Made by a program: the position numbers and the translations under genes
Notes under the pieces: generated by a model
Seen by the model: only the letters and a program-made list of their open reading frames with translations
Databases searched by the model: none
What the model was told of the DNA's origin: nothing
Shown: positions 1 to 50,162 of the stretch, one piece after another
Numbering within the stretch: position 1 is the stretch's first letter
Layout of the letters: every line of letters starts with the position of its first letter
Source: Streptomyces sp. NRRL F-2580
Lineage (GTDB): Bacteria > Actinomycetota > Actinomycetes > Streptomycetales > Streptomycetaceae
Length of the DNA stretch: 50,162 bases
Direction of reading: 5' to 3'
Assembly (NCBI RefSeq): GCF_000720115.1
Contig: NZ_JOIR01000044.1
Span: 1-50,162, forward strand

Positions 1-73
1 CCCCCCCCCCCCGCCCAGCACCCCCCGCCCAGCACCGCCCCGACCGCTCCCGTACGCCACCCAAGGAGCCCCC

Positions 74-634
74 GTGCCCCACCTGCTCGCCATCACCGGC
101 AGCCCCTCCGCCCACTCCCGTACCGCCGTCGTGGCCGACCACGTGCTGCGCCGCCTGTCCCACTCCGGCTTCGGCACCGCACACCTGTCCGTGCGCGAGC
201 TCCCAGCCGCCGACCTGCTCGCCGCCCGCCGCGGCGAGCCCGAGATCCGCCGGGCGCTCGAAGCCGTGGCCGAGGCGGACGGCCTGGTCATCGCGACCCC
301 GGTCTACAAGGCCTCGTACACCGGCCTGCTCAAGGCCTTCCTCGACCTGCTCCCGCAGGACGGCCTCGCCGGCAAGACGATTCTCCCGCTGGCCACCGGC
401 GGCAGCCTCGCCCACGTCCTGACCATCGACTACGCCCTGCGCCCCGTGCTCGCCGCCCTCGGCGCCCGGCACGTCACCGCCGGCCGGTTCGTCCTCGACT
501 CCTCCGTCGAGCGCGGCTCCGGCCCCGACCGGCTGCGGCCCGAGGCCGAGCTCGATCTCTTCCAGGCGGTCGACGAGTTCGCGGAGGCCCTGCGCGCCGC
601 GCCCGCCGCCGCCGCGCTCACCACCGCTCCGTAA
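74..634 (+). CDS. ssuE: NADPH-dependent FMN reductase (SsuE type)
   Basis: Flavodoxin-fold reductase of 186 aa that should supply reduced FMN to the luciferase-like monooxygenase of the same operon. The N-terminus shows the FMN-phosphate loop (ITGSPSAHSRT, residues about 7-17) and the middle part the family stretch ATPVYKASYTGLLKAFLDLL, followed by PLATGGS. Length and motif order match SsuE/MsuE reductases. The GTG start at 74 has an AAGGAG ribosome site at 63-68. A 77-bp gap holding a short tandem repeat separates it from the transporter genes. The function as an FMN reductase is well supported; the link to sulfur compounds is inferred from context. Confidence 0.85.
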   Translation: MPHLLAITGSPSAHSRTAVVADHVLRRLSHSGFGTAHLSVRELPAADLLAARRGEPEIRRALEAVAEADGLVIATPVYKASYTGLLKAFLDLLPQDGLAGKTILPLATGGSLAHVLTIDYALRPVLAALGARHVTAGRFVLDSSVERGSGPDRLRPEAELDLFQAVDEFAEALRAAPAAAALTTAP

Positions 635-649
635 TACGACAACACGACA

Positions 650-677
650 CGACAACCCGACAACCCGACAACCCGAC
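650..677. repeat. 8-bp tandem repeat between ssuE and ssuA
   Basis: Three perfect copies of GACAACCC (651-674) with a partial fourth lie in the gap between the reductase and binding-protein genes. No stable hairpin or operator symmetry is apparent. It is probably slippage-derived spacer sequence. Confidence 0.6.
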
Positions 678-711
678 GCCACCACGCAACCGCACCGACA
701 AGGACCTCGTC

Positions 712-1746
712 ATGCCCGCAGGATTCACCTCGACCCGCACCTCCCGACGCCAGTTCCTGACCCTGCTCGGCATCTCGGCGGCCGCGGTGAGCTGCGGCAC
801 GGCCACCGCCACGGGCGGCGGATCGGGCTCGCAGGTCAAGACCCTGAAGTACCAGGGCTCGGTCGGTGCGGTCACGCTCCCCGAACTCGCCGCCGACCTC
901 GGCTACTTCGAGGACGTCACGCTCGAATGGGTCGGCAACACCATCAGCGGCCCGCAGGACATCCAGTCCGCCGCCACCGGCCAGACCCACTTCGGGAGCG
1001 CCTTCAACGGCGCGGTCATCAAGCTCGCCGCCGGCAAGGCGCCGATCAAGGCGCTCATCTCCTCCTACGGCTCGGACCAGTACTCCTACGCCGGCTACTT
1101 CGTCCTGGAGGACAGCCCGATCCGCTCCGCCCGGGACCTGATCGGCAAGAAGGTCGGCATGAACACCCTGGGCGCCCACTACCAGGCGCTGCTCGACACC
1201 TACCTCAGCCGCAACGGCCTCTCCAAGGCGGACGCGGCCAAGGTCGAGGCCCTGGTGATACCGCCCGTCAACACCGAACAGGCGCTGCGCGCGAAGCAGA
1301 TCGAGGTCGGGGTGCTCACCGGCATCCTGCGCGACAAGGCCGTCGCCGCCGGCGGCATCCGCCCGCTGTTCACCGACGTGGAACTGCTCGGCCCGTTCAG
1401 CGCGGGCACCTACATCATGACCGAGCGCTTCATCAAGCAGAACCCGGACACCGTACGGACCTTCGTGACGGGCGTGGCCAAGGCCATCGAGTGGTCCCGC
1501 ACCACCCCGCGCGAGGAGGCCGTCGCCCGGATGACCGAGATCGTCAAGAAGCGCGGCCGCAACGAGGACACCACCGCCCTGCAGTACTGGCGCTCGTACG
1601 GGATCGCCGAGACGGGCGGCCGGATCCCCGACCAGGAGTTCCAGCTCTGGCTCGACTGGCTCGGTGAGCGCGGCGACATCAAGCAGGGGCAGTTCAAGCC
1701 GTCCGACCTCTACACCAACGAGTTCAACGCCTACGGAAAGGGGTGA
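712..1746 (+). CDS. ssuA: ABC transporter substrate-binding lipoprotein (SsuA/TauA/NitT family)
   Basis: Extracytoplasmic binding protein of 344 aa for sulfonate-like anions. The N-terminus carries a twin-arginine-like signal (SRRQFLTLLGISAAAVSCG) ending in a lipobox with cysteine, so it is probably exported folded and lipid-anchored. The body fits the NMT1/SsuA fold: GYFEDVTLEWV, GQTHFGSAFNGAVIKLAAG, and DLIGKKVGMNTLGAHYQ, which usually contacts the ligand. The ATG at 712 follows an AAGGAC ribosome site. It overlaps the ATPase gene by 4 bp at GTGA. The substrate (sulfonate, sulfonate ester or sulfone) cannot be read from sequence alone. Confidence 0.85.
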   Translation: MPAGFTSTRTSRRQFLTLLGISAAAVSCGTATATGGGSGSQVKTLKYQGSVGAVTLPELAADLGYFEDVTLEWVGNTISGPQDIQSAATGQTHFGSAFNGAVIKLAAGKAPIKALISSYGSDQYSYAGYFVLEDSPIRSARDLIGKKVGMNTLGAHYQALLDTYLSRNGLSKADAAKVEALVIPPVNTEQALRAKQIEVGVLTGILRDKAVAAGGIRPLFTDVELLGPFSAGTYIMTERFIKQNPDTVRTFVTGVAKAIEWSRTTPREEAVARMTEIVKKRGRNEDTTALQYWRSYGIAETGGRIPDQEFQLWLDWLGERGDIKQGQFKPSDLYTNEFNAYGKG

Positions 1747-2549
1747 CGGCCATCATGACGAAGATCGTGTTCGAGGGAGTGCGCAAGACCTTCGGGGAGT
1801 TCACCGCCCTCGACGGCATCGACCTGGAGATCCGCAGCGGGGAGTTCCTCGTGGTCGTCGGACCCAGCGGCTGCGGCAAGTCCACGCTCCTCGACCTCCT
1901 CGGCGGGCTGTCGCGTCCGACGGGCGGCCGGATCCTGCTCGACGGCAAGCCGGTCACCGGGCCGGGTCTGGACCGGGGCATCGTCTTCCAGCAGTACGCG
2001 CTGCTGCCATGGCGCACCGCCCAGGGCAACGTCGAGTTCGGCCTGGAAGCCACCGGTGTGCCGCGCCGCCAACGCGCCGCCCGGGCCAGGGAGTTCCTGG
2101 ACCTCGTCGGACTGACCGGCTTCGAGGACCGGCACCCGCACCAGCTGTCCGGAGGCATGCGCCAGCGCGTCGCCATCGCCCGCGCGCTGGCGTACGACCC
2201 GGACGTGCTGCTGATGGACGAGCCGTTCGCCGCGCTCGACGCGCAGACCCGCGAGTCCCTCCAGGACGAGCTGCGCCGCATCTGGCAGAGGACCGGCAAG
2301 ACCGTCGTCTTCATCACGCACGGCATCGAGGAGGCGGTCTACCTCGGGCAGCGGGTGGCCGTCATGACCTCCCGGCCCGGCCGGGTCAAGGAGGTCGTCC
2401 CGGTCTCCTTCGGCGACCGCGACGGACTGCTGGGGGAGGCCCTGCGGTCCAGCCCGGAGTTCGCCCGCTACCGGCACGAGATCTGGAACCTCCTCCACGA
2501 CGAGGTGGCCCGCGCCCAGCAACTGGAGAAGGAGGCGGCAGCCGCATGA
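1743..2549 (+). CDS. ssuB: ABC transporter ATP-binding protein (SsuB/TauB type)
   Basis: ATPase of 268 aa energising the importer. Walker A is GPSGCGKST, the Q-loop is FQQYALLPW, the signature is LSGGMRQRVAIARALA, Walker B is LLMDEPFAALD, and the switch histidine is in FITHGIEEAV. This matches nitrate/sulfonate/taurine ATPases in length and motif spacing. The start is GTG 1743, overlapping the ssuA stop; ATG 1755 is an alternative giving 264 aa. The 3' end overlaps the permease by ATGA. It should work with the flanking binding protein and permease at the inner face of the membrane. Confidence 0.9.
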   Translation: MTAIMTKIVFEGVRKTFGEFTALDGIDLEIRSGEFLVVVGPSGCGKSTLLDLLGGLSRPTGGRILLDGKPVTGPGLDRGIVFQQYALLPWRTAQGNVEFGLEATGVPRRQRAARAREFLDLVGLTGFEDRHPHQLSGGMRQRVAIARALAYDPDVLLMDEPFAALDAQTRESLQDELRRIWQRTGKTVVFITHGIEEAVYLGQRVAVMTSRPGRVKEVVPVSFGDRDGLLGEALRSSPEFARYRHEIWNLLHDEVARAQQLEKEAAAA

Positions 2550-3985
2550 GCACCGGAACCGACACCACCCCCCTGGCGACCCCGGCCGCCCCGACCCCGA
2601 CCCCGGCGGACTCCGCCCCGACCCCGACCCCGGCGGACTCCGCCCCGACCCCGACCCCGGCGGACTCCGCCCCGACCCCGGCGGACTCCGCCCCGACCCC
2701 GGCCGACTCCGCGCCGGCCCCGGCGGAGTCCGGCCGAGCCCCGGCCCCGGCGGAATCCGGCCTCGCCCCAGCCTCCGCCCTGGCCGGATCCGTCCCGGCC
2801 GCGCAGGCCGTCACCGCCGCCGCCGGGACTGCCGCCGCGGACGGAGCTTCCGCCCTCGAGACCCAGGCTCCGGCCCAGGCCCAGGCCCAGGCCCAGGCTC
2901 CGGCTCCGGCCGGGACCGGCCCTGTCGCCGTCCCGGCCGGGTCCGTCCCGGACGCTGGCACCGCCGCCGTGGACGGACCCTCCGCGCCCAAGACCCCTGC
3001 CTCGGCCCCGGCCGCTGCCTCGGCCCCGGCCGCTGCCTCGGCCCCTGCCTCGGCTCCGGCCCCTGCCGCTGCCTCGGCCCCTGCCTCGGCTCCGGCCGCT
3101 GCCTCGGCCTCGGCCCCGGCCCCGGCCCCGGCCGGGAAGCCCCCGGCCGTCGGCGACGGCGACGCCGACGCCGGCGCCGCCCGCGGGCCGGCCCCCGCCC
3201 GTACGAAGTCCGCCGCGCTCGCCGTCGTACGCGCCCTGAAGGCCGTCGCCGTCCGGACCGCCGCGATCCTCGCGCTGGTCGCCCTCTGGGAGTTCGCCCC
3301 GCGCGCCGGCCTGGTCGACGCCACCTTCCTGCCGCCCATCAGCGAGGTGGCCGTCGCCTGGTGGGAGCTGGCCGGCGACGGCCAGCTCGCCGACCACACC
3401 CAGGCCAGCCTGATCCGCTCCTTCGGCGGCTTCGGCATCGCCGTGGCCGTCGCCGTCCCGCTCGGCCTGCTCATCGGCTGGTACCGGCCGCTCGCCGACT
3501 TCCTCGGGCCGCTGCTGGAGGTCTTCCGCAACACCGCGGCCCTCGCGCTGCTCCCGGTGTTCGTCCTGCTCCTCGGCATCGGCGAGACCTCGAAGGTGTC
3601 GATCGTCGTCTACGCCTGCCTCTGGCCCGTCCTGCTCAACACCATCAGCGCCGTCCGCAACGCCGATCCCACCCTGATCCGGCTCGCCCGGTCAATGGAC
3701 CTCTCGACGCCCCGCCTGTTCCAGAAGGTGATCCTCCCGGCCTCCGTACCGGCCATCTTCACCGGCATCCGGCTCGCCGGCGCCGTCTCCATCCTCGTCC
3801 TCGTCGCCGCCGAGATGATCGGCGCCAAGGCCGGCCTCGGCTATCTGATCAACGCCTCGCAGTTCAACTTCGCGATCCCGCAGATGTACGCGGGCATCGT
3901 CACCATCTCCGCCATCGGTGTGGCCTTCAACCAGCTGCTGGTCACGATCGAACGCCGCCTCAGCACCTGGCGCGTCCCGGCCTGA
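2546..3985 (+). CDS. ssuC: ABC transporter permease (SsuC type) with a long Ala/Pro N-terminal extension
   Basis: Permease of 479 aa, far longer than the usual 250-290 aa. Residues from about 220 onward are a normal BPD_transp_1 permease with six predicted membrane segments (ALVALWEFAPRAGLV, FGGFGIAVAVAVPLGLLIG, ALALLPVFVLLLGIGETSK) and the EAA-loop region around LIRLARSMDLSTPRLFQKV. Residues 1-219 are low-complexity Ala/Pro/Ser/Thr, beginning with repeats of PTPTPADSA and later ASAPAA and AQAQAP runs. The ATG at 2546 overlaps the ssuB stop, so the extension lies in the reading frame that coupling would translate. No later start with a convincing ribosome site was seen. Confidence 0.88.
   Translation: MSTGTDTTPLATPAAPTPTPADSAPTPTPADSAPTPTPADSAPTPADSAPTPADSAPAPAESGRAPAPAESGLAPASALAGSVPAAQAVTAAAGTAAADGASALETQAPAQAQAQAQAPAPAGTGPVAVPAGSVPDAGTAAVDGPSAPKTPASAPAAASAPAAASAPASAPAPAAASAPASAPAAASASAPAPAPAGKPPAVGDGDADAGAARGPAPARTKSAALAVVRALKAVAVRTAAILALVALWEFAPRAGLVDATFLPPISEVAVAWWELAGDGQLADHTQASLIRSFGGFGIAVAVAVPLGLLIGWYRPLADFLGPLLEVFRNTAALALLPVFVLLLGIGETSKVSIVVYACLWPVLLNTISAVRNADPTLIRLARSMDLSTPRLFQKVILPASVPAIFTGIRLAGAVSILVLVAAEMIGAKAGLGYLINASQFNFAIPQMYAGIVTISAIGVAFNQLLVTIERRLSTWRVPA
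2590..3140 (+). repeat. Low-complexity coding repeats in the permease N-terminus
   Basis: The first part holds 27-bp units encoding PTPTPADSA (three copies), followed by 21-bp units encoding PTPADSA. Later come short CAGGCC (AQ) and GCCTCGGCC-type (AS/PA) runs. The frame is kept throughout, which suggests expansion by slippage under selection for an open frame. Confidence 0.8.
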
Positions 3986-4030
3986 CGCGCCCCGGCCTGA
4001 CGCCCGGTGCCTGATGCCCCACGGCTGATG

Positions 4031-4100
4031 CACCCGACGTCCGGCACCCGACGCCCGGCACCCGACGCCCGGCACCCGACGCCCGGCACCCGACGCCCGC
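4031..4100. repeat. Five tandem 14-bp units upstream of the monooxygenase gene
   Basis: Units of CACCCGACGCCCGG stand in direct tandem at 4031-4044 (one C to T change), 4045-4058, 4059-4072, 4073-4086 and 4087-4100 (last base differs). They fill most of the 166-bp gap between the permease and the monooxygenase. No inverted symmetry is evident. Confidence 0.85.
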
Positions 4101-4151
4101 CGCCCGGTGCCCGACCCCCGCTTCGCACCACCTGACACACGAGGAACAGTC

Positions 4152-5486
4152 ATGACCACCACCCCCCGGACCCTCCACCTCAACGCCTTCCTCATGAACG
4201 CCGGGCACCACGACGCCGCCTGGCGCCACCCCGACAGCACCCCCGAACGGGTCACCGACCTGAGGTACTTCCAGGAACTGGCCCGCACCGCCGAGCGCGG
4301 ACGGCTCGACTCCATCTTCTTCGCCGACGGACTCGCCCTCTGGGGCAAGGCCCGTTACAACGCCCTCGGCGGCTTCGAGCCCCTCACCCTGCTGTCCGCC
4401 ATCGCCGCCGTCACCGAGCACATCGGGCTGATCGCGACCGTCTCCACCACCTTCAACGAGCCCTTCAACACCGCCCGGAAGTTCGCCTCCCTCGACCACA
4501 TCAGCGGTGGCCGCGCCGGCTGGAACATCGTCACCTCCGGCACCGTCGACGAGGCCCGCAACTTCAACCGCGACGAGCACCTGGCGCACAACCTCCGCTA
4601 CGACCGCGCCCGCGAGTTCCTCGACGTCGCCACCAAGCTCTGGGACAGCTGGGAGGACGACGCGATCGTCCTCGACAAGGAGGGCGGCATCTACGCCGAC
4701 ACCGACAAGCTCCACCCCGCCGCCCACCGCGGCGAGTACTTCGGTGTCGCCGGACCGCTCAACGTCCCGCGCTCGCCCCAGGGACACCCGCTCCTCGTGC
4801 AGGCCGGCTCCTCCGAGGACGGCAAGGAGTTCGCCGCCCAGTACGCCGAGGCCGTCTTCACCGCGCAGCAGACCCTCGCCGACGGCCAGACCTTCTACAA
4901 GGACCTCAAGTCCCGCCTCGCCAAGTACGGCCGCACCGAGGGCGACCTGCTCGTGCTGCCCGGCATCGCCCCGGTCATCGGCTCCACCGAGGCCGAGGCC
5001 AAGGCCTTGGAGCAGCAGCTGACCGACCTCCAGGTGCCGGAGTACGGCCTCGCCCAGCTCTCCGGCATGCTCAACGTGGACCTGACCGGCCTGCCGCTCG
5101 ACGGCCCGCTGCCCGACCTGCCCGAGGAACGGGACGTCAACGGCAACAAGAGCCGCTTCACCCTCGTCGCCGAGCTCGCCCGCCGTGACGGCCTCACCCT
5201 GCGCGAGCTGATCGCCCGTCTCGGCGCCGGCCGCGGCCACCGCACCTTCGCGGGCACCCCCGAGCAGATCGCCGACCAGCTGGAGGAGTGGTTCGCGCAG
5301 GGCGCCGCCGACGGCTTCAACATCATGGCGCCCGTCCTGCCCACGGGCCTGACCGACTTCGTCGACCACGTCGTGCCGATCCTGCAGCGGCGCGGCCTGT
5401 TCCGCACCGAGTACACCGGCCGCACCCTCCGCGAGAACTACGGCCTGGCCCGGCCGGCCAACCGCCACACCAGGGGGAGCGCATGA
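4152..5486 (+). CDS. FMNH2-dependent monooxygenase, NtaA/SnaA/DszA (luciferase-like) family
   Basis: Enzyme of 444 aa that uses reduced FMN and oxygen to oxidise a small organic substrate. The family is clear: LHLNAFLMNAGHHDAAWRHP at the start, the RFAD-equivalent DSIFFADGL, EPLTLLSAIAAVTEHIGLI, then SGGRAGWNIVTS, NFNRDEH and QAGSSEDGKEFAA. Relatives oxidise nitrilotriacetate, dibenzothiophene sulfone or dimethylsulfone. With an Ssu-type importer and FMN reductase alongside, an organosulfur substrate is likely. The ATG at 4152 follows GAGGA; the next gene overlaps by ATGA. The name SsuD is avoided because this subfamily differs from alkanesulfonate monooxygenase. Confidence 0.87.
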   Translation: MTTTPRTLHLNAFLMNAGHHDAAWRHPDSTPERVTDLRYFQELARTAERGRLDSIFFADGLALWGKARYNALGGFEPLTLLSAIAAVTEHIGLIATVSTTFNEPFNTARKFASLDHISGGRAGWNIVTSGTVDEARNFNRDEHLAHNLRYDRAREFLDVATKLWDSWEDDAIVLDKEGGIYADTDKLHPAAHRGEYFGVAGPLNVPRSPQGHPLLVQAGSSEDGKEFAAQYAEAVFTAQQTLADGQTFYKDLKSRLAKYGRTEGDLLVLPGIAPVIGSTEAEAKALEQQLTDLQVPEYGLAQLSGMLNVDLTGLPLDGPLPDLPEERDVNGNKSRFTLVAELARRDGLTLRELIARLGAGRGHRTFAGTPEQIADQLEEWFAQGAADGFNIMAPVLPTGLTDFVDHVVPILQRRGLFRTEYTGRTLRENYGLARPANRHTRGSA

Positions 5487-7075
5487 CCGATCACGGCACC
5501 GACGTCCTCGTCGTCGGCGGCGGACCGGCCGCGACCTGGGCCGCCCTCAAGGCGGCCCGGGCCGGGGCCCGGGTCGTCCTCGCGGACAAGGGCTACTGCG
5601 GGACGAGCGGCGCCACGGCCGCCGGCGGCACCGGCGTCTGGTACGTGCCGCCCGAGCCGGCCGCCCGCGAGGCGGCCATGGCCTCCCGCGAGGGCCTCGG
5701 GGGCTACCTGGCCGACCGGCGGTGGATGGCCCGGGTCCTCGACGAGACGTACGACAGGATGAACGAGCTGGCCACCGAGGGCCGCTACCCCTTCCCCACC
5801 GGGCCCGACGGCAGGCCGCTCCGGGGCGGCCTCCAAGGCCCCGAGTACATGCGGCGGATGCGCATCCGGATCCGCCGCGCCGGGGTCGAGATCCTCGACC
5901 ACAGCCCGGTCACCGAACTGCTCACCGACGCGGACGGCGCCGTCGCGGGCGCCGCCGGCTACCGCCGCCAGGCCCGGGAGCACTACCGGGTCCGGGCCGG
6001 CGCCGTGGTCCTCGCCACCGGCGGCTGCGCCTTCCTCAGCGGGGCGCTCGGCACCAACACCAACACCGGCGACGGCGCGCTCTTCGCCGCCGAGGCCGGG
6101 GCGGAGCTCTCCGGCATGGAGTTCTCCAACGCCTACGGGATCGCCCCCGAGGGCACCTCGGTCACCAAGACCGCCTTCTACTCCTTCGCCACCTTCTCCC
6201 AGGAGGACGGCAGCGTGCTGGAGGGCGCGGCCAGCCAGGGCGGCCGCTCGGCGATCGCCCGCGAACTCCTCACGGGCGCCCGCGTGTACGCGCGCCTCGA
6301 CCGCGCCGACGAGAAGGCCCGGGCCGCCATGCGCCTGGCCCAGCCCAACTTCTTCCTCACCTTCGACCGGCTCGGCATCGACCCCTTCACCGACCGCTTC
6401 GCCGTGACCCTGCTCGCCGAGGGCACGGTCCGCGGCACCGGCGGCATCCGGATCACCGGCGACGACTGCGCCACCGGCGTCCCGGGCCTGTACGCCGCCG
6501 GGGACGCGGCCACCCGTGAGGAGATCTGCGGCGGCTTCACCGGAGGCGGCAGCCACAACGCCGCCTGGGCCGTCTCCTCCGGCAGCTGGGCAGGCCGGGG
6601 CGCCGCCGCGCACGCCCTGTCCCTCGGTCCGTGGGGACGGGCCGCCGACCGCCCCGTCACCGGCGTCGGCGGAGCCGGGCTGCGCCCGACGGGACACCGG
6701 GCCGAGCCGGGCGGGCACCGGGCCGCCGTGGAACTCGTACAGGCGGAGGTGCTCCCGTACGACAAGAACTACCTGCGCCGCGGTGAGGTCCTCGCCGCCT
6801 CGCTGCGGACCCTGGACGCGGCCTGGTCGCGGCTGAGGGCCACGCTCCACGGCGAGGGCGCGGAGCTGGTCCGGGCCCGGCAGGCGGCCGCGATGACGGC
6901 GCACGCGCGGTGGATGTACGCGGCCGCCCTCGCCCGGCCCGAGACCCGTGGGATGGCCAAGCGGCTGGACCATCCGCAGCAGGACCCGGCACTGCACCAC
7001 CGGATCCTGGTGGGCGGCCTGGACCGGGTGTGGACCCGGCCTGCGGCCCCGGCGGGCACGGGGGTGGCGGCGTGA
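5483..7075 (+). CDS. FAD-binding oxidoreductase, fumarate reductase/APS-reductase-alpha-like
   Basis: Flavoprotein of 530 aa with the Rossmann motif VLVVGGGPAATWAALKAA at the N-terminus, a GTSGATAAGGTGVWYVP flavin-binding stretch, VVLATGGCAF, GTNTNTGDGALFAAEAGAEL and the C-terminal FAD motif GLYAAGDAA. It belongs to the FAD_binding_2 group that includes fumarate reductase, L-aspartate oxidase and AprA. It is translationally coupled (ATGA) to the monooxygenase before it and (GTGA) to the two-cluster ferredoxin after it, so the two probably form an AprAB-like complex. The substrate is unknown; a role in processing a sulfur compound is inferred only from the operon. Confidence 0.8.
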   Translation: MTDHGTDVLVVGGGPAATWAALKAARAGARVVLADKGYCGTSGATAAGGTGVWYVPPEPAAREAAMASREGLGGYLADRRWMARVLDETYDRMNELATEGRYPFPTGPDGRPLRGGLQGPEYMRRMRIRIRRAGVEILDHSPVTELLTDADGAVAGAAGYRRQAREHYRVRAGAVVLATGGCAFLSGALGTNTNTGDGALFAAEAGAELSGMEFSNAYGIAPEGTSVTKTAFYSFATFSQEDGSVLEGAASQGGRSAIARELLTGARVYARLDRADEKARAAMRLAQPNFFLTFDRLGIDPFTDRFAVTLLAEGTVRGTGGIRITGDDCATGVPGLYAAGDAATREEICGGFTGGGSHNAAWAVSSGSWAGRGAAAHALSLGPWGRAADRPVTGVGGAGLRPTGHRAEPGGHRAAVELVQAEVLPYDKNYLRRGEVLAASLRTLDAAWSRLRATLHGEGAELVRARQAAAMTAHARWMYAAALARPETRGMAKRLDHPQQDPALHHRILVGGLDRVWTRPAAPAGTGVAA

Positions 7076-7425
7076 TCGAGCTGGTCTCGCACGAACGGTG
7101 CATCACCTGTGACAAGTGCATCGAGGTGTGCCCGACGGACGTCTTCGAGCGCGGCCCCGGGGGGATCCCGCTGCTCGCCCGGCAGGAGGACTGCCAGACC
7201 TGCTTCCTGTGCGAGGCCAACTGCCCGGCGGACGCGCTGTTCGTCTCGCCGCTGACCCGCCCGGCGGGGGACGACCCGGCCGTACGGGACGAGGCGGCCC
7301 TGGCGGACCGCGGGCTGCTCGGCAGCTACCGGCGCGAGATCGGCTGGGGCGAGGGCCGGACGCCCGGGTCGCTCAGGGCGATCGGGCCGCCGCTGGGAGG
7401 GGACCTGCGGCCGATCACGTCCTGA
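7072..7425 (+). CDS. Two-[4Fe-4S] ferredoxin, AprB-like partner of the flavoprotein
   Basis: Protein of 117 aa with two complete cluster motifs: CITCDKCIEVCP near residue 10 and CQTCFLCEANCP near residue 40. These are followed by a tail of about 65 residues with conserved-looking GLLGSYRREIGWGEGRTPGS. The arrangement and the coupling to an AprA-like flavoprotein suggest an electron-transfer subunit. The GTG start at 7072 overlaps the flavoprotein stop. It is the last gene of the operon and is followed by a hairpin at 7453-7481. Confidence 0.85.
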   Translation: MIELVSHERCITCDKCIEVCPTDVFERGPGGIPLLARQEDCQTCFLCEANCPADALFVSPLTRPAGDDPAVRDEAALADRGLLGSYRREIGWGEGRTPGSLRAIGPPLGGDLRPITS

Positions 7426-7452
7426 GGGCCGGGGGAGGGGCGTTCCGCGCGG

Positions 7453-7481
7453 ACCGCCCCGCCCCCGACGGTCGGGGCGGT
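7453..7481. terminator. Probable bidirectional terminator between convergent genes
   Basis: A perfect 9-bp stem (ACCGCCCCG at 7453-7461 with CGGGGCGGT at 7473-7481) and an 11-nt loop lie between the ferredoxin (+) and the quinone-reductase-like gene (-). There is no T-run, as is usual in Streptomyces. Confidence 0.6.
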
Positions 7482-7524
7482 CGGGGCGATCAGGGCGGGC
7501 CCCCTGCCCCCGCCGGTCCTCGCG

Positions 7525-8445
7525 TCAGACCGTCAGGACGATCTTGCCGCGCGTGCGGCCCGCGGTGCTCAGCTCCCATGCCCTGGCCGCCTCGGCGAGC
7601 GGCAGCGCGTGCTCCACGTTGACGGTGAGGCCGCCCGCGTCGGCCAGTTCCGCGAGGAACGTCAGGTCGGCCGTGTCGGGGCGCACCCACAGCTGGTGGG
7701 CGCCCTTGGCGGCGGCCTGGTGGTCGGCGATGGAGACGACCCGGCCGCGCTCCTTGACCAGGGACTGCAGGGTCTCCACGACGTCGTCCCCGTAGAAGTC
7801 CAGGGCCGCGTCGACGCCTTCGGGCGCCAGCTCGCGGATCCGGTCCGCCAGGCCCTCCCCGTACAGCACCGGTTCGGCGCCGAGCCCGCGCAGGTAGTCG
7901 TGGTTGTGCGCGCCGGCCGTGCCGATGACCCGCAGGCCGAGCGCGACGGCGATCTGCACGCCGAAGGAGCCCGTGCCGCCCGCCGCGGAGTGGATGACGA
8001 CGGTCTCGCCGGCCTTGACGCCCACGCGGGTGAGGGACTGGTAGGCCGTGAGGCCGGCCAGCGGGATGCCCGCGGCCTGCTCGAAGCTCAGCGCGCGGGG
8101 CTTGCGGGCGAGGGTGCGGACGGGGGCGCTGACCAGTTCGGCGTAGGTGCCGAGCTCCACCCATTCCTTGCGGACGTAGCCGTACACCTCGTCGCCCACG
8201 GCGAACTCGAAGGTGTCCGGGCCGACCGCCTCGACGACTCCGGCGACGTCCCAGCCGGGTATGACGGGATGGCGGACTTCGAGGATCGGGTCGAGGTACC
8301 CGGCGGCGAGCTTCCAGTCCACCGGGTTGACCCCGGCGGCCTTGACGCGGACGAGCACCTCGCCCGGTCCCACCTTAGGCTCCGGTACGTCAACGAGCGT
8401 GAGGTTCTCGGCAGTTCCGTATGCGCTGTACGTGATGGCCTTCAT
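7525..8445 (-). CDS. Zinc-independent NADP-dependent quinone oxidoreductase-like enzyme (MDR family)
   Basis: Medium-chain reductase of 306 aa. The GroES-like N-terminal half has VKAAGVNPVDWKLAAGYLD and HPVIPGWDVAGVVEAVG; the Rossmann half has AGIPLAGLTAYQSL and VVIHSAAGGTGSFGVQIAVA, the NADPH loop of quinone reductases. No catalytic zinc ligands are visible. ATG 8445 (MKAITYSAYGTAENL) is preferred; a TTG 12 bp upstream is possible. The natural substrate is unknown; enones or quinones are typical of the family. It ends 43 bp before the annotated function of the sulfur operon terminator region begins and appears to be an independent gene. Confidence 0.85.
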   Translation of the reverse strand: MKAITYSAYGTAENLTLVDVPEPKVGPGEVLVRVKAAGVNPVDWKLAAGYLDPILEVRHPVIPGWDVAGVVEAVGPDTFEFAVGDEVYGYVRKEWVELGTYAELVSAPVRTLARKPRALSFEQAAGIPLAGLTAYQSLTRVGVKAGETVVIHSAAGGTGSFGVQIAVALGLRVIGTAGAHNHDYLRGLGAEPVLYGEGLADRIRELAPEGVDAALDFYGDDVVETLQSLVKERGRVVSIADHQAAAKGAHQLWVRPDTADLTFLAELADAGGLTVNVEHALPLAEAARAWELSTAGRTRGKIVLTV

Positions 8446-8482
8446 GATCGTTCCCAACCGGGCCCCGCCGGACCCTATTCCC

Positions 8483-9190
8483 TCACGCTGGCAGGGTGTT
8501 GCGGTGCGAGCTCCGGCGGGCCGCCGCGAAGAGCGCCTGGATCTGCGTACCCGACTGCTCGACGTCGTCGAGGGGGGAGGGGAAGGGCAGCGGCACGTCC
8601 CGGTGGCCGCGCCGCTCCTCCAGCCGCAGGGTGATCCCGTACCGGTCCATGGCGACCGGGAGCGCGCGCACGACGGCGGAGGTGGGCAGCGGCCGGACCA
8701 GGCGCAGCAGCAGGGTGACGAGGTCGTGGTGGTCGTCGAGGAGGTGCGTGAGCATGCCCGCCTCGTACGGGGCGAGCGGGTCGGGGCGGGCCGCCTCCAG
8801 CTCCTCCAGGCCGACGTACGCGAGTCCGCGTCCGGTTTCCAGGACGGCCTGGCCGAACTCCACGCAGGTGGAGTCGGCGGCCTCGTCCGAGTACGGGGTG
8901 AGCAGGCGGCCCAGCACGGTGACGCGGGCGCGCACCCGGTCTCGTACGGGGGTGGGGGCGACGTCGGTGAACTCCAGCCGGATCGTGGGCCGGTACTCGT
9001 CGTCGCCGCCCGGTTCGGCGGGGTGCAGGTGCAGCCTGCCCATCGGGTCGCCGCCGTCGAGGTGGCGGACCTCGGTGCGCCGCTCGTCGGTGATCAGCGT
9101 CATGGAGTGGGCGGCGGTCAGGATCGACCGGATCCGCTCGGCGTCGGTGGGCCGGGCGGCCGGGGTGGCGGGAGCACCGGACATGCGCAT
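8483..9190 (-). CDS. DUF2470-like (HugZ C-terminal type) protein under iron control
   Basis: Protein of 235 aa with a central stretch resembling the DUF2470 fold of haem-utilisation and pyridoxamine-oxidase-like proteins: ERIRSILTAAHSMTLITDE and EVRHLDGGDPMGRLHLHP, followed by an alpha/beta part with DDHHDLVTLLLRLVRPL. ATG 9190 has a GGAGA ribosome site; ATG 9184 is an alternative. A near-perfect iron box lies 27 bp upstream of the start, so expression is probably repressed by the DtxR-family regulator DmdR when iron is plentiful. That fits a role in haem or iron handling. Family assignment is from motif memory, not a search. Confidence 0.7.
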   Translation of the reverse strand: MRMSGAPATPAARPTDAERIRSILTAAHSMTLITDERRTEVRHLDGGDPMGRLHLHPAEPGGDDEYRPTIRLEFTDVAPTPVRDRVRARVTVLGRLLTPYSDEAADSTCVEFGQAVLETGRGLAYVGLEELEAARPDPLAPYEAGMLTHLLDDHHDLVTLLLRLVRPLPTSAVVRALPVAMDRYGITLRLEERRGHRDVPLPFPSPLDDVEQSGTQIQALFAAARRSSHRNTLPA

Positions 9191-9216
9191 GCGGATCTCT
9201 CCATCGTCCGAGTGGG

Positions 9217-9235
9217 TTAGGTATGCCTAACCTAA
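9217..9235. promoter_or_regulatory. DmdR/IdeR-type iron box
   Basis: The 19-bp sequence TTAGGTATGCCTAACCTAA closely matches the actinobacterial iron-box consensus TTAGGTTAGGCTAACCTAA. It lies between the DUF2470-like gene (-) and the SepF-like gene (+). The first is 27 bp away, the likely target; the SepF-like gene begins more than 100 bp away. Confidence 0.85.
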
Positions 9236-9314
9236 CTCATCTTGCGTCCCGGGAGTACCGGCGTGGTTCGTGTCGCTGTTGGGCTGAACGGGTGAAACGC
9301 GAGAGGATGGGGGG

Positions 9315-9350
9315 ATGCACAAGAAGCGCGCGGCCGAGGCGGCCCGGTGA
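9315..9350 (+). CDS. Possible 11-codon leader ORF coupled to the SepF-like gene
   Basis: An ATG at 9315, preceded by a G-run (GATGGGGGG), opens MHKKRAAEAAR and stops at TGA 9348-9350. That stop overlaps the GTG start of the SepF-like gene. The GTGA junction would allow translational coupling. The peptide is short and basic and may be a chance ORF. Confidence 0.35.
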   Translation: MHKKRAAEAAR

Positions 9351-9742
9351 GCAGGTACGACGTCACCGACGAACAGTGGGAGGGGCTCGCGCAGGTGGTC
9401 CCCCTGCGCAGTCGCAACGAATGGCCCTCCCGGGTGGACCACCGCACGATTCCCAAGGCGCCCGGAGCGTCGGTGGCGGAGCAGCGGCGCTTCGTGGTGA
9501 TCAGAGTTCAGATCTTCGCGGACGCGCGGGAGGTGGCGGAGTACCTCATCGCGCAGATCCCGGTGCTGCTCGACCTCACCGGCGCGGACAGTGAAGTGGC
9601 CAAGCGCATCCTGGACTTCAGCAGCGGCGTGGTCTTCGGGCTGGGCAGCGGGATGCACCGGGTGGACCGGAACGTCTTCCTGCTGGCGCCGGTGGGGACC
9701 GAGGTCGAGGGCATCGCGGCCGCGGCCGTCCCCCGATCGTAG
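9347..9742 (+). CDS. SepF-like cell division protein (SflB-like)
   Basis: Protein of 131 aa. Residues about 50-125 are a SepF domain: RRFVVIRVQIFADAREVAEYL, PVLLDLTGADSEVAKRILDF, VFGLGSGMHRVDRNVFLLAP. SepF anchors FtsZ rings in actinobacteria, but this copy lacks the usual N-terminal membrane-binding helix and long acidic linker. That places it with the short SepF-like paralogues of Streptomyces, which act in sporulation-stage division. I believe SflB of S. coelicolor is the orthologue, since arginine deiminase and argF lie nearby there as here; this is from memory. The GTG start overlaps the small leader ORF. Confidence 0.85.
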   Translation: MSRYDVTDEQWEGLAQVVPLRSRNEWPSRVDHRTIPKAPGASVAEQRRFVVIRVQIFADAREVAEYLIAQIPVLLDLTGADSEVAKRILDFSSGVVFGLGSGMHRVDRNVFLLAPVGTEVEGIAAAAVPRS

Positions 9743-9809
9743 GAAGGTCCCCGCGAGGGAACGGTTCGCCGGGTCCACGGGGGGTCCGGCGGCCCGTACC
9801 GTCCCGCGC

Positions 9810-11138
9810 ATGGACGCCACCTTGGACGCGGCGGTGGGCCCGGCCCCCGCCGCACCCGCCCTCGCCGCACCTGCCCTCGCCCCCGCCGCACCCGCCCCCG
9901 ACGTCGACCCCTCGTTAGCCGAGGGCGCTCCGGCCGACGGCGCGTGGACCGACGGCCCCACCGTGCCCGCGCAGGCCGCGCCGACGCGCGCCGAGTCCCC
10001 GAGGCAGCAGCCGCACCGGCGGCCCGTGGTCACCGAACTGCGGCTCTCCGCCTTTGGACCGCACCGGTCGGCGGCCTTCCCGCTCGGCCCCGTCACCCTC
10101 TTCGCCGGGCCGAGCGGCAGCGGCAAGTCCCAGGCCCTGGCCGCCTACGAGGCCCTGGCGGGGCTCGGTTCCGGCGCCACGCTGGAGGAGGCCTTCCCGG
10201 ACCCGCGCGCCCGCATCCCCGACCTGGCCGTGCCCGACGCCCAGCGGCGGCGCGGATTCCGCCTCGGCTGCACGGTCGACGGCCCCGCCGGACCGGTCCG
10301 GCTCGACCTCGCCGTCCAGGCCGAGCCCGCGCTGCGGATCGTCGGCGAACGGCTCTCGCAGGACGGGCAGATCCTGCTCGCCACCGCCCTGCGCGACCCC
10401 GGCCGGCGCTCCGTCCAGGCCGCCTGGCTGACCGGCGGCGCCATCGGCGTCACCCGGGCCCCGCTGCCCGACGACCGGCTCGGGACGGCGCTGCTCCCGC
10501 TGCGCGTCGCCGGCTCCACGGCCGGCCAGCGACAGGTCCTGGCCGCCGCCGAGCAGGTCGTGGTCGCCCTGCGCTCGGTGTTCCCCTGCGACCCCCGCCC
10601 GGACCGGATGCGCGCCGCCGTCCCGCCCGGGGAGGGCCGGCTGCTCGGCGACTGCGCCAACCTGGCCGACGTACTGCGCCGGACCCGCCACGAATGCGGC
10701 ACCCGCCACGCGCTGCTGGCCGGAGCGGCCCGCACCGGCTGCGCCGGGCCCGTCGCCGGCCTCGACGTACGGGCCCCCGCGGGCGGCGGGGCGGTCACGG
10801 CCGTACTGGACCGCGGCCCCGCCCGGCCCGCCACGGAACTGGCCCGCCTCGGCGCGGGCGAGCTGCGCTTCCTCGCGCTGGCACTGGTCCTGCTGACCGG
10901 CCCGGGAGTGCTGGCCATGGATCCGGCCGCCGAACTGCTCTCCGCGCAGCAGGCCCTGACCGTGCTGGCCGACGGCTTCGACCGCGGCCTGGACCGGAAC
11001 CAGAGCGCCGAGCTGCTGCGCCTGGCCCTGCTGTCCGGGGCGCGCGGCCACATCCGGCTGGTGGCGGCGGTGGGGGAGGGTACCGCGGCGGCCGCCCGCC
11101 GCCTCCCGGGCGTCGCGATGGTAGACCTGACGGCATGA
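9810..11138 (+). CDS. RecF/SMC-like AAA ATPase with a TTA codon
   Basis: Protein of 442 aa. About 70 residues of Ala/Pro-rich sequence lead into an ABC-type ATPase: VTELRLSAFGPHRSAAFPLG, Walker A AGPSGSGKSQ, a signature-like LGAGELRFLALALVLLTG and a Walker-B-like GVLAMDPAAELLS. It resembles single-chain AAA_15/RecF-type proteins that bind DNA ends or act in small defence and repair modules; the role is unknown. Codon 36 (9915-9917) is TTA, the only one I found in a gene in this window. Its stop overlaps the ATG of the MazG-like gene, so the two are cotranslated. Confidence 0.75.
   Translation: MDATLDAAVGPAPAAPALAAPALAPAAPAPDVDPSLAEGAPADGAWTDGPTVPAQAAPTRAESPRQQPHRRPVVTELRLSAFGPHRSAAFPLGPVTLFAGPSGSGKSQALAAYEALAGLGSGATLEEAFPDPRARIPDLAVPDAQRRRGFRLGCTVDGPAGPVRLDLAVQAEPALRIVGERLSQDGQILLATALRDPGRRSVQAAWLTGGAIGVTRAPLPDDRLGTALLPLRVAGSTAGQRQVLAAAEQVVVALRSVFPCDPRPDRMRAAVPPGEGRLLGDCANLADVLRRTRHECGTRHALLAGAARTGCAGPVAGLDVRAPAGGGAVTAVLDRGPARPATELARLGAGELRFLALALVLLTGPGVLAMDPAAELLSAQQALTVLADGFDRGLDRNQSAELLRLALLSGARGHIRLVAAVGEGTAAAARRLPGVAMVDLTA
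9915..9917 (+). promoter_or_regulatory. In-frame TTA leucine codon (bldA dependence)
   Basis: Reading from ATG 9810, codons 33-38 are GTC GAC CCC TCG TTA GCC. In Streptomyces TTA is read only by the bldA tRNA, which accumulates late in development, so the ATPase and the coupled MazG-like protein would be made mainly in aerial growth or stationary phase. Confidence 0.85.
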
Positions 11139-11536
11139 ACGAGAACCAGGAGCCGCAGCCCGAGCCGCGGCCCGAGCAGCGGCCCGACGAACGGCTGGAC
11201 CGACTGCAGCGCCGGCTCGCGGAGTTCGCGGCCGCACGCGGCTGGGAGCCGTACCACACGCCCAAGAACCTGGCCGTGGCGCTGAGCGTGGAGGCGGCCG
11301 AACTGGTCGAGATCTTCCAGTGGCTGACACCGGAACAGTCGGCGAAGGTCATGGAGAAGCCGGAAACCGCCCACCGCGTGGCCGATGAGGTGGCCGACGT
11401 GCTCGCGTATCTGCTGCAGTTCTGTGAGGTCCTCGGGGTGGATGTGCTGGATGCGCTCGCGGCGAAGATCGAGAGGAACGAACTCCGCTTCCCCGTGACC
11501 GGTACACCGACACCGAATCGTCACTCTTCGGAGTGA
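11135..11536 (+). CDS. MazG-like nucleotide pyrophosphohydrolase
   Basis: Protein of 133 aa. After a charged Pro/Glu/Arg-rich leader of about 20 residues, it has the MazG/dCTPase helical core: EPYHTPKNLAVALSVEAAELVEIFQWL (the EExxE-type metal site as EAAELVE) and RVADEVADVLAYLLQFCEVLGVD (second acidic motif, DEVAD). Such enzymes hydrolyse non-canonical or excess NTPs to NMP and pyrophosphate. ATG 11135 overlaps the ATPase stop by 4 bp. A UUCG hairpin covers its stop codon. Confidence 0.88.
   Translation: MNENQEPQPEPRPEQRPDERLDRLQRRLAEFAAARGWEPYHTPKNLAVALSVEAAELVEIFQWLTPEQSAKVMEKPETAHRVADEVADVLAYLLQFCEVLGVDVLDALAAKIERNELRFPVTGTPTPNRHSSE
11521..11536 (+). terminator. UUCG tetraloop hairpin over the mazG-like stop codon
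   Basis: TCACTC (11521-11526), loop TTCG, GAGTGA (11531-11536) forms a perfect six-pair stem closed by C(UUCG)G, one of the most stable RNA tetraloops. It includes the TGA stop. No T-run follows directly, so it may protect the 3' end or help termination. Confidence 0.5.
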
Positions 11537-11659
11537 TGGACTCATCCACAATCACGTTTCTGTCCACATTTTCCGAATACCCCTGGCTTTACTGGCTTGT
11601 TGCCCTCACTCTGGGTAGTGGTGAGGACGGCGGGATGTCGTGCGGACGGGGGACGGCAT

Positions 11660-12145
11660 ATGGATGCGGTACGGCTCATCGCGGTCGGTCGGCACGCGCT
11701 GGCACAGAGTGGGGCTGCGTGGGACATCGTGGGCGAGGCCTGGCAGGCCCAGGCGCTCGCGCAGGGGATCGGGAGCTATCTGGCGGTCACCGGGCCGCCG
11801 GAGCTGAGATCGGAGGCACGGGGACTGGGGGAAGCGGGAGGCAGAGGATGCGGGGTGCTCGACAGAGCCGCCCTGCGCGGCGAGGGCAGTGCGCCCGAGT
11901 ATCCGCCGCGGGCGGCGCAGCTGAGCGAGGTCTCGGACGTCCGACAGGTGCTGCTCGGGCTTCAGGCGCTGCTGGGCGAAGTGGGGATAGCCCTGGTCGG
12001 GGTGGCCTGCGGCACGGACGACGAGACCCTGTACTGGCAGTGCATAGAGTCGATCGACGCGGCTGACGAGTCGAGCGACCGGGTACGGGCGATCCTGCGC
12101 CGCATGGTGGTCCGGGAGCGGGGATCCGCCTCGGGCGTGGCCTGA
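11660..12145 (+). CDS. Conserved Streptomyces protein of unknown function
   Basis: Protein of 161 aa beginning MDAVRLIAVGRHALAQSGAAW. It appears mostly helical, with amphipathic stretches near EVSDVRQVLLGLQALLGEVG and a C-terminal ESSDRVRAILRRMVVRE. No signal peptide, membrane segment or enzyme motif is visible. I believe it belongs to a Streptomyces-restricted DUF (possibly DUF6099) but could not check. ATG 11660 was chosen over an upstream in-frame TTG because the region between 11537 and 11620 is AT-rich and promoter-like. Confidence 0.65.
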   Translation: MDAVRLIAVGRHALAQSGAAWDIVGEAWQAQALAQGIGSYLAVTGPPELRSEARGLGEAGGRGCGVLDRAALRGEGSAPEYPPRAAQLSEVSDVRQVLLGLQALLGEVGIALVGVACGTDDETLYWQCIESIDAADESSDRVRAILRRMVVRERGSASGVA

Positions 12146-12181
12146 GCGGACGCTTCGACGGCGCGGGTGAAGCGAGTGGGC

Positions 12182-12199
12182 CCCGCCGTGCGCGGCGGG
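12182..12199. terminator. Hairpin between convergent small genes
   Basis: CCCGCCG (12182-12188) pairs with CGGCGGG (12193-12199) across a four-base loop. It lies between the + strand unknown gene and the - strand 84-aa gene and probably terminates both. Confidence 0.55.
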
Positions 12200-12209
12200 A
12201 CCCGCACGG

Positions 12210-12464
12210 TCAGGACGACCGGTAGGACGGGCGCTCGCCCTCGGCGGTGCGGTCCGTGGAGGACTGGAGATCGGCGTCGAGCTGGGAGAGGTCGGCGTTC
12301 AGCGCCGCCAGCAGCTCCTCCATCTGCTGGAGCAGGCCCTGCGGCGCGCCACCGCCCTGGGCGGGTACCGCGGGCTCCTGGTGGGCGTACTCGTGTGCTG
12401 CCTGTCCGGCCGGTCCGTTCGGTCCGGTCTGTCGTGGGGTCTCCGGCACGGCCTCGTGGGACAT
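12210..12464 (-). CDS. Small hypothetical protein with a C-terminal helical segment
   Basis: Protein of 84 aa: MSHEAVPETPRQTG, a Gly/Pro/Gln-rich middle, then a likely amphipathic helix LLQQMEELLAALNADLSQLD and a polar tail. ATG 12464 has a GAGGAGG ribosome site directly upstream, which supports it against longer frames reaching 12686. No known domain was recognised. It is divergent from the F420-dependent oxidoreductase gene across about 200 bp. Confidence 0.6.
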   Translation of the reverse strand: MSHEAVPETPRQTGPNGPAGQAAHEYAHQEPAVPAQGGGAPQGLLQQMEELLAALNADLSQLDADLQSSTDRTAEGERPSYRSS

Positions 12465-12666
12465 GGCGGCCTCCTCGGCCCTGGCCCTTCCGAGGCGGAA
12501 GGGGGCGGTGGACGCACCGGCGAGAGTCCGCCGGCGCGCGGGCCGGGCGGTCCGGCTCCGTCCGAGGAAACGATCCCCATCCGGGCTGGTCACTGGCGCC
12601 GTCCCGGGTGGACCGTCCGGTTGACGCAGATTCACCCTGCCGGGGCGGGAAGGGCAGGATGGGTAC

Positions 12667-13593
12667 ATGGATCTGCGCATTTTCACCGAGCCGCAGCAGG
12701 GTGCGAGCTACGACACCCTCCTGACCGTCGCCAAGGCCACCGAGGATCTGGGCTTCGACGCCTTCTTCCGCTCCGACCACTATCTGAGGATGGGATCCGC
12801 CGACGGCCTGCCCGGCCCCACCGACGCCTGGATCACCCTCGCCGGCCTGGCCCGCGAGACCAAGCGGATCCGCCTGGGCACGCTGATGACGGCCGGCACC
12901 TTCCGGCTGCCCGGCGTCCTCGCCATCCAGGTGGCCCAGGTGGACCAGATGTCCGGCGGCCGCGTCGAACTGGGCCTGGGCGCGGGCTGGTTCGAGGAGG
13001 AGCACAAGGCGTACGGCATCCCCTTCCCGGCGGACCGGATGTCCCGGCTGGAGGAACAGCTGGCCATCGTCACCGGCATGTGGGCCACCGAGACCGGCGC
13101 CACCTTCGACTTCGCGGGCCGCCACTACCAGGTGGAGAACTCACCCGCGCTCCCCAAGCCCGCCCAGGCGAAGGTCCCCGTCCTCATCGGCGGCCACGGC
13201 GCCAAGCGCACCCCGCGGCTCGCCGCGCGCTACGCGTCCGAGTTCAACATGCCGTTCGCCTCGGTCGCCGACAGCGAGCGGCAGTTCGGCCGCGTCCGGG
13301 AGGCCGCCGAGGAGGCCGGCCGCAAGCCCGAGGAGCTGGTCTACTCCAACGCCCTCGTCGTGTGCGTGGGCAAGGACGACGCGGAGGTGGCCCGCCGGGC
13401 CGCCGCCATCGGCCGGGACGTGGACGAGCTCAAGGCCAACGGCCTGGCCGGCTCCCCGGCCGAGGTCGTCGAGAAGATCGGCGCCTACGGGGCCGCCGGC
13501 GCCTCCCGCGTCTACCTCCAGCTGCTCGACCTCGACGACCTGGACCACCTGGAGCTGATCTCCGCCCAGGTGCTCTCCCAGCTCGGCCGGTAG
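12667..13593 (+). CDS. LLM-class F420-dependent oxidoreductase
   Basis: TIM-barrel luciferase-like protein of 308 aa, of the kind that uses coenzyme F420 rather than FMN. Motifs: DLGFDAFFRSDHYLRMG, ITLAGLARETKRIRLGTLM, QVDQMSGGRVELGLGAGWFE, and VLIGGHGAKRTPRLAARYA, with the C-terminal YLQLLDLDDLDHLELI. Length fits the TIGR03560-type subfamily of actinobacteria. ATG 12667 follows AAGGGCAGGA. The homocysteine methyltransferase gene starts 12 bp after the stop, so they may be cotranscribed. The substrate is unknown. Confidence 0.85.
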   Translation: MDLRIFTEPQQGASYDTLLTVAKATEDLGFDAFFRSDHYLRMGSADGLPGPTDAWITLAGLARETKRIRLGTLMTAGTFRLPGVLAIQVAQVDQMSGGRVELGLGAGWFEEEHKAYGIPFPADRMSRLEEQLAIVTGMWATETGATFDFAGRHYQVENSPALPKPAQAKVPVLIGGHGAKRTPRLAARYASEFNMPFASVADSERQFGRVREAAEEAGRKPEELVYSNALVVCVGKDDAEVARRAAAIGRDVDELKANGLAGSPAEVVEKIGAYGAAGASRVYLQLLDLDDLDHLELISAQVLSQLGR

Positions 13594-13604
13594 GAGCCAC
13601 CCCC

Positions 13605-14546
13605 GTGCCCCGCGCGTCCGGCCCGCTCGCCGAGGCCCTCGGCCACAGGACCGTGATCCTGGACGGCGGTCTGAGCAACCAGCTCGCCGACCAGGGCTGC
13701 GACCTGTCCGGCGGCCTCTGGACGGGCCGGGTGCTCGCCGAGCGGCCGGACCAGGTGGAGGCGGCCCACACGGCGTACGCGCGGGCCGGCGCCGAGGTGC
13801 TGATCACCGCCGGCTACCAGGTCGGCTACGAGGCCTTCGCCGCCCACGGGTACGACCGGGCCGCGACCACCGCCCTGCTGCACCGCAGCGTCGCCCTCGC
13901 CGCCCGCGCGGCCGAGTCCGCCGACCACGAGGTGTGGGTGGCCGCGTCGGTGGGCCCGTACGGGGCCGTGCGCGCGGACGGCTCCGAGTACCGCGGCCGG
14001 TACGGCCTGAGCGTGCGCGAGCTCGCCGCCTTCCACCGCCCCCGCATCGAGGCCCTGCTCGACGCCGGCCCCGACGTCCTCGCCGTGGAGACCCTCCCCG
14101 ACCCGGACGAGGCCGAGGCCGTGCTCACCGTCCTCGCGGAGACCGGCGCCCCGGCCTGGCTCGCCTACACCGTGGCCGACGGCCGCACCCGCTCCGGCGC
14201 GCCCCTCCGCGAGGCCTTCGCCCTCGCCGCGGACGCCCCGGAGATCATCGCGGTCGGCGTCAACTGCTGTGACCCGGCCGAGGTCCTGCCCGCCCTCGAA
14301 GCGGCGGCCGCCACCACCCACAAGCCGCTCCTGGCCTACCCCAACGACGGCTCCGTCTGGGACGCCGCCACCCACACCTGGCACGCCCCCGGGACCCCGG
14401 CCCCCTGGCCCACGCGCGCCTGGCACCGCTCCGGCGCCCGCCTGATCGGCGGCTGCTGCCGCATCGGCCCCGCCGGGATCGCCGCGCTGGCCACCGCCGT
14501 CCACCCGGGGGAGGGCCGGGAGGCCCCCGGCGCGGATCCGGCCTGA
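13605..14546 (+). CDS. mmuM: Homocysteine S-methyltransferase
   Basis: Zinc-dependent methyltransferase of 313 aa making methionine from homocysteine, probably with S-methylmethionine or SAM as donor. The N-terminal ILDGGLSNQLADQGCDL, the GVNCC motif near residue 221 and the GGCCRIGP motif near residue 284 supply the zinc cysteines. Length matches MmuM/YagD rather than MetH. GTG 13605 has GGAG about 8 bp upstream. It follows the F420-dependent enzyme by 12 bp; no functional link is obvious. Confidence 0.9.
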   Translation: MPRASGPLAEALGHRTVILDGGLSNQLADQGCDLSGGLWTGRVLAERPDQVEAAHTAYARAGAEVLITAGYQVGYEAFAAHGYDRAATTALLHRSVALAARAAESADHEVWVAASVGPYGAVRADGSEYRGRYGLSVRELAAFHRPRIEALLDAGPDVLAVETLPDPDEAEAVLTVLAETGAPAWLAYTVADGRTRSGAPLREAFALAADAPEIIAVGVNCCDPAEVLPALEAAAATTHKPLLAYPNDGSVWDAATHTWHAPGTPAPWPTRAWHRSGARLIGGCCRIGPAGIAALATAVHPGEGREAPGADPA

Positions 14547-14608
14547 CCCCCGCCTCCGCCCGGAAAACGAGAGGCGCTCAGGGGCGGTGACCAGCAACAA
14601 TCGGGCGT

Positions 14609-16141
14609 GTGTTCCTGACGATCTCCACCACCGGCTCCCCTGAACGATCCGCCACCGACCTGGGCTACCTGCTGCACAAGCATCCCGGGAAGACGCAGGC
14701 GTTCTCCACCTCCCACGGCACCGCCCACGTGTTCTATCCCGAGGCCACGGCCGAACGGTGCACGGCGGCCCTGCTGCTGGAGGTGGATCCCGTCGCGCTC
14801 GTGCGGCGCGGCAAGGGCAAGGGCCGGGGCGGAGCGCCCGACGCCGCGCTCGCGCAGTACGTCAACGACCGCCCGTACGCCGCCTCCTCGCTGCTCGCCG
14901 TCGCGCTCAGCGGGGTGTTCCGCACCGCCCTCAAGGGCCAGTGCGTCCTCCGCCCGGAACTGCCCGAGCGAGCGCTGCCGTTGCGCATCGAGATCCCGGT
15001 GCTGCCCGCCCGCGGCGGGGCCGAGCTGGTGCACCGGCTGTTCGACCCGCTCGGCTGGGACCTCGTACAGGCCGAGGCCCTGCCGCTCGACGGGCAGTTC
15101 CCCGAGTGGGGCGACTCGCGCTACGTACGCCTCGTCCTGGAAGGGGAACTGCGCCTGGCGGACGCCCTGCGCCAGCTCTACGTGCTGCTGCCGGTGCTCG
15201 ACGACGCCAAGCACTACTGGATCGCCCCCGACGAGGTCGACAAGCTGCTGCGCGCCGGAGACGGCTGGCTCGCCGCCCACCCCGAGAACGGGCTGATCAG
15301 CTCCCGCTACCTGGCCCGCCACAAGCGGCTGACCCAGGACGCCATCGAGCGCCTGGAGCTGGTCCGCCTCGCCGAGGCCGACGGCAGCGAGGTCGAGGAG
15401 CTCGACAACGCCGTGGACGAGACGCGGGACACGCAGGAGCGGCCCGTGCCGCTCGCCGCGCAGCGGCGCGAGGCGATCCTCGCCGCGCTGCGCGCCGCGG
15501 GTGCCCAGCGGGTGCTGGACCTCGGCTGCGGACAGGGCCAGCTGGTGCAGGCCCTGCTCAAGGACCCCGCGTACACCGAGATCGTCGGCATGGACGTGTC
15601 GGTACGGGCCCTGAACACGGCTGCCCGGCGGCTGCGCCTGGAGCGGCTGGGCGAGCGGCAGAGCTCGCGCGTCACGCTCCTGCAGGGCTCGCTCGCCTAC
15701 ACCGACAAACGGCTGGCCGGCTACGACGCGGCCGTGCTCAGCGAGGTCATCGAGCACCTGGACCCGGAGCGGCTGCCCGCGCTGGAGTACGCGGTGTTCG
15801 GCTCGGCCCGCCCCCGCACGGTCCTCGTGACCACGCCGAACGTCGAGTACAACGTCCGCTGGGAGACCCTGCCCGCCGGGCACGTCCGGCACGGCGACCA
15901 CCGCTTCGAGTGGACCCGCGAGGAGTTCCGCGCCTGGGCCGGCTCCGTGGCGGCGCGCCACGGGTACGAGGTCGCCTACGTCCCCGTCGGCGACGACGAC
16001 CCCGAGGTCGGGCCGCCGACCCAGATGGCCGTCTTCACCCAGCCCGACACCACCACTGAGAGCACCACCGAGAGCACCACCGACCCGGCCGCCCACACGG
16101 ACACCGCCACCGACACCCCGAAGGAGGGCGAGGCAGCATGA
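14609..16141 (+). CDS. hen1: 3'-terminal RNA ribose 2'-O-methyltransferase Hen1
   Basis: RNA-repair methyltransferase of 510 aa. The N-terminal half is the bacterial Hen1 N domain (VFLTISTTGSPERSATDLGYLLHKHPGK), which in known systems binds and activates Pnkp. The C-terminal half is a SAM methyltransferase: VLDLGCGQGQL near residue 305, SEVIEHLDPERL near 378 with the metal-binding E..EH, and the conserved GDHRFEWTREEF near 430. The last 40 residues are Thr-rich. It methylates the 2'-OH at a cleaved RNA 3' end before sealing. GTG 14609 lacks a strong ribosome site. Its stop overlaps the pnkp ATG. Confidence 0.93.
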   Translation: MFLTISTTGSPERSATDLGYLLHKHPGKTQAFSTSHGTAHVFYPEATAERCTAALLLEVDPVALVRRGKGKGRGGAPDAALAQYVNDRPYAASSLLAVALSGVFRTALKGQCVLRPELPERALPLRIEIPVLPARGGAELVHRLFDPLGWDLVQAEALPLDGQFPEWGDSRYVRLVLEGELRLADALRQLYVLLPVLDDAKHYWIAPDEVDKLLRAGDGWLAAHPENGLISSRYLARHKRLTQDAIERLELVRLAEADGSEVEELDNAVDETRDTQERPVPLAAQRREAILAALRAAGAQRVLDLGCGQGQLVQALLKDPAYTEIVGMDVSVRALNTAARRLRLERLGERQSSRVTLLQGSLAYTDKRLAGYDAAVLSEVIEHLDPERLPALEYAVFGSARPRTVLVTTPNVEYNVRWETLPAGHVRHGDHRFEWTREEFRAWAGSVAARHGYEVAYVPVGDDDPEVGPPTQMAVFTQPDTTTESTTESTTDPAAHTDTATDTPKEGEAA

Positions 16142-18720
16142 CCACCGAGACCGGCACCGAGACCGAGACCGACACCCGGCCCCACCGCACCCGCGTACTT
16201 CCCGTCACCGACCTGTCCCTCGTCGTCCTGATCGGGGCCACCGGATCGGGCAAGTCCACCTTCGCCCGCAAGCACTTCAAGCCGACCGAGGTCATCTCCT
16301 CCGACTACTGCCGGGGCCTGGTCTCCGACGACGAGAACGACCAGAGCGCGAGCCGCGACGCCTTCGACGTCCTGCACTACATCGCGGGCAAGCGCCTCGC
16401 CGCCGGCCGCCTCACCGTCGTCGATGCCACCAGCGTCCAGGCCGACGCCCGCCGTCAGCTGGTCCAGCTGGCCCGCGAGCACGACGTCCTGCCCATCGCC
16501 ATCGTCCTGGACCTGCCCGAACAGGTCTGCGCCGAGCGCAACGCGGCCCGCCCCGACCGGGCCGCACTGCCCCGCGCCGTCATCCAGCGCCACCGCCGCG
16601 ACCTGCGGCGCTCGCTGCGCGGCCTGGAGCGCGAGGGCTTCCGCAAGGTCCACGTCCTGCGCACCGTCGAGGAGGCCGAGACCGCCGAGGTGGTCCTGGA
16701 GAAGCGCTTCAACGACCTCACCCACCTCACCGGCCCCTTCGACATCGTCGGTGACATCCACGGCTGTTCCTCAGAGCTGGAGACCCTCCTCGCCAAGCTC
16801 GGCTACGAGGACGGCGTCCACCCCGAGGGCCGCACGGCCGTCTTCGTCGGCGACCTCGTCGACCGCGGCCCGGACAGCCCCGGCGTGCTGCGCCGCGTCA
16901 TGGGCATGGTGAAGTCCGGCAACGCCCTGTGCGTGCCCGGCAACCACGAGAACAAGCTCGGCCGGTACCTCAAGGGCTCCAAGGTCCAGCGGACCCACGG
17001 CCTCGCCGAGACCATCGAGCAGCTGGAGCGGGAGCCGGCGGAGTTCGTCGAGGAGGTACGGGAGTTCATCCGCGGCCTCGTCAGTCACTACGTGCTCGAC
17101 GGCGGCAAGCTGGTGGTCTGCCACGCCGGCCTGCCCGAGAAGTACCACGGCCGCACCTCCGGCCGGGTCCGCTCGCACGCCCTGTACGGGGACACCACCG
17201 GCGAGACCGACGAGTTCGGCCTGCCCGTGCGCTACCCGTGGGCGGAGGACTACCGCGGCAAGGCCGTCGTGGTCTACGGCCACACCCCGGTCCCGAACAC
17301 CGCCTGGATCAACAACACCATCTGCCTCGACACCGGGGCCGTCTTCGGCGGGAAGATGACCGCGCTGCGCTGGCCGGAGCGCGAACTGGTCGACGTACCG
17401 GCCGAGAAGGTCTGGTACGAGCCGGTCAAGCCGCTCGCCGCCGAGGCGCCGGGCGGCCACGAGGGGCGCCCGCTCGACCTGGCCGACGTGCACGGGCGCC
17501 GGGTCGTGGAGACCCGGCACCTGGGCAACGTCAACGTGCGCGAGGAGAACGCGGCGGCGGCCCTGGAGGTCATGAGCCGCTTCGCGGTGGACCCGCGGCT
17601 GGTCCCGTACCTGCCGCCGACCATGGCGCCCACCGCCACCTCCCGTGAAGAGGGCTACCTGGAGCACCCGGCCGAGGCCTTCGCGCAGTACCGCGCGGAC
17701 GGCATCGCCCAGGTCGTGTGCGAGGAGAAGCACATGGGTTCCCGCGCCACCGTCCTGGTCTGCAAGGACGCCGACGCGGCCCGCGAGCGCTTCGGCGCCG
17801 ACGGCCCGACCGGCTCCGTCTACACCCGCACCGGGCGGCCCTTCTTCAAGGATCCGGAGGTCACCGAGGAGGTCCTCACCCGGCTCCGCTCGGCGGTCAC
17901 CGGCGCCGGCCTCTGGGAGGAGCTCGGCACGGACTGGCTGCTCGTCGACGGCGAACTGCTGCCCTGGTCCCTGAAGTCCGGCGGACTGCTGCGCAACCAG
18001 TACGCCGCCGTGGGCGCGGCCTCGGGCGCCGTCTTCCCGGGCGCGATCGCCGCCCTGGAGGCGGCCGCGGCCCGGGGCGTCGACACCGGGGAGCTGCTGG
18101 AGCGCCAGCGCGGCCGGGCCGCCGACGCGGCCGCCTTCACCGAGGCATACCGCCGCTACTGCTGGACCACCGACGGGCTGGACGGCGTACGGTTCGCTCC
18201 CTTCCAGCTGCTGGCGGCGGCCGGGCGGTCGCTGGCCGCCGTGCCCCACGACGAGCAACTGTTCTGGCTGGACCGCCTCGTCGCCGCCGATGAGGCGGCG
18301 GGAACCGGGCTGCTGCGCCGCACCGGCCGGATCCTGGTGGACACCGCGGACGAGGACTCCGTACGGGCCGGCACCGACTGGTGGCTGGAGCTGACGGCCG
18401 CCGGCGGTGAGGGCATGGTGGTCAAGCCCCTCCAGGCGTACGCCCGGGACGGGAAGGGCCGCCTGGTGCAGCCCGGGGTCAAGGTGCGCGGGCGCGAGTA
18501 CCTGCGGATCATCTACGGCCCGGAGTACACGCGGCCGGACCACCTGGAGCGGCTGCGCGAGCGGTTCCTCGGGCACAAGCGCTCACTCGCCCTGCGCGAG
18601 TACGCGCTCGGGCTGGAGGCGCTGGACCGGCTGGCGGCCGGGGAGCCGCTGTGGCGGGTCCACGAGGCCGTCTTCGCGGTGCTCGCCCTGGAGTCGGAGC
18701 CGGTGGACCCGCGGCTCTGA
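16138..18720 (+). CDS. pnkp: Polynucleotide kinase-phosphatase/ligase Pnkp
   Basis: Three-domain RNA end-healing and sealing enzyme of 860 aa. The kinase P-loop GATGSGKST starts at residue 33. The metallophosphoesterase motifs are GDIHGC (about 205), GDLVDRGPDS (about 238) and GNHE (about 268). The ligase-type adenylyltransferase domain has nucleotidyl lysine motif EKHMGS (Lys near 531), LLVDGELLPWS and EGMVVKP. All catalytic motifs look intact. Length matches Clostridium-type Pnkp. It overlaps hen1 by ATGA, as expected for partners of a heterotetrameric repair complex that mends RNA cut by ribotoxins. Confidence 0.95.
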   Translation: MTTETGTETETDTRPHRTRVLPVTDLSLVVLIGATGSGKSTFARKHFKPTEVISSDYCRGLVSDDENDQSASRDAFDVLHYIAGKRLAAGRLTVVDATSVQADARRQLVQLAREHDVLPIAIVLDLPEQVCAERNAARPDRAALPRAVIQRHRRDLRRSLRGLEREGFRKVHVLRTVEEAETAEVVLEKRFNDLTHLTGPFDIVGDIHGCSSELETLLAKLGYEDGVHPEGRTAVFVGDLVDRGPDSPGVLRRVMGMVKSGNALCVPGNHENKLGRYLKGSKVQRTHGLAETIEQLEREPAEFVEEVREFIRGLVSHYVLDGGKLVVCHAGLPEKYHGRTSGRVRSHALYGDTTGETDEFGLPVRYPWAEDYRGKAVVVYGHTPVPNTAWINNTICLDTGAVFGGKMTALRWPERELVDVPAEKVWYEPVKPLAAEAPGGHEGRPLDLADVHGRRVVETRHLGNVNVREENAAAALEVMSRFAVDPRLVPYLPPTMAPTATSREEGYLEHPAEAFAQYRADGIAQVVCEEKHMGSRATVLVCKDADAARERFGADGPTGSVYTRTGRPFFKDPEVTEEVLTRLRSAVTGAGLWEELGTDWLLVDGELLPWSLKSGGLLRNQYAAVGAASGAVFPGAIAALEAAAARGVDTGELLERQRGRAADAAAFTEAYRRYCWTTDGLDGVRFAPFQLLAAAGRSLAAVPHDEQLFWLDRLVAADEAAGTGLLRRTGRILVDTADEDSVRAGTDWWLELTAAGGEGMVVKPLQAYARDGKGRLVQPGVKVRGREYLRIIYGPEYTRPDHLERLRERFLGHKRSLALREYALGLEALDRLAAGEPLWRVHEAVFAVLALESEPVDPRL

Positions 18721-18759
18721 GGGGGCGGGGCCGGCCCCAGTCAGCACGACCCGTAAAGG

Positions 18760-18780
18760 AGCGGCCCCCGTACGGCCGCT
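18760..18780. terminator. Possible terminator after pnkp
   Basis: AGCGGCC (18760-18766) pairs with GGCCGCT (18774-18780) over a 7-nt loop and is followed by AATTA. It lies 40 bp after the pnkp stop, in a 171-bp gap that also must hold the promoter of the next gene. Confidence 0.4.
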
Positions 18781-18891
18781 AATTAGGTCGTATGGGGGAA
18801 CTTTCGCGGAGAACTCCGGGAAACCCACCGGCGGGATCGTTCAACCAGGGCAGCGGAATGTCCGCGACCCTGGAAGGACGGAACGTCACTT

Positions 18892-19404
18892 ATGAAGATG
18901 ACCGCGCGCGGAAGCATTGCGGCGCTCATGACCTGTATGGCCGCGGCCGGCGCGGCCACCCCGGCCGCGGCGGACTCGGTGCCGGTCGGTGTGCCGTTGG
19001 ACGCCGTGAAGACCACGCTGGGCGTGGACACCCCGCGCGTGGGCACGGGCGTGCCGGTGCCGGTCGTGGGAGCGCCCGAGGCGCCCCGCTTCCACAAGGG
19101 GGACATGCTCCCGAGCCCACTGCTCCCGGTGCTCCCGATCGGCACCGAGCTCGGCCGCACCCTCGTCACCTCCCCGGTGCCGAACCTGCTGGGCAAGCCG
19201 GAGACGGACGGCGAGGGTTCCGTGGAGGCCCCCGCCACCGACCTGCTCGCCCGGACCCCCGGGCTGGTCGCCGGCGGTCTGCTGACGATGCCGGACGCCT
19301 CCAACTCCGGGATCCCGAACCTGGCCGCGCCCGAACTGGGCCTGACCACCCCGGAACTCACCGGCGCCCCTTCGGCCCTTCTCGGCCTCGGCACCCCCCG
19401 CTGA
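18892..19404 (+). CDS. Small exported protein of unknown function
   Basis: Protein of 170 aa with a Sec signal peptide ([20 protein letters not shown] followed by AATPAAADS, cleavage near residue 27). The mature part is Pro/Gly/Leu/Thr-rich without cysteine and lacks recognisable domains. Segments such as [20 protein letters not shown] and [20 protein letters not shown] hint at loose internal repetition. No sortase motif is present, so it is probably released or loosely wall-bound. ATG 18892 has GGACGG upstream. Streptomyces has many small secreted proteins of this kind; no function can be assigned. Confidence 0.75.
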
Positions 19405-19450
19405 GCGGACGCCACCTCAAAAGGCCGCCCGGTCTGCGAACGTGTACGGC

Positions 19451-20677
19451 ATGGGATTCCATGTCGACTCCGAGACCGGGCGGCTTCGCCGCGTCATCCT
19501 CCACCGGCCCGACCTGGAGCTGAAGCGGCTCACACCGAGCAACAAGGACGCGCTCCTCTTCGACGACGTGCTGTGGGTGCGCCGGGCCCGCCAGGAGCAC
19601 GACGGCTTCGCGGACGTGCTGCGGGACCGGGGGGTGGAGGTCCACCTCTTCGGGGACCTGTTGTGCGAGGCCCTCGACATCCCGGAGGCCAGACACCTCG
19701 TACTGGACCGGGTCTTCGACGAGAAGGAGTACGGGCCGCTCGCCACCGACCACCTGCGGTCGGTCTTCGACGGGCTGCCCTCGGCCGAGCTGGCGGAGGC
19801 GCTGGTCGGCGGGATGACCAAGCGGGAGTTCCTGGAGCGGCACGCCGAGCCGGTGTCCGTGCGCTTCCACGCCCTGGACACCGACGGCTTCCTGCTCGGG
19901 CCGCTGCCCAACCACCTCTTCACCCGGGACACCTCCGCCTGGATCTACGACGGGGTGTCCATCAACGCGATGCGCTGGCCGGCCCGGCAGCGCGAGACCG
20001 TCCACTTCGAGGCGATCTACAAGCACCACCCGCTCTTCACCTCCTCCGGCGCCTTCCACTACTGGTCGCAGGGGCAGGCGGACTACCCCTCGACCATCGA
20101 GGGCGGGGACGTGCTGGTCATCGGCAACGGCGCGGTGCTGATCGGGATGAGCGAGCGCACCACGCCGCAGGCGGTGGAGATGCTGGCGCGGGGCCTGTTC
20201 GCCGCCGGCTCGGCCACCACCATCGTGGCGTTGGACATGCCGAAGAGCCGGGCGTTCATGCACCTGGACACGGTGATGACGATGGTGGACGGAGATACGT
20301 TCACTCAGTACGCGGGGCTCGGCATGCTCCGCTCCTACACGATCGAGCCGGGTGCCGGGCCGCAGGAGCTGAAGGTGACCGACCACCCGGCGGAGCACAT
20401 GCACCGGGCCATCGCGGCGGCGCTCGGCCTGGACTCGATCCGGGTGCTGACCGCGACCCAGGACGTGCACTCGGCGGAACGCGAGCAGTGGGACGACGGG
20501 TGCAACGTGCTGGCCGTGGAGCCGGGGGTGGTGGTCGCGTACGAGCGGAACGTGACGACCAACACACACCTGCGCAAGCAGGGCATTGAGGTGATCGAGA
20601 TCCCGGGCAGCGAACTGGGGCGGGGCCGTGGCGGTCCGCGCTGCATGAGCTGTCCGGTGGAGCGGGACGCGGTCTGA
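19451..20677 (+). CDS. arcA: Arginine deiminase
   Basis: Cytosolic enzyme of 408 aa converting arginine to citrulline and ammonia. The guanidino-modifying fold is clear: [66 protein letters not shown] with the catalytic histidine, and the catalytic cysteine at residue 401 in [12 protein letters not shown] 19451 ([11 protein letters not shown]) is chosen over GTG 19442 because the family normally begins there; neither has a strong ribosome site. With the adjacent ornithine carbamoyltransferase it makes two of the three steps of the deiminase pathway; carbamate kinase is absent here. Confidence 0.93.
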
Positions 20678-20679
20678 GG

Positions 20680-20703
20680 CCCCGGGCGGCCACCGGCCCG
20701 GGG
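20680..20703 (+). terminator. Hairpin after arcA
   Basis: CCCCGGGC (20680-20687) and GCCCGGGG (20696-20703) form a perfect 8-bp stem with an 8-nt loop starting 3 bp after the arcA stop. It separates arcA from the promoter-like AT-rich patch before argF. Confidence 0.6.
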
Positions 20704-20730
20704 AGAGGGGGCGGGGGAGGGAGGGGTCTC

Positions 20731-20760
20731 TGTATATCAATACGGAGCATCGTATAGACT
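20731..20760 (+). promoter_or_regulatory. AT-rich promoter/operator patch upstream of argF
   Basis: In a GC-rich gap, TGTATATCAATAC (20731-20743) contains the inverted repeat GTAT-ATCA-ATAC, and CGTATAGACT (20751-20760) offers a -10-like TATAGA. The symmetry could be an ArgR-type half-site, but the match to a known ARG box is not clear. Confidence 0.45.
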
Positions 20761-20798
20761 TCCAGCATCCCCTGTCACCGTGACGCTGGAGCGACCCC

Positions 20799-21818
20799 AT
20801 GGCCACCGACCTCGCCGGCCGTAGTTTTCTCAAGGAGCTCGACTTCACGGCCGCCGAGTTCCGCGGCCTGATCGAGCTCGCCGCCGAACTGAAGGCGGCC
20901 AAGAAGGCCGGGGTCGAGCAGCGCCTGCTCCAGGGCAGGAACATCGCGCTGATCTTCGAGAAGACCTCGACGCGGACCCGCTGCGCCTTCGAGGTCGCGG
21001 CCGCGGACCAGGGCGCCCACACCACCTACCTCGACCCCGCCGGCTCCCAGATGGGCCACAAGGAGTCGGTCAAGGACACCGCGCGGGTGCTGGGCCGGAT
21101 GTTCGACGGGATCGAGTACCGGGGTGACAGTCAGCAGGCGGTCGAGGAGCTCGCCGCCCACTCGGGCGTCCCCGTCTTCAACGGGCTCACCGACGACTGG
21201 CACCCGACCCAGATGCTGGCCGACCTGCTCACCATGACCGAGCACACCACCAAGCCGCTGGACCGGATCGCCTTCGCCTACCTCGGCGACGCCCGCTTCA
21301 ACATGGGTAACTCGTACCTGGTGACCGGCGCACTGCTGGGCATGGACGTACGGATCGTCGCGCCCAGGGCCTACTGGCCGGCCGAGCCGGTGGTGGCCGC
21401 GGCGCGGGAGCTCGCGGAGGGCAGCGGCGCCCGGATCACGCTGACCGAGGAGGTCGCCGAGGGGGTGGCGCAGGCGGACTTCGTGGTGACCGACATCTGG
21501 GTATCCATGGGCGAGCCCAAGGAGGTCTGGGACGAGCGCATCGCGGCCCTGTCCCCGTACGCCGTGACCATGGACGTGCTGCGGGCCACCGGGAACCCGG
21601 ACGTGAAGTTCATGCACTGCCTGCCGGCCTTCCACGACCTCGGTACCCAGGTGGCCCGGGAGATCCACGAGCGGCACGGGCTCGAATCCCTGGAGGTGAC
21701 CGACGAGGTGTTCGAGTCGGCGCACTCCGTCGTCTTCGACGAGGCCGAGAACCGGTTGCACACCATCAAGGCCGTACTCGTCGCCACGCTCGCCCGGCCC
21801 GGCCGGAGTGACGCATAG
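20799..21818 (+). CDS. argF: Ornithine carbamoyltransferase
   Basis: Enzyme of 339 aa using carbamoyl phosphate and ornithine to make citrulline, or the reverse reaction in arginine breakdown. Motifs: carbamoyl-phosphate site [15 protein letters not shown], the [18 protein letters not shown] region, [11 protein letters not shown], and the ornithine-binding [10 protein letters not shown]. Length matches catabolic/anabolic trimeric OTCases. ATG 20799 is preceded by GGAGCGA. It sits 121 bp after arcA with its own promoter-like patch. Whether it is the biosynthetic or the deiminase-pathway enzyme cannot be told from sequence; arcB would be the name in the latter case. Confidence 0.93.
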
Positions 21819-21823
21819 TCATA

Positions 21824-21850
21824 CGCCGCAGGGGCGGCCCGCCCGCGGCG
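21824..21850 (+). terminator. Weak hairpin after argF
   Basis: CGCCGC (21824-21829) pairs with GCGGCG (21845-21850), with further GC pairing possible inside the loop. It starts 6 bp after the argF stop and precedes the promoter of the enoyl-CoA hydratase gene. Confidence 0.4.
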
Positions 21851-21904
21851 ATGCGTGTCGCGTTTCTGTGACGGAAGTCAGGATCTGCTGATACCGTCGG
21901 TCGT

Positions 21905-22732
21905 GTGAGCCCCTTCACCGGTTCCACAGCAGCGACCGAACGGTGGCACCACCTCCGGGTGACCCGGCAGGACGGCGTGGCCACCGTCACCTTCGACCGC
22001 CCCGAGAAGCTGAACGCGCTCACCTTCGGCGCCTACGCCGACCTGCGCGATCTGCTCGCCGAACTGTCCCGCGAGCGTTCCGTGCGCGCCCTCGTCCTGG
22101 GCGGCGAGGGCCGGGGCTTCTGCTCCGGCGGCGACGTGGACGAGATCATCGGCGCCACCCTCGCCATGGACACCGCCCAGCTCCTCGACTTCAACCGGAT
22201 GACCGGCCAGGTGGTGCGCGCCATCCGCGAATGCCCCTTCCCGGTGATCGCCGCCATGCACGGCGTGGCCGCCGGCGCCGGCGCCGTCCTCGCGCTCGCC
22301 GCCGACTTCCGCATCGCCGACCCCACCGCCCGCTTCGCCTTCCTCTTCACCCGCGTCGGACTCTCCGGCGGGGACATGGGCGCCGCCTACCTGCTGCCCC
22401 GGGTCGTCGGCCTCGGCCACGCCACCCGGCTGCTGATGCTCGGAGAGCCCGTACGCGCCCCCGAGGCCGAGCGGATCGGCCTGCTCAGCGAGCTCACCGA
22501 GGAGGGCAAGGCCCACGTACGGGCCGCGGAACTCGCCGCGCACCTGGCCGCCGGCCCCGCCCTCGCCTACGCGCAGACCAAGGCACTGCTCACCGCCGAG
22601 CTCGACATGCCGCTGGCCGCGTCGGTGGAGCTGGACGCCGCCACCCAGGCCCTGCTGATGAACGGCCAGGACTACGCGGAGTTCCACGCGGCCTTCACCG
22701 GGAAGCGGCCGCCCGCCTGGAAGGGCAGGTAG
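21905..22732 (+). CDS. Enoyl-CoA hydratase/isomerase family protein
   Basis: Crotonase-fold protein of 275 aa: VTFDRPEKLNALTFGAYADL, oxyanion-hole stretch GRGFCSGGDVDEIIG, HGVAAGAGAVLALAADFRIA and SGGDMGAAYLLPRVVG, where crotonases carry catalytic acids. It lies 4 bp before the fused aryl-CoA monooxygenase/reductase and probably acts on its ring product, by hydration or hydrolytic ring opening. GTG 21905 lies about 10 bp after a -10-like GATACC (21890-21895), so the mRNA may be nearly leaderless. The exact step is not known. Confidence 0.85.
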   Translation: MSPFTGSTAATERWHHLRVTRQDGVATVTFDRPEKLNALTFGAYADLRDLLAELSRERSVRALVLGGEGRGFCSGGDVDEIIGATLAMDTAQLLDFNRMTGQVVRAIRECPFPVIAAMHGVAAGAGAVLALAADFRIADPTARFAFLFTRVGLSGGDMGAAYLLPRVVGLGHATRLLMLGEPVRAPEAERIGLLSELTEEGKAHVRAAELAAHLAAGPALAYAQTKALLTAELDMPLAASVELDAATQALLMNGQDYAEFHAAFTGKRPPAWKGR

Positions 22733-22736
22733 CCGG

Positions 22737-25004
22737 ATGCCAGCGTGCCGCGTGTCTCCGGGCGCCATGCGGGTCGCCGTCGTCGGCGGGGGGCCGGGCG
22801 GGCTGTACGCCGCCGCGCTGCTGGCCCGCCAGGGGCACACCGTGGAGGTCTGGGAGCGGCGCGCCCCGGACGACACCTTCGGCTTCGGCGTGGTCCTCTC
22901 CGACGAGACCCTCGGCGGCATCGAGCGGGCCGACACCGTCGTCTACGCCGCCCTGAGCGCCGAGTTCGTGCGCTGGGACGACGTGGACGTCGTGCACCGG
23001 GGCCGGCTGCTGACCTCCGGCGGCCACGGCTTCGCCGCCATCGGGCGGCGCCGGCTGCTGCGGATCCTGCACGAGCGCTGCGCCGGGCTCGGCGTCCGGC
23101 TCCGCTTCCGCACCGCGGCCCCCGACGTGCGGGACCTCGCCTCCGCGTACGACCTGGTGGTCGCGGCGGACGGGGTGCACAGCGCGATCCGGGAGGCCCG
23201 GGCCGCGCACTACGGGCCGACGCTGACCCCCGGGCGCTGCCGCTACATCTGGCTCGCCGCCGACTTCGCCTTCGAGTCCTTCCGCTTCGAGATCGCGGAG
23301 ACCGAGCACGGGGTCATGCAACTGCACGCCTACCCCTACTCGGCGGACGCCTCCACGGTGATCGTGGAGATGCGGGAGGAGGTCTGGCGGGCGGCCGGCC
23401 TCGACCTCTGCGACGAGGACGAGTCCGCGGCCCGCTGCGCCAAGACCTTCAGCGAGGCCCTGCGCGGCCGGCCGCTGCGCGGCAACCGCTCGGCCTGGAC
23501 CCGCTTCGACACCCTCGTCAACGCCCGCTGGTCACACGGCAACGTGGCGCTCCTCGGCGATGCCGCGCACACCGCCCACTTCTCCATCGGGTCCGGCACC
23601 AAGCTGGCCGTCGAGGACGCGCTCGCGCTCGCCGAAGCGGTGGCCGGCGCGGAGGGCGACGTACCGGCCGCCCTCGCCGCGTACGAGGCGGCGCGCCGCC
23701 CCGCGGTCGCCAGCACCCAGCGGGCGGCGGCCGCGAGCCGGGCCTGGTTCGAGGAGGTCGCCGGATACGTCGACCAGCCCGCCCGGCAGTTCGCCTTCAA
23801 CCTGCTCACCCGCAGCCGCCGGGTCACCCACGACAACCTGCGGCTGCGCGACGAGCGCTTCACCCGGGCGGTGGAACGGGACTTCGGCTGCCCGGACGAG
23901 CACACCCCGCCGATGTTCACCCCCCTCACCCTGCGCGGTCTGACCCTGCGCAACCGGGTCGTCGTCTCGCCGATGGACATGTACTCGGCCGCCGACGGCG
24001 TCCCCGGGGACTTCCACCTCGTGCACCTGGGCGCCCGGGCCCTCGGCGGGGCCGCCCTGGTCATGACCGAGATGGTCTGCGTGTCCGCCGAGGGGCGGAT
24101 CACCCCCGGCTGCGCCGGCCTCTACACCCAGGAGCAGGCGGCGGCCTGGCAGCGGATCACCGACTTCGTCCACACCTCCGCACCCGGCACCGCGCTCGGC
24201 GTCCAGCTCGGGCACGCGGGCCGCAAGGGCTCGACTCGGGTCATGTGGGAGGGCATGGACGACCCCCTCCCGGAGGGCAACTGGCCGCTGGTGGCCGCCT
24301 CCGAGCTGCCCTACCGGCCAGGCGTCTCGGCGCTCCCGCGCGCCCTCGACCAGGCTGACCTGGTGGCGCTGCGCTCCGACTTCGCGGCCGCCGCCGTGCG
24401 GGCCGCCGATTGCGGGTTCGACCTCCTGGAACTGCACTGCGCCCACGGCTACCTGCTCTCCGGCTTCCTGTCCCCCCTGACCAACCACCGCACGGACGAC
24501 TACGGCGGCTCCCTGGAGAACCGGCTGCGCTTCCCGCTGGAGGTCTTCGACGCGGTCCGCGCCGTCTGGCCCGAGGACCGCCCGATGACGGTCCGCCTCT
24601 CGGCCACCGACTGGGCGCCCGGCGGCACCTCGCCCGAGGAGGCGGTGCGGATCGCGGCCGCCTTCGCCGCGCACGGCGCCGACGCCATCGACGTCTCGAC
24701 CGGTCAGGTCGTCGCGGACGAGGTCCCGGAGTACGGGCGCTCGTACCAGACCCCGTACGCCGACCGGATCCGCAACGCGCTCGGCGTCCCCGTCATCGCG
24801 GTCGGCGCCATCTCCTCCTGGGACGACGTGAACTCCCTGCTGCTGGCCGGCCGCGCCGACCTCTGCGCCCTCGGCCGCCCCCACCTCTACGACCCCCACT
24901 GGACCCTGCACGCGGCCGCCGACCAGTCCTACGAAGGCCCGGCCGCCCCCTGGCCGGCCCCGTACCGCGCCGGCAGCCGCAAACCGCCCACCGGCCGGGG
25001 CTGA
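22737..25004 (+). CDS. Fused FAD monooxygenase/Old-Yellow-Enzyme: 2-aminobenzoyl-CoA monooxygenase/reductase or salicylyl-CoA 5-hydroxylase
   Basis: Bifunctional protein of 755 aa. Residues 1-390 are a flavin aromatic hydroxylase: VAVVGGGPGGLYAAALLAR, DLVVAADGVHSAIR and GNVALLGDAAHTAHFSIGSG. Residues 395-740 are an Old-Yellow-Enzyme barrel: MFTPLTLRGLTLRNRVVVSP, GVQLGHAGRKGS, HCAHGYLLSGFLSPLTN and RTDDYGGSLENRLRFPLEVF. This fusion is typical of the enzyme that hydroxylates and then reduces 2-aminobenzoyl-CoA, and also of proteins annotated as salicylyl-CoA 5-hydroxylase. Nearby RidA, acyl-CoA dehydrogenase and a CoA ligase favour the amino substrate. ATG 22767 (MRVAVVGGG) is an alternative start. 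Confidence 0.85.
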   Translation: MPACRVSPGAMRVAVVGGGPGGLYAAALLARQGHTVEVWERRAPDDTFGFGVVLSDETLGGIERADTVVYAALSAEFVRWDDVDVVHRGRLLTSGGHGFAAIGRRRLLRILHERCAGLGVRLRFRTAAPDVRDLASAYDLVVAADGVHSAIREARAAHYGPTLTPGRCRYIWLAADFAFESFRFEIAETEHGVMQLHAYPYSADASTVIVEMREEVWRAAGLDLCDEDESAARCAKTFSEALRGRPLRGNRSAWTRFDTLVNARWSHGNVALLGDAAHTAHFSIGSGTKLAVEDALALAEAVAGAEGDVPAALAAYEAARRPAVASTQRAAAASRAWFEEVAGYVDQPARQFAFNLLTRSRRVTHDNLRLRDERFTRAVERDFGCPDEHTPPMFTPLTLRGLTLRNRVVVSPMDMYSAADGVPGDFHLVHLGARALGGAALVMTEMVCVSAEGRITPGCAGLYTQEQAAAWQRITDFVHTSAPGTALGVQLGHAGRKGSTRVMWEGMDDPLPEGNWPLVAASELPYRPGVSALPRALDQADLVALRSDFAAAAVRAADCGFDLLELHCAHGYLLSGFLSPLTNHRTDDYGGSLENRLRFPLEVFDAVRAVWPEDRPMTVRLSATDWAPGGTSPEEAVRIAAAFAAHGADAIDVSTGQVVADEVPEYGRSYQTPYADRIRNALGVPVIAVGAISSWDDVNSLLLAGRADLCALGRPHLYDPHWTLHAAADQSYEGPAAPWPAPYRAGSRKPPTGRG

Positions 25005-25039
25005 GCCTGCCGGCGTGACGCACGGCGGCGTTGCCTCAC

Positions 25040-25072
25040 CTTGAACGTGTTCAGATTGAAAACATGTTCAAG
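25040..25072. promoter_or_regulatory. Nested inverted repeats in a convergent gap (orphan operator)
   Basis: CTTGAAC (25040-25046) and GTTCAAG (25066-25072) are inverted arms. Within them are TGAAC-GT-GTTCA (25042-25053) and TTGAA-AACATG-TTCAA (25056-25071). Such paired palindromes look like TetR- or GntR-type operators, yet both flanking genes end here. It could alternatively be a weak bidirectional terminator. Confidence 0.5.
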
Positions 25073-25117
25073 CGGGTTTCGACCGGTTCCCCCGCCTCCG
25101 CCGCCGCCCCCGCCCGC

Positions 25118-25957
25118 TCACACCGGGACGACCTCGGCGCGGTCCTCGACCGGGGTGTAGCCCAGGCGCTGGTAGACGCCGTTGCTCGTGGGGTTGGCCA
25201 GGTCGGTGAAGAGGAGGACCTCCGTGGCACCGGCCGCGTGCGCTGCCCGGGTCGCCGCGTGCGTGACCCCGGCGGCGTAGCCGCGGCCGCGGTGGGCGGG
25301 CGGGGTGTAGACCGGGCCGATGCGGGAGGCCGAGCCGATCGGGCGGAAGAAGCCCGCGAGGGAGACGGGCTCGCCCTCGTGCTCCCACAGCAGGGCCCCG
25401 CCGTACGAGATGCGCTCGCGCAGCGCGGTCTCGGAGGCGGTGCCGTGCCCGCCCGCTTCCTCGTGGAAGGCCTCGATCCACTCCATCAGCAACGGGAGGT
25501 CCGCCCCGGTGGCGGGGCGCGCCCGCCCGGACGGGGCGGGATCCGGGGCGACCAGGCCGGCCAGCCGGTACAGGCGGAGCTCCTCCGCGATCCGGGTGGG
25601 CCGCCCCCAGGCCGCGGCCAGCGCCTCCGCGTCCGGGCGGCGGGCGTTGAACGCGCGGACCCCGGCGAGCAGCGGCTCGGCGCGGAGCGCGGCCCCCAGC
25701 GCCCGGACCGCCTCGGCGGGAACCACGCCGAGCACCATCGGGAACGGCGGGGTGCACAGCAGCCCGCCGACGACGGTCCGGTCGGGGCCGGTCCACCAGC
25801 CGAAGACGGGGGTGCCGTCGCCGTAGGCGCCGCCGCCGCGCCGCCGCAGCCCGTCGGCCACGGTCAGCAGAAGGGTGTTGGAGACGGGCTGCGCAGCCGC
25901 GGCCGGACCCGCCGCGGCCAGATAGGCCGTCAGGTCCGTGGTGAAGGTCCAGGTCAT
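25118..25957 (-). CDS. GNAT family N-acetyltransferase
   Basis: Protein of 279 aa with a divergent N-terminal half (residues 1-140) and a C-terminal GNAT domain: ARPATGADLPLLMEWIEAFH, EPVSLAGFFRPIGSASRIGPVY, the acetyl-CoA loop PPAHRGRGYAAGVTHAATRA and the final TDLANPTSNGVYQRLGYTPV. The two-part arrangement is common in actinobacterial GNATs where only the second half binds acetyl-CoA. The acceptor is unknown. It shares the - strand with the small membrane protein and PaaX gene upstream, and separates the two arms of the aryl-CoA cluster without an evident role in it. Confidence 0.85.
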   Translation of the reverse strand: MTWTFTTDLTAYLAAAGPAAAAQPVSNTLLLTVADGLRRRGGGAYGDGTPVFGWWTGPDRTVVGGLLCTPPFPMVLGVVPAEAVRALGAALRAEPLLAGVRAFNARRPDAEALAAAWGRPTRIAEELRLYRLAGLVAPDPAPSGRARPATGADLPLLMEWIEAFHEEAGGHGTASETALRERISYGGALLWEHEGEPVSLAGFFRPIGSASRIGPVYTPPAHRGRGYAAGVTHAATRAAHAAGATEVLLFTDLANPTSNGVYQRLGYTPVEDRAEVVPV

Positions 25958-26003
25958 GGCCCATCCTGGCAGGACGGGGAGCGGCCGCGCACCCGGATTT
26001 CCG

Positions 26004-26348
26004 TCAGGTCGGCAGCCAACGCGGCCACCACGGCGGCACGTTGTCGGGCCCGCACCGCTCCAGGTTCCCGGGATATCCGTCCAGCGTCCCCATCGTGGCG
26101 AAGGACACGAGCACCACCAGCGCGAGCACGAGCAGGAACGGCACCGGGCGCAACAGCATGGGCAGCTCTCGGCTGAGGGAGGCGGTCACCACTGCGAGGA
26201 AGGCGCATCCCGGCACCATCGGCATCAGCAGGAAGGCCATCTCGAACCGCCCGGCCGGCTCCCAGGCGGCGTCGCAGTAGGCGCGGGCGCGGGAGGCGAG
26301 CGCGATGGCGGAGCACCCGGCCGCGGCTCCGACCAGCGCCGCCGTCAC
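26004..26348 (-). CDS. Small membrane protein of unknown function
   Basis: Protein of 114 aa with three likely membrane segments: AALVGAAAGCSAIALA, MAFLLMPMVPGCAFLAVVTA and PFLLVLALVVLVSFATM, and a hydrophilic tail ending PPWWPRWLPT. GTG 26348 is the only usable start, but it cuts into the first hydrophobic segment. The open frame continues upstream without a stop to 26511, reading SPVPPYPPPPQPPP and QPSYRGPARPPGRGATALLL, a typical cytosolic Pro-rich leader, yet with no ATG, GTG or TTG. The true start may be non-standard or lost. The function is unknown. Confidence 0.5.
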   Translation of the reverse strand: MTAALVGAAAGCSAIALASRARAYCDAAWEPAGRFEMAFLLMPMVPGCAFLAVVTASLSRELPMLLRPVPFLLVLALVVLVSFATMGTLDGYPGNLERCGPDNVPPWWPRWLPT

Positions 26349-26510
26349 CAGCAGCAGGGCCGTGGCCCCTCGCCCGGGCGGCCTCGCGGGGCCCCGGTAC
26401 GAGGGCTGCGGCTGGGACGGCGGCCGAGCCGAGGGCGGGGGCTGTGGCGGCGGGTACGGAGGAACAGGGGAGTGACGCGTCGCGCCACCTCGTGACGCGG
26501 TCTTCGCCGC

Positions 26511-27311
26511 CTACGGTTCCGCGAAGGCCGCCCCGGAATCGCGCAGCCGCTCGTGCAGCCCGGCGAAGACGGCCGCCGCCCGGTCGCCCGGCCAGTCCGC
26601 CGGGAGCAGCTCGCGCGGCATGCCCGGGTCGGCGTACGGCAGGCGCCGCCAGGAGTCCAGCGCGAACAGGTAGCCGCGGTAGGCCTCCTCCGGCGTCGGC
26701 TCCGGGCCCGACTGGAGGGCGCGCAGGGCCGGTTCGTGCACATCGAGGAATTCCTCGTGCTGCTTGGCCAGGGCCGCCAGGTCCCACCAGCGGGCCACCG
26801 CCTCGGCGCTCGGCGCGAAGCCGAGGTGGGCCCCGCGGAACAGTTCCACGTACGGCGTCAGGTGCAGCCGCTCCAGCGTGTGCGCGGTCTCCTCGGCCAG
26901 CCGGGCCGGGGCGATCCACACGCCCGGCGCCACCGCGCCGAAACCGAGCCGGGCCAGCCGGGAGCGCAGCAGGTGCCGTTTGCTCCGCTCCTGCTCCGGA
27001 ACGGAGAACACCGCCACCAGCCACTCGTCCGACAGCGGCGGACTGCCGTAGATCCGGCGGTCGCCGTCGTCCAGCAGCTGCTGGGCCTCCTCGGAGAGCC
27101 CGTACGCCGCCGAACCGTCCGCGGCGCGCGCGGGCAGCAGAAAGCCGCGCCGCTTCAGCCGGGACACCGACGAGCGGACCGACGGGGCGTCCACGCCGAC
27201 CGCGCCCAGCAGGCGGATCAGCGCGGACACCGGGACCGGGCCCTCGAAGGCCCGCCCGTAGGCTCCGTAGAACGTGACGATCAGGGATCGCGGGGTGTGC
27301 TGCTCGACCAC
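26511..27311 (-). CDS. paaX: PaaX family transcriptional repressor
   Basis: Regulator of 266 aa. The N-terminal winged helix (SLIVTFYGAYGRAFEGPVPV, IRLLGAVGVDAPSVRSSVSR, LKRRGFL) and the PaaX central domain with DEWLVAVFSVPEQERSKRHL and GFGAVAPGVWIAP match the family, as does the C-terminal part rich in conserved Trp/Leu. PaaX repressors sense aryl-CoA thioesters such as phenylacetyl-CoA. Here it begins 4 bp after the aryl-CoA ligase on the same strand. It probably controls the ligase and the divergent acyl-CoA dehydrogenase arm, with an aryl-CoA as inducer. GTG 27311 start. The specific ligand is inferred. Confidence 0.88.
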   Translation of the reverse strand: MVEQHTPRSLIVTFYGAYGRAFEGPVPVSALIRLLGAVGVDAPSVRSSVSRLKRRGFLLPARAADGSAAYGLSEEAQQLLDDGDRRIYGSPPLSDEWLVAVFSVPEQERSKRHLLRSRLARLGFGAVAPGVWIAPARLAEETAHTLERLHLTPYVELFRGAHLGFAPSAEAVARWWDLAALAKQHEEFLDVHEPALRALQSGPEPTPEEAYRGYLFALDSWRRLPYADPGMPRELLPADWPGDRAAAVFAGLHERLRDSGAAFAEP

Positions 27312-27315
27312 GGCT

Positions 27316-28965
27316 TCACTCTAGGCCGTCGGGCCGGTCGGGCGGGGTTCCATGATCCCGCAGCCGGAAGCGCTGCAGCTTGCCCGTCGCCGTGCGGGGG
27401 AGCACGGGGAGGAAGACGAAGGAGCGCGGGCACTTGTGCGGGGCCAGCTCCGCCCGCATGAAGGTGCGCAGCGCCTCCTCCGTGAGGACCACGCCGTCAC
27501 GTGTGACGGTGTACGCCACCACGACCTGCCCGCGTCGCTCGTCCGGGCGGCCCACCACCGCCGCCTCCACCACGTCCGGGTGGCGCAGCAGGGCTTCCTC
27601 CACCTCCGGGCCCGCGATGTTGTAACCCGCCGAGACGATCATGTCGTCGGCCCGGGCGACGTAGCGGAAGTAGCCCTCCGGATCGCGCACGTAGGTGTCA
27701 CCGGTCAGGTTCCAGCCGCCCTGTACGTACTCCCCCTGCCGAGGATCGGCCAGGTAGCGGCAGCCCACCGGGCCGCGTACGGCCAGCAGCCCCGGCTCGT
27801 TGTCCGTGACGGGACGTCCGGCGCGGTCCACCACCCGCGCCTGCCAGCCAGGGACCACCCGGCCGGTCGTGCCGGGCCGGATCTCCTCGTCGGCGGCGGA
27901 GATGAAGATGTGCAGCAGCTCGGTCGCCCCGATGCCGTTGATGATCCGCAGGCCGGTGCGCTCGTGCCAGGCCTGCCAGGTGGCGGCGGGCAGGTTCTCC
28001 CCGGCCGAGACGCAGCGGCGCAGCGCGGACAGGTCGTACGTGCCCACGTCGTACGGCCCCAGGGCGTCCAGCATCGTCCGGTACGCGGTGGGGGCGGTGA
28101 ACAGCACCGTCACCCGGTGCTCCGCGAGGGCGGGCAACAGCCGGCGCGGCACCGCCTCCTCCAGCAGCAGCGCGGACGCGCCCGCCCGCAGCGGGAAGAC
28201 GACCAGGCCGCCGAGGCCGAAGGTGAACCCGAGCGGCGGGCTGCCCGCGAACACGTCGTCCGGGCGGGGGCGCAGCACGCTGCGGGAGAAGGTGTCGGCG
28301 ACGGCGAGCAGGTCGCGGTGGAAGTGCATGCAGCCCTTGGGCCGTCCGGTGGTCCCGGAGGTGAAGGCGATCAGGGCGACGTCGTCGGCGGAGGTCGGGG
28401 CGGCCTGGTAGGGCCCCTCGTGTCTCTCGGCCAGCCGCAGCAGGTCGTCCTGCGCCACGCCCCCATAGGCGGTGATCCGCAGCCCCGGCACCTCGGCCTT
28501 GACCAGGTCGTCCAGCACGTCGGCATGGCACAGGGCGTGCTGGACCCGGGCCATCGCGCAGACCGTGGCCAGCTCCTTCGCGCGCTGCTGGGGCAGTACG
28601 GTAACCGCCACCGCGCCCGCCTTCATGACCGCCAGCCAGCAGGCGGCGAGCCAGGGGCTGGTGGGCCCGCGCAGCAGCACCCGGTTGCCGGGGACGACGC
28701 CGAGGTCGACGGTGAGTACGTGGGCGAGGCGGTCCACGCGCTCGCGCAGCCCTCCGTACGTCCACACCTCGCCCGCCCCGCTGCGGAAGGCCGGGCGGTC
28801 GGCGCCCCCGGGGCGGAACCGGGCGATGGTGGCGTCGAGCAGCTCCACCCCGCAGTTCAGCCGGTCGGGATAGGCCAGTTCGGGCAGATCGAAGACGAGC
28901 TCCGGCCAGGTGTCGGCGGGTGGCAGATGGTCACGGGCGAAGGTGTCCGTGTGAGCGGAAGGCAT
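27316..28965 (-). CDS. Benzoate/2-aminobenzoate-CoA ligase family protein
   Basis: Adenylate-forming ligase of 549 aa. Motifs in order: ATP loop AFTSGTTGRPKGCMHFHRD, the substrate-pocket region GFTFGLGGLVVFPLRAGAS, INGIGATELLHIFISA, WNLTGDTYVRDPEGYFRYVAR, and the catalytic lysine in RTATGKLQRF. The sequence is closest in style to benzoate-CoA ligases, which include 2-aminobenzoate-CoA ligase. It would activate the aromatic acid for the fused monooxygenase. ATG 28965 (MPSAHTDTFARDHLPP) gives the normal family length; longer frames run into the divergent promoter region. It is followed by paaX on the same strand. Confidence 0.88.
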   Translation of the reverse strand: MPSAHTDTFARDHLPPADTWPELVFDLPELAYPDRLNCGVELLDATIARFRPGGADRPAFRSGAGEVWTYGGLRERVDRLAHVLTVDLGVVPGNRVLLRGPTSPWLAACWLAVMKAGAVAVTVLPQQRAKELATVCAMARVQHALCHADVLDDLVKAEVPGLRITAYGGVAQDDLLRLAERHEGPYQAAPTSADDVALIAFTSGTTGRPKGCMHFHRDLLAVADTFSRSVLRPRPDDVFAGSPPLGFTFGLGGLVVFPLRAGASALLLEEAVPRRLLPALAEHRVTVLFTAPTAYRTMLDALGPYDVGTYDLSALRRCVSAGENLPAATWQAWHERTGLRIINGIGATELLHIFISAADEEIRPGTTGRVVPGWQARVVDRAGRPVTDNEPGLLAVRGPVGCRYLADPRQGEYVQGGWNLTGDTYVRDPEGYFRYVARADDMIVSAGYNIAGPEVEEALLRHPDVVEAAVVGRPDERRGQVVVAYTVTRDGVVLTEEALRTFMRAELAPHKCPRSFVFLPVLPRTATGKLQRFRLRDHGTPPDRPDGLE

Positions 28966-29039
28966 GAGGTCCAAGGCGGGTCGCCCCCTGCAGCGGTCCG
29001 GAGTGGGGTGGGGCCGGCCGTGCTGTTGCCACACGAGCG

Positions 29040-29075
29040 TATCGTGATGGTGACGGCAGTCAACAGGACGCGATA
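29040..29075. promoter_or_regulatory. Divergent promoter/operator region between ligase and acyl-CoA dehydrogenase
   Basis: TATCG (29040-29044) and CGATA (29071-29075) are widely spaced inverted arms. On the - strand TTGACT and TACGCT about 16 bp apart could drive the ligase. On the + strand GTGACG and GATAGA could drive the dehydrogenase. A PaaX site would be expected here. Confidence 0.45.
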
Positions 29076-29092
29076 GATGCGGGGACATTCGG

Positions 29093-30262
29093 ATGACCGG
29101 ATTCGCGCTCGGGGTGGACCAGGAGGAGTGGTGCGGGCAGTTGCGCGCACTGGCGGCCGACAGGCTGAGGCCGCTGGCCGAGAAGGGGGAACCGGGCAGG
29201 GTCAACCGGCCGCTGCTCGCCGCGCTCGGCGAGCTGGGCCTGCTGGAGCGGGTGTTCGCCTCGGGCGCGCTGGAACTGTGCCTGCTGCGCGAGTCCCTCG
29301 CCTACGGCTGTACGGAGGCCGAGACCGCACTCGCCCTCCAGGGACTGGGCGCGTACCCGGTGCTCCGGGCCGGGAGCGAGGCGCAACGGGAGCGCTGGCT
29401 GCCGCAGGTGCGCGCCGGGCGGGCGGTGGCGGCCTTCGCCCTGAGCGAGCCGGGAGCCGGCTCGGACGCGGCGGCCTTGGCGCTTGCGGCCGCGGCCGAC
29501 CCGGACGCCCGGGGCGGCTGGCGGCTCAGCGGACAGAAGTGCTGGATCTCCAACGCCCCGGAAGCGGATTTCTACACCGTGTTCGCCCGGACGGGTGAGG
29601 GGCCGGGGGCCAAGGGGGTCTCCGCCTTCCTCGTCCCGGCCGACCGTCCCGGACTCTCCGGCGAACCGCTGGACATGCTCTCCCCGCACCCGATCGGCTC
29701 CCTGACCTTCGACGGGGTCCCGGTCGGGCCGCGGGACCTGCTCGGCGAACCAGGGCGGGGCTTCCGCGTCGCGATGGACACCCTGAACCTCTTCCGGCCG
29801 AGCGTCGGCGCCTTCGCGGTGGGCATGGCCCGGGCCGCGCTCGACGCGACGCTCGCGTACACGGCGGGCAGGGCGGCGTTCGGCGGAACGCTGAGCGACC
29901 TCCAGGCGGTGGCGCACCGGGTGGCCGAGATGGCCACCCGCACGGAGGCGGCCCGGCTGTTGGTGTACGCGGCGGCCGGGGCCTACGACCGGGGCGCCGC
30001 GGACGTTCCGCGCCGGGCGGCCATGGCGAAACTGCTGGCCACGGAGACGGCCCAGTACGTGGTCGACCACGCCGTCCAGCTGCACGGGGCGGTCGCCCTG
30101 CGCCGGGGCCACCTGCTGGAGCACCTCTACCGGGAGGTGCGGGCGCCGAGGATCTACGAGGGGGCGAGCGAGGTGCAGCGCACGATCATCGCGAAGGAGC
30201 TGTACGGGACCCTGCCGGGGCCGCCGGCCGGGCCGTCGGCCGGAGAGGCGGCCGGGCGATGA
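29093..30262 (+). CDS. Acyl-CoA dehydrogenase family protein
   Basis: Flavoprotein of 389 aa with the standard three-domain fold. The FAD/substrate stretches are AFALSEPGAGSDAAAL and GWRLSGQKCWISNAPEADFY. The C-terminal part has RAAFGGTLSDLQAVAHRVAEM, AVQLHGAVALRRGHLLEHLYR and APRIYEGASEVQRTIIAKEL. The catalytic glutamate is probably in RIYEGASE, as in short-chain enzymes. In aerobic 2-aminobenzoyl-CoA degradation an acyl-CoA dehydrogenase handles an alicyclic CoA ester. It is transcribed divergently from the ligase and overlaps RidA by ATGA. Confidence 0.88.
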   Translation: MTGFALGVDQEEWCGQLRALAADRLRPLAEKGEPGRVNRPLLAALGELGLLERVFASGALELCLLRESLAYGCTEAETALALQGLGAYPVLRAGSEAQRERWLPQVRAGRAVAAFALSEPGAGSDAAALALAAAADPDARGGWRLSGQKCWISNAPEADFYTVFARTGEGPGAKGVSAFLVPADRPGLSGEPLDMLSPHPIGSLTFDGVPVGPRDLLGEPGRGFRVAMDTLNLFRPSVGAFAVGMARAALDATLAYTAGRAAFGGTLSDLQAVAHRVAEMATRTEAARLLVYAAAGAYDRGAADVPRRAAMAKLLATETAQYVVDHAVQLHGAVALRRGHLLEHLYREVRAPRIYEGASEVQRTIIAKELYGTLPGPPAGPSAGEAAGR

Positions 30263-30657
30263 GCCTCGACCGGATCAACCCGGCGGAGCTGTCGCCGGCG
30301 ACGGGCTTCTCGCACGCCGTCGCGGCGAGCGGATCCCGGCTGGTGTTCCTGGCGGGCCAGACCGCGCTGGACGGGTCGGGCAAGGTGGTGGGGGAGGGCC
30401 TGCCGGAACAGTTCGAGGTGGCCCTGACCAACCTCCTGGCCGCCCTCGCGGCGGCGGGCGGCTCCCCGGCGGACCTGGCCCGGGTGACGGTGTACGCCGT
30501 GGACGTGCCGGCGTACCGCGCCTGCGCGGCCGAACTGGGCCGCGTCTGGCGCCGGCTGGCGGGCCGCGACTACCCGGCGATGGCCGTCATCGGAGTGGTC
30601 CGCCTCTGGGACGACCAGGCCCTGGTCGAACTCGACGGCATCGCGGTGCTCCCGTAA
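30259..30657 (+). CDS. RidA family enamine/imine deaminase
   Basis: Protein of 132 aa of the YjgF/RidA fold: GFSHAVAASGSRLVFLAGQTALDG, EQFEVALTNLLAALAAAGGSP, RVTVYAVDVPAYRACAAEL, and the C-terminal DYPAMAVIGVVRLWDDQALVELDGIA. In canonical RidA a conserved Arg binds the carboxylate of 2-imino acids; here the corresponding segment reads MAVIGVVRLW, so Arg is present after a shifted context. Coupling by ATGA to the acyl-CoA dehydrogenase suggests it hydrolyses an enamine/imine formed in degradation of an amino-substituted aromatic, the strongest hint for 2-aminobenzoate as substrate. Confidence 0.85.
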   Translation: MSLDRINPAELSPATGFSHAVAASGSRLVFLAGQTALDGSGKVVGEGLPEQFEVALTNLLAALAAAGGSPADLARVTVYAVDVPAYRACAAELGRVWRRLAGRDYPAMAVIGVVRLWDDQALVELDGIAVLP

Positions 30658-30685
30658 CCGTCCCAGAGGAGCGGACCCCTACCGC

Positions 30686-30895
30686 TCAGCTCCGCGCACG
30701 GGTCCGGCGGTACTCGGCCGTCGTGACGCCGCCGACGCCCCAGTCTTCCAGAGCGACCTCGTCGATGAGCACGAAGGTGGTGGCCGGGTCCTTGTCGAGG
30801 ACCCTGACCAGCAGGTCGGTCACACCGGCGATGATCTCGGCCTTCTGGGCGGCGGTGGCGCCCTCACGGGTGATCTTGACGTTGACGTACGGCAT
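30686..30895 (-). CDS. 4-oxalocrotonate tautomerase family protein
   Basis: Protein of 69 aa: MPYVNVKITREGATAAQKAE, IIAGVTDLLVRVLDKDPATT, VLIDEVALEDWGVGG. Pro2, the catalytic base after Met removal, is present, as is the conserved length. The family interconverts dienols and enones. It lies 62 bp downstream of the SDR gene on the same strand and is probably cotranscribed. No pathway is assigned. Confidence 0.88.
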   Translation of the reverse strand: MPYVNVKITREGATAAQKAEIIAGVTDLLVRVLDKDPATTFVLIDEVALEDWGVGGVTTAEYRRTRARS

Positions 30896-30957
30896 GGCGG
30901 TGGATGTCCTTCCGATGGGCGGGGAGTGCGCGGAGTACGCGGGCGAGCGGCAGGGGT

Positions 30958-31719
30958 TCAGACGGCGCGGCCGGTCACATGACCGCCGTCCACGCGCAGG
31001 GCGTGGCCGGTGACGAACGTGGCGCCCGCGAGGTAGAGCACGGCGTCGGAGACCTCGGGGGCCTCGCCGACCCGGTTCAGCAGGGCCAGTCCGCCGAAGG
31101 AGTCCACGTCGGAGCCCGCGTGCAGTGGGGTGCGGATGATGCCGGGTGACACGAGGTTGACGCGGATCCCGTCGGCGGCGAGCTCGGCGGCCAGGCTGGT
31201 CGTCAGCGCGTGCACTCCGGCCTTGCTGACCACGGGTGCGGAGGCCGGGAAGCCGGCCAGCGCGTGGTCCACCAGGACGGTGCCGATGTTGACGATGCTG
31301 CCGCCGCGGCCCTGGGCGCGCAGCGCCCGCACCACGGCCTGGGTGGTGAGGTAGGTCCCCTTGAGGTTGCCCGTCAGGAATCCGTCGAGCTCGGCCTCGG
31401 TGACCTCGGCGAAGGGCTTCGAGGCGAAGGTGCCCGCGTTGTTCACCAGGACGTCGATTCCGCCGAACCGGTCGAGCGCGGTACGGACGAGGGCCTCGCC
31501 GGTCTCCGGTTCGGCGATGGCACCCGCGACCCAGGCGGTCCGCTCCGGGTGACCGAGACCGGCGGCGGCCTTGGCGAGGCGGTCGGAATCCCGGCCGTTG
31601 AGGACGACGTTGGCACCACTCGCCAGGAAGGCGCGGGCGATGTCCAGCCCGATGCCGCTGGAGGAGCCGGTGACGATTGCGGTGACGGCGTTGGAGCTGG
31701 CGTTGGCGTTGGCGTTCAT
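30958..31719 (-). CDS. SDR-family protein lacking the usual catalytic Tyr and Ser
   Basis: Rossmann protein of 253 aa. NAD(P) motif TGSSSGIGLDIARAFL, the NNAG motif VLVNNAGTF and the C-terminal VTGHALRVDGGHVTG are normal. The YxxxK motif is altered: the segment reads FPASAPVVSKAGVHAL, with Pro162 where Tyr is expected and Lys166 retained. The position 13 residues earlier is Leu, in NIGTVLVDHAL, rather than Ser. It may use a different mechanism, be a binding protein or be inactive. It starts 108 bp from, and divergent to, the LysR gene, a classical regulator-target arrangement. Confidence 0.85.
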   Translation of the reverse strand: MNANANASSNAVTAIVTGSSSGIGLDIARAFLASGANVVLNGRDSDRLAKAAAGLGHPERTAWVAGAIAEPETGEALVRTALDRFGGIDVLVNNAGTFASKPFAEVTEAELDGFLTGNLKGTYLTTQAVVRALRAQGRGGSIVNIGTVLVDHALAGFPASAPVVSKAGVHALTTSLAAELAADGIRVNLVSPGIIRTPLHAGSDVDSFGGLALLNRVGEAPEVSDAVLYLAGATFVTGHALRVDGGHVTGRAV

Positions 31720-31782
31720 GGTGTGTGCCTTCCGGGCGAGGGGTCCGTCCTGCTGACACCAGAAAACCTACGAACCATCAAC

Positions 31783-31831
31783 CCATAACACCACGACGAA
31801 AATTGAAGCATGCCATAATCCCACGTTATGG
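31783..31831. promoter_or_regulatory. Divergent SDR/LysR control region
   Basis: An AT-rich gap holds CCATAAC (31783-31789) and GTTATGG (31825-31831) as inverted arms 35 bp apart, plus CCATAAT near 31813. The right arm overlaps the LysR start codon. Repeated CATAA/TTATG elements are plausible LysR binding sites with autoregulation. Confidence 0.5.
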
Positions 31832-32751
31832 ATGTGGATCTGCGCGACCTTGAGCTCCTGGACGCCACCGCCGAGGCCGGCTCGCTGACCGCGGCCGCCG
31901 AGAGGCTCTACGTGAGCCAGCCGGCACTCAGTCAGCGGCTCACCCGCCTGGAGGCCCGCCTGGGCATGCCCCTCTTCGACCGCAAGGGCCGCCGCCTGGT
32001 CCCCACCCCCGCCGGCCGCCGGATGCTCGTGGCGGCCCGCCAGGTCCTCGGCGAACTGGCCTCGGCCTCCCGGGACTTGAGGGAGATCCGCGACGGGCGC
32101 GACCGGCGGGTCCGCTTCACCGCGCAGTGCAGCACGACCTTCCCCTGGCTGCCGCCCGTACTGCGCGCCTTCCGCGAGCGCGCGCCGGACGTCGACGTAC
32201 GCCTGGAGACCGTCCCCGACGACGCTCCGATCCCGGCACTGCTCGCCGACCTGGTCGACGTCGCGCTGGTCACCAAGCCGGATGTGCAGATGGACCGGGT
32301 GTCCCTGACCAGGCTGTTCGACGACGAGATGATGGCCGTGGTGCCGGCCGGGCACCCGTGGGCCGCGCGGGCGCACCTGACCGCCCGTGACTTCGACGGC
32401 GTCGACCTGGTCCTCTACGACGGCTACGACCAGAGCCGCATCCCCTCGACGCCGCTGCCGATCCCGCCGGGGTCCCGGCCCGGCCGGATCACCATCATGC
32501 CGGTGGTCACCGAACTGGTGGTCGAGATGGTCGCGGGCGGCCAAGGCGTGACGGTCCTGCCCAACTGGGTGGCCGCCCCGTACGTCGCCTCGCACGGCCT
32601 CGCCCTCGTGCGGATCGGCGCGAAGCCGATGACCCGCACCTGGTTCTGCGCCACCCGGACCGGGCCGCGCCCGCCCCACCTGGAGGCCTTCGTCGAGGAA
32701 CTCACGGCGTGCCTGACGGCCCCCCGGGCCGCGCTCCCGGGCGGAGGCTGA
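31828..32751 (+). CDS. LysR family transcriptional regulator
   Basis: Regulator of 307 aa. The N-terminal winged helix is MDVDLRDLELLDATAEAGSL, TAAAERLYVSQPALSQRLTR and LEARLGMPLFDRKGRRLVPT. The effector domain follows from about residue 90 (RRVRFTAQCSTTFPWLPPVL). Length is standard. It is divergent from the SDR gene and likely controls the SDR and tautomerase. The 3' end overlaps the 3' end of the opposite-strand monooxygenase by 50 bp, so antisense pairing of the two mRNAs is possible. Confidence 0.9.
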   Translation: MDVDLRDLELLDATAEAGSLTAAAERLYVSQPALSQRLTRLEARLGMPLFDRKGRRLVPTPAGRRMLVAARQVLGELASASRDLREIRDGRDRRVRFTAQCSTTFPWLPPVLRAFRERAPDVDVRLETVPDDAPIPALLADLVDVALVTKPDVQMDRVSLTRLFDDEMMAVVPAGHPWAARAHLTARDFDGVDLVLYDGYDQSRIPSTPLPIPPGSRPGRITIMPVVTELVVEMVAGGQGVTVLPNWVAAPYVASHGLALVRIGAKPMTRTWFCATRTGPRPPHLEAFVEELTACLTAPRAALPGGG

Positions 32752-34279
32752 GAGTCCCGTCCGCGTGCCGATCCCGCCCCTCGCGGGGCGCCGGCAGCGC
32801 CCCCGGCAGCGTCCAGGCGTACGGGTCCGGGGAGAAGGCGTGCAGTCGCTTGACGAGCCTGGCGGTCGACCACGGCCAGGAGAACGTGTTGACGCCCGGG
32901 ACGCCGAAGTAGTAGCCGGACCCGTTGGCGGGGCTGTAGACGGTGGTGCGCAGCGCCTCGCGCAGGGCCCGCTGGTGGGCTTCCTCGGCTTCGGGCCTGA
33001 CGTCCATGGCGGCGCACCCGCTGGCCCGCAAGTGGGTGAGGGCGCCGGCGATGTAGCGGAGCTGGGCCTCCAGGACGGTGGGTACGGCAGTGGTGCCGGT
33101 GAGCAGGTTCGGCCCGACGAGGAGGAAGAGGTTGGGGTATCCGCTGACGCTGGTGCCCAGGTAGGCGCGGCGGTCGTCCGCCCAGGTCCGGGCCAGCGGA
33201 ACGCCGCCGGTGCCGTGCAGCCGGCCGGCCAGGGGGATCTCGCCGACGTGGTAGCCGGTGGCGAGGACGATGACGTCGGCGGGTGCGCGCCGGCCGTCGG
33301 CTCCGATGACGTGGGAGCCTTCCACAGCGGTCGCGCGGGTGGGATGCAGGCGGACGTTGGGCCGGGTGAGGGTGGGGTAGTAGGTGTCGGAGGTGATCAG
33401 ACGGCGGCCCCCGAGGCGGTAGTGGGGAGTGAGCGCCTCGCGCAAGGCCCGGTCCGGCACGGAAGTGCGCAGGTGCAGGCGGGCCACGGCCTCCAGGGGC
33501 CGCAGCAGGCGGGGGTGGCGCAGCGGCAGGCCGACGGCCTCCTGGGTCCAGTGGTGCATGCCGCGCAGCGCGCGGCGTGCGGCCGGATGGCGCCCGAGGA
33601 AGCCGTGCAGCCGGGCGGGCAGGGGGTAGTCGGGCTTCGGGAGCACCCAGTGCGGTGTGCTCTGGAAGACGTCGAGGCGAGCGGCCTCCGGCTGGATCTC
33701 GGGCAGGAACTGGACGGCGGACGCCCCGGTGCCGACCACCGCGATACGGCGCCCGGCCAGTTCGGCGTCGTGGTTCCAGCGGGCGGAGTGGAAGACGGGG
33801 CCGGGGAAGGCGTCGAGGCCGGGGATGGCGGGACGGCGGGGCCGGTGCCAGGGGCCGGTGGCGACGATCACGGCCCGGGCCGTGTACGCACCTGTCGTGG
33901 TCTCCAGGTTCCAGCGGTGCGCCCCGGGCTCCCAGCGGGCGTCCAGCACCTCGGTGCCGTAGCGGATCGCGTCGTCCGCGCCGTGCGTGGACGCGGTGAG
34001 CCGCAGGTAGTCGAGGATCTCGGAGCGGTCGGCGAAACAGCGGCTCCAGGGGTGGGGAGCGAAGGAGTACTCGTACAGCATCGCGGGCACGTCGCACCCG
34101 CATCCCGGGTAGGTGTTGTCCCGCCAGGTCCCGCCGAGGCGATCGGCCTTCTCCAGCACCACGACGTCGTCGATCCCGGCCCGGCGCAGGGCGATCACGG
34201 CGGCCACACCCGACAGACCGGCCCCGATGACGACGACCTCCGCCGCCTGACGGTTACTGCCGGAGGTTTCCCGGGCCAC
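32702..34279 (-). CDS. Flavin monooxygenase, Baeyer-Villiger type
   Basis: Protein of 525 aa. FAD site VVVIGAGLSGVAAVIALRRA (Gly19 on), LEKADRLGGTWRDNTYPGCG, NADPH site AVVGTGASAVQ (about 181-190). The fingerprint FxGxxxHxxxW is seen as F158-G160-H164-W168, followed by Asn rather than the common Pro/Asp. IVLATGYHV is also present. Such enzymes insert oxygen next to a ketone or oxidise heteroatoms. It is divergent from a Rieske oxygenase gene across a palindrome. The last 16 codons lie antisense to the LysR gene, and the Gly/Pro/Arg-rich tail looks unconstrained. Confidence 0.87.
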   Translation of the reverse strand: MARETSGSNRQAAEVVVIGAGLSGVAAVIALRRAGIDDVVVLEKADRLGGTWRDNTYPGCGCDVPAMLYEYSFAPHPWSRCFADRSEILDYLRLTASTHGADDAIRYGTEVLDARWEPGAHRWNLETTTGAYTARAVIVATGPWHRPRRPAIPGLDAFPGPVFHSARWNHDAELAGRRIAVVGTGASAVQFLPEIQPEAARLDVFQSTPHWVLPKPDYPLPARLHGFLGRHPAARRALRGMHHWTQEAVGLPLRHPRLLRPLEAVARLHLRTSVPDRALREALTPHYRLGGRRLITSDTYYPTLTRPNVRLHPTRATAVEGSHVIGADGRRAPADVIVLATGYHVGEIPLAGRLHGTGGVPLARTWADDRRAYLGTSVSGYPNLFLLVGPNLLTGTTAVPTVLEAQLRYIAGALTHLRASGCAAMDVRPEAEEAHQRALREALRTTVYSPANGSGYYFGVPGVNTFSWPWSTARLVKRLHAFSPDPYAWTLPGALPAPREGRDRHADGTLSLRPGARPGGPSGTP

Positions 34280-34334
34280 GTCTGCTCCCTCCCCGCGCGG
34301 TGAGCATCACGGCCGGTGCCGGATCGCTCTCGAA

Positions 34335-34352
34335 AGTGACATGACGGTCACT
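34335..34352. promoter_or_regulatory. Palindromic operator between the monooxygenase and Rieske genes
   Basis: AGTGAC-ATGACG-GTCACT is a perfect inverted repeat with 6-bp arms and a 6-bp centre, of the TetR operator style. It lies 56 bp from one start and 125 bp from the other. No TetR gene is adjacent in the window. Confidence 0.6.
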
Positions 34353-34476
34353 CAGGGCGACCGATCCTAGGCCCTCCCGTCATCGGGCGGGGGGTCGCGC
34401 CGTGCACGTGGCTCGTACGAGTGATCTTGCCGGGCAGGTGAAATCCCTTGCCCCGTTCTGTGGTTGGCTGCCGGTC

Positions 34477-35499
34477 ATGACGACGAGGGACGCACCGTCC
34501 GGGGCCGGTGGTCCGCAGCATGCCGTCGAAGACCCGGGACGGCATCTCCCGTACCCCAGCGGTTGGTTCTGTCTGGCACGCTCGCGCGAACTCGCCCCCG
34601 GCAACGTCCTGACCCGCCGGTTCATGGGCGAGGACGTCGTCCTCTACCGCACCCGCGACGGCCGGGCCCGCGCGGTGCACCCGTACTGTCCCCACCTCGG
34701 TGCCCATCTCGGGGCGGGCGGCACCGTCGAGGGCCAGTACCTGGTGTGTCCCTTCCACCGCTTCGCCTTCGCCCCGGACGGCACTTGCGCCTCGACGCCC
34801 CACGGCCCGCCACCGCGCGCCCGCCTGCAGCACCACGCCGTCAGCGAGCGCAACGGCTTCCTCTTCGCCTGGAACGAACCGGACGGCGCCCCGCCCACCT
34901 GGGAGGTTCCCGGCACCCTCCAGGCGGGGGTCGTGCCGACGGCCGCCTGGAGCACCGACGTGCGCACCCACCCCCAGGAAATCATCGAGAACACCCTCGA
35001 CTACCGGCACCTGCCCGTCCTGCACCACGTGGCCGTACGGGAACTCGAACCCCCGACGGTCCAGGGCGCCCTCCTGCGCATGCGCCTGCGCCTGGGACCG
35101 GACCGGCCGGCCGCCCTGAGGCGGCGGATCCAGGCCGACCATTCGTTCCTCATGGCGGGGCTGGGACACCTCCGCGTCGAACTCCCGCTGCCCCGGCTCG
35201 GTCTCGTCAGCTACCTGTGGGCCATGCACACGCCGACCGGGCCCCGGCACACCCGCATGCTCGTGGCGACGGCCTGTGCGGACCTCCACGCGCCGGACGC
35301 CGCGGCAGCTCCACTCCCGCGGCGCGGCCTGCACCGGGCCTTCGCCCACGCGATGCTGAGGACCGCGGTCGGCAAAGTCCGCCAGGACCTGAGGATCTGG
35401 AACACCAAACGCTACGAGCCGCAGCCCCGCCTCGCCGCGAACGACGAGGCGATCGGCCTCTTCCGCCACTGGGCCCGCCAGTTCTACCCGCCGCCCTGA
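34477..35499 (+). CDS. Rieske non-haem iron oxygenase, oxygenase component
   Basis: Protein of 340 aa. The [2Fe-2S] Rieske motif is C71-x-H73 (CPHLGAHLGAGG) with C91-x2-H94 (CPFHRFAF). The mononuclear iron site is NTLDYRHLPVLHH with H178 and H183. Early residues PYPSGWFCLARSRELAPGNVL and the DVVLYRT segment resemble the KshA/DAF-36 steroid-oxygenase-like group more than aromatic dioxygenases. A separate reductase is needed and is not next door. ATG 34477 was chosen over an upstream GTG because the region before it is promoter-like. It probably cooperates with the divergent monooxygenase on a cyclic or steroid-like substrate. Confidence 0.82.
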   Translation: MTTRDAPSGAGGPQHAVEDPGRHLPYPSGWFCLARSRELAPGNVLTRRFMGEDVVLYRTRDGRARAVHPYCPHLGAHLGAGGTVEGQYLVCPFHRFAFAPDGTCASTPHGPPPRARLQHHAVSERNGFLFAWNEPDGAPPTWEVPGTLQAGVVPTAAWSTDVRTHPQEIIENTLDYRHLPVLHHVAVRELEPPTVQGALLRMRLRLGPDRPAALRRRIQADHSFLMAGLGHLRVELPLPRLGLVSYLWAMHTPTGPRHTRMLVATACADLHAPDAAAAPLPRRGLHRAFAHAMLRTAVGKVRQDLRIWNTKRYEPQPRLAANDEAIGLFRHWARQFYPPP

Positions 35500-35538
35500 C
35501 GCGCGTACGGGGCGCCCGGCCCGGTCGACAAGACATCC

Positions 35539-36909
35539 CTAGCCCTCCAGCAGGCGGCCCATCCACTCCTCGATCCCGGCGACCGTGCGCGGCAGTGCGC
35601 CCGACATCAGGCGGGCGCCGTCCGCCGTGATCACCAGGTCGTCCTCGATGCGGACCCCGATGCCCCGCAGCGCCGCCGGGAGCGTCTCGTCGTCCGGCTG
35701 GAGGTACAGGCCCGGCTCCACCGTGAGGACCTGGCCCTCCTCCAGGACGCCCTCGAGGTAGGTCTCCGCCCGCGCCTTCGCGCAGTCGTGCACGTCCAGC
35801 CCCAGCATGTGCCCGCTGCTGCACAGCGTGTACCGGCGGTGCAGGTCGCCCTCCGCGTCCTTCAGGACGCCCCACTCCGCCAGGCCCTCCGCGATCACCC
35901 GCATGCCGGCCCGGTGGAAGTCGCCGAAGCTCGCGCCGGGGCGCAGCGCCGCCATGCCCGCCTCCTGCGCGGCCAGGACCAGTTCGTAGACCTGCCGCTG
36001 GACGGGGGAGAAGCGGCCCGACAACGGGAGGGTGCGGGTGATGTCCGCCGTGTAGAGGGTGTCCGTCTCCACGCCTGCGTCCAGCAGCAGCAGTTCGTCC
36101 CCGTTCAGCCGGCCGTCGTTGCGGATCCAGTGGAGGGTGCAGGCGTGGGCGCCCGAGGCCGCGATGGTCTCGTACCCGGTGCCGTTGCCCTCGGCCCGCG
36201 CGCGCAGGCCGAAGACCCCCTCGATCCACCGCTCCCCGCGCGGATGCGCCAGGGCGCGCGGCAGGGCCCGTACGACGTCCTCGAAGCCGGCCGCCGTGTG
36301 GTCCACGGCCAGCTGGAGCTGCTCGACCTCCCACGCGTCCTTCGCCAGGCGCAACTCCGAGAGGGCGGAGGCCAGTTCCGGGTCGCAGGCCGCGTCGCGG
36401 CCCGCCGGTGACCCCAGCTCGTCCAGGTGCGCGCAGCGGATGCCGGTGAGGCGCTGCGCCTCCGCCAGGTCCGGCCGGCGGCCCACCCAGAACTCCCCGT
36501 ACCTGCGGTCCCGGAAGAACTCCTCGTTCCCGCCCGCCCGCGGCGAGCGCGGCCGCAGGTACAGCACTGCCTCGTGGGCGTGCGGGCCCGACGGCTCCAT
36601 GACCAGGACGTGACCCGCCTGGTCCTCGCCCGTGAGGCCGGTCAGCCAGGCGTACGCGCTGTGCGGGCGGAACCGGTGGTCGCAGTCGTTGGAGCGGACC
36701 TTCAGCTCGCCGGCCGGGACGATCAGCCGCTCGCCGGGGAAGCGGGCCGAGAGCCGTGCCCGGCGGGCCGGGGTGACGGCGTACCCCGGTACGCGTGCGG
36801 AGTCGGGGAGCGGGGAAGTGGCCCAGTCGCCCGCCATGAAGCGGGACAACTCCGGGGATACCGGGCGGTCGTGACTGCCCGTGTTGAGGAGGGCGGGGGT
36901 CTCGGTCAC
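35539..36909 (-). CDS. pepP: Xaa-Pro aminopeptidase (PepP, M24B)
   Basis: Cytosolic metallopeptidase of 456 aa that removes the residue before a proline. The N-terminal aminopeptidase-P domain (RRARLSARFPGERLIVPAGE) is followed by the pita-bread catalytic domain. Metal ligands are in LLDAGVETDTLYTADITRT (two Asp), SSGHMLGLDVHD (His), LTVEPGLYL (Glu) and GVRIEDDLVI (Glu). GTG 36909 has a perfect GAAGGAG site. It is divergent from the secreted collagenase and shares its control region, so it probably trims imported collagen peptides, which are rich in Pro and hydroxyproline. Confidence 0.92.
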   Translation of the reverse strand: MTETPALLNTGSHDRPVSPELSRFMAGDWATSPLPDSARVPGYAVTPARRARLSARFPGERLIVPAGELKVRSNDCDHRFRPHSAYAWLTGLTGEDQAGHVLVMEPSGPHAHEAVLYLRPRSPRAGGNEEFFRDRRYGEFWVGRRPDLAEAQRLTGIRCAHLDELGSPAGRDAACDPELASALSELRLAKDAWEVEQLQLAVDHTAAGFEDVVRALPRALAHPRGERWIEGVFGLRARAEGNGTGYETIAASGAHACTLHWIRNDGRLNGDELLLLDAGVETDTLYTADITRTLPLSGRFSPVQRQVYELVLAAQEAGMAALRPGASFGDFHRAGMRVIAEGLAEWGVLKDAEGDLHRRYTLCSSGHMLGLDVHDCAKARAETYLEGVLEEGQVLTVEPGLYLQPDDETLPAALRGIGVRIEDDLVITADGARLMSGALPRTVAGIEEWMGRLLEG

Positions 36910-36951
36910 GAGGCTCCTTCAAGAATGATGCGAACTGATGGGCGCACAGGT

Positions 36952-36983
36952 CTTGTCAGTGCAATTTCACATTACTATGTTAC
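36952..36983 (+). promoter_or_regulatory. Collagenase promoter with GntR-type operator (copy A)
   Basis: TTGTCA (36953-36958), 17 bp, TATGTT (36976-36981) is a well-spaced sigma-70-type promoter. The spacer and -10 carry CACATTAC-TATGTTAC, two similar 8-bp half-sites in tandem (36968-36983). The 32-bp block is repeated with one change at 48172-48203. On the other strand a weak TTGCAC could serve the pepP gene, so one site may control both genes. Confidence 0.8.
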
Positions 36984-37084
36984 AGCTCACACCGCGGCAC
37001 GTTAACCCCCGTCAAACGCCGTGTGACCCAGGGCAGTTCACGCACCACCCCCCACCTCACCTCTCTCCCCATCAGGAGTTCTCG

Positions 37085-39457
37085 GTGCTCAAGCACAGAG
37101 CTGTGCGCTCTTCCCTTCTCGCCTCCGCCGTGGCCGTGACCCTCCTCGCCACCGCGGGACAGGCCACGACGCAGGCCGCCGAGTCCGCGGCGCCGGCCCC
37201 CTTCACCGCCGCCCGGACCGCTCCCGCCCCCGGTCCCACGGGGAACCCGTTCGACGAGGTCGACCGCCTCGCCAACGCGAAGGACAACACCCCGGCGCCC
37301 GCCCCGGCCCCCGGCGGACAGGCCATCACCGGCCAGGTGCCCGGCGCGGCGACCGCCGCCGCGCCCGCCGACGACCTGGAGAAGCGCGGCAAGGCGGCCA
37401 AGGCGGCCCCCACCGCGAAGAGCGTCGCCGCCGGCGTCCCCTGCACCCTCGACGGGATCACGAACCTCACCCCGGAGCAGTTCGCCGACTTCCTCGGCGA
37501 CCAGGCCGTCCTCGCCGACGGCTGCCTGCGCGGTCTCATCTGGACCTGGGACGCCCGCCTGGCCCCGGTGATGTCGGACGCGCACGTCCAGGCCGTCGCC
37601 CGCCGAATATCCGCCCTGGCCGCCGCCCACGACGGCCGCAACTCCTCCCACCTGGAGGAGATGTTCACGTACCTGCACGCGGTCGCCTACCACGACTTCT
37701 CACGCGACGAGATCGACGTCACCGACGCCCCGACCGTCGCCGCGACCCGCAAGGCCATCGACGACTTCGGCAACGCCGCGCGGACCTTCGACGTCACCCC
37801 CTCCAACGCCCGCACGCTGCGCGAGGCCCTCTACGCCGCGGGCCCCGGCCTGCGCCAGCACCAGCTCGGGCTCATCAAGAAGGTCCTGGCCACCATGGAC
37901 CCGGCGCACCCCGCCACGAATCTCGACGCCACCTGGGCCGGCGCCGTCCTCGCCGCGCTCTCGACCAACTACCTGGGCGTCTACCCGGGCAACGAGGACA
38001 CCGCCTTCCACGCCGCCGTCTCCGCCGACCCCGCCTACCGCGCCGCCTTCAAGGCCTTCGCCGGCTACACCCACCTCAAGGGGACCGGCAACGCCTGGGT
38101 GGCCCGCGACGCGCTCGGCGAGTACGGCCGCTTCGGCCAGGTCGACGGCCTGCGGGGCCAGATCGCCACCGACCTCGGCGCGCTGCTGGGGCCCGTCAAG
38201 ACCGGCTTCGGCGACGGCAGCGAGCAGTGGGCCAAGCTCGTCTCCTGGCTGAACTTCTACGAGGCGTGCAAGCCGTACGGGGTGTGCAAGGAGGACATCG
38301 AGAAGCAGCTCTTCCCCTACACCTACTCCTACGACAACGGCGCCATCAAGGTCCGCACCGCCCTGGACCGGGCCACCGTCGACCAGCTGTACTACGCGAG
38401 CAAGCAGGTCAAGGCCCAGTACCACCGCGTGCTCGGCACCGAGCAGCCGATCGCGGGCGACCCCAACACCACGCTCAACATCGTGCTCTACGCCTCCCGC
38501 GCCGACTACGTGAACTACCACCCGATCCTGACCGGCTACGGCACCAACAACGGCGGCATCTACATCGAGAACGGCGCCACCTTCTACACCTACCAGCGCC
38601 GCGTCCCGCAGGACTCCTCCCTCACCCTGGAAGAGCTCTTCCGCCACGAGTACACGCACTACCTCAACGGCCGCTACGCCGTCCCCGGCTTCTTCGGCGA
38701 GGGCCCCTGGTACGAGGGCGACCGCACGACCGCCATGGACGAGGGCACCGCCGAGTTCTTCGACGGCGCCACCCGCGACAACGGCATCGCCGTCCGCAAG
38801 TCCCTCGTGAAGAGCGTCATCAGCGACACCTCGGGCGGCGGCCCGCGCATGAGCGTCGAGCAGCTGCTGAACGCCACCTACGACGGCGACGGCTTCCGCT
38901 TCTACAGCTACGCCGGCACCTTCTTCGAGTTCCTGTGGACCGAGAAGCCCACCCTGCTGCGCGAGATGTACACCCACCTGCGCAACAACGACGTGGCGGC
39001 GTACGACTCCTGGCGCCACCGGATGGGCGCCGACAGCTACCTCCAGCGCGACTACGACCGCTTCCTGGACGCGCAGATCGCCAAGGTCGACCAGCTCTAC
39101 GTGCCGAACACCTCCTTCACCCCCAACGACCAGCTGCGCGACTCCGCGCTCGCGTCGGTGAAGTCGGCCTTCGCCAAGGCCACGTACAACACCCCGGACT
39201 GCGTGGAGAACGGCGACGCCGGCAAGCGCCGGTTCGCCTGTACCGGCCGGATCACCGCCAACCTGAAGAACTGGCGCAGCGACGACCAGAACTTCAAGGA
39301 CATGTCGGAGACGGTCGACTACTTCATCCTCGACCGGGCGGGCGCGGCCTCCAACAACCTCGCCGACATGAACTGCTCCTTCGGTCCGCTGGAGATCTGG
39401 AGCAACAACAAGGCGGGCACCTCGAGTTACAGCTGTGAGGGACCGCTCCGCAGCTGA
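37085..39457 (+). CDS. Secreted collagenase (peptidase family M9)
   Basis: Protein of 790 aa. A Sec signal peptide (HRAVRSSLLASAVAVTLLAT followed by AGQATTQAAES) precedes an Ala/Pro-rich propeptide of about 90 residues, then the M9 activator domain (ITNLTPEQFADFLG, then SHLEEMFTYLHAVAYHD) and the catalytic domain with zinc ligands H521, H525 (HEYTHYLNGRY) and E553 in DEGTAEFF. The 32-residue spacing from the first His to the Glu equals that of clostridial ColG. A helper-type C-terminal part ends CSFGPLEIWSNNKAGTSSY; PKD and collagen-binding domains are absent. GTG 37085 has an AGGAG site. It should cleave collagen or gelatin outside the cell. Confidence 0.93.
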   Translation: MLKHRAVRSSLLASAVAVTLLATAGQATTQAAESAAPAPFTAARTAPAPGPTGNPFDEVDRLANAKDNTPAPAPAPGGQAITGQVPGAATAAAPADDLEKRGKAAKAAPTAKSVAAGVPCTLDGITNLTPEQFADFLGDQAVLADGCLRGLIWTWDARLAPVMSDAHVQAVARRISALAAAHDGRNSSHLEEMFTYLHAVAYHDFSRDEIDVTDAPTVAATRKAIDDFGNAARTFDVTPSNARTLREALYAAGPGLRQHQLGLIKKVLATMDPAHPATNLDATWAGAVLAALSTNYLGVYPGNEDTAFHAAVSADPAYRAAFKAFAGYTHLKGTGNAWVARDALGEYGRFGQVDGLRGQIATDLGALLGPVKTGFGDGSEQWAKLVSWLNFYEACKPYGVCKEDIEKQLFPYTYSYDNGAIKVRTALDRATVDQLYYASKQVKAQYHRVLGTEQPIAGDPNTTLNIVLYASRADYVNYHPILTGYGTNNGGIYIENGATFYTYQRRVPQDSSLTLEELFRHEYTHYLNGRYAVPGFFGEGPWYEGDRTTAMDEGTAEFFDGATRDNGIAVRKSLVKSVISDTSGGGPRMSVEQLLNATYDGDGFRFYSYAGTFFEFLWTEKPTLLREMYTHLRNNDVAAYDSWRHRMGADSYLQRDYDRFLDAQIAKVDQLYVPNTSFTPNDQLRDSALASVKSAFAKATYNTPDCVENGDAGKRRFACTGRITANLKNWRSDDQNFKDMSETVDYFILDRAGAASNNLADMNCSFGPLEIWSNNKAGTSSYSCEGPLRS

Positions 39458-39464
39458 CCCGGCA

Positions 39465-39507
39465 CCGGACCGGTCCCGCGCCTGAGGAGGGTGCGGGACC
39501 GGTCCGG
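39465..39507. terminator. Strong terminator after the collagenase gene
   Basis: CCGGACCGGTCCCGC (39465-39479) and GCGGGACCGGTCCGG (39493-39507) form a perfect 15-bp stem with a 13-nt loop, starting 8 bp after the stop codon. It isolates the collagenase from the catabolic operon that follows. Confidence 0.85.
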
Positions 39508-39533
39508 GCAGGTCTGGGCAGCCAATAAAGAAT

Positions 39534-39545
39534 GTGACATATTAC
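39534..39545 (+). promoter_or_regulatory. Operator/-10 at the start of the hydroxyproline operon (site C)
   Basis: GTGACATATTAC lies 4 bp before the GTG start of the FAD subunit gene. Its TATTAC (39540-39545) is a plausible -10 box, which would put transcription start at or within the start codon. It resembles the half-sites of copies A and B. Confidence 0.6.
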
Positions 39546-39549
39546 TGCC

Positions 39550-40701
39550 GTGCTCAAGAGACACTCCCTGGACGCCGTGATCATCGGCGCCGGCGTCGTC
39601 GGGGCGGCCTGCGCCTACTACGCGGCCCGCGCCGGGCTCGCCGTGGCCGTGGTCGACCGCGGAGCCGTCGCCGGCGGCACGACCGGCGCCGGCGAAGGCA
39701 ACCTGCTCGTCTCCGACAAGGAGGCGGGCCCGGAGCTCGACCTGGCCCTCCTGTCCACCCGGCTCTGGACCGAACTCGCCGCGGTCCTCCCGCCCGCGAT
39801 CGAGTACGAGCCCAAGGGCGGGCTCGTCGTCGCCCCGGACGACGCCACCGTGCGGGCCCTGCGGAGCTTCGCCGAGGGCCAGCGCAAGGCCGGGGTCGAC
39901 GCGGTCGAGGTGCCCGCGGACGCCCTACAGGAGCTGGAGCCGCACCTGGCCCCGGGCCTGGCGGGCGGGTTCCACTACCCGCAGGACGCCCAGGTCCAGC
40001 CGGCCCAGGCGGCGGCGCGGCTGCTCGCCGCGTCCGGGGCCGAGGTGTACCTCGGCGAGGAGGTGACGGGCGTCCTGCTGGACCGGGGCGCCGTACGAGG
40101 CGTGCGCACCCCGCGCCGCGAACTCCTGGCCCCGGCCGTGGTGAACGCGGCCGGCACCTGGGGCGGCCGCATCGCCGAGCTGGCCGGCGTCACCCTGCCC
40201 GTCCTCCCGCGCCGCGGCTTCGTCCTGGTGACCGAGCCGCTCCCGCGACTGGTCCGGCACAAGGTCTACGCCGCCGACTACATCGCGGACGTCGCCAGCG
40301 GCTCCGCCGCCCTGCAGTCCTCGGCGGTGGTCGAGGGCACCCCCTCGGGCCCGGTCCTGATCGGCGCCACCCGGGAGCGGGTCGGCTTCGACCGCTCCCT
40401 CTCGACGGAGGCCCTGCGCCGGCTGGCCGCGCAGGCGGCGGCGCTCTTCCCGGTGCTGGCCGACGTCCGGGTCCTGCGCACCTACCACGGCTTCCGCCCC
40501 TACCTCCCCGACCACCTCCCGGCGATCGGCCCCGACCCCCGGCGCCCGGGCCTCCTGCACGCCTGCGGCCACGAGGGAGCCGGCATCGGCCTGGCCCCGG
40601 CCACCGGCGCCCTGATCACCGCCGCCCTGACGGGCGCCGAACCCCCGCTCCCCCAGGCCCCCTTCCACCCGGCGCGCTTCGACCAGGACCCGGCCCGATG
40701 A
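39550..40701 (+). CDS. D-hydroxyproline dehydrogenase, DAO-type FAD subunit
   Basis: Flavoprotein of 383 aa of the D-amino acid oxidase/glycine oxidase fold: DAVIIGAGVVGAACAYYAAR, GGTTGAGEGNLLVSDKEAGP, VVNAAGTWGG, and the C-terminal GLLHACGHEGAGIGLAPATG. With the next two genes it matches the three-subunit (flavin, small [2Fe-2S], large flavin/[2Fe-2S]) dehydrogenases that oxidise cis-4-hydroxy-D-proline to pyrroline-4-hydroxy-2-carboxylate. No ribosome site precedes GTG 39550, and the operator and -10 lie immediately upstream, so the mRNA is probably leaderless. A role on D-proline or sarcosine is the main alternative. Confidence 0.85.
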   Translation: MLKRHSLDAVIIGAGVVGAACAYYAARAGLAVAVVDRGAVAGGTTGAGEGNLLVSDKEAGPELDLALLSTRLWTELAAVLPPAIEYEPKGGLVVAPDDATVRALRSFAEGQRKAGVDAVEVPADALQELEPHLAPGLAGGFHYPQDAQVQPAQAAARLLAASGAEVYLGEEVTGVLLDRGAVRGVRTPRRELLAPAVVNAAGTWGGRIAELAGVTLPVLPRRGFVLVTEPLPRLVRHKVYAADYIADVASGSAALQSSAVVEGTPSGPVLIGATRERVGFDRSLSTEALRRLAAQAAALFPVLADVRVLRTYHGFRPYLPDHLPAIGPDPRRPGLLHACGHEGAGIGLAPATGALITAALTGAEPPLPQAPFHPARFDQDPAR

Positions 40702-40793
40702 CGGTCCGGGGAGAAGGCGCGCGCAGCGCGACCCGGTACCGGCCCGCGCCCCCCACCCGTACCGCGCCCGCGCCCGAGGAGAACCGCCGATGA
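40698..40793 (+). CDS. Possible 31-codon coupling ORF inside the dehydrogenase operon
   Basis: ATG 40698 overlaps the previous stop (ATGA) and the frame ends at TGA 40791-40793, which overlaps the next ATG in the same way. It reads MTVRGEGARSATRYRPAPPT and ends APAPEENRR. It would let ribosomes pass across an 88-bp gap without release. It may be non-functional as a peptide. Confidence 0.35.
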   Translation: MTVRGEGARSATRYRPAPPTRTAPAPEENRR

Positions 40794-41104
40794 GCCAGAC
40801 CCCGCGCACCCTCGTCGGCGGAGCCCCCTCTGCCACGTACGTCCTGCGCTTCGACGGCCGCGAACTCACGGCCCAGGCGGGCCAGAGCATCGCCGCCGCG
40901 CTCTGGGGCGCGGGGATCCTGGCCTGGCGGACCACCCGCGAGGGCGGCGCCCCGCGCGGCGCGTTCTGCGGGATCGGCAGCTGCTACGACTGCCTCGTCA
41001 CCGTCAACGGCCGCCCGAACCAGCGCGCCTGCCTGGTCCCGGCCCGCCCGGGGGACACCGTCACCACCCAGGAGGGAACCGGCCGTGCCGACCTCACCGT
41101 CTGA
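40790..41104 (+). CDS. D-hydroxyproline dehydrogenase, small [2Fe-2S] subunit
   Basis: Protein of 104 aa with a plant-type ferredoxin fold of the Fer2_4 kind: YVLRFDGRELTAQAGQSIAA, ALWGAGILAWRTTREGG, and cluster cysteines in FCGIGSCYDCLV with a further one in NQRACLVPA. Small subunits of this type (like HcnA or sarcosine/proline dehydrogenase gamma subunits) link two flavoproteins. ATG 40790 has GAGGAGAA upstream. The next gene starts 20 bp before this one ends, showing tight coupling. Confidence 0.88.
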   Translation: MSQTPRTLVGGAPSATYVLRFDGRELTAQAGQSIAAALWGAGILAWRTTREGGAPRGAFCGIGSCYDCLVTVNGRPNQRACLVPARPGDTVTTQEGTGRADLTV

Positions 41105-42515
41105 CCCCGCCGCCTTCACCGACGCCGCCTCGGCCGACGCCGCCTTCGACCTCGCCGTCGTCGGCGCCGGGCCGGCCGGGCTCGCCGCGGCCGTCACCGC
41201 CGCCGGGCTCGGCCTGCGGGTCGCCGTGCTCGACGCGGGGGACCGCCCCGGCGGGCAGTACTACCGTCACCCCGCCCCGGGCCTCGGCGCTGCCCGCCCC
41301 GAGGCCCTGCACCACGGCTGGGCCGACTTCGCCCGTCGCGAAGCCGCCCTGCGCGTCCACGAGTCGGCGGGCCGGATCACGTACCTCCCGGCCCACCACG
41401 TCTGGGCCGTGGTCCCGGACGGCGGCGGCTGGACACAGCACGCCGTCGCCGGTCCCGAGGAGGCCGCCGCCGCCCTGCGCGCCCGGGCCGTGCTCCTCGC
41501 CACCGGGTCGTACGAGCGGCAACTGCCCTTCCCCGGCTGGACCCTGCCCGGCGTGGTCGGGGCCGGCGGGGCCCAGGCCATGCTCAAGAGCGGGCTCGTC
41601 CTGCCCGGCAGGCGGGTCGTCGTCGCCGGGAGCGGTCCGCTGCTGCTCGCCGTCGCCGGCTCGCTCGCGGCCGCCGGGGCCCGGGTGCCGGCCGTGGTCG
41701 AAGCCGCGGCGTACACCGCGTACGCCGGCCACCTCCCCGCCCTGCTCCGCAACCCCGGCAAGCTCGCCGAAGCCGCCACGTACGGCAGCGCCCTCGTGCG
41801 CCGCCGCATCCGCCTCCTCACCCGGCACGCCGTGACCGAAGCCCACGGCACCGACCGGGTCGAGGCCGTCACCGTGGCCCGGCTCGACAGGGACTGGCGG
41901 CCGCTGCCGGGTACCGCCCGCCGGATCCCCTGCGACGCCCTCGCCGTCGGGCACGGGCTCGTCCCGCAGCTGGAGCTGGCGACCGGCCTTGGCTGCGCCA
42001 CCCGCCGGACCGCCGACGGCACCGTCGCGTTGGCGCTGGACGCCCAGCAGCGGACCTCCGTCCCCGGGATCTGGTCCGCGGGGGAGACCGGCGGCATCGG
42101 CGGCGCCCAACTGGCCCTCGTCGAGGGGGAGATCGCCGCCCACGCGATCGCAGGCCGGCCCGCGCCCGCCGCCCTCACCGGCCGCCGCGCCCGCCTGCGC
42201 GGCTTCGCCGAGGCCATGGGCGCCGCCCACCGGCCCGGCGACGGCTGGACCGGCTGGCTCCGCGACGACGCCGTCGTGTGCCGCTGCGAGGAGGTTCCGG
42301 CCGGCCGGATCCGCGAGGCCGTCGCCGATCTGGGCGCCCGGGACGCCCGTACGGTCAAACTCCTCACCCGCTCCGGAATGGGCTGGTGCCAGGGCCGCAT
42401 GTGCGGACCTGCCGTCGCCGCCCTCGCCGGCGGCGAGCCCGGGCCCGACCGGCGGCCCCTGTCCTGCCCGGTCCCGCTGCGCCACCTCGCGCAACTGCCC
42501 CCGGCGGACGACTGA
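41085..42515 (+). CDS. D-hydroxyproline dehydrogenase, large FAD/[2Fe-2S] subunit
   Basis: Protein of 476 aa. FAD motif LAVVGAGPAGLAAAVTAAGL, ATGSYERQLPFPGWTLPGVV, second dinucleotide site RVVVAGSGPLLLAVAGSLAA, and SVPGIWSAGETGGIGGAQLA. The C-terminal BFD-like [2Fe-2S] domain has CRCEEVPAGRIREAV and GWCQGRMCGPA, giving four cysteines in a CxC...Cx4C pattern. It matches HcnB/alpha subunits of heteromeric D-hydroxyproline and proline dehydrogenases, passing electrons on to a carrier. GTG 41085 overlaps the small-subunit gene by 20 bp and has GGAGGG upstream. Confidence 0.87.
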   Translation: MPTSPSDPAAFTDAASADAAFDLAVVGAGPAGLAAAVTAAGLGLRVAVLDAGDRPGGQYYRHPAPGLGAARPEALHHGWADFARREAALRVHESAGRITYLPAHHVWAVVPDGGGWTQHAVAGPEEAAAALRARAVLLATGSYERQLPFPGWTLPGVVGAGGAQAMLKSGLVLPGRRVVVAGSGPLLLAVAGSLAAAGARVPAVVEAAAYTAYAGHLPALLRNPGKLAEAATYGSALVRRRIRLLTRHAVTEAHGTDRVEAVTVARLDRDWRPLPGTARRIPCDALAVGHGLVPQLELATGLGCATRRTADGTVALALDAQQRTSVPGIWSAGETGGIGGAQLALVEGEIAAHAIAGRPAPAALTGRRARLRGFAEAMGAAHRPGDGWTGWLRDDAVVCRCEEVPAGRIREAVADLGARDARTVKLLTRSGMGWCQGRMCGPAVAALAGGEPGPDRRPLSCPVPLRHLAQLPPADD

Positions 42516-42532
42516 TCGGGCGGCCCGGCCTC

Positions 42533-42574
42533 TTGTGGCCGCTCCACACCCACTAGTAAAATGTCACACATCAC
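42533..42574 (+). promoter_or_regulatory. Promoter and operator of the deaminase gene (site D)
   Basis: TTGTGG (42533-42538), 18 bp, TAAAAT (42557-42562) is a good promoter within the operon. GTCACACATCAC (42563-42574) follows directly, over the expected transcription start, and resembles the other GntR-type sites. GGGAG at 42579-42583 then serves ATG 42591. Confidence 0.6.
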
Positions 42575-42590
42575 TCTAGGGAGCTCTCTC

Positions 42591-43523
42591 ATGACCGACG
42601 CGCACACCCCCGCGCCCACCACCGGTACGGACACCCGCACCCGCCCCTGGCACGGCATCATGGTCGCCACCGCCCTCCCCCTGCGCGAGGACCTCACCGT
42701 CGACTACGACGCCTACGCCGAACACGTGGCCTGGCTGATCGCCAACGGCTGCGACGGCGTGGTCCCCAACGGCTCCCTCGGGGAGTACCAGACCCTCACC
42801 GACGAGGAGCGCGCGCGGGTCGTGCGCACCGCCGTCGAAGCCGCCGGCGACGGCGCCCGCGTGATGCCCGGCGTCGCCGCGTACGGCAGTGCCGAGGCCC
42901 GCCGCTGGGCCGAGCAGGCCGCCGAGGCCGGCGCCGGCTCCGTACTCCTCCTGCCGCCCAACGCCTTCCGGGCCGACGAGGAGACCGTACGCGCCCACTA
43001 CGCCGAGGTCGCCCGCGCCGGGCTGCCCGTCGTCGCGTACAACAACCCGTACGACACCAAGGTGGACCTGACCCCGGCCCTCCTCGCCCGGCTGCACACC
43101 GACGGCTCCATCGTCGCCGTCAAGGAGTTCAGCGGGGACGTGCGCCGCGCCTACGAGATCGCCGAACTCGCCCCCGGCCTCGACCTGCTCATCGGCGCCG
43201 ACGACGTCCTGCTCGAACTCGCCCTCGCGGGCGCCGTCGGCTGGATCGCCGGCTACCCCAACGCGCTCCCCAACTCCTGCGCCACCCTCTACCGGGCCGC
43301 CGTCGCCGGGGACCTCACCACCGCCCTGCCGCTCTACAAGTCCCTGCACTCCCTGCTGCGCTGGGACTCCAAGACCGAGTTCGTCCAGGCCATCAAGCTC
43401 TCCATGGACCTGGCCGGGCGCCCCGGCGGCGCCACCCGTCCGCCCCGCTTCCCGCTCACCGGCGACACCGAGGCGGCCGTCCGCGCCGCCACCGAGAAGG
43501 CCCTCGCCGAGGGCCTCAACTAA
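42591..43523 (+). CDS. DapA-family pyrroline-4-hydroxy-2-carboxylate deaminase (probable)
   Basis: TIM-barrel aldolase/lyase of 310 aa. Schiff-base Lys178 in VAVKEFSGD and Tyr150 in VAYNNPYD are present, along with NGSLGEYQTLTDEERARVV and PGVAAYGSAEARRWAEQAA. In hydroxyproline catabolism a DapA-family enzyme removes ammonia and water from pyrroline-4-hydroxy-2-carboxylate to give 2-oxoglutarate semialdehyde. The position between the dehydrogenase and the epimerase supports that over lysine biosynthesis. ATG 42591 is preferred to ATG 42561, which lies inside the operator and has no ribosome site. Confidence 0.82.
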   Translation: MTDAHTPAPTTGTDTRTRPWHGIMVATALPLREDLTVDYDAYAEHVAWLIANGCDGVVPNGSLGEYQTLTDEERARVVRTAVEAAGDGARVMPGVAAYGSAEARRWAEQAAEAGAGSVLLLPPNAFRADEETVRAHYAEVARAGLPVVAYNNPYDTKVDLTPALLARLHTDGSIVAVKEFSGDVRRAYEIAELAPGLDLLIGADDVLLELALAGAVGWIAGYPNALPNSCATLYRAAVAGDLTTALPLYKSLHSLLRWDSKTEFVQAIKLSMDLAGRPGGATRPPRFPLTGDTEAAVRAATEKALAEGLN

Positions 43524-43543
43524 CCGACTGGAGGGGACGCCAG

Positions 43544-44548
43544 ATGCGTACGCGCCACGTCTACCACGCGGTGGACTCGCACACCGAGGGCATGCCGACC
43601 CGGGTGATCACCGGGGGAGTCGGGGTGATCCCCGGTGCCACCATGGCCGAGAAGCGGCTCCACTTCATCGAGCACACGGACCACGTCCGCACCCTGCTCA
43701 TGTACGAGCCGCGCGGGCACTCCGCGATGAGCGGCGCCATCCTGCAGCCCCCCACCCGCCCCGACGCCGACTTCGGCGTCCTCTACATCGAGGTGTCCGG
43801 CCTGCTCCCCATGTGCGGGCACGGCACCATCGGTGTCGCCACCGTCCTCGTCGAGACCGGCATGGTGCCCGTCGTCGAGCCGGTCACCACGGTCCGGCTC
43901 GACACCCCGGCCGGACTGGTGAGCGTCGACGTCCGCGTCGAGGACGGTGCGGCCACCGCCGTCACCCTCACCAACGTCCCCTCCTTCAGCGTCGGCCTCG
44001 ACCTCAAGGCCGAGGTCGCCGGCTTCGGCACGGTCACCTACGACCTGGCCTACGGCGGCAACTTCTACGCCTTCGTCGAACTCGACGCCCTCGGCCTCCC
44101 CTTCGACCGCGCCCGCAAGGACGACCTGCTCGCCGCCGGACTCGCGGTCATGGACGCGATCAACGCGGGCGACGACCGGCCCGTCCACCCCGAGAACCCC
44201 TCCATCGCCGGGGTCAAGCACGTCTACCTCGCCGCCCCCGGCTCCGACGCCCGCCGCTCCCGGCACGCCATGGCCATCCACCCGGGCTGGTTCGACCGCT
44301 CGCCCTGCGGTACGGGCACCAGCGCGCGGATGGCCCAGCTGCACGCCCGCGGCCTCCTGGAGCTCGGCGCGGACTTCGTCAACGAGTCCTTCATCGGCAC
44401 CGAGTTCACCGGGCGGCTGGTCGCGCGGACCACCGTCGGCGGACTCCCGGCCGTGGTCCCCACGGTCACCGGCCGGGCCTGGATCACCGGCACCGCCCAG
44501 TACTTCCTCGATCCGGCCGACCCCTTCCCCGGAGGCTTCCTCCTGTGA
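43544..44548 (+). CDS. 4-hydroxyproline 2-epimerase / proline racemase family
   Basis: Cofactor-independent epimerase of 334 aa. The two catalytic cysteines are C91 in MCGHGTIG and C255 in DRSPCGTGTSAR, the pair found in proline racemase and 4-hydroxyproline epimerase. HAVDSHTEGMPTRVITGGVG and EPRGHSAMSGAIL are family marks. It would convert trans-4-hydroxy-L-proline to the cis-4-D form, the substrate of the upstream dehydrogenase. ATG 43544 has GGAGGGG. It overlaps the next paralogue by GTGA. Context favours hydroxyproline over proline. Confidence 0.87.
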   Translation: MRTRHVYHAVDSHTEGMPTRVITGGVGVIPGATMAEKRLHFIEHTDHVRTLLMYEPRGHSAMSGAILQPPTRPDADFGVLYIEVSGLLPMCGHGTIGVATVLVETGMVPVVEPVTTVRLDTPAGLVSVDVRVEDGAATAVTLTNVPSFSVGLDLKAEVAGFGTVTYDLAYGGNFYAFVELDALGLPFDRARKDDLLAAGLAVMDAINAGDDRPVHPENPSIAGVKHVYLAAPGSDARRSRHAMAIHPGWFDRSPCGTGTSARMAQLHARGLLELGADFVNESFIGTEFTGRLVARTTVGGLPAVVPTVTGRAWITGTAQYFLDPADPFPGGFLL

Positions 44549-45561
44549 TCACCGTCCGAACGGTGGACTACCACACCGCCGGCGAGCCGTTCCGGATCGT
44601 CGACTGCGGCGCGCAGGGCCCGGCGGTGCCCGGTGATACCGTCGCCGAGCGCTGTGCCACCGCCATCGGCCCGGGTGGCTCGGGGACCGCCCCGCGCCGG
44701 GGCGCGCTCGACGACGTACGGCGCCTGCTCGTGCAGGAGCCGCGCGGACACGCCGGGATGTACGGGGGGTTCGTGGTCCCGGCCGACGACGACGGGGCCC
44801 ACTTCGGCGTGCTGTTCTGGCACAAGGACGGCTACTCCACCGCGTGCGGCCACGGCACCATGGCCCTCGGCGCCTGGGCCGTGGACACCGGCCGGGTCGC
44901 CGCCCCGGACGACGGCGACGCCCAGGTGCGCATCGACGTACCGTCCGGGCGGGTCACCGCGACCGTGCACCGGGACGGCGGCCGCACCACCGGGGTCACC
45001 TTCCGCAACGTGCCGGCCCGGGTGGGCGCCCGCAAGGTCCCCGTCGCCACCACCCTCGGCCTCGCCGAGGTGGACATCGCGCACGCCGGGGCCTGCTACG
45101 CCTCCGTCCGCGCCCGCGACCTCGGCCTGGACGTCTCCCGGTCCTCCCTGCCCGCCCTGGTGCGGGCCGGCCGGGAGATCCGGGCCGCGCTCGCCACGCA
45201 CCCCGCCACCTGGCACCCCGACGGCCCGCTGCTGTCCGGGGTGTACGGGGTGATCCTCCACGAGGAGCTCCCGGACACTCCGTTCGGGCCGCACCAGCGC
45301 AACGTCACCGTGTTCGCGGACGGCCAGATCGACCGCTCGCCCTGCGGCTCCGGCACCTCGACGCGGCTCGCCCTGCTCGCGGAGGACGGGCGGCTCGGCC
45401 CCGGCGAGGACCTGCTGCACGAGTCGGTCACCGGCACGATGTTCACCGGACGGATGCTGGACGGCGGGGTCACCGAGGTCACCGGCACCGCCTACCGCAC
45501 CGGCGAACACTCCTTCGTGCTCGACCCGCACGACGCGCTGGGGACGGGATTCCCGTGGTGA
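44545..45561 (+). CDS. Second proline-racemase-superfamily enzyme, possibly trans-3-hydroxy-L-proline dehydratase
   Basis: Paralogue of 338 aa with RTVDYHTAGEPFRIVDCGA, EPRGHAGMYGGFVVPA, C101 in TACGHGTMALGAW and C267 in DRSPCGSGTSTRLALL. The DYHTAGEPFRIV start recalls 3-hydroxyproline dehydratases, and the next gene encodes a reductase that would take the product pyrroline-2-carboxylate to proline. However, well-studied dehydratases have Thr at the second site, whereas Cys/Cys is kept here, so epimerase or racemase activity is equally possible. It starts with GTG overlapping the epimerase stop and ends overlapping the reductase. Confidence 0.75.
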   Translation: MITVRTVDYHTAGEPFRIVDCGAQGPAVPGDTVAERCATAIGPGGSGTAPRRGALDDVRRLLVQEPRGHAGMYGGFVVPADDDGAHFGVLFWHKDGYSTACGHGTMALGAWAVDTGRVAAPDDGDAQVRIDVPSGRVTATVHRDGGRTTGVTFRNVPARVGARKVPVATTLGLAEVDIAHAGACYASVRARDLGLDVSRSSLPALVRAGREIRAALATHPATWHPDGPLLSGVYGVILHEELPDTPFGPHQRNVTVFADGQIDRSPCGSGTSTRLALLAEDGRLGPGEDLLHESVTGTMFTGRMLDGGVTEVTGTAYRTGEHSFVLDPHDALGTGFPW

Positions 45562-46586
45562 GGCGGTCCGATGTGGGGAGGTCCGCCGGGCCGGCCCCGG
45601 CCGCGTCGGCCGCCGCGGCGCCGGCCACGGCCCCGGCGGGTCCGGTTGCGGGCGGGCTCCCGCAGTTGGGCGCCGACGCCATGGCCGAGCTCCTGACCCC
45701 GGCGGCGGCGGCGGATGCCCTGGCGGAGGTCCTTCGGGCCGGGCTGGATCCCGAGAACTGTCCGCAGCGTACGGCGCTCGCCGTACCCGGCGGCGAACTG
45801 CTGCTGATGCCGGCCGCGTCCGGCTCGTACGCCGGGGTGAAGATCGCCGGGGTGGCGCCCGGCAACCCGGCCCGCGGGCTGCCCCGGATCACCGGCTCCT
45901 ACCTGCTGCTGGACGGGCCCACCCTGCGCCCGCTGGCCCTGCTCGACGGAGCCGCCCTGACCACCCTGCGCACGCCGGCCGTCTCCGCCCTCGCGCTGCG
46001 CCACCTGGCCCCGGCCGGCCGCCCGCTGCGGCTGGTGCTCTTCGGCTCCGGACCCCAGGCCTATGGGCACCTCGAAGCGGCGCTCTCGGTCCGGGAGTTG
46101 GCCGAGGTGGTGGTGGTCGCCCGCGACCCGGCGGGCGGGGAGCGGCTCGCCGCGCACGCCCGCGGCCTGGGACTGCCCGCCCGGACCGGTACCCCGAAGG
46201 CGGTGGCCGACGCGGATCTGGTGATCTGCTGCACCACCGCCCGGGAACCGCTCTTCGACGGGCGCCTCGTCGGCCCGGGCGCCACCGTCGTCGCCGTGGG
46301 CTCGCACGAGCCGACCGCCCGGGAGACGGACACGGCCCTCGTGCGACGCGCGGCCGTGTACGTGGAATCCCGCGCGGCGGCCCTGCGGGAGGCCGGTGAC
46401 CTGCTGGTCCCGGAGGCGGAGGGGGCGATCGGGCCCGGCCACATCACCGGCACCCTCGCCGACCTGGTCGCGGGGCGGATGCCGGCGGGCGGAGCGCAGA
46501 GTTGTCCACAGCTCTTCAAGAGTGTGGGCATGGCCTGGGAAGATCTCGCCGTGGCGGTCGCGCTGTGGGAGGCCGCCGGAGTGTGA
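45558..46586 (+). CDS. Ornithine cyclodeaminase/mu-crystallin family reductase (pyrroline-2-carboxylate reductase?)
   Basis: Protein of 342 aa. After an Ala/Pro-rich leader of about 35 residues come LLMPAASGSYAGVKIAGVAP (substrate lysine), ALLDGAALTTLRTPAVSALA, the Rossmann motif RLVLFGSGPQAYGHLEAAL, ADADLVICCTTAREPLFDG, and the C-terminal LFKSVGMAWEDLAVAVALWE. In 3-hydroxyproline catabolism this family reduces pyrroline-2-carboxylate to L-proline with NAD(P)H. The GTGA overlap with the previous gene makes joint action likely. Ornithine cyclodeaminase activity is the alternative. A start further in, near ATG 45681, would remove the leader. Confidence 0.78.
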   Translation: MRRSDVGRSAGPAPAASAAAAPATAPAGPVAGGLPQLGADAMAELLTPAAAADALAEVLRAGLDPENCPQRTALAVPGGELLLMPAASGSYAGVKIAGVAPGNPARGLPRITGSYLLLDGPTLRPLALLDGAALTTLRTPAVSALALRHLAPAGRPLRLVLFGSGPQAYGHLEAALSVRELAEVVVVARDPAGGERLAAHARGLGLPARTGTPKAVADADLVICCTTAREPLFDGRLVGPGATVVAVGSHEPTARETDTALVRRAAVYVESRAAALREAGDLLVPEAEGAIGPGHITGTLADLVAGRMPAGGAQSCPQLFKSVGMAWEDLAVAVALWEAAGV

Positions 46587-46596
46587 GCAGCGCAAC

Positions 46597-46608
46597 GTGA
46601 CATTGTAC
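46597..46608 (+). promoter_or_regulatory. GntR-type site upstream of the regulator gene (site E)
   Basis: GTGACATTGTAC lies 48 bp before the GntR start codon. It shares GTGACAT and a terminal TAC with site C. Autoregulation is likely. Confidence 0.55.
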
Positions 46609-46656
46609 GCTGTTCCTCTGCGCGTCGGTGGTGTCGGGGGTCTCGGAGGAAATGCA

Positions 46657-47367
46657 ATGGGTGACCTGAAGCAGCACAGTCTCATCAAGGCCCAGGAACG
46701 GCTCCGCGACCAGGTAGGCCACGCACTGCGAGCCGCCCTGATAGCGGGTGAGCTGCGCCCCGGCAGCGTCTACTCGGCTCCCGGCCTCGCGACCGAACTC
46801 GGAGTCTCGGCCACCCCGGTGCGCGAGGCGATGCTCGACCTGGCCCGGGAGGGACTGGTCGAGCCGGTCCGCAACAAGGGTTTCCGGATCACCGAGGTCA
46901 GCGAGCGCGACCTGGACCAGTTCACCGAACTGCGCACGATGATCGAGGTGCCGACCATCGGCCGGATCACGAAGATCGCCACGACGGAGCAGCTGGAGGC
47001 GCTGCGGCCGATCGCGGAGGAGATCGTCACCAGCGCGCGCGAGCACAACCTCATCGGTTACCTGGAGGCGGACCGCCGCTTCCACCTCACGCTGCTCGGG
47101 CTCGCGGGCAACGACCGGCTCGTCGAGACCGTCGGCGACCTGCGCAAGCGGTCCCGCCTGTACGGGCTGACCGGCCTGGACGAGGCCGGCAAGCTCGTCT
47201 CCTCGGCGGAGGAGCACATCGAGCTGCTCGACCTGATGATCAGCGGCGACGCCGCGGCGGCCGAGGCCTGCATGGTCCGCCACCTCGGCCACGTCCGCTC
47301 GCTCTGGGCCCAGGGCCGCGACGAACCGGTCGGCCGCACCCCGGGCGGCCTCGGCTCCGGCCTCTAG
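46657..47367 (+). CDS. GntR/FCD family transcriptional regulator of the collagen/hydroxyproline genes
   Basis: Regulator of 236 aa. The winged helix spans residues about 15-80: LRDQVGHALRAALIAGELRP, ATELGVSATPVREAMLDLAR and VEPVRNKGFRITEVS. The all-helical FCD effector domain follows, with metal/ligand residues in the EADRRFHLTLLGLAGNDRLV and EEHIELLDLMISGD segments. ATG 46657 has GGAGG at 46645-46649. A site resembling those of the structural genes lies upstream. FCD regulators usually repress and release DNA on binding a small acid; hydroxyproline or a pyrroline derivative is the likely ligand. Confidence 0.88.
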   Translation: MGDLKQHSLIKAQERLRDQVGHALRAALIAGELRPGSVYSAPGLATELGVSATPVREAMLDLAREGLVEPVRNKGFRITEVSERDLDQFTELRTMIEVPTIGRITKIATTEQLEALRPIAEEIVTSAREHNLIGYLEADRRFHLTLLGLAGNDRLVETVGDLRKRSRLYGLTGLDEAGKLVSSAEEHIELLDLMISGDAAAAEACMVRHLGHVRSLWAQGRDEPVGRTPGGLGSGL

Positions 47368-47369
47368 AC

Positions 47370-47386
47370 CCGGCGGCAGCCGCCGG
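47370..47386 (+). terminator. Hairpin after the GntR gene
   Basis: CCGGCGGC (47370-47377) pairs with GCCGCCGG (47379-47386); a realistic fold has a 6-bp stem and 5-nt loop. It starts 2 bp after the stop and only 21 bp before the HAD gene. Confidence 0.5.
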
Positions 47387-47407
47387 TCCACCGCCTATCC
47401 TGTGGGG

Positions 47408-48058
47408 ATGATCAAGCCGGTAGAGCTCGTGATATTCGACTGCGACGGTGTCCTGGTCGACAGTGAACGCCTCGCGGTACGCCTCCAGGTGGAGCTCGGG
47501 GCGGAGTTGGGCTGGCCGCTGACCGCGGACGAGGTGGTCGAGCGCTTCATCGGCCGCTCCAAGGAGTCGATCGTCGAGCAGCTCGCCGAGCGGCTCGGCG
47601 TGCAGACGGCCGCGCTCTGGTGGAAGCGGCTCATCGAGCGGCACCGGGACGCGGTGGACCTCGGGCTGGACCCGGTGGAGGGGCTGCCCGAGGCGCTCGC
47701 CGCCATCACCCTGCCGACCTGCGTCGCGTCCAGCGGCTCGCACGAGAAGATGCGGCACACCCTGGGGCGCACCGGTCTGTACGGCCACTTCGAGGGCCGT
47801 ATCTTCAGTGCGAGCGAGGTCTCCCGGGGCAAGCCCGCCCCGGACCTCTTCCTGCATGCCGCCCGCACGATGGGCTTCGACCCGCAGGTGTGCGCGGTGG
47901 TCGAGGACAGCGGGCCCGGCGTCCGGGCGGCCAGGGCGGCCGGGATGCGCGCGTTCGGCTACTCCGGCGGCCCGACGCCCGCCGGGCGGCTCGAAGGCCC
48001 CGGCACGATCGTCTTCGACGACATGCGCAAGCTTCCGGAACTGCTCGCCGCGATCTGA
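47408..48058 (+). CDS. HAD-superfamily phosphatase (phosphoglycolate/phosphoglucomutase-like)
   Basis: Protein of 216 aa. Motif I is IFDCDGVLVDSE, motif II is TCVASSGSH, the lysine of motif III is in SRGKPAPDLFLHA and motif IV is CAVVEDSGPGVRAARAAGM. The helical cap between residues 15 and 85 gives the beta-phosphoglucomutase/phosphoglycolate subclass. The substrate is unknown. ATG 47408 is used; GTG 47402 is possible. It separates the regulator from the transporter; no role in hydroxyproline use is evident. Confidence 0.87.
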   Translation: MIKPVELVIFDCDGVLVDSERLAVRLQVELGAELGWPLTADEVVERFIGRSKESIVEQLAERLGVQTAALWWKRLIERHRDAVDLGLDPVEGLPEALAAITLPTCVASSGSHEKMRHTLGRTGLYGHFEGRIFSASEVSRGKPAPDLFLHAARTMGFDPQVCAVVEDSGPGVRAARAAGMRAFGYSGGPTPAGRLEGPGTIVFDDMRKLPELLAAI

Positions 48059-48171
48059 CACCCGGCCCCGTCCCCCGGGTCGCGTCCGAGCCTGCCTCCC
48101 CACACCGAGCCTCCCAACACCGCACCGGGCAGAGGGATTTGGACACGGCTGAATAACGGGCCGCTCAACCC

Positions 48172-48203
48172 CTTGTCAGTACAATTTCACATTACTATGT
48201 TAC
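48172..48203 (+). promoter_or_regulatory. Peptide transporter promoter with GntR-type operator (copy B)
   Basis: TTGTCA (48173-48178), 17 bp, TATGTT (48196-48201), with the same CACATTAC-TATGTTAC tandem half-sites. The block equals 36952-36983 except for A in place of G at 48181. Further downstream both copies also share TCACACC. The transporter gene starts 40 bp after the block. Confidence 0.8.
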
Positions 48204-48243
48204 CGGTCACACCCTAGAGCGCGGCCCTTCACTGGAGTGACCC

Positions 48244-49986
48244 ATGACCAAGCGCACCCAACTCGCCCTCGCCACCGCCCTGGTGGCAGCACTCGCACTC
48301 GGCGCCTCGGGCTGCTCCGACACGAAGAAGGGCTCCGCCGGCGCCGGCGCGTCCAACCCCGCCGCCGCCAACGACGGCAAGATCCTCGGCGGCGCCCCGG
48401 TCAAGGGCGGCACCCTCACCGTCCTGTCCAACCAGGACTTCGCCCACCTCGACCCCGCCCGCAACTGGGTCATGCCGACCATGGACTTCGGCACGCGCCT
48501 CCTCTACCGCACCCTCGTCACCTTCAAGGCCGAGCCCGGCAAGGCCGGCAGCGAGCTGGTCCCCGACCTCGCCACCGACCTCGGCACCCCCTCCAACGGC
48601 GGCCGCACCTGGACCTTCACCCTCAAGGAGGGCGTGAAGTACGAGGACGGCACCCCGGTCAGGGCCCAGGACGTCAAGTACAACGTCGAGCGCTCCTTCG
48701 CCCCCGACCTCACCGGCGGCCCCGACTACGCGGCCCAGTACCTGGCCGGGACCGAGGGCTACAAGGGCCCGCTCCAGGGGCAGCACCTCGACTCCGTCAA
48801 GACCCCCGACGACCGCACGATCGTCTTCGAACTCAAGCGACCGGTGGCCGAGTTCTCCGCGACGGCCACCCTGCCGACCTTCTCGCCCGTGCCCCAGTCC
48901 CAGGAGAAGGGCACCCAGTACGACGCCCGCCCGTTCTCCTCCGGCCCTTACAAGATCGAGTCGTACGACCGCGACAAGAAGCTGGTCCTGGTCCGCAACG
49001 AGCACTGGGACGCGAAGACCGACACCGTGCGCAAGGCCTACCCCGACAAGTTCGTCGTCGTCATGGGCCTCAAGGGCGGCCAGGTCGACGACCGCATCAT
49101 CGCCGGCGAGGGCCCCGACGCCTCCACCGTCCAGTACGCCGACATGCGCCCCGAGAGCGCCCCCAAGGTGCTGCCCAAGCCGGACGTCAAGGCGCGCCTG
49201 ATCGCGGAGTCCAAGGGCTGTACCGAGATGCTCTTCCTCAACAACTCCCGCGCCCCCTTCGACGACCCCAAGGTCCGCGAGGCCGTGCAGTACGCCGTCG
49301 ACAAGGAGGCCGTGGTCACCGCCGGCGGCGGGCCGGCCCTCAACGAGATCGCCACCGCCTACCTGCCCCCGGCGCTGACCGGCGGCAAGCAGGCCGACAC
49401 GCTGAAGATCGCCCCGGCCGGCGACCCGGCCAAGGCCAAGGAACTGCTGAAGGCCGCCGGCAAGGAGAAGCTCAAGGTCTCCCTGTCCGTCTCCACCGGC
49501 GACAAGAACGTCGCCGAGGCCATCCAGCAGGGCCTGTCCCGCGCGGGCATCGAGGTCGTCATCGACACCGTCGACCCGGGCGCGTACTACGACGTCATCG
49601 GCGATCTGTCCACCACCCCCGACATGACCTTCACCGGCTGGTGCCCCGACTACCCGTCCGGCTCCACTTGGATCCCGTTCGTCTTCGACGGACGCACCAT
49701 CAAGGACAAGGGCAACCAGGGCAACTACAGCCAGTTCCGCGACGAGGCGACCATCAAGCGGATCGACGAGATCAACAACATGGCCGACGCGAAGCAGGCC
49801 AACCAGGCCTGGATCGACCTGGACGCGGAGCTCATGAAGAAGTCCCCGTCCATCCCGGTCCTGCTGGAGCGCAAGCCGCTGCTCGTCGGCCCCAACATCG
49901 CCGGCGCGTTCGGCCACCCGGTGTGGACCGGCGAGATCGACTACGCGACGGTCGGCCTCAAGGACCCGTCGAAGAGCCAGGGCTGA
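48244..49986 (+). CDS. Peptide ABC transporter substrate-binding lipoprotein (SBP_bac_5)
   Basis: Binding protein of 580 aa. The lipoprotein signal is TKRTQLALATALVAALALGA ending in SGC (Cys near residue 24). The family 5 fold shows KGGTLTVLSNQDFAHLDPAR, RTWTFTLKEGVKYEDGTPV, ARDVKYN-like QDVKYNVERSF, RPFSSGPYKIESYDRDKKLV and VREAVQYAVDKEAV. Such proteins bind di- or oligopeptides. The promoter is shared with the collagenase, so collagen-derived peptides are the likely ligand. ATG 48244 has GGAG 9 bp upstream. A permease-like gene starts 24 bp after its stop. Confidence 0.9.
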   Translation: MTKRTQLALATALVAALALGASGCSDTKKGSAGAGASNPAAANDGKILGGAPVKGGTLTVLSNQDFAHLDPARNWVMPTMDFGTRLLYRTLVTFKAEPGKAGSELVPDLATDLGTPSNGGRTWTFTLKEGVKYEDGTPVRAQDVKYNVERSFAPDLTGGPDYAAQYLAGTEGYKGPLQGQHLDSVKTPDDRTIVFELKRPVAEFSATATLPTFSPVPQSQEKGTQYDARPFSSGPYKIESYDRDKKLVLVRNEHWDAKTDTVRKAYPDKFVVVMGLKGGQVDDRIIAGEGPDASTVQYADMRPESAPKVLPKPDVKARLIAESKGCTEMLFLNNSRAPFDDPKVREAVQYAVDKEAVVTAGGGPALNEIATAYLPPALTGGKQADTLKIAPAGDPAKAKELLKAAGKEKLKVSLSVSTGDKNVAEAIQQGLSRAGIEVVIDTVDPGAYYDVIGDLSTTPDMTFTGWCPDYPSGSTWIPFVFDGRTIKDKGNQGNYSQFRDEATIKRIDEINNMADAKQANQAWIDLDAELMKKSPSIPVLLERKPLLVGPNIAGAFGHPVWTGEIDYATVGLKDPSKSQG

Positions 49987-50009
49987 GGGCCCGAGGGATC
50001 CCCGCAGCC

Positions 50010-50162
50010 ATGACCACCACCGCACCGGTCCCGGACGACCGGGCACCCCTGGGCCCTGACGGCACCCCGCCCCCAGGTGCCGCCCACGCCGTCGGCAGCG
50101 CCCACGCCGTCGGCAGCGCCCCGGCCCCCGGCAGCGCCCCGGCCCCCGGCACTGCCCCAGCC
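50010..50162 (+). CDS. Partial gene: likely ABC transporter permease N-terminus
   Basis: Only 51 codons are present before the window ends. They read MTTTAPVPDDRAPLGPDG, then Pro/Ala/Gly-rich repeats (AHAVGS twice, SAPAPG-type three times). No membrane segment is reached. The position 24 bp after the peptide-binding protein gene suggests a DppB/OppB-type permease. The low-complexity start echoes the extended permease at 2546. The identity is inferred from position only. Confidence 0.55.
   Translation, partial: MTTTAPVPDDRAPLGPDGTPPPGAAHAVGSAHAVGSAPAPGSAPAPGTAPA

Follow-up and report, generated by a model that had tools for sequence, protein, structure and literature searches.

A near-identical promoter block with a predicted HypR operator precedes collagenase and peptide-importer genes in Streptomyces

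Introduction

In Streptomyces coelicolor A3(2), the GntR/FCD repressor HypR (SCO6294) is encoded adjacent to the hydroxyproline operon, and has been reported to bind and repress the promoters of the operon, of a collagenase gene and of hypR itself (PMC6608401). The footprint core TACAATGTCAC lies within the hypR promoter, EMSA established binding of HypR to the SCO5911/5912 fragment bearing TGCAATGTCAC, and the promoter of the collagenase SCO5912 was active only when HypR was absent. L-hydroxyproline induced reporters of the operon and hypR promoters, and SCO5281 is a further member of the regulon (PMC6608401). In Proteobacteria (Alteromonadales), a predicted HypR regulon, defined in silico, already assigns a single GntR-family regulator to hydroxyproline catabolism together with secreted collagenases, proline (di)peptidases and a permease for proline di/tripeptides (PMC5343134). 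Here we describe a locus of Streptomyces sp. NRRL F-2580 within a stretch of 50,162 nucleotides, hereafter referred to as the window, and compare it with these systems.

Results

Two copies of a promoter block

The window contains two copies of a short block, one before a collagenase gene and one before the gene for the binding protein of a peptide importer:

36953-36983, plus strand: block copy 1, promoter/operator before the collagenase gene, kept before collagenase orthologues; putative -35 TTGTCA at 36953-36958, putative -10 TATGTT at 36976-36981
37085-39457, plus strand: secreted M9 collagenase, start codon inferred (Peptidase_M9 1.4e-46, Peptidase_M9_N 1.6e-08)
35539-36909, minus strand: aminopeptidase P-type Xaa-Pro aminopeptidase (Peptidase_M24, AMP_N), divergent from the collagenase across copy 1 and with the same neighbour in relatives
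48173-48203, plus strand: block copy 2, promoter/operator before the importer binding-protein gene, kept before importer orthologues; putative -35 at 48173-48178, putative -10 at 48196-48201
48244-49986, plus strand: solute-binding lipoprotein of a peptide-type ABC importer (SBP_bac_5 4.2e-72)

A recount confirmed the original prediction that 31 of 32 bases agree between 36952-36983 and 48172-48203, the sole mismatch being G/A at 36961/48181, and 100 dinucleotide-preserving shuffles of the window yielded no such match at up to 3 mismatches. The predicted motif TTGTCA-17-TATGTT was likewise recovered. In copy 1 (36953-36981) it is the sole promoter-like site within 36850-37150 (shuffle mean 0.0) under a sigma-70-type criterion with hexamers 16-18 nt apart, and in copy 2 the same two hexamers were found by reading at 48173-48201. 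The site has 9/12 consensus matches and a spacer of 17, as scanned for copy 1 and read for copy 2. The block would comprise a -35 element (TTGTCA), 17 nt and a -10 element (TATGTT), with the operator placed in the spacer.

The closest solved structure to the importer binding protein is 2wok, oligopeptide-binding protein 2 of clavulanic acid biosynthesis. Among NCBIfam models OppA ranks top but far under its cut-off, and other peptide-importer models also fall below theirs. The binding-protein gene is followed by genes for two permeases and one oligo_HPY ATPase in the two relatives inspected (L264 and L255); the contig analysed here stops at 50162.

The regulator encoded at 46657

A GntR/FCD regulator is encoded beside a hydroxyproline operon with the gene order of SCO6289-6293, two extra genes lying between the operon and the regulator gene:

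39550-40701, plus strand: FAD oxidoreductase (DAO domain; gene order as SCO6289-6293), likely D-hydroxyproline dehydrogenase beta
40790-41104, plus strand: 2Fe-2S protein (Fer2_4 domain), likely dehydrogenase gamma
41085-42515, plus strand: protein with Pyr_redox_2 and Fer2_BFD domains, likely dehydrogenase alpha
42561-43523, plus strand: DHDPS-family protein (by domain), likely pyrroline-4-hydroxy-2-carboxylate deaminase; the true start is perhaps further in
43544-44548, plus strand: proline racemase family (Pro_racemase 3.6e-128), likely 4-hydroxyproline epimerase (NCBIfam model of that name 356.6 bits, just below the cut-off of 376)
44545-45561, plus strand: second proline-racemase-family gene, likely trans-3-hydroxyproline dehydratase (trans-3-hydroxy-L-proline dehydratase is the top NCBIfam model, under cut-off)
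45558-46586, plus strand: OCD/mu-crystallin family (by domain), likely pyrroline-2-carboxylate reductase (NCBIfam under cut-off)
46657-47367, plus strand: GntR/FCD repressor of 236 aa, probable hypR orthologue (Pfam GntR PF00392 3.3e-14, FCD PF07729 2.6e-24)

The closest solved structures to the regulator, 3fms and 3sxy, belong to the GntR family, and its top NCBIfam model, phnR_burk, scores under its cut-off. Residues S51, T53, R56, R72 and N73 correspond to the five DNA-contact residues Ser50, Thr52, Arg55, Arg71 and Asn72 of S. coelicolor HypR (PMC6608401). The same S/T/R/R/N set occurs in all 58 HypR matches of at least 67% identity (overlapping loci, representing fewer than 58 genomes), and S/T/R/P/N in 7/8 more distant matches (also overlapping loci). 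Domains, contact residues, neighbourhood and operator together make it very probable that the regulator is orthologous to HypR. A protein with 87% identity is listed for S. venezuelae.

The original prediction ascribed co-control of the collagenase and importer to this regulator. That reading is the best supported, resting on the domains, the hydroxyproline cluster, the contact residues, the core in the regulator's own promoter and the repression of collagenase SCO5912 by S. coelicolor HypR (PMC6608401), but for the importer promoter we infer the binding of HypR.

Symmetry of the predicted operator

Comparison of the candidate sites favours an inverted repeat that approximates CAGTGCAATGT-S-ACATTGCACTG, centred in the blocks on the C of TTTCACA (36968 in copy 1, 48188 in copy 2). 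The pooled palindromy of 0.594, against a null of 0.313 +/- 0.094 (p 0.0016), was the top of seven centres tried, and such column-shuffle p values serve as guides, because the site classes were picked by short patterns from upstream stretches, partly from block-selected and overlapping loci, and because the SBP and colA classes include some sites of the divergent DAO gene. The tandem half-sites CACATTAC and TATGTTAC, originally proposed as the operator, were set aside on this comparison, the direct repeats having been weighed by eye. The HypR report leaves the symmetry open (PMC6608401), and the comparison would supply it. The predicted operators in the window are:

36957-36979, plus strand: 23-bp operator CAGTGCAATTTCACATTACTATG in copy 1, centre 36968, core TGCAATTTCAC at 36960-36970
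48177-48199, plus strand: 23-bp operator CAGTACAATTTCACATTACTATG in copy 2, centre 48188, core TACAATTTCAC at 48180-48190
46588-46610, minus strand: operator GCGTACAATGTCACGTTGCGCTG in the hypR promoter, its core TACAATGTCAC at 46597-46607 identical to the S. coelicolor footprint core (PMC6608401)
39525-39547, minus strand: operator CAGTAATATGTCACATTCTTTAT (minus strand) just before the hydroxyproline operon, from the symmetry comparison
42554-42576, plus strand: weaker operator TAGTAAAATGTCACACATCACTC at the DHDPS-like gene

The pattern TRCAATNTCAC occurs without mismatch at three places only in the window, namely both blocks and the hypR promoter. A short-pattern site is present upstream of hypR in 86/94 stretches and of the DAO gene in 96/96, but upstream of the DHDPS-like gene in only 36/54. 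Copy 2 lies more than 3 mismatches from the symmetric 17-mer and is absent among the matches of the stricter 17-mer search. A looser operator pattern gave 16 matches in the NRRL F-2580 genome, compared with 2 for the control. The GT-N-AC centre and inverted arms are shared with the TKGT/ACMA operators of the FadR subfamily (FCD; quoted in PMC6608401); here, however, the arms extend the repeat to ~23 bp, and TTTCAC replaces TGTCAC in most of the block sites.

At the candidate site of a peptidase gene, the best match in one of 12 close orthologues (6 mismatches) was no better than the control; at two loci (L318 and L320) the start of the gene may have been placed wrongly.

Conservation of the block

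Within the whole 8.45 Mb genome of NRRL F-2580, the block occurs in two copies only at up to 3 mismatches, with none for the reversed-pattern control. When 199 genomes from the genus were searched at up to 3 mismatches, the block was found in 56, all of which encode a HypR of ~69% identity or more; a further 31 have a close HypR without such a block and 112 have neither, where close means at least 65% identity (E 6.8e-86), a cut-off chosen after the list was seen. The association between HypR and block (Fisher p 2.5e-27, kinship ignored) in part reflects joint gene presence, since in 136 of the 143 genomes without the block neither target orthologue was detected at the search thresholds. Six of the 31 genomes with a close HypR alone carry a target orthologue, and weaker blocks are present in all six. 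More distant HypR-like proteins (E 1e-60 or better) were detected in 73 further genomes, with a hydroxyproline cluster at 7/8 loci inspected.

The block precedes orthologues of both targets, namely 44/51 of the collagenase and 36/40 of the importer at up to 3 mismatches. When weaker, sometimes degenerate copies are counted by eye, these fractions become 49/49 evaluable collagenase orthologues (51 found, two at contig ends) and 40/40 importer orthologues; 5/49 collagenase blocks and 4/40 importer blocks carry 4-7 differences from the main form. The same block is present in 4/17 genera of the family, that is, in three genera beside Streptomyces. In one genome (G143), a second block precedes a trans-3-hydroxyproline gene pair (L251).

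Discussion

With good confidence, we propose that the block combines a promoter of the sigma-70 type with an internal HypR operator, through which the collagenase, the importer, the hydroxyproline operon and hypR would be switched jointly. A HypR dimer would occupy the 23-bp inverted repeat, and because this repeat begins at the last part of the -35 hexamer and reaches into the -10 hexamer, bound HypR and RNA polymerase would be mutually exclusive. In the presence of hydroxyproline, or a product of it, HypR would release the DNA, such that all four targets are turned on together. The Xaa-Pro aminopeptidase gene across copy 1 probably shares this control.

As in S. coelicolor, a GntR/FCD repressor with the same contact residues adjoins the hydroxyproline operon, and operators, here predicted, lie at the repressor gene's promoter, at the operon and before a gene for an M9 collagenase. 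The S. coelicolor collagenase is, however, a distant gene, whereas here the collagenase heads the cluster, and the available text of that report names no peptide importer, Xaa-Pro aminopeptidase or trans-3-hydroxyproline pair (PMC6608401). A literature search, mostly outside subscription journals and supplements, found no Streptomyces peptide importer described as a HypR target. Relative to that work, the importer would be a new target, and the Xaa-Pro aminopeptidase and trans-3-hydroxyproline genes are probably new targets as well. The Alteromonadales regulon is similar in content but comes from another phylum, is in silico only and, in the text available, is described without a near-identical promoter cassette (PMC5343134).

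It is unlikely, albeit the strongest of the alternatives, that HypR binds but a second factor, for example an activator, is also needed, in which case the importer and collagenase would respond to more than hydroxyproline. Such a factor could explain why GTGCAATTTCACATTACTATGTTAC is nearly constant across genera although, at many of the loci inspected, identity of the importer protein is down to 54-57%, yet the dual load of operator and -35/-10 elements could alone account for this constancy. Moreover, the most variable places include the -35 element and, in the blocks of collagenase genes, position 3 of the -10 element, as in an ordinary promoter; these frequencies derive from 87 block sequences, of which 80 came from searches with a mismatch limit of 3, and the importer blocks of G047 and G050, the most degenerate pair with 6 differences each, one of them within the core, are not among them.

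Somewhat less probable still is that another regulator binds the block and that HypR acts on these genes indirectly or via other sites. Conservation of the block is tighter than that of the HypR-like sites of hypR or the hydroxyproline operon, and with the published consensus CTNTGC(A/C)ATGTCAC copy 1 agrees at 12/14 bases and copy 2 at 11/14 by eye, a departure of 2-3 bases. Against this, the copy 1 core TGCAATTTCAC differs by one change from TGCAATGTCAC, the core proven by EMSA at the S. coelicolor collagenase gene (PMC6608401), exact TGCAATGTCAC occurs in orthologous blocks of three genomes (G036, G006 and G158), and the symmetry of the block is common to the hypR and hydroxyproline-operon sites. 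Sites for GlnR, MtrA, Crp and PhoP were also weighed and then set aside as candidates.

Recent promoter copying or gene conversion, keeping the blocks alike without a shared regulator, would fit two near-identical sequences 11 kb apart on one chromosome, but is very improbable. Collagenase and importer blocks are no closer within a genome (distance 2.0) than between shuffled genomes (1.89; 27 pairs, p(<=obs) 0.92), and conservation of the block across genera contradicts copying as the sole cause. A dispersed repeat or mobile element, suggested by block identity alone, can be practically dismissed, given two copies in the NRRL F-2580 genome, 0-3 per genome in the genus and family surveys with none for the reversed control, and 151 of 160 copies lying before a collagenase or importer gene (the remaining nine, on sequence ending within 450 nt, being unclassed; first set, overlapping loci kept, the window's own four first loci excluded).

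Returning to a HypR-controlled promoter, we tentatively suggest a more specific and rather doubtful arrangement, in which operator and full promoter are fused in one cassette, with ~25 bp near-constant across genera while the importer drops to near 55% identity, that goes with function (collagenase, importer, trans-3-hydroxyproline pair). An Xaa-Pro aminopeptidase gene lies divergent beside the cassette in many genomes, so that the cassette may exert control in both directions, and imported collagen peptides could lift their own repression in a self-priming loop.

If HypR does control these promoters, a single repressor would govern a feeding chain of Streptomyces that runs from external collagen cutting through peptide import and proline trimming to the burning of 4- and probably 3-hydroxyproline. 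A likely importer of collagen fragments would be named, its substrate assignment being putative, the symmetric HypR operator would be available as a testable model, and a candidate hydroxyproline-controlled promoter would be on offer. It would also suggest that Actinobacteria possess a regulon built on the logic already predicted for Proteobacteria.

Gene context of the two blocks

Block 1 precedes a collagenase gene and block 2 stands 5′ of a gene for a family 5 solute-binding lipoprotein, in the following arrangement:

36953–36983: block 1
37085–39457: M9 collagenase, with block 1 upstream
46597–46607: site in the hypR promoter
46657–47367 (+): GntR/FCD regulator, candidate hypR
48173–48203: block 2

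The near-identity on which the original prediction was based is borne out, with agreement at 31 of 32 bases and 0 chance matches in 100 shuffles. A promoter scan likewise recovered the proposed −35/−10 pair with its 17-nt spacing in block 1 (TTGTCA and TATGTT), and identical hexamers are read in block 2. A TCACA (GCACA in some loci) lies a few bases 3′ of the −10 hexamer (36987–36991 and 48207–48211) and recurs in many loci.

The collagenase gene is followed by genes for an FAD oxidoreductase, a 2Fe-2S protein, a second oxidoreductase with a BFD domain, a DHDPS-family protein, two proline-racemase-family proteins, an OCD-family protein and the GntR/FCD regulator, with a HAD-family hydrolase gene between the regulator and block 2. 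The best solved-structure relative of the lipoprotein is 2wok, an oligopeptide-binding protein of clavulanic acid biosynthesis. The contig stops at the window end, after the lipoprotein gene; in both relatives examined, the next genes encode two permeases and an ATPase of the oligopeptide type. On the opposite side of block 1, an Xaa-Pro aminopeptidase (aminopeptidase P-type) gene is transcribed away from the block.

The regulator resembles HypR

According to Kotowska et al. 2019 (PMC6608401), HypR of S. coelicolor (SCO6294) is a zinc-binding GntR/FadR-type repressor. Its targets are the hydroxyproline operon SCO6289-6293, hypR itself, SCO5281 and SCO5912, a collagenase gene. The HypR footprint in its own promoter covers TACAATGTCAC, similar sites were gel-shifted, and the consensus is reported as CTNTGC(A/C)ATGTCAC; the authors themselves call the symmetry of the site unclear. 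L-hydroxyproline induced reporters of the hypR and SCO6289 promoters, and binding in vitro was unaltered by L- or D-hydroxyproline. The window regulator has the same domains and adjoins the same operon, and all five DNA-contact residues named there are present, with numbering off by one. A peptide importer is not among the targets named in the passages of PMC6608401 consulted. For Proteobacteria, Leyn et al. 2016 (PMC5343134) predict a HypR regulon in which a peptide permease joins collagenases and proline peptidases.

The hypR promoter of the window carries TACAATGTCAC with 0 mismatches at 46597–46607. TRCAATNTCAC occurs without mismatch at three places in the window, namely both blocks and the hypR promoter, and with one mismatch at one further place, at the DHDPS-like gene. 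Eight distant HypR-like proteins (62–66% identity, loci L303–L310) lie at the hydroxyproline operon in seven cases, Pro replaces one DNA-contact Arg in 7/8, and their genomes are without collagenase or importer orthologues.

Conservation of the block

The genome itself (8.45 Mb, 156 contigs) holds two copies only at ≤3 mismatches, and a reversed-pattern control gave 0 matches. At least 117 stretches from named genomes contain the exact 31-mer; among the matches listed (80 titles), all are Streptomyces except two stretches of one record, Actinobacteria bacterium OV450.

Among 199 genomes of the genus, a sample that includes related species and some overlapping loci, 83 copies (≤3 mismatches; reversed control 0) occur in 56 genomes. 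Of these copies, 36 stand before importer orthologues, of which 39 genomes hold 40 (≥64% identity), and 44 before collagenase orthologues, of which 50 genomes hold 51; three are unassigned. One of these three lies at a contig end (G048). Another (genome G143, L251, 2390–2420) precedes a second proline-racemase/OCD gene pair, likely of the trans-3-hydroxyproline pathway, with a further copy before the importer of that genome. The third (G175, L252, 5108–5138) lies beside an Xaa-Pro aminopeptidase gene, with importer and collagenase not found downstream in the stretch examined. Read individually, all four importer orthologues lacking a ≤3-mismatch block have a weaker one, and five of the seven such collagenase orthologues have a weaker block or core, the other two (G114, G048) lying at contig ends. 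The weaker copies, accepted by eye, show 4–7 differences from the main form.

A family-level search, whose sample has some genomes in common with the genus sample, placed the block in 112/297 genomes and 4/17 genera. Within 28 loci read (8 supplied by the search, 20 hand-chosen), 28 of 30 blocks directly precede an importer or collagenase gene. Of the two exceptions, one (G282, L343, 1501–1531) is beside an Xaa-Pro aminopeptidase gene, again with neither target found downstream in the stretch examined, and the other is the second block of L367, placed between the aminopeptidase and the block that belongs to the collagenase. The L252 and L343 blocks either are remnants or point to control of the aminopeptidase as well.

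All 56 block-bearing genomes encode a HypR with an identity of at least about 69%. A close HypR (≥65%) without a ≤3-mismatch block occurs in 31 genomes, 25 of them without either target and six with a target that carries a weaker block; close HypR and block are both absent from 112/199. Neither target orthologue is present in 136 of the 143 genomes without a block, so the link between HypR and the block partly reflects the joint presence of the genes.

Gene conversion could in principle keep the two blocks alike. Across 27 genomes that carry both blocks, the copies differ at 2.0 positions within a genome versus 1.89 between genomes; same-genome copies are thus no more alike than those of different genomes, gene conversion is rejected, and shared function explains the likeness better.

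A predicted symmetric operator

All 87 blocks compared, from collagenase and importer genes, share an invariant ATnTCACAT; G047 and G050, which lie outside this table, each differ by one base inside the motif. The most variable places include −35 positions 3 and 4 and the left-arm purine, joined before collagenase genes by the third −10 base and a left-arm A. The hydroxyproline operon sites, on the opposite strand, most often read CAGTAATATTTCACATTGCACTG or CAGTAATATGTCACATTCTTTAG, the hypR site GCGTACAATGTCACGTTGCGCTG and the DHDPS-like gene site TAGTAAAATGTCACACACCACTC, and all share their alignment centre with the blocks. Palindromic agreement pooled over the five site classes, with some overlapping loci and related species included, is 0.594 versus 0.313 ± 0.094 in shuffled columns (p 0.0016) and peaks at the block centre (seven centres tried), giving the symmetrised consensus CAGTGCAATGT-C/G-ACATTGCACTG. 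The left arm of the block is near ideal and the right arm deviates at the −10 hexamer, a pattern that fits a repressor that would compete with RNA polymerase between −35 and −10.

Further HypR-like sites

A strong HypR-like site, TGTAATGTCACATCGCA (contig 47 of the window's own genome, G000:C47:13517-13533; L283:1501-1517), overlaps the start of a gene that is divergent from an S58-family peptidase gene; its probably secreted product matches the pyroglutamyl-peptidase family (C15) weakly, just under the Pfam cut-off. Of the 12 closest orthologues (≥75% identity, this one included), nine have a site with ≤3 mismatches at the corresponding position; the other three, and 18 more distant loci examined, reached 6 mismatches at best, which is the control level. 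Sites also occur at L259:8021 and L278:11710 (TACAATGGCACATGTCAC) and at L279:16485 (TACAATGGCACAGGTCAC), loci that carry a weakly collagenase-like gene (24–27% identity to the window collagenase). L259 and L278 have another, more distant GntR gene as well (44–46%); these loci perhaps represent a sister regulon. A palindromic HypR-like site, TGCGATGTCACATTGCG (G000:C54:9947-9963; L284:1501), separates an FKBP-type gene from the end of a gene that looks PafA-type, both named by eye, and is possibly a chance occurrence.

Implications

We predict with good confidence, from sequence comparison, that the block is a HypR-controlled promoter cassette. HypR control of collagenase is already known; added here are the importer as a predicted HypR target, a predicted symmetric operator and the wider chain that this would imply.
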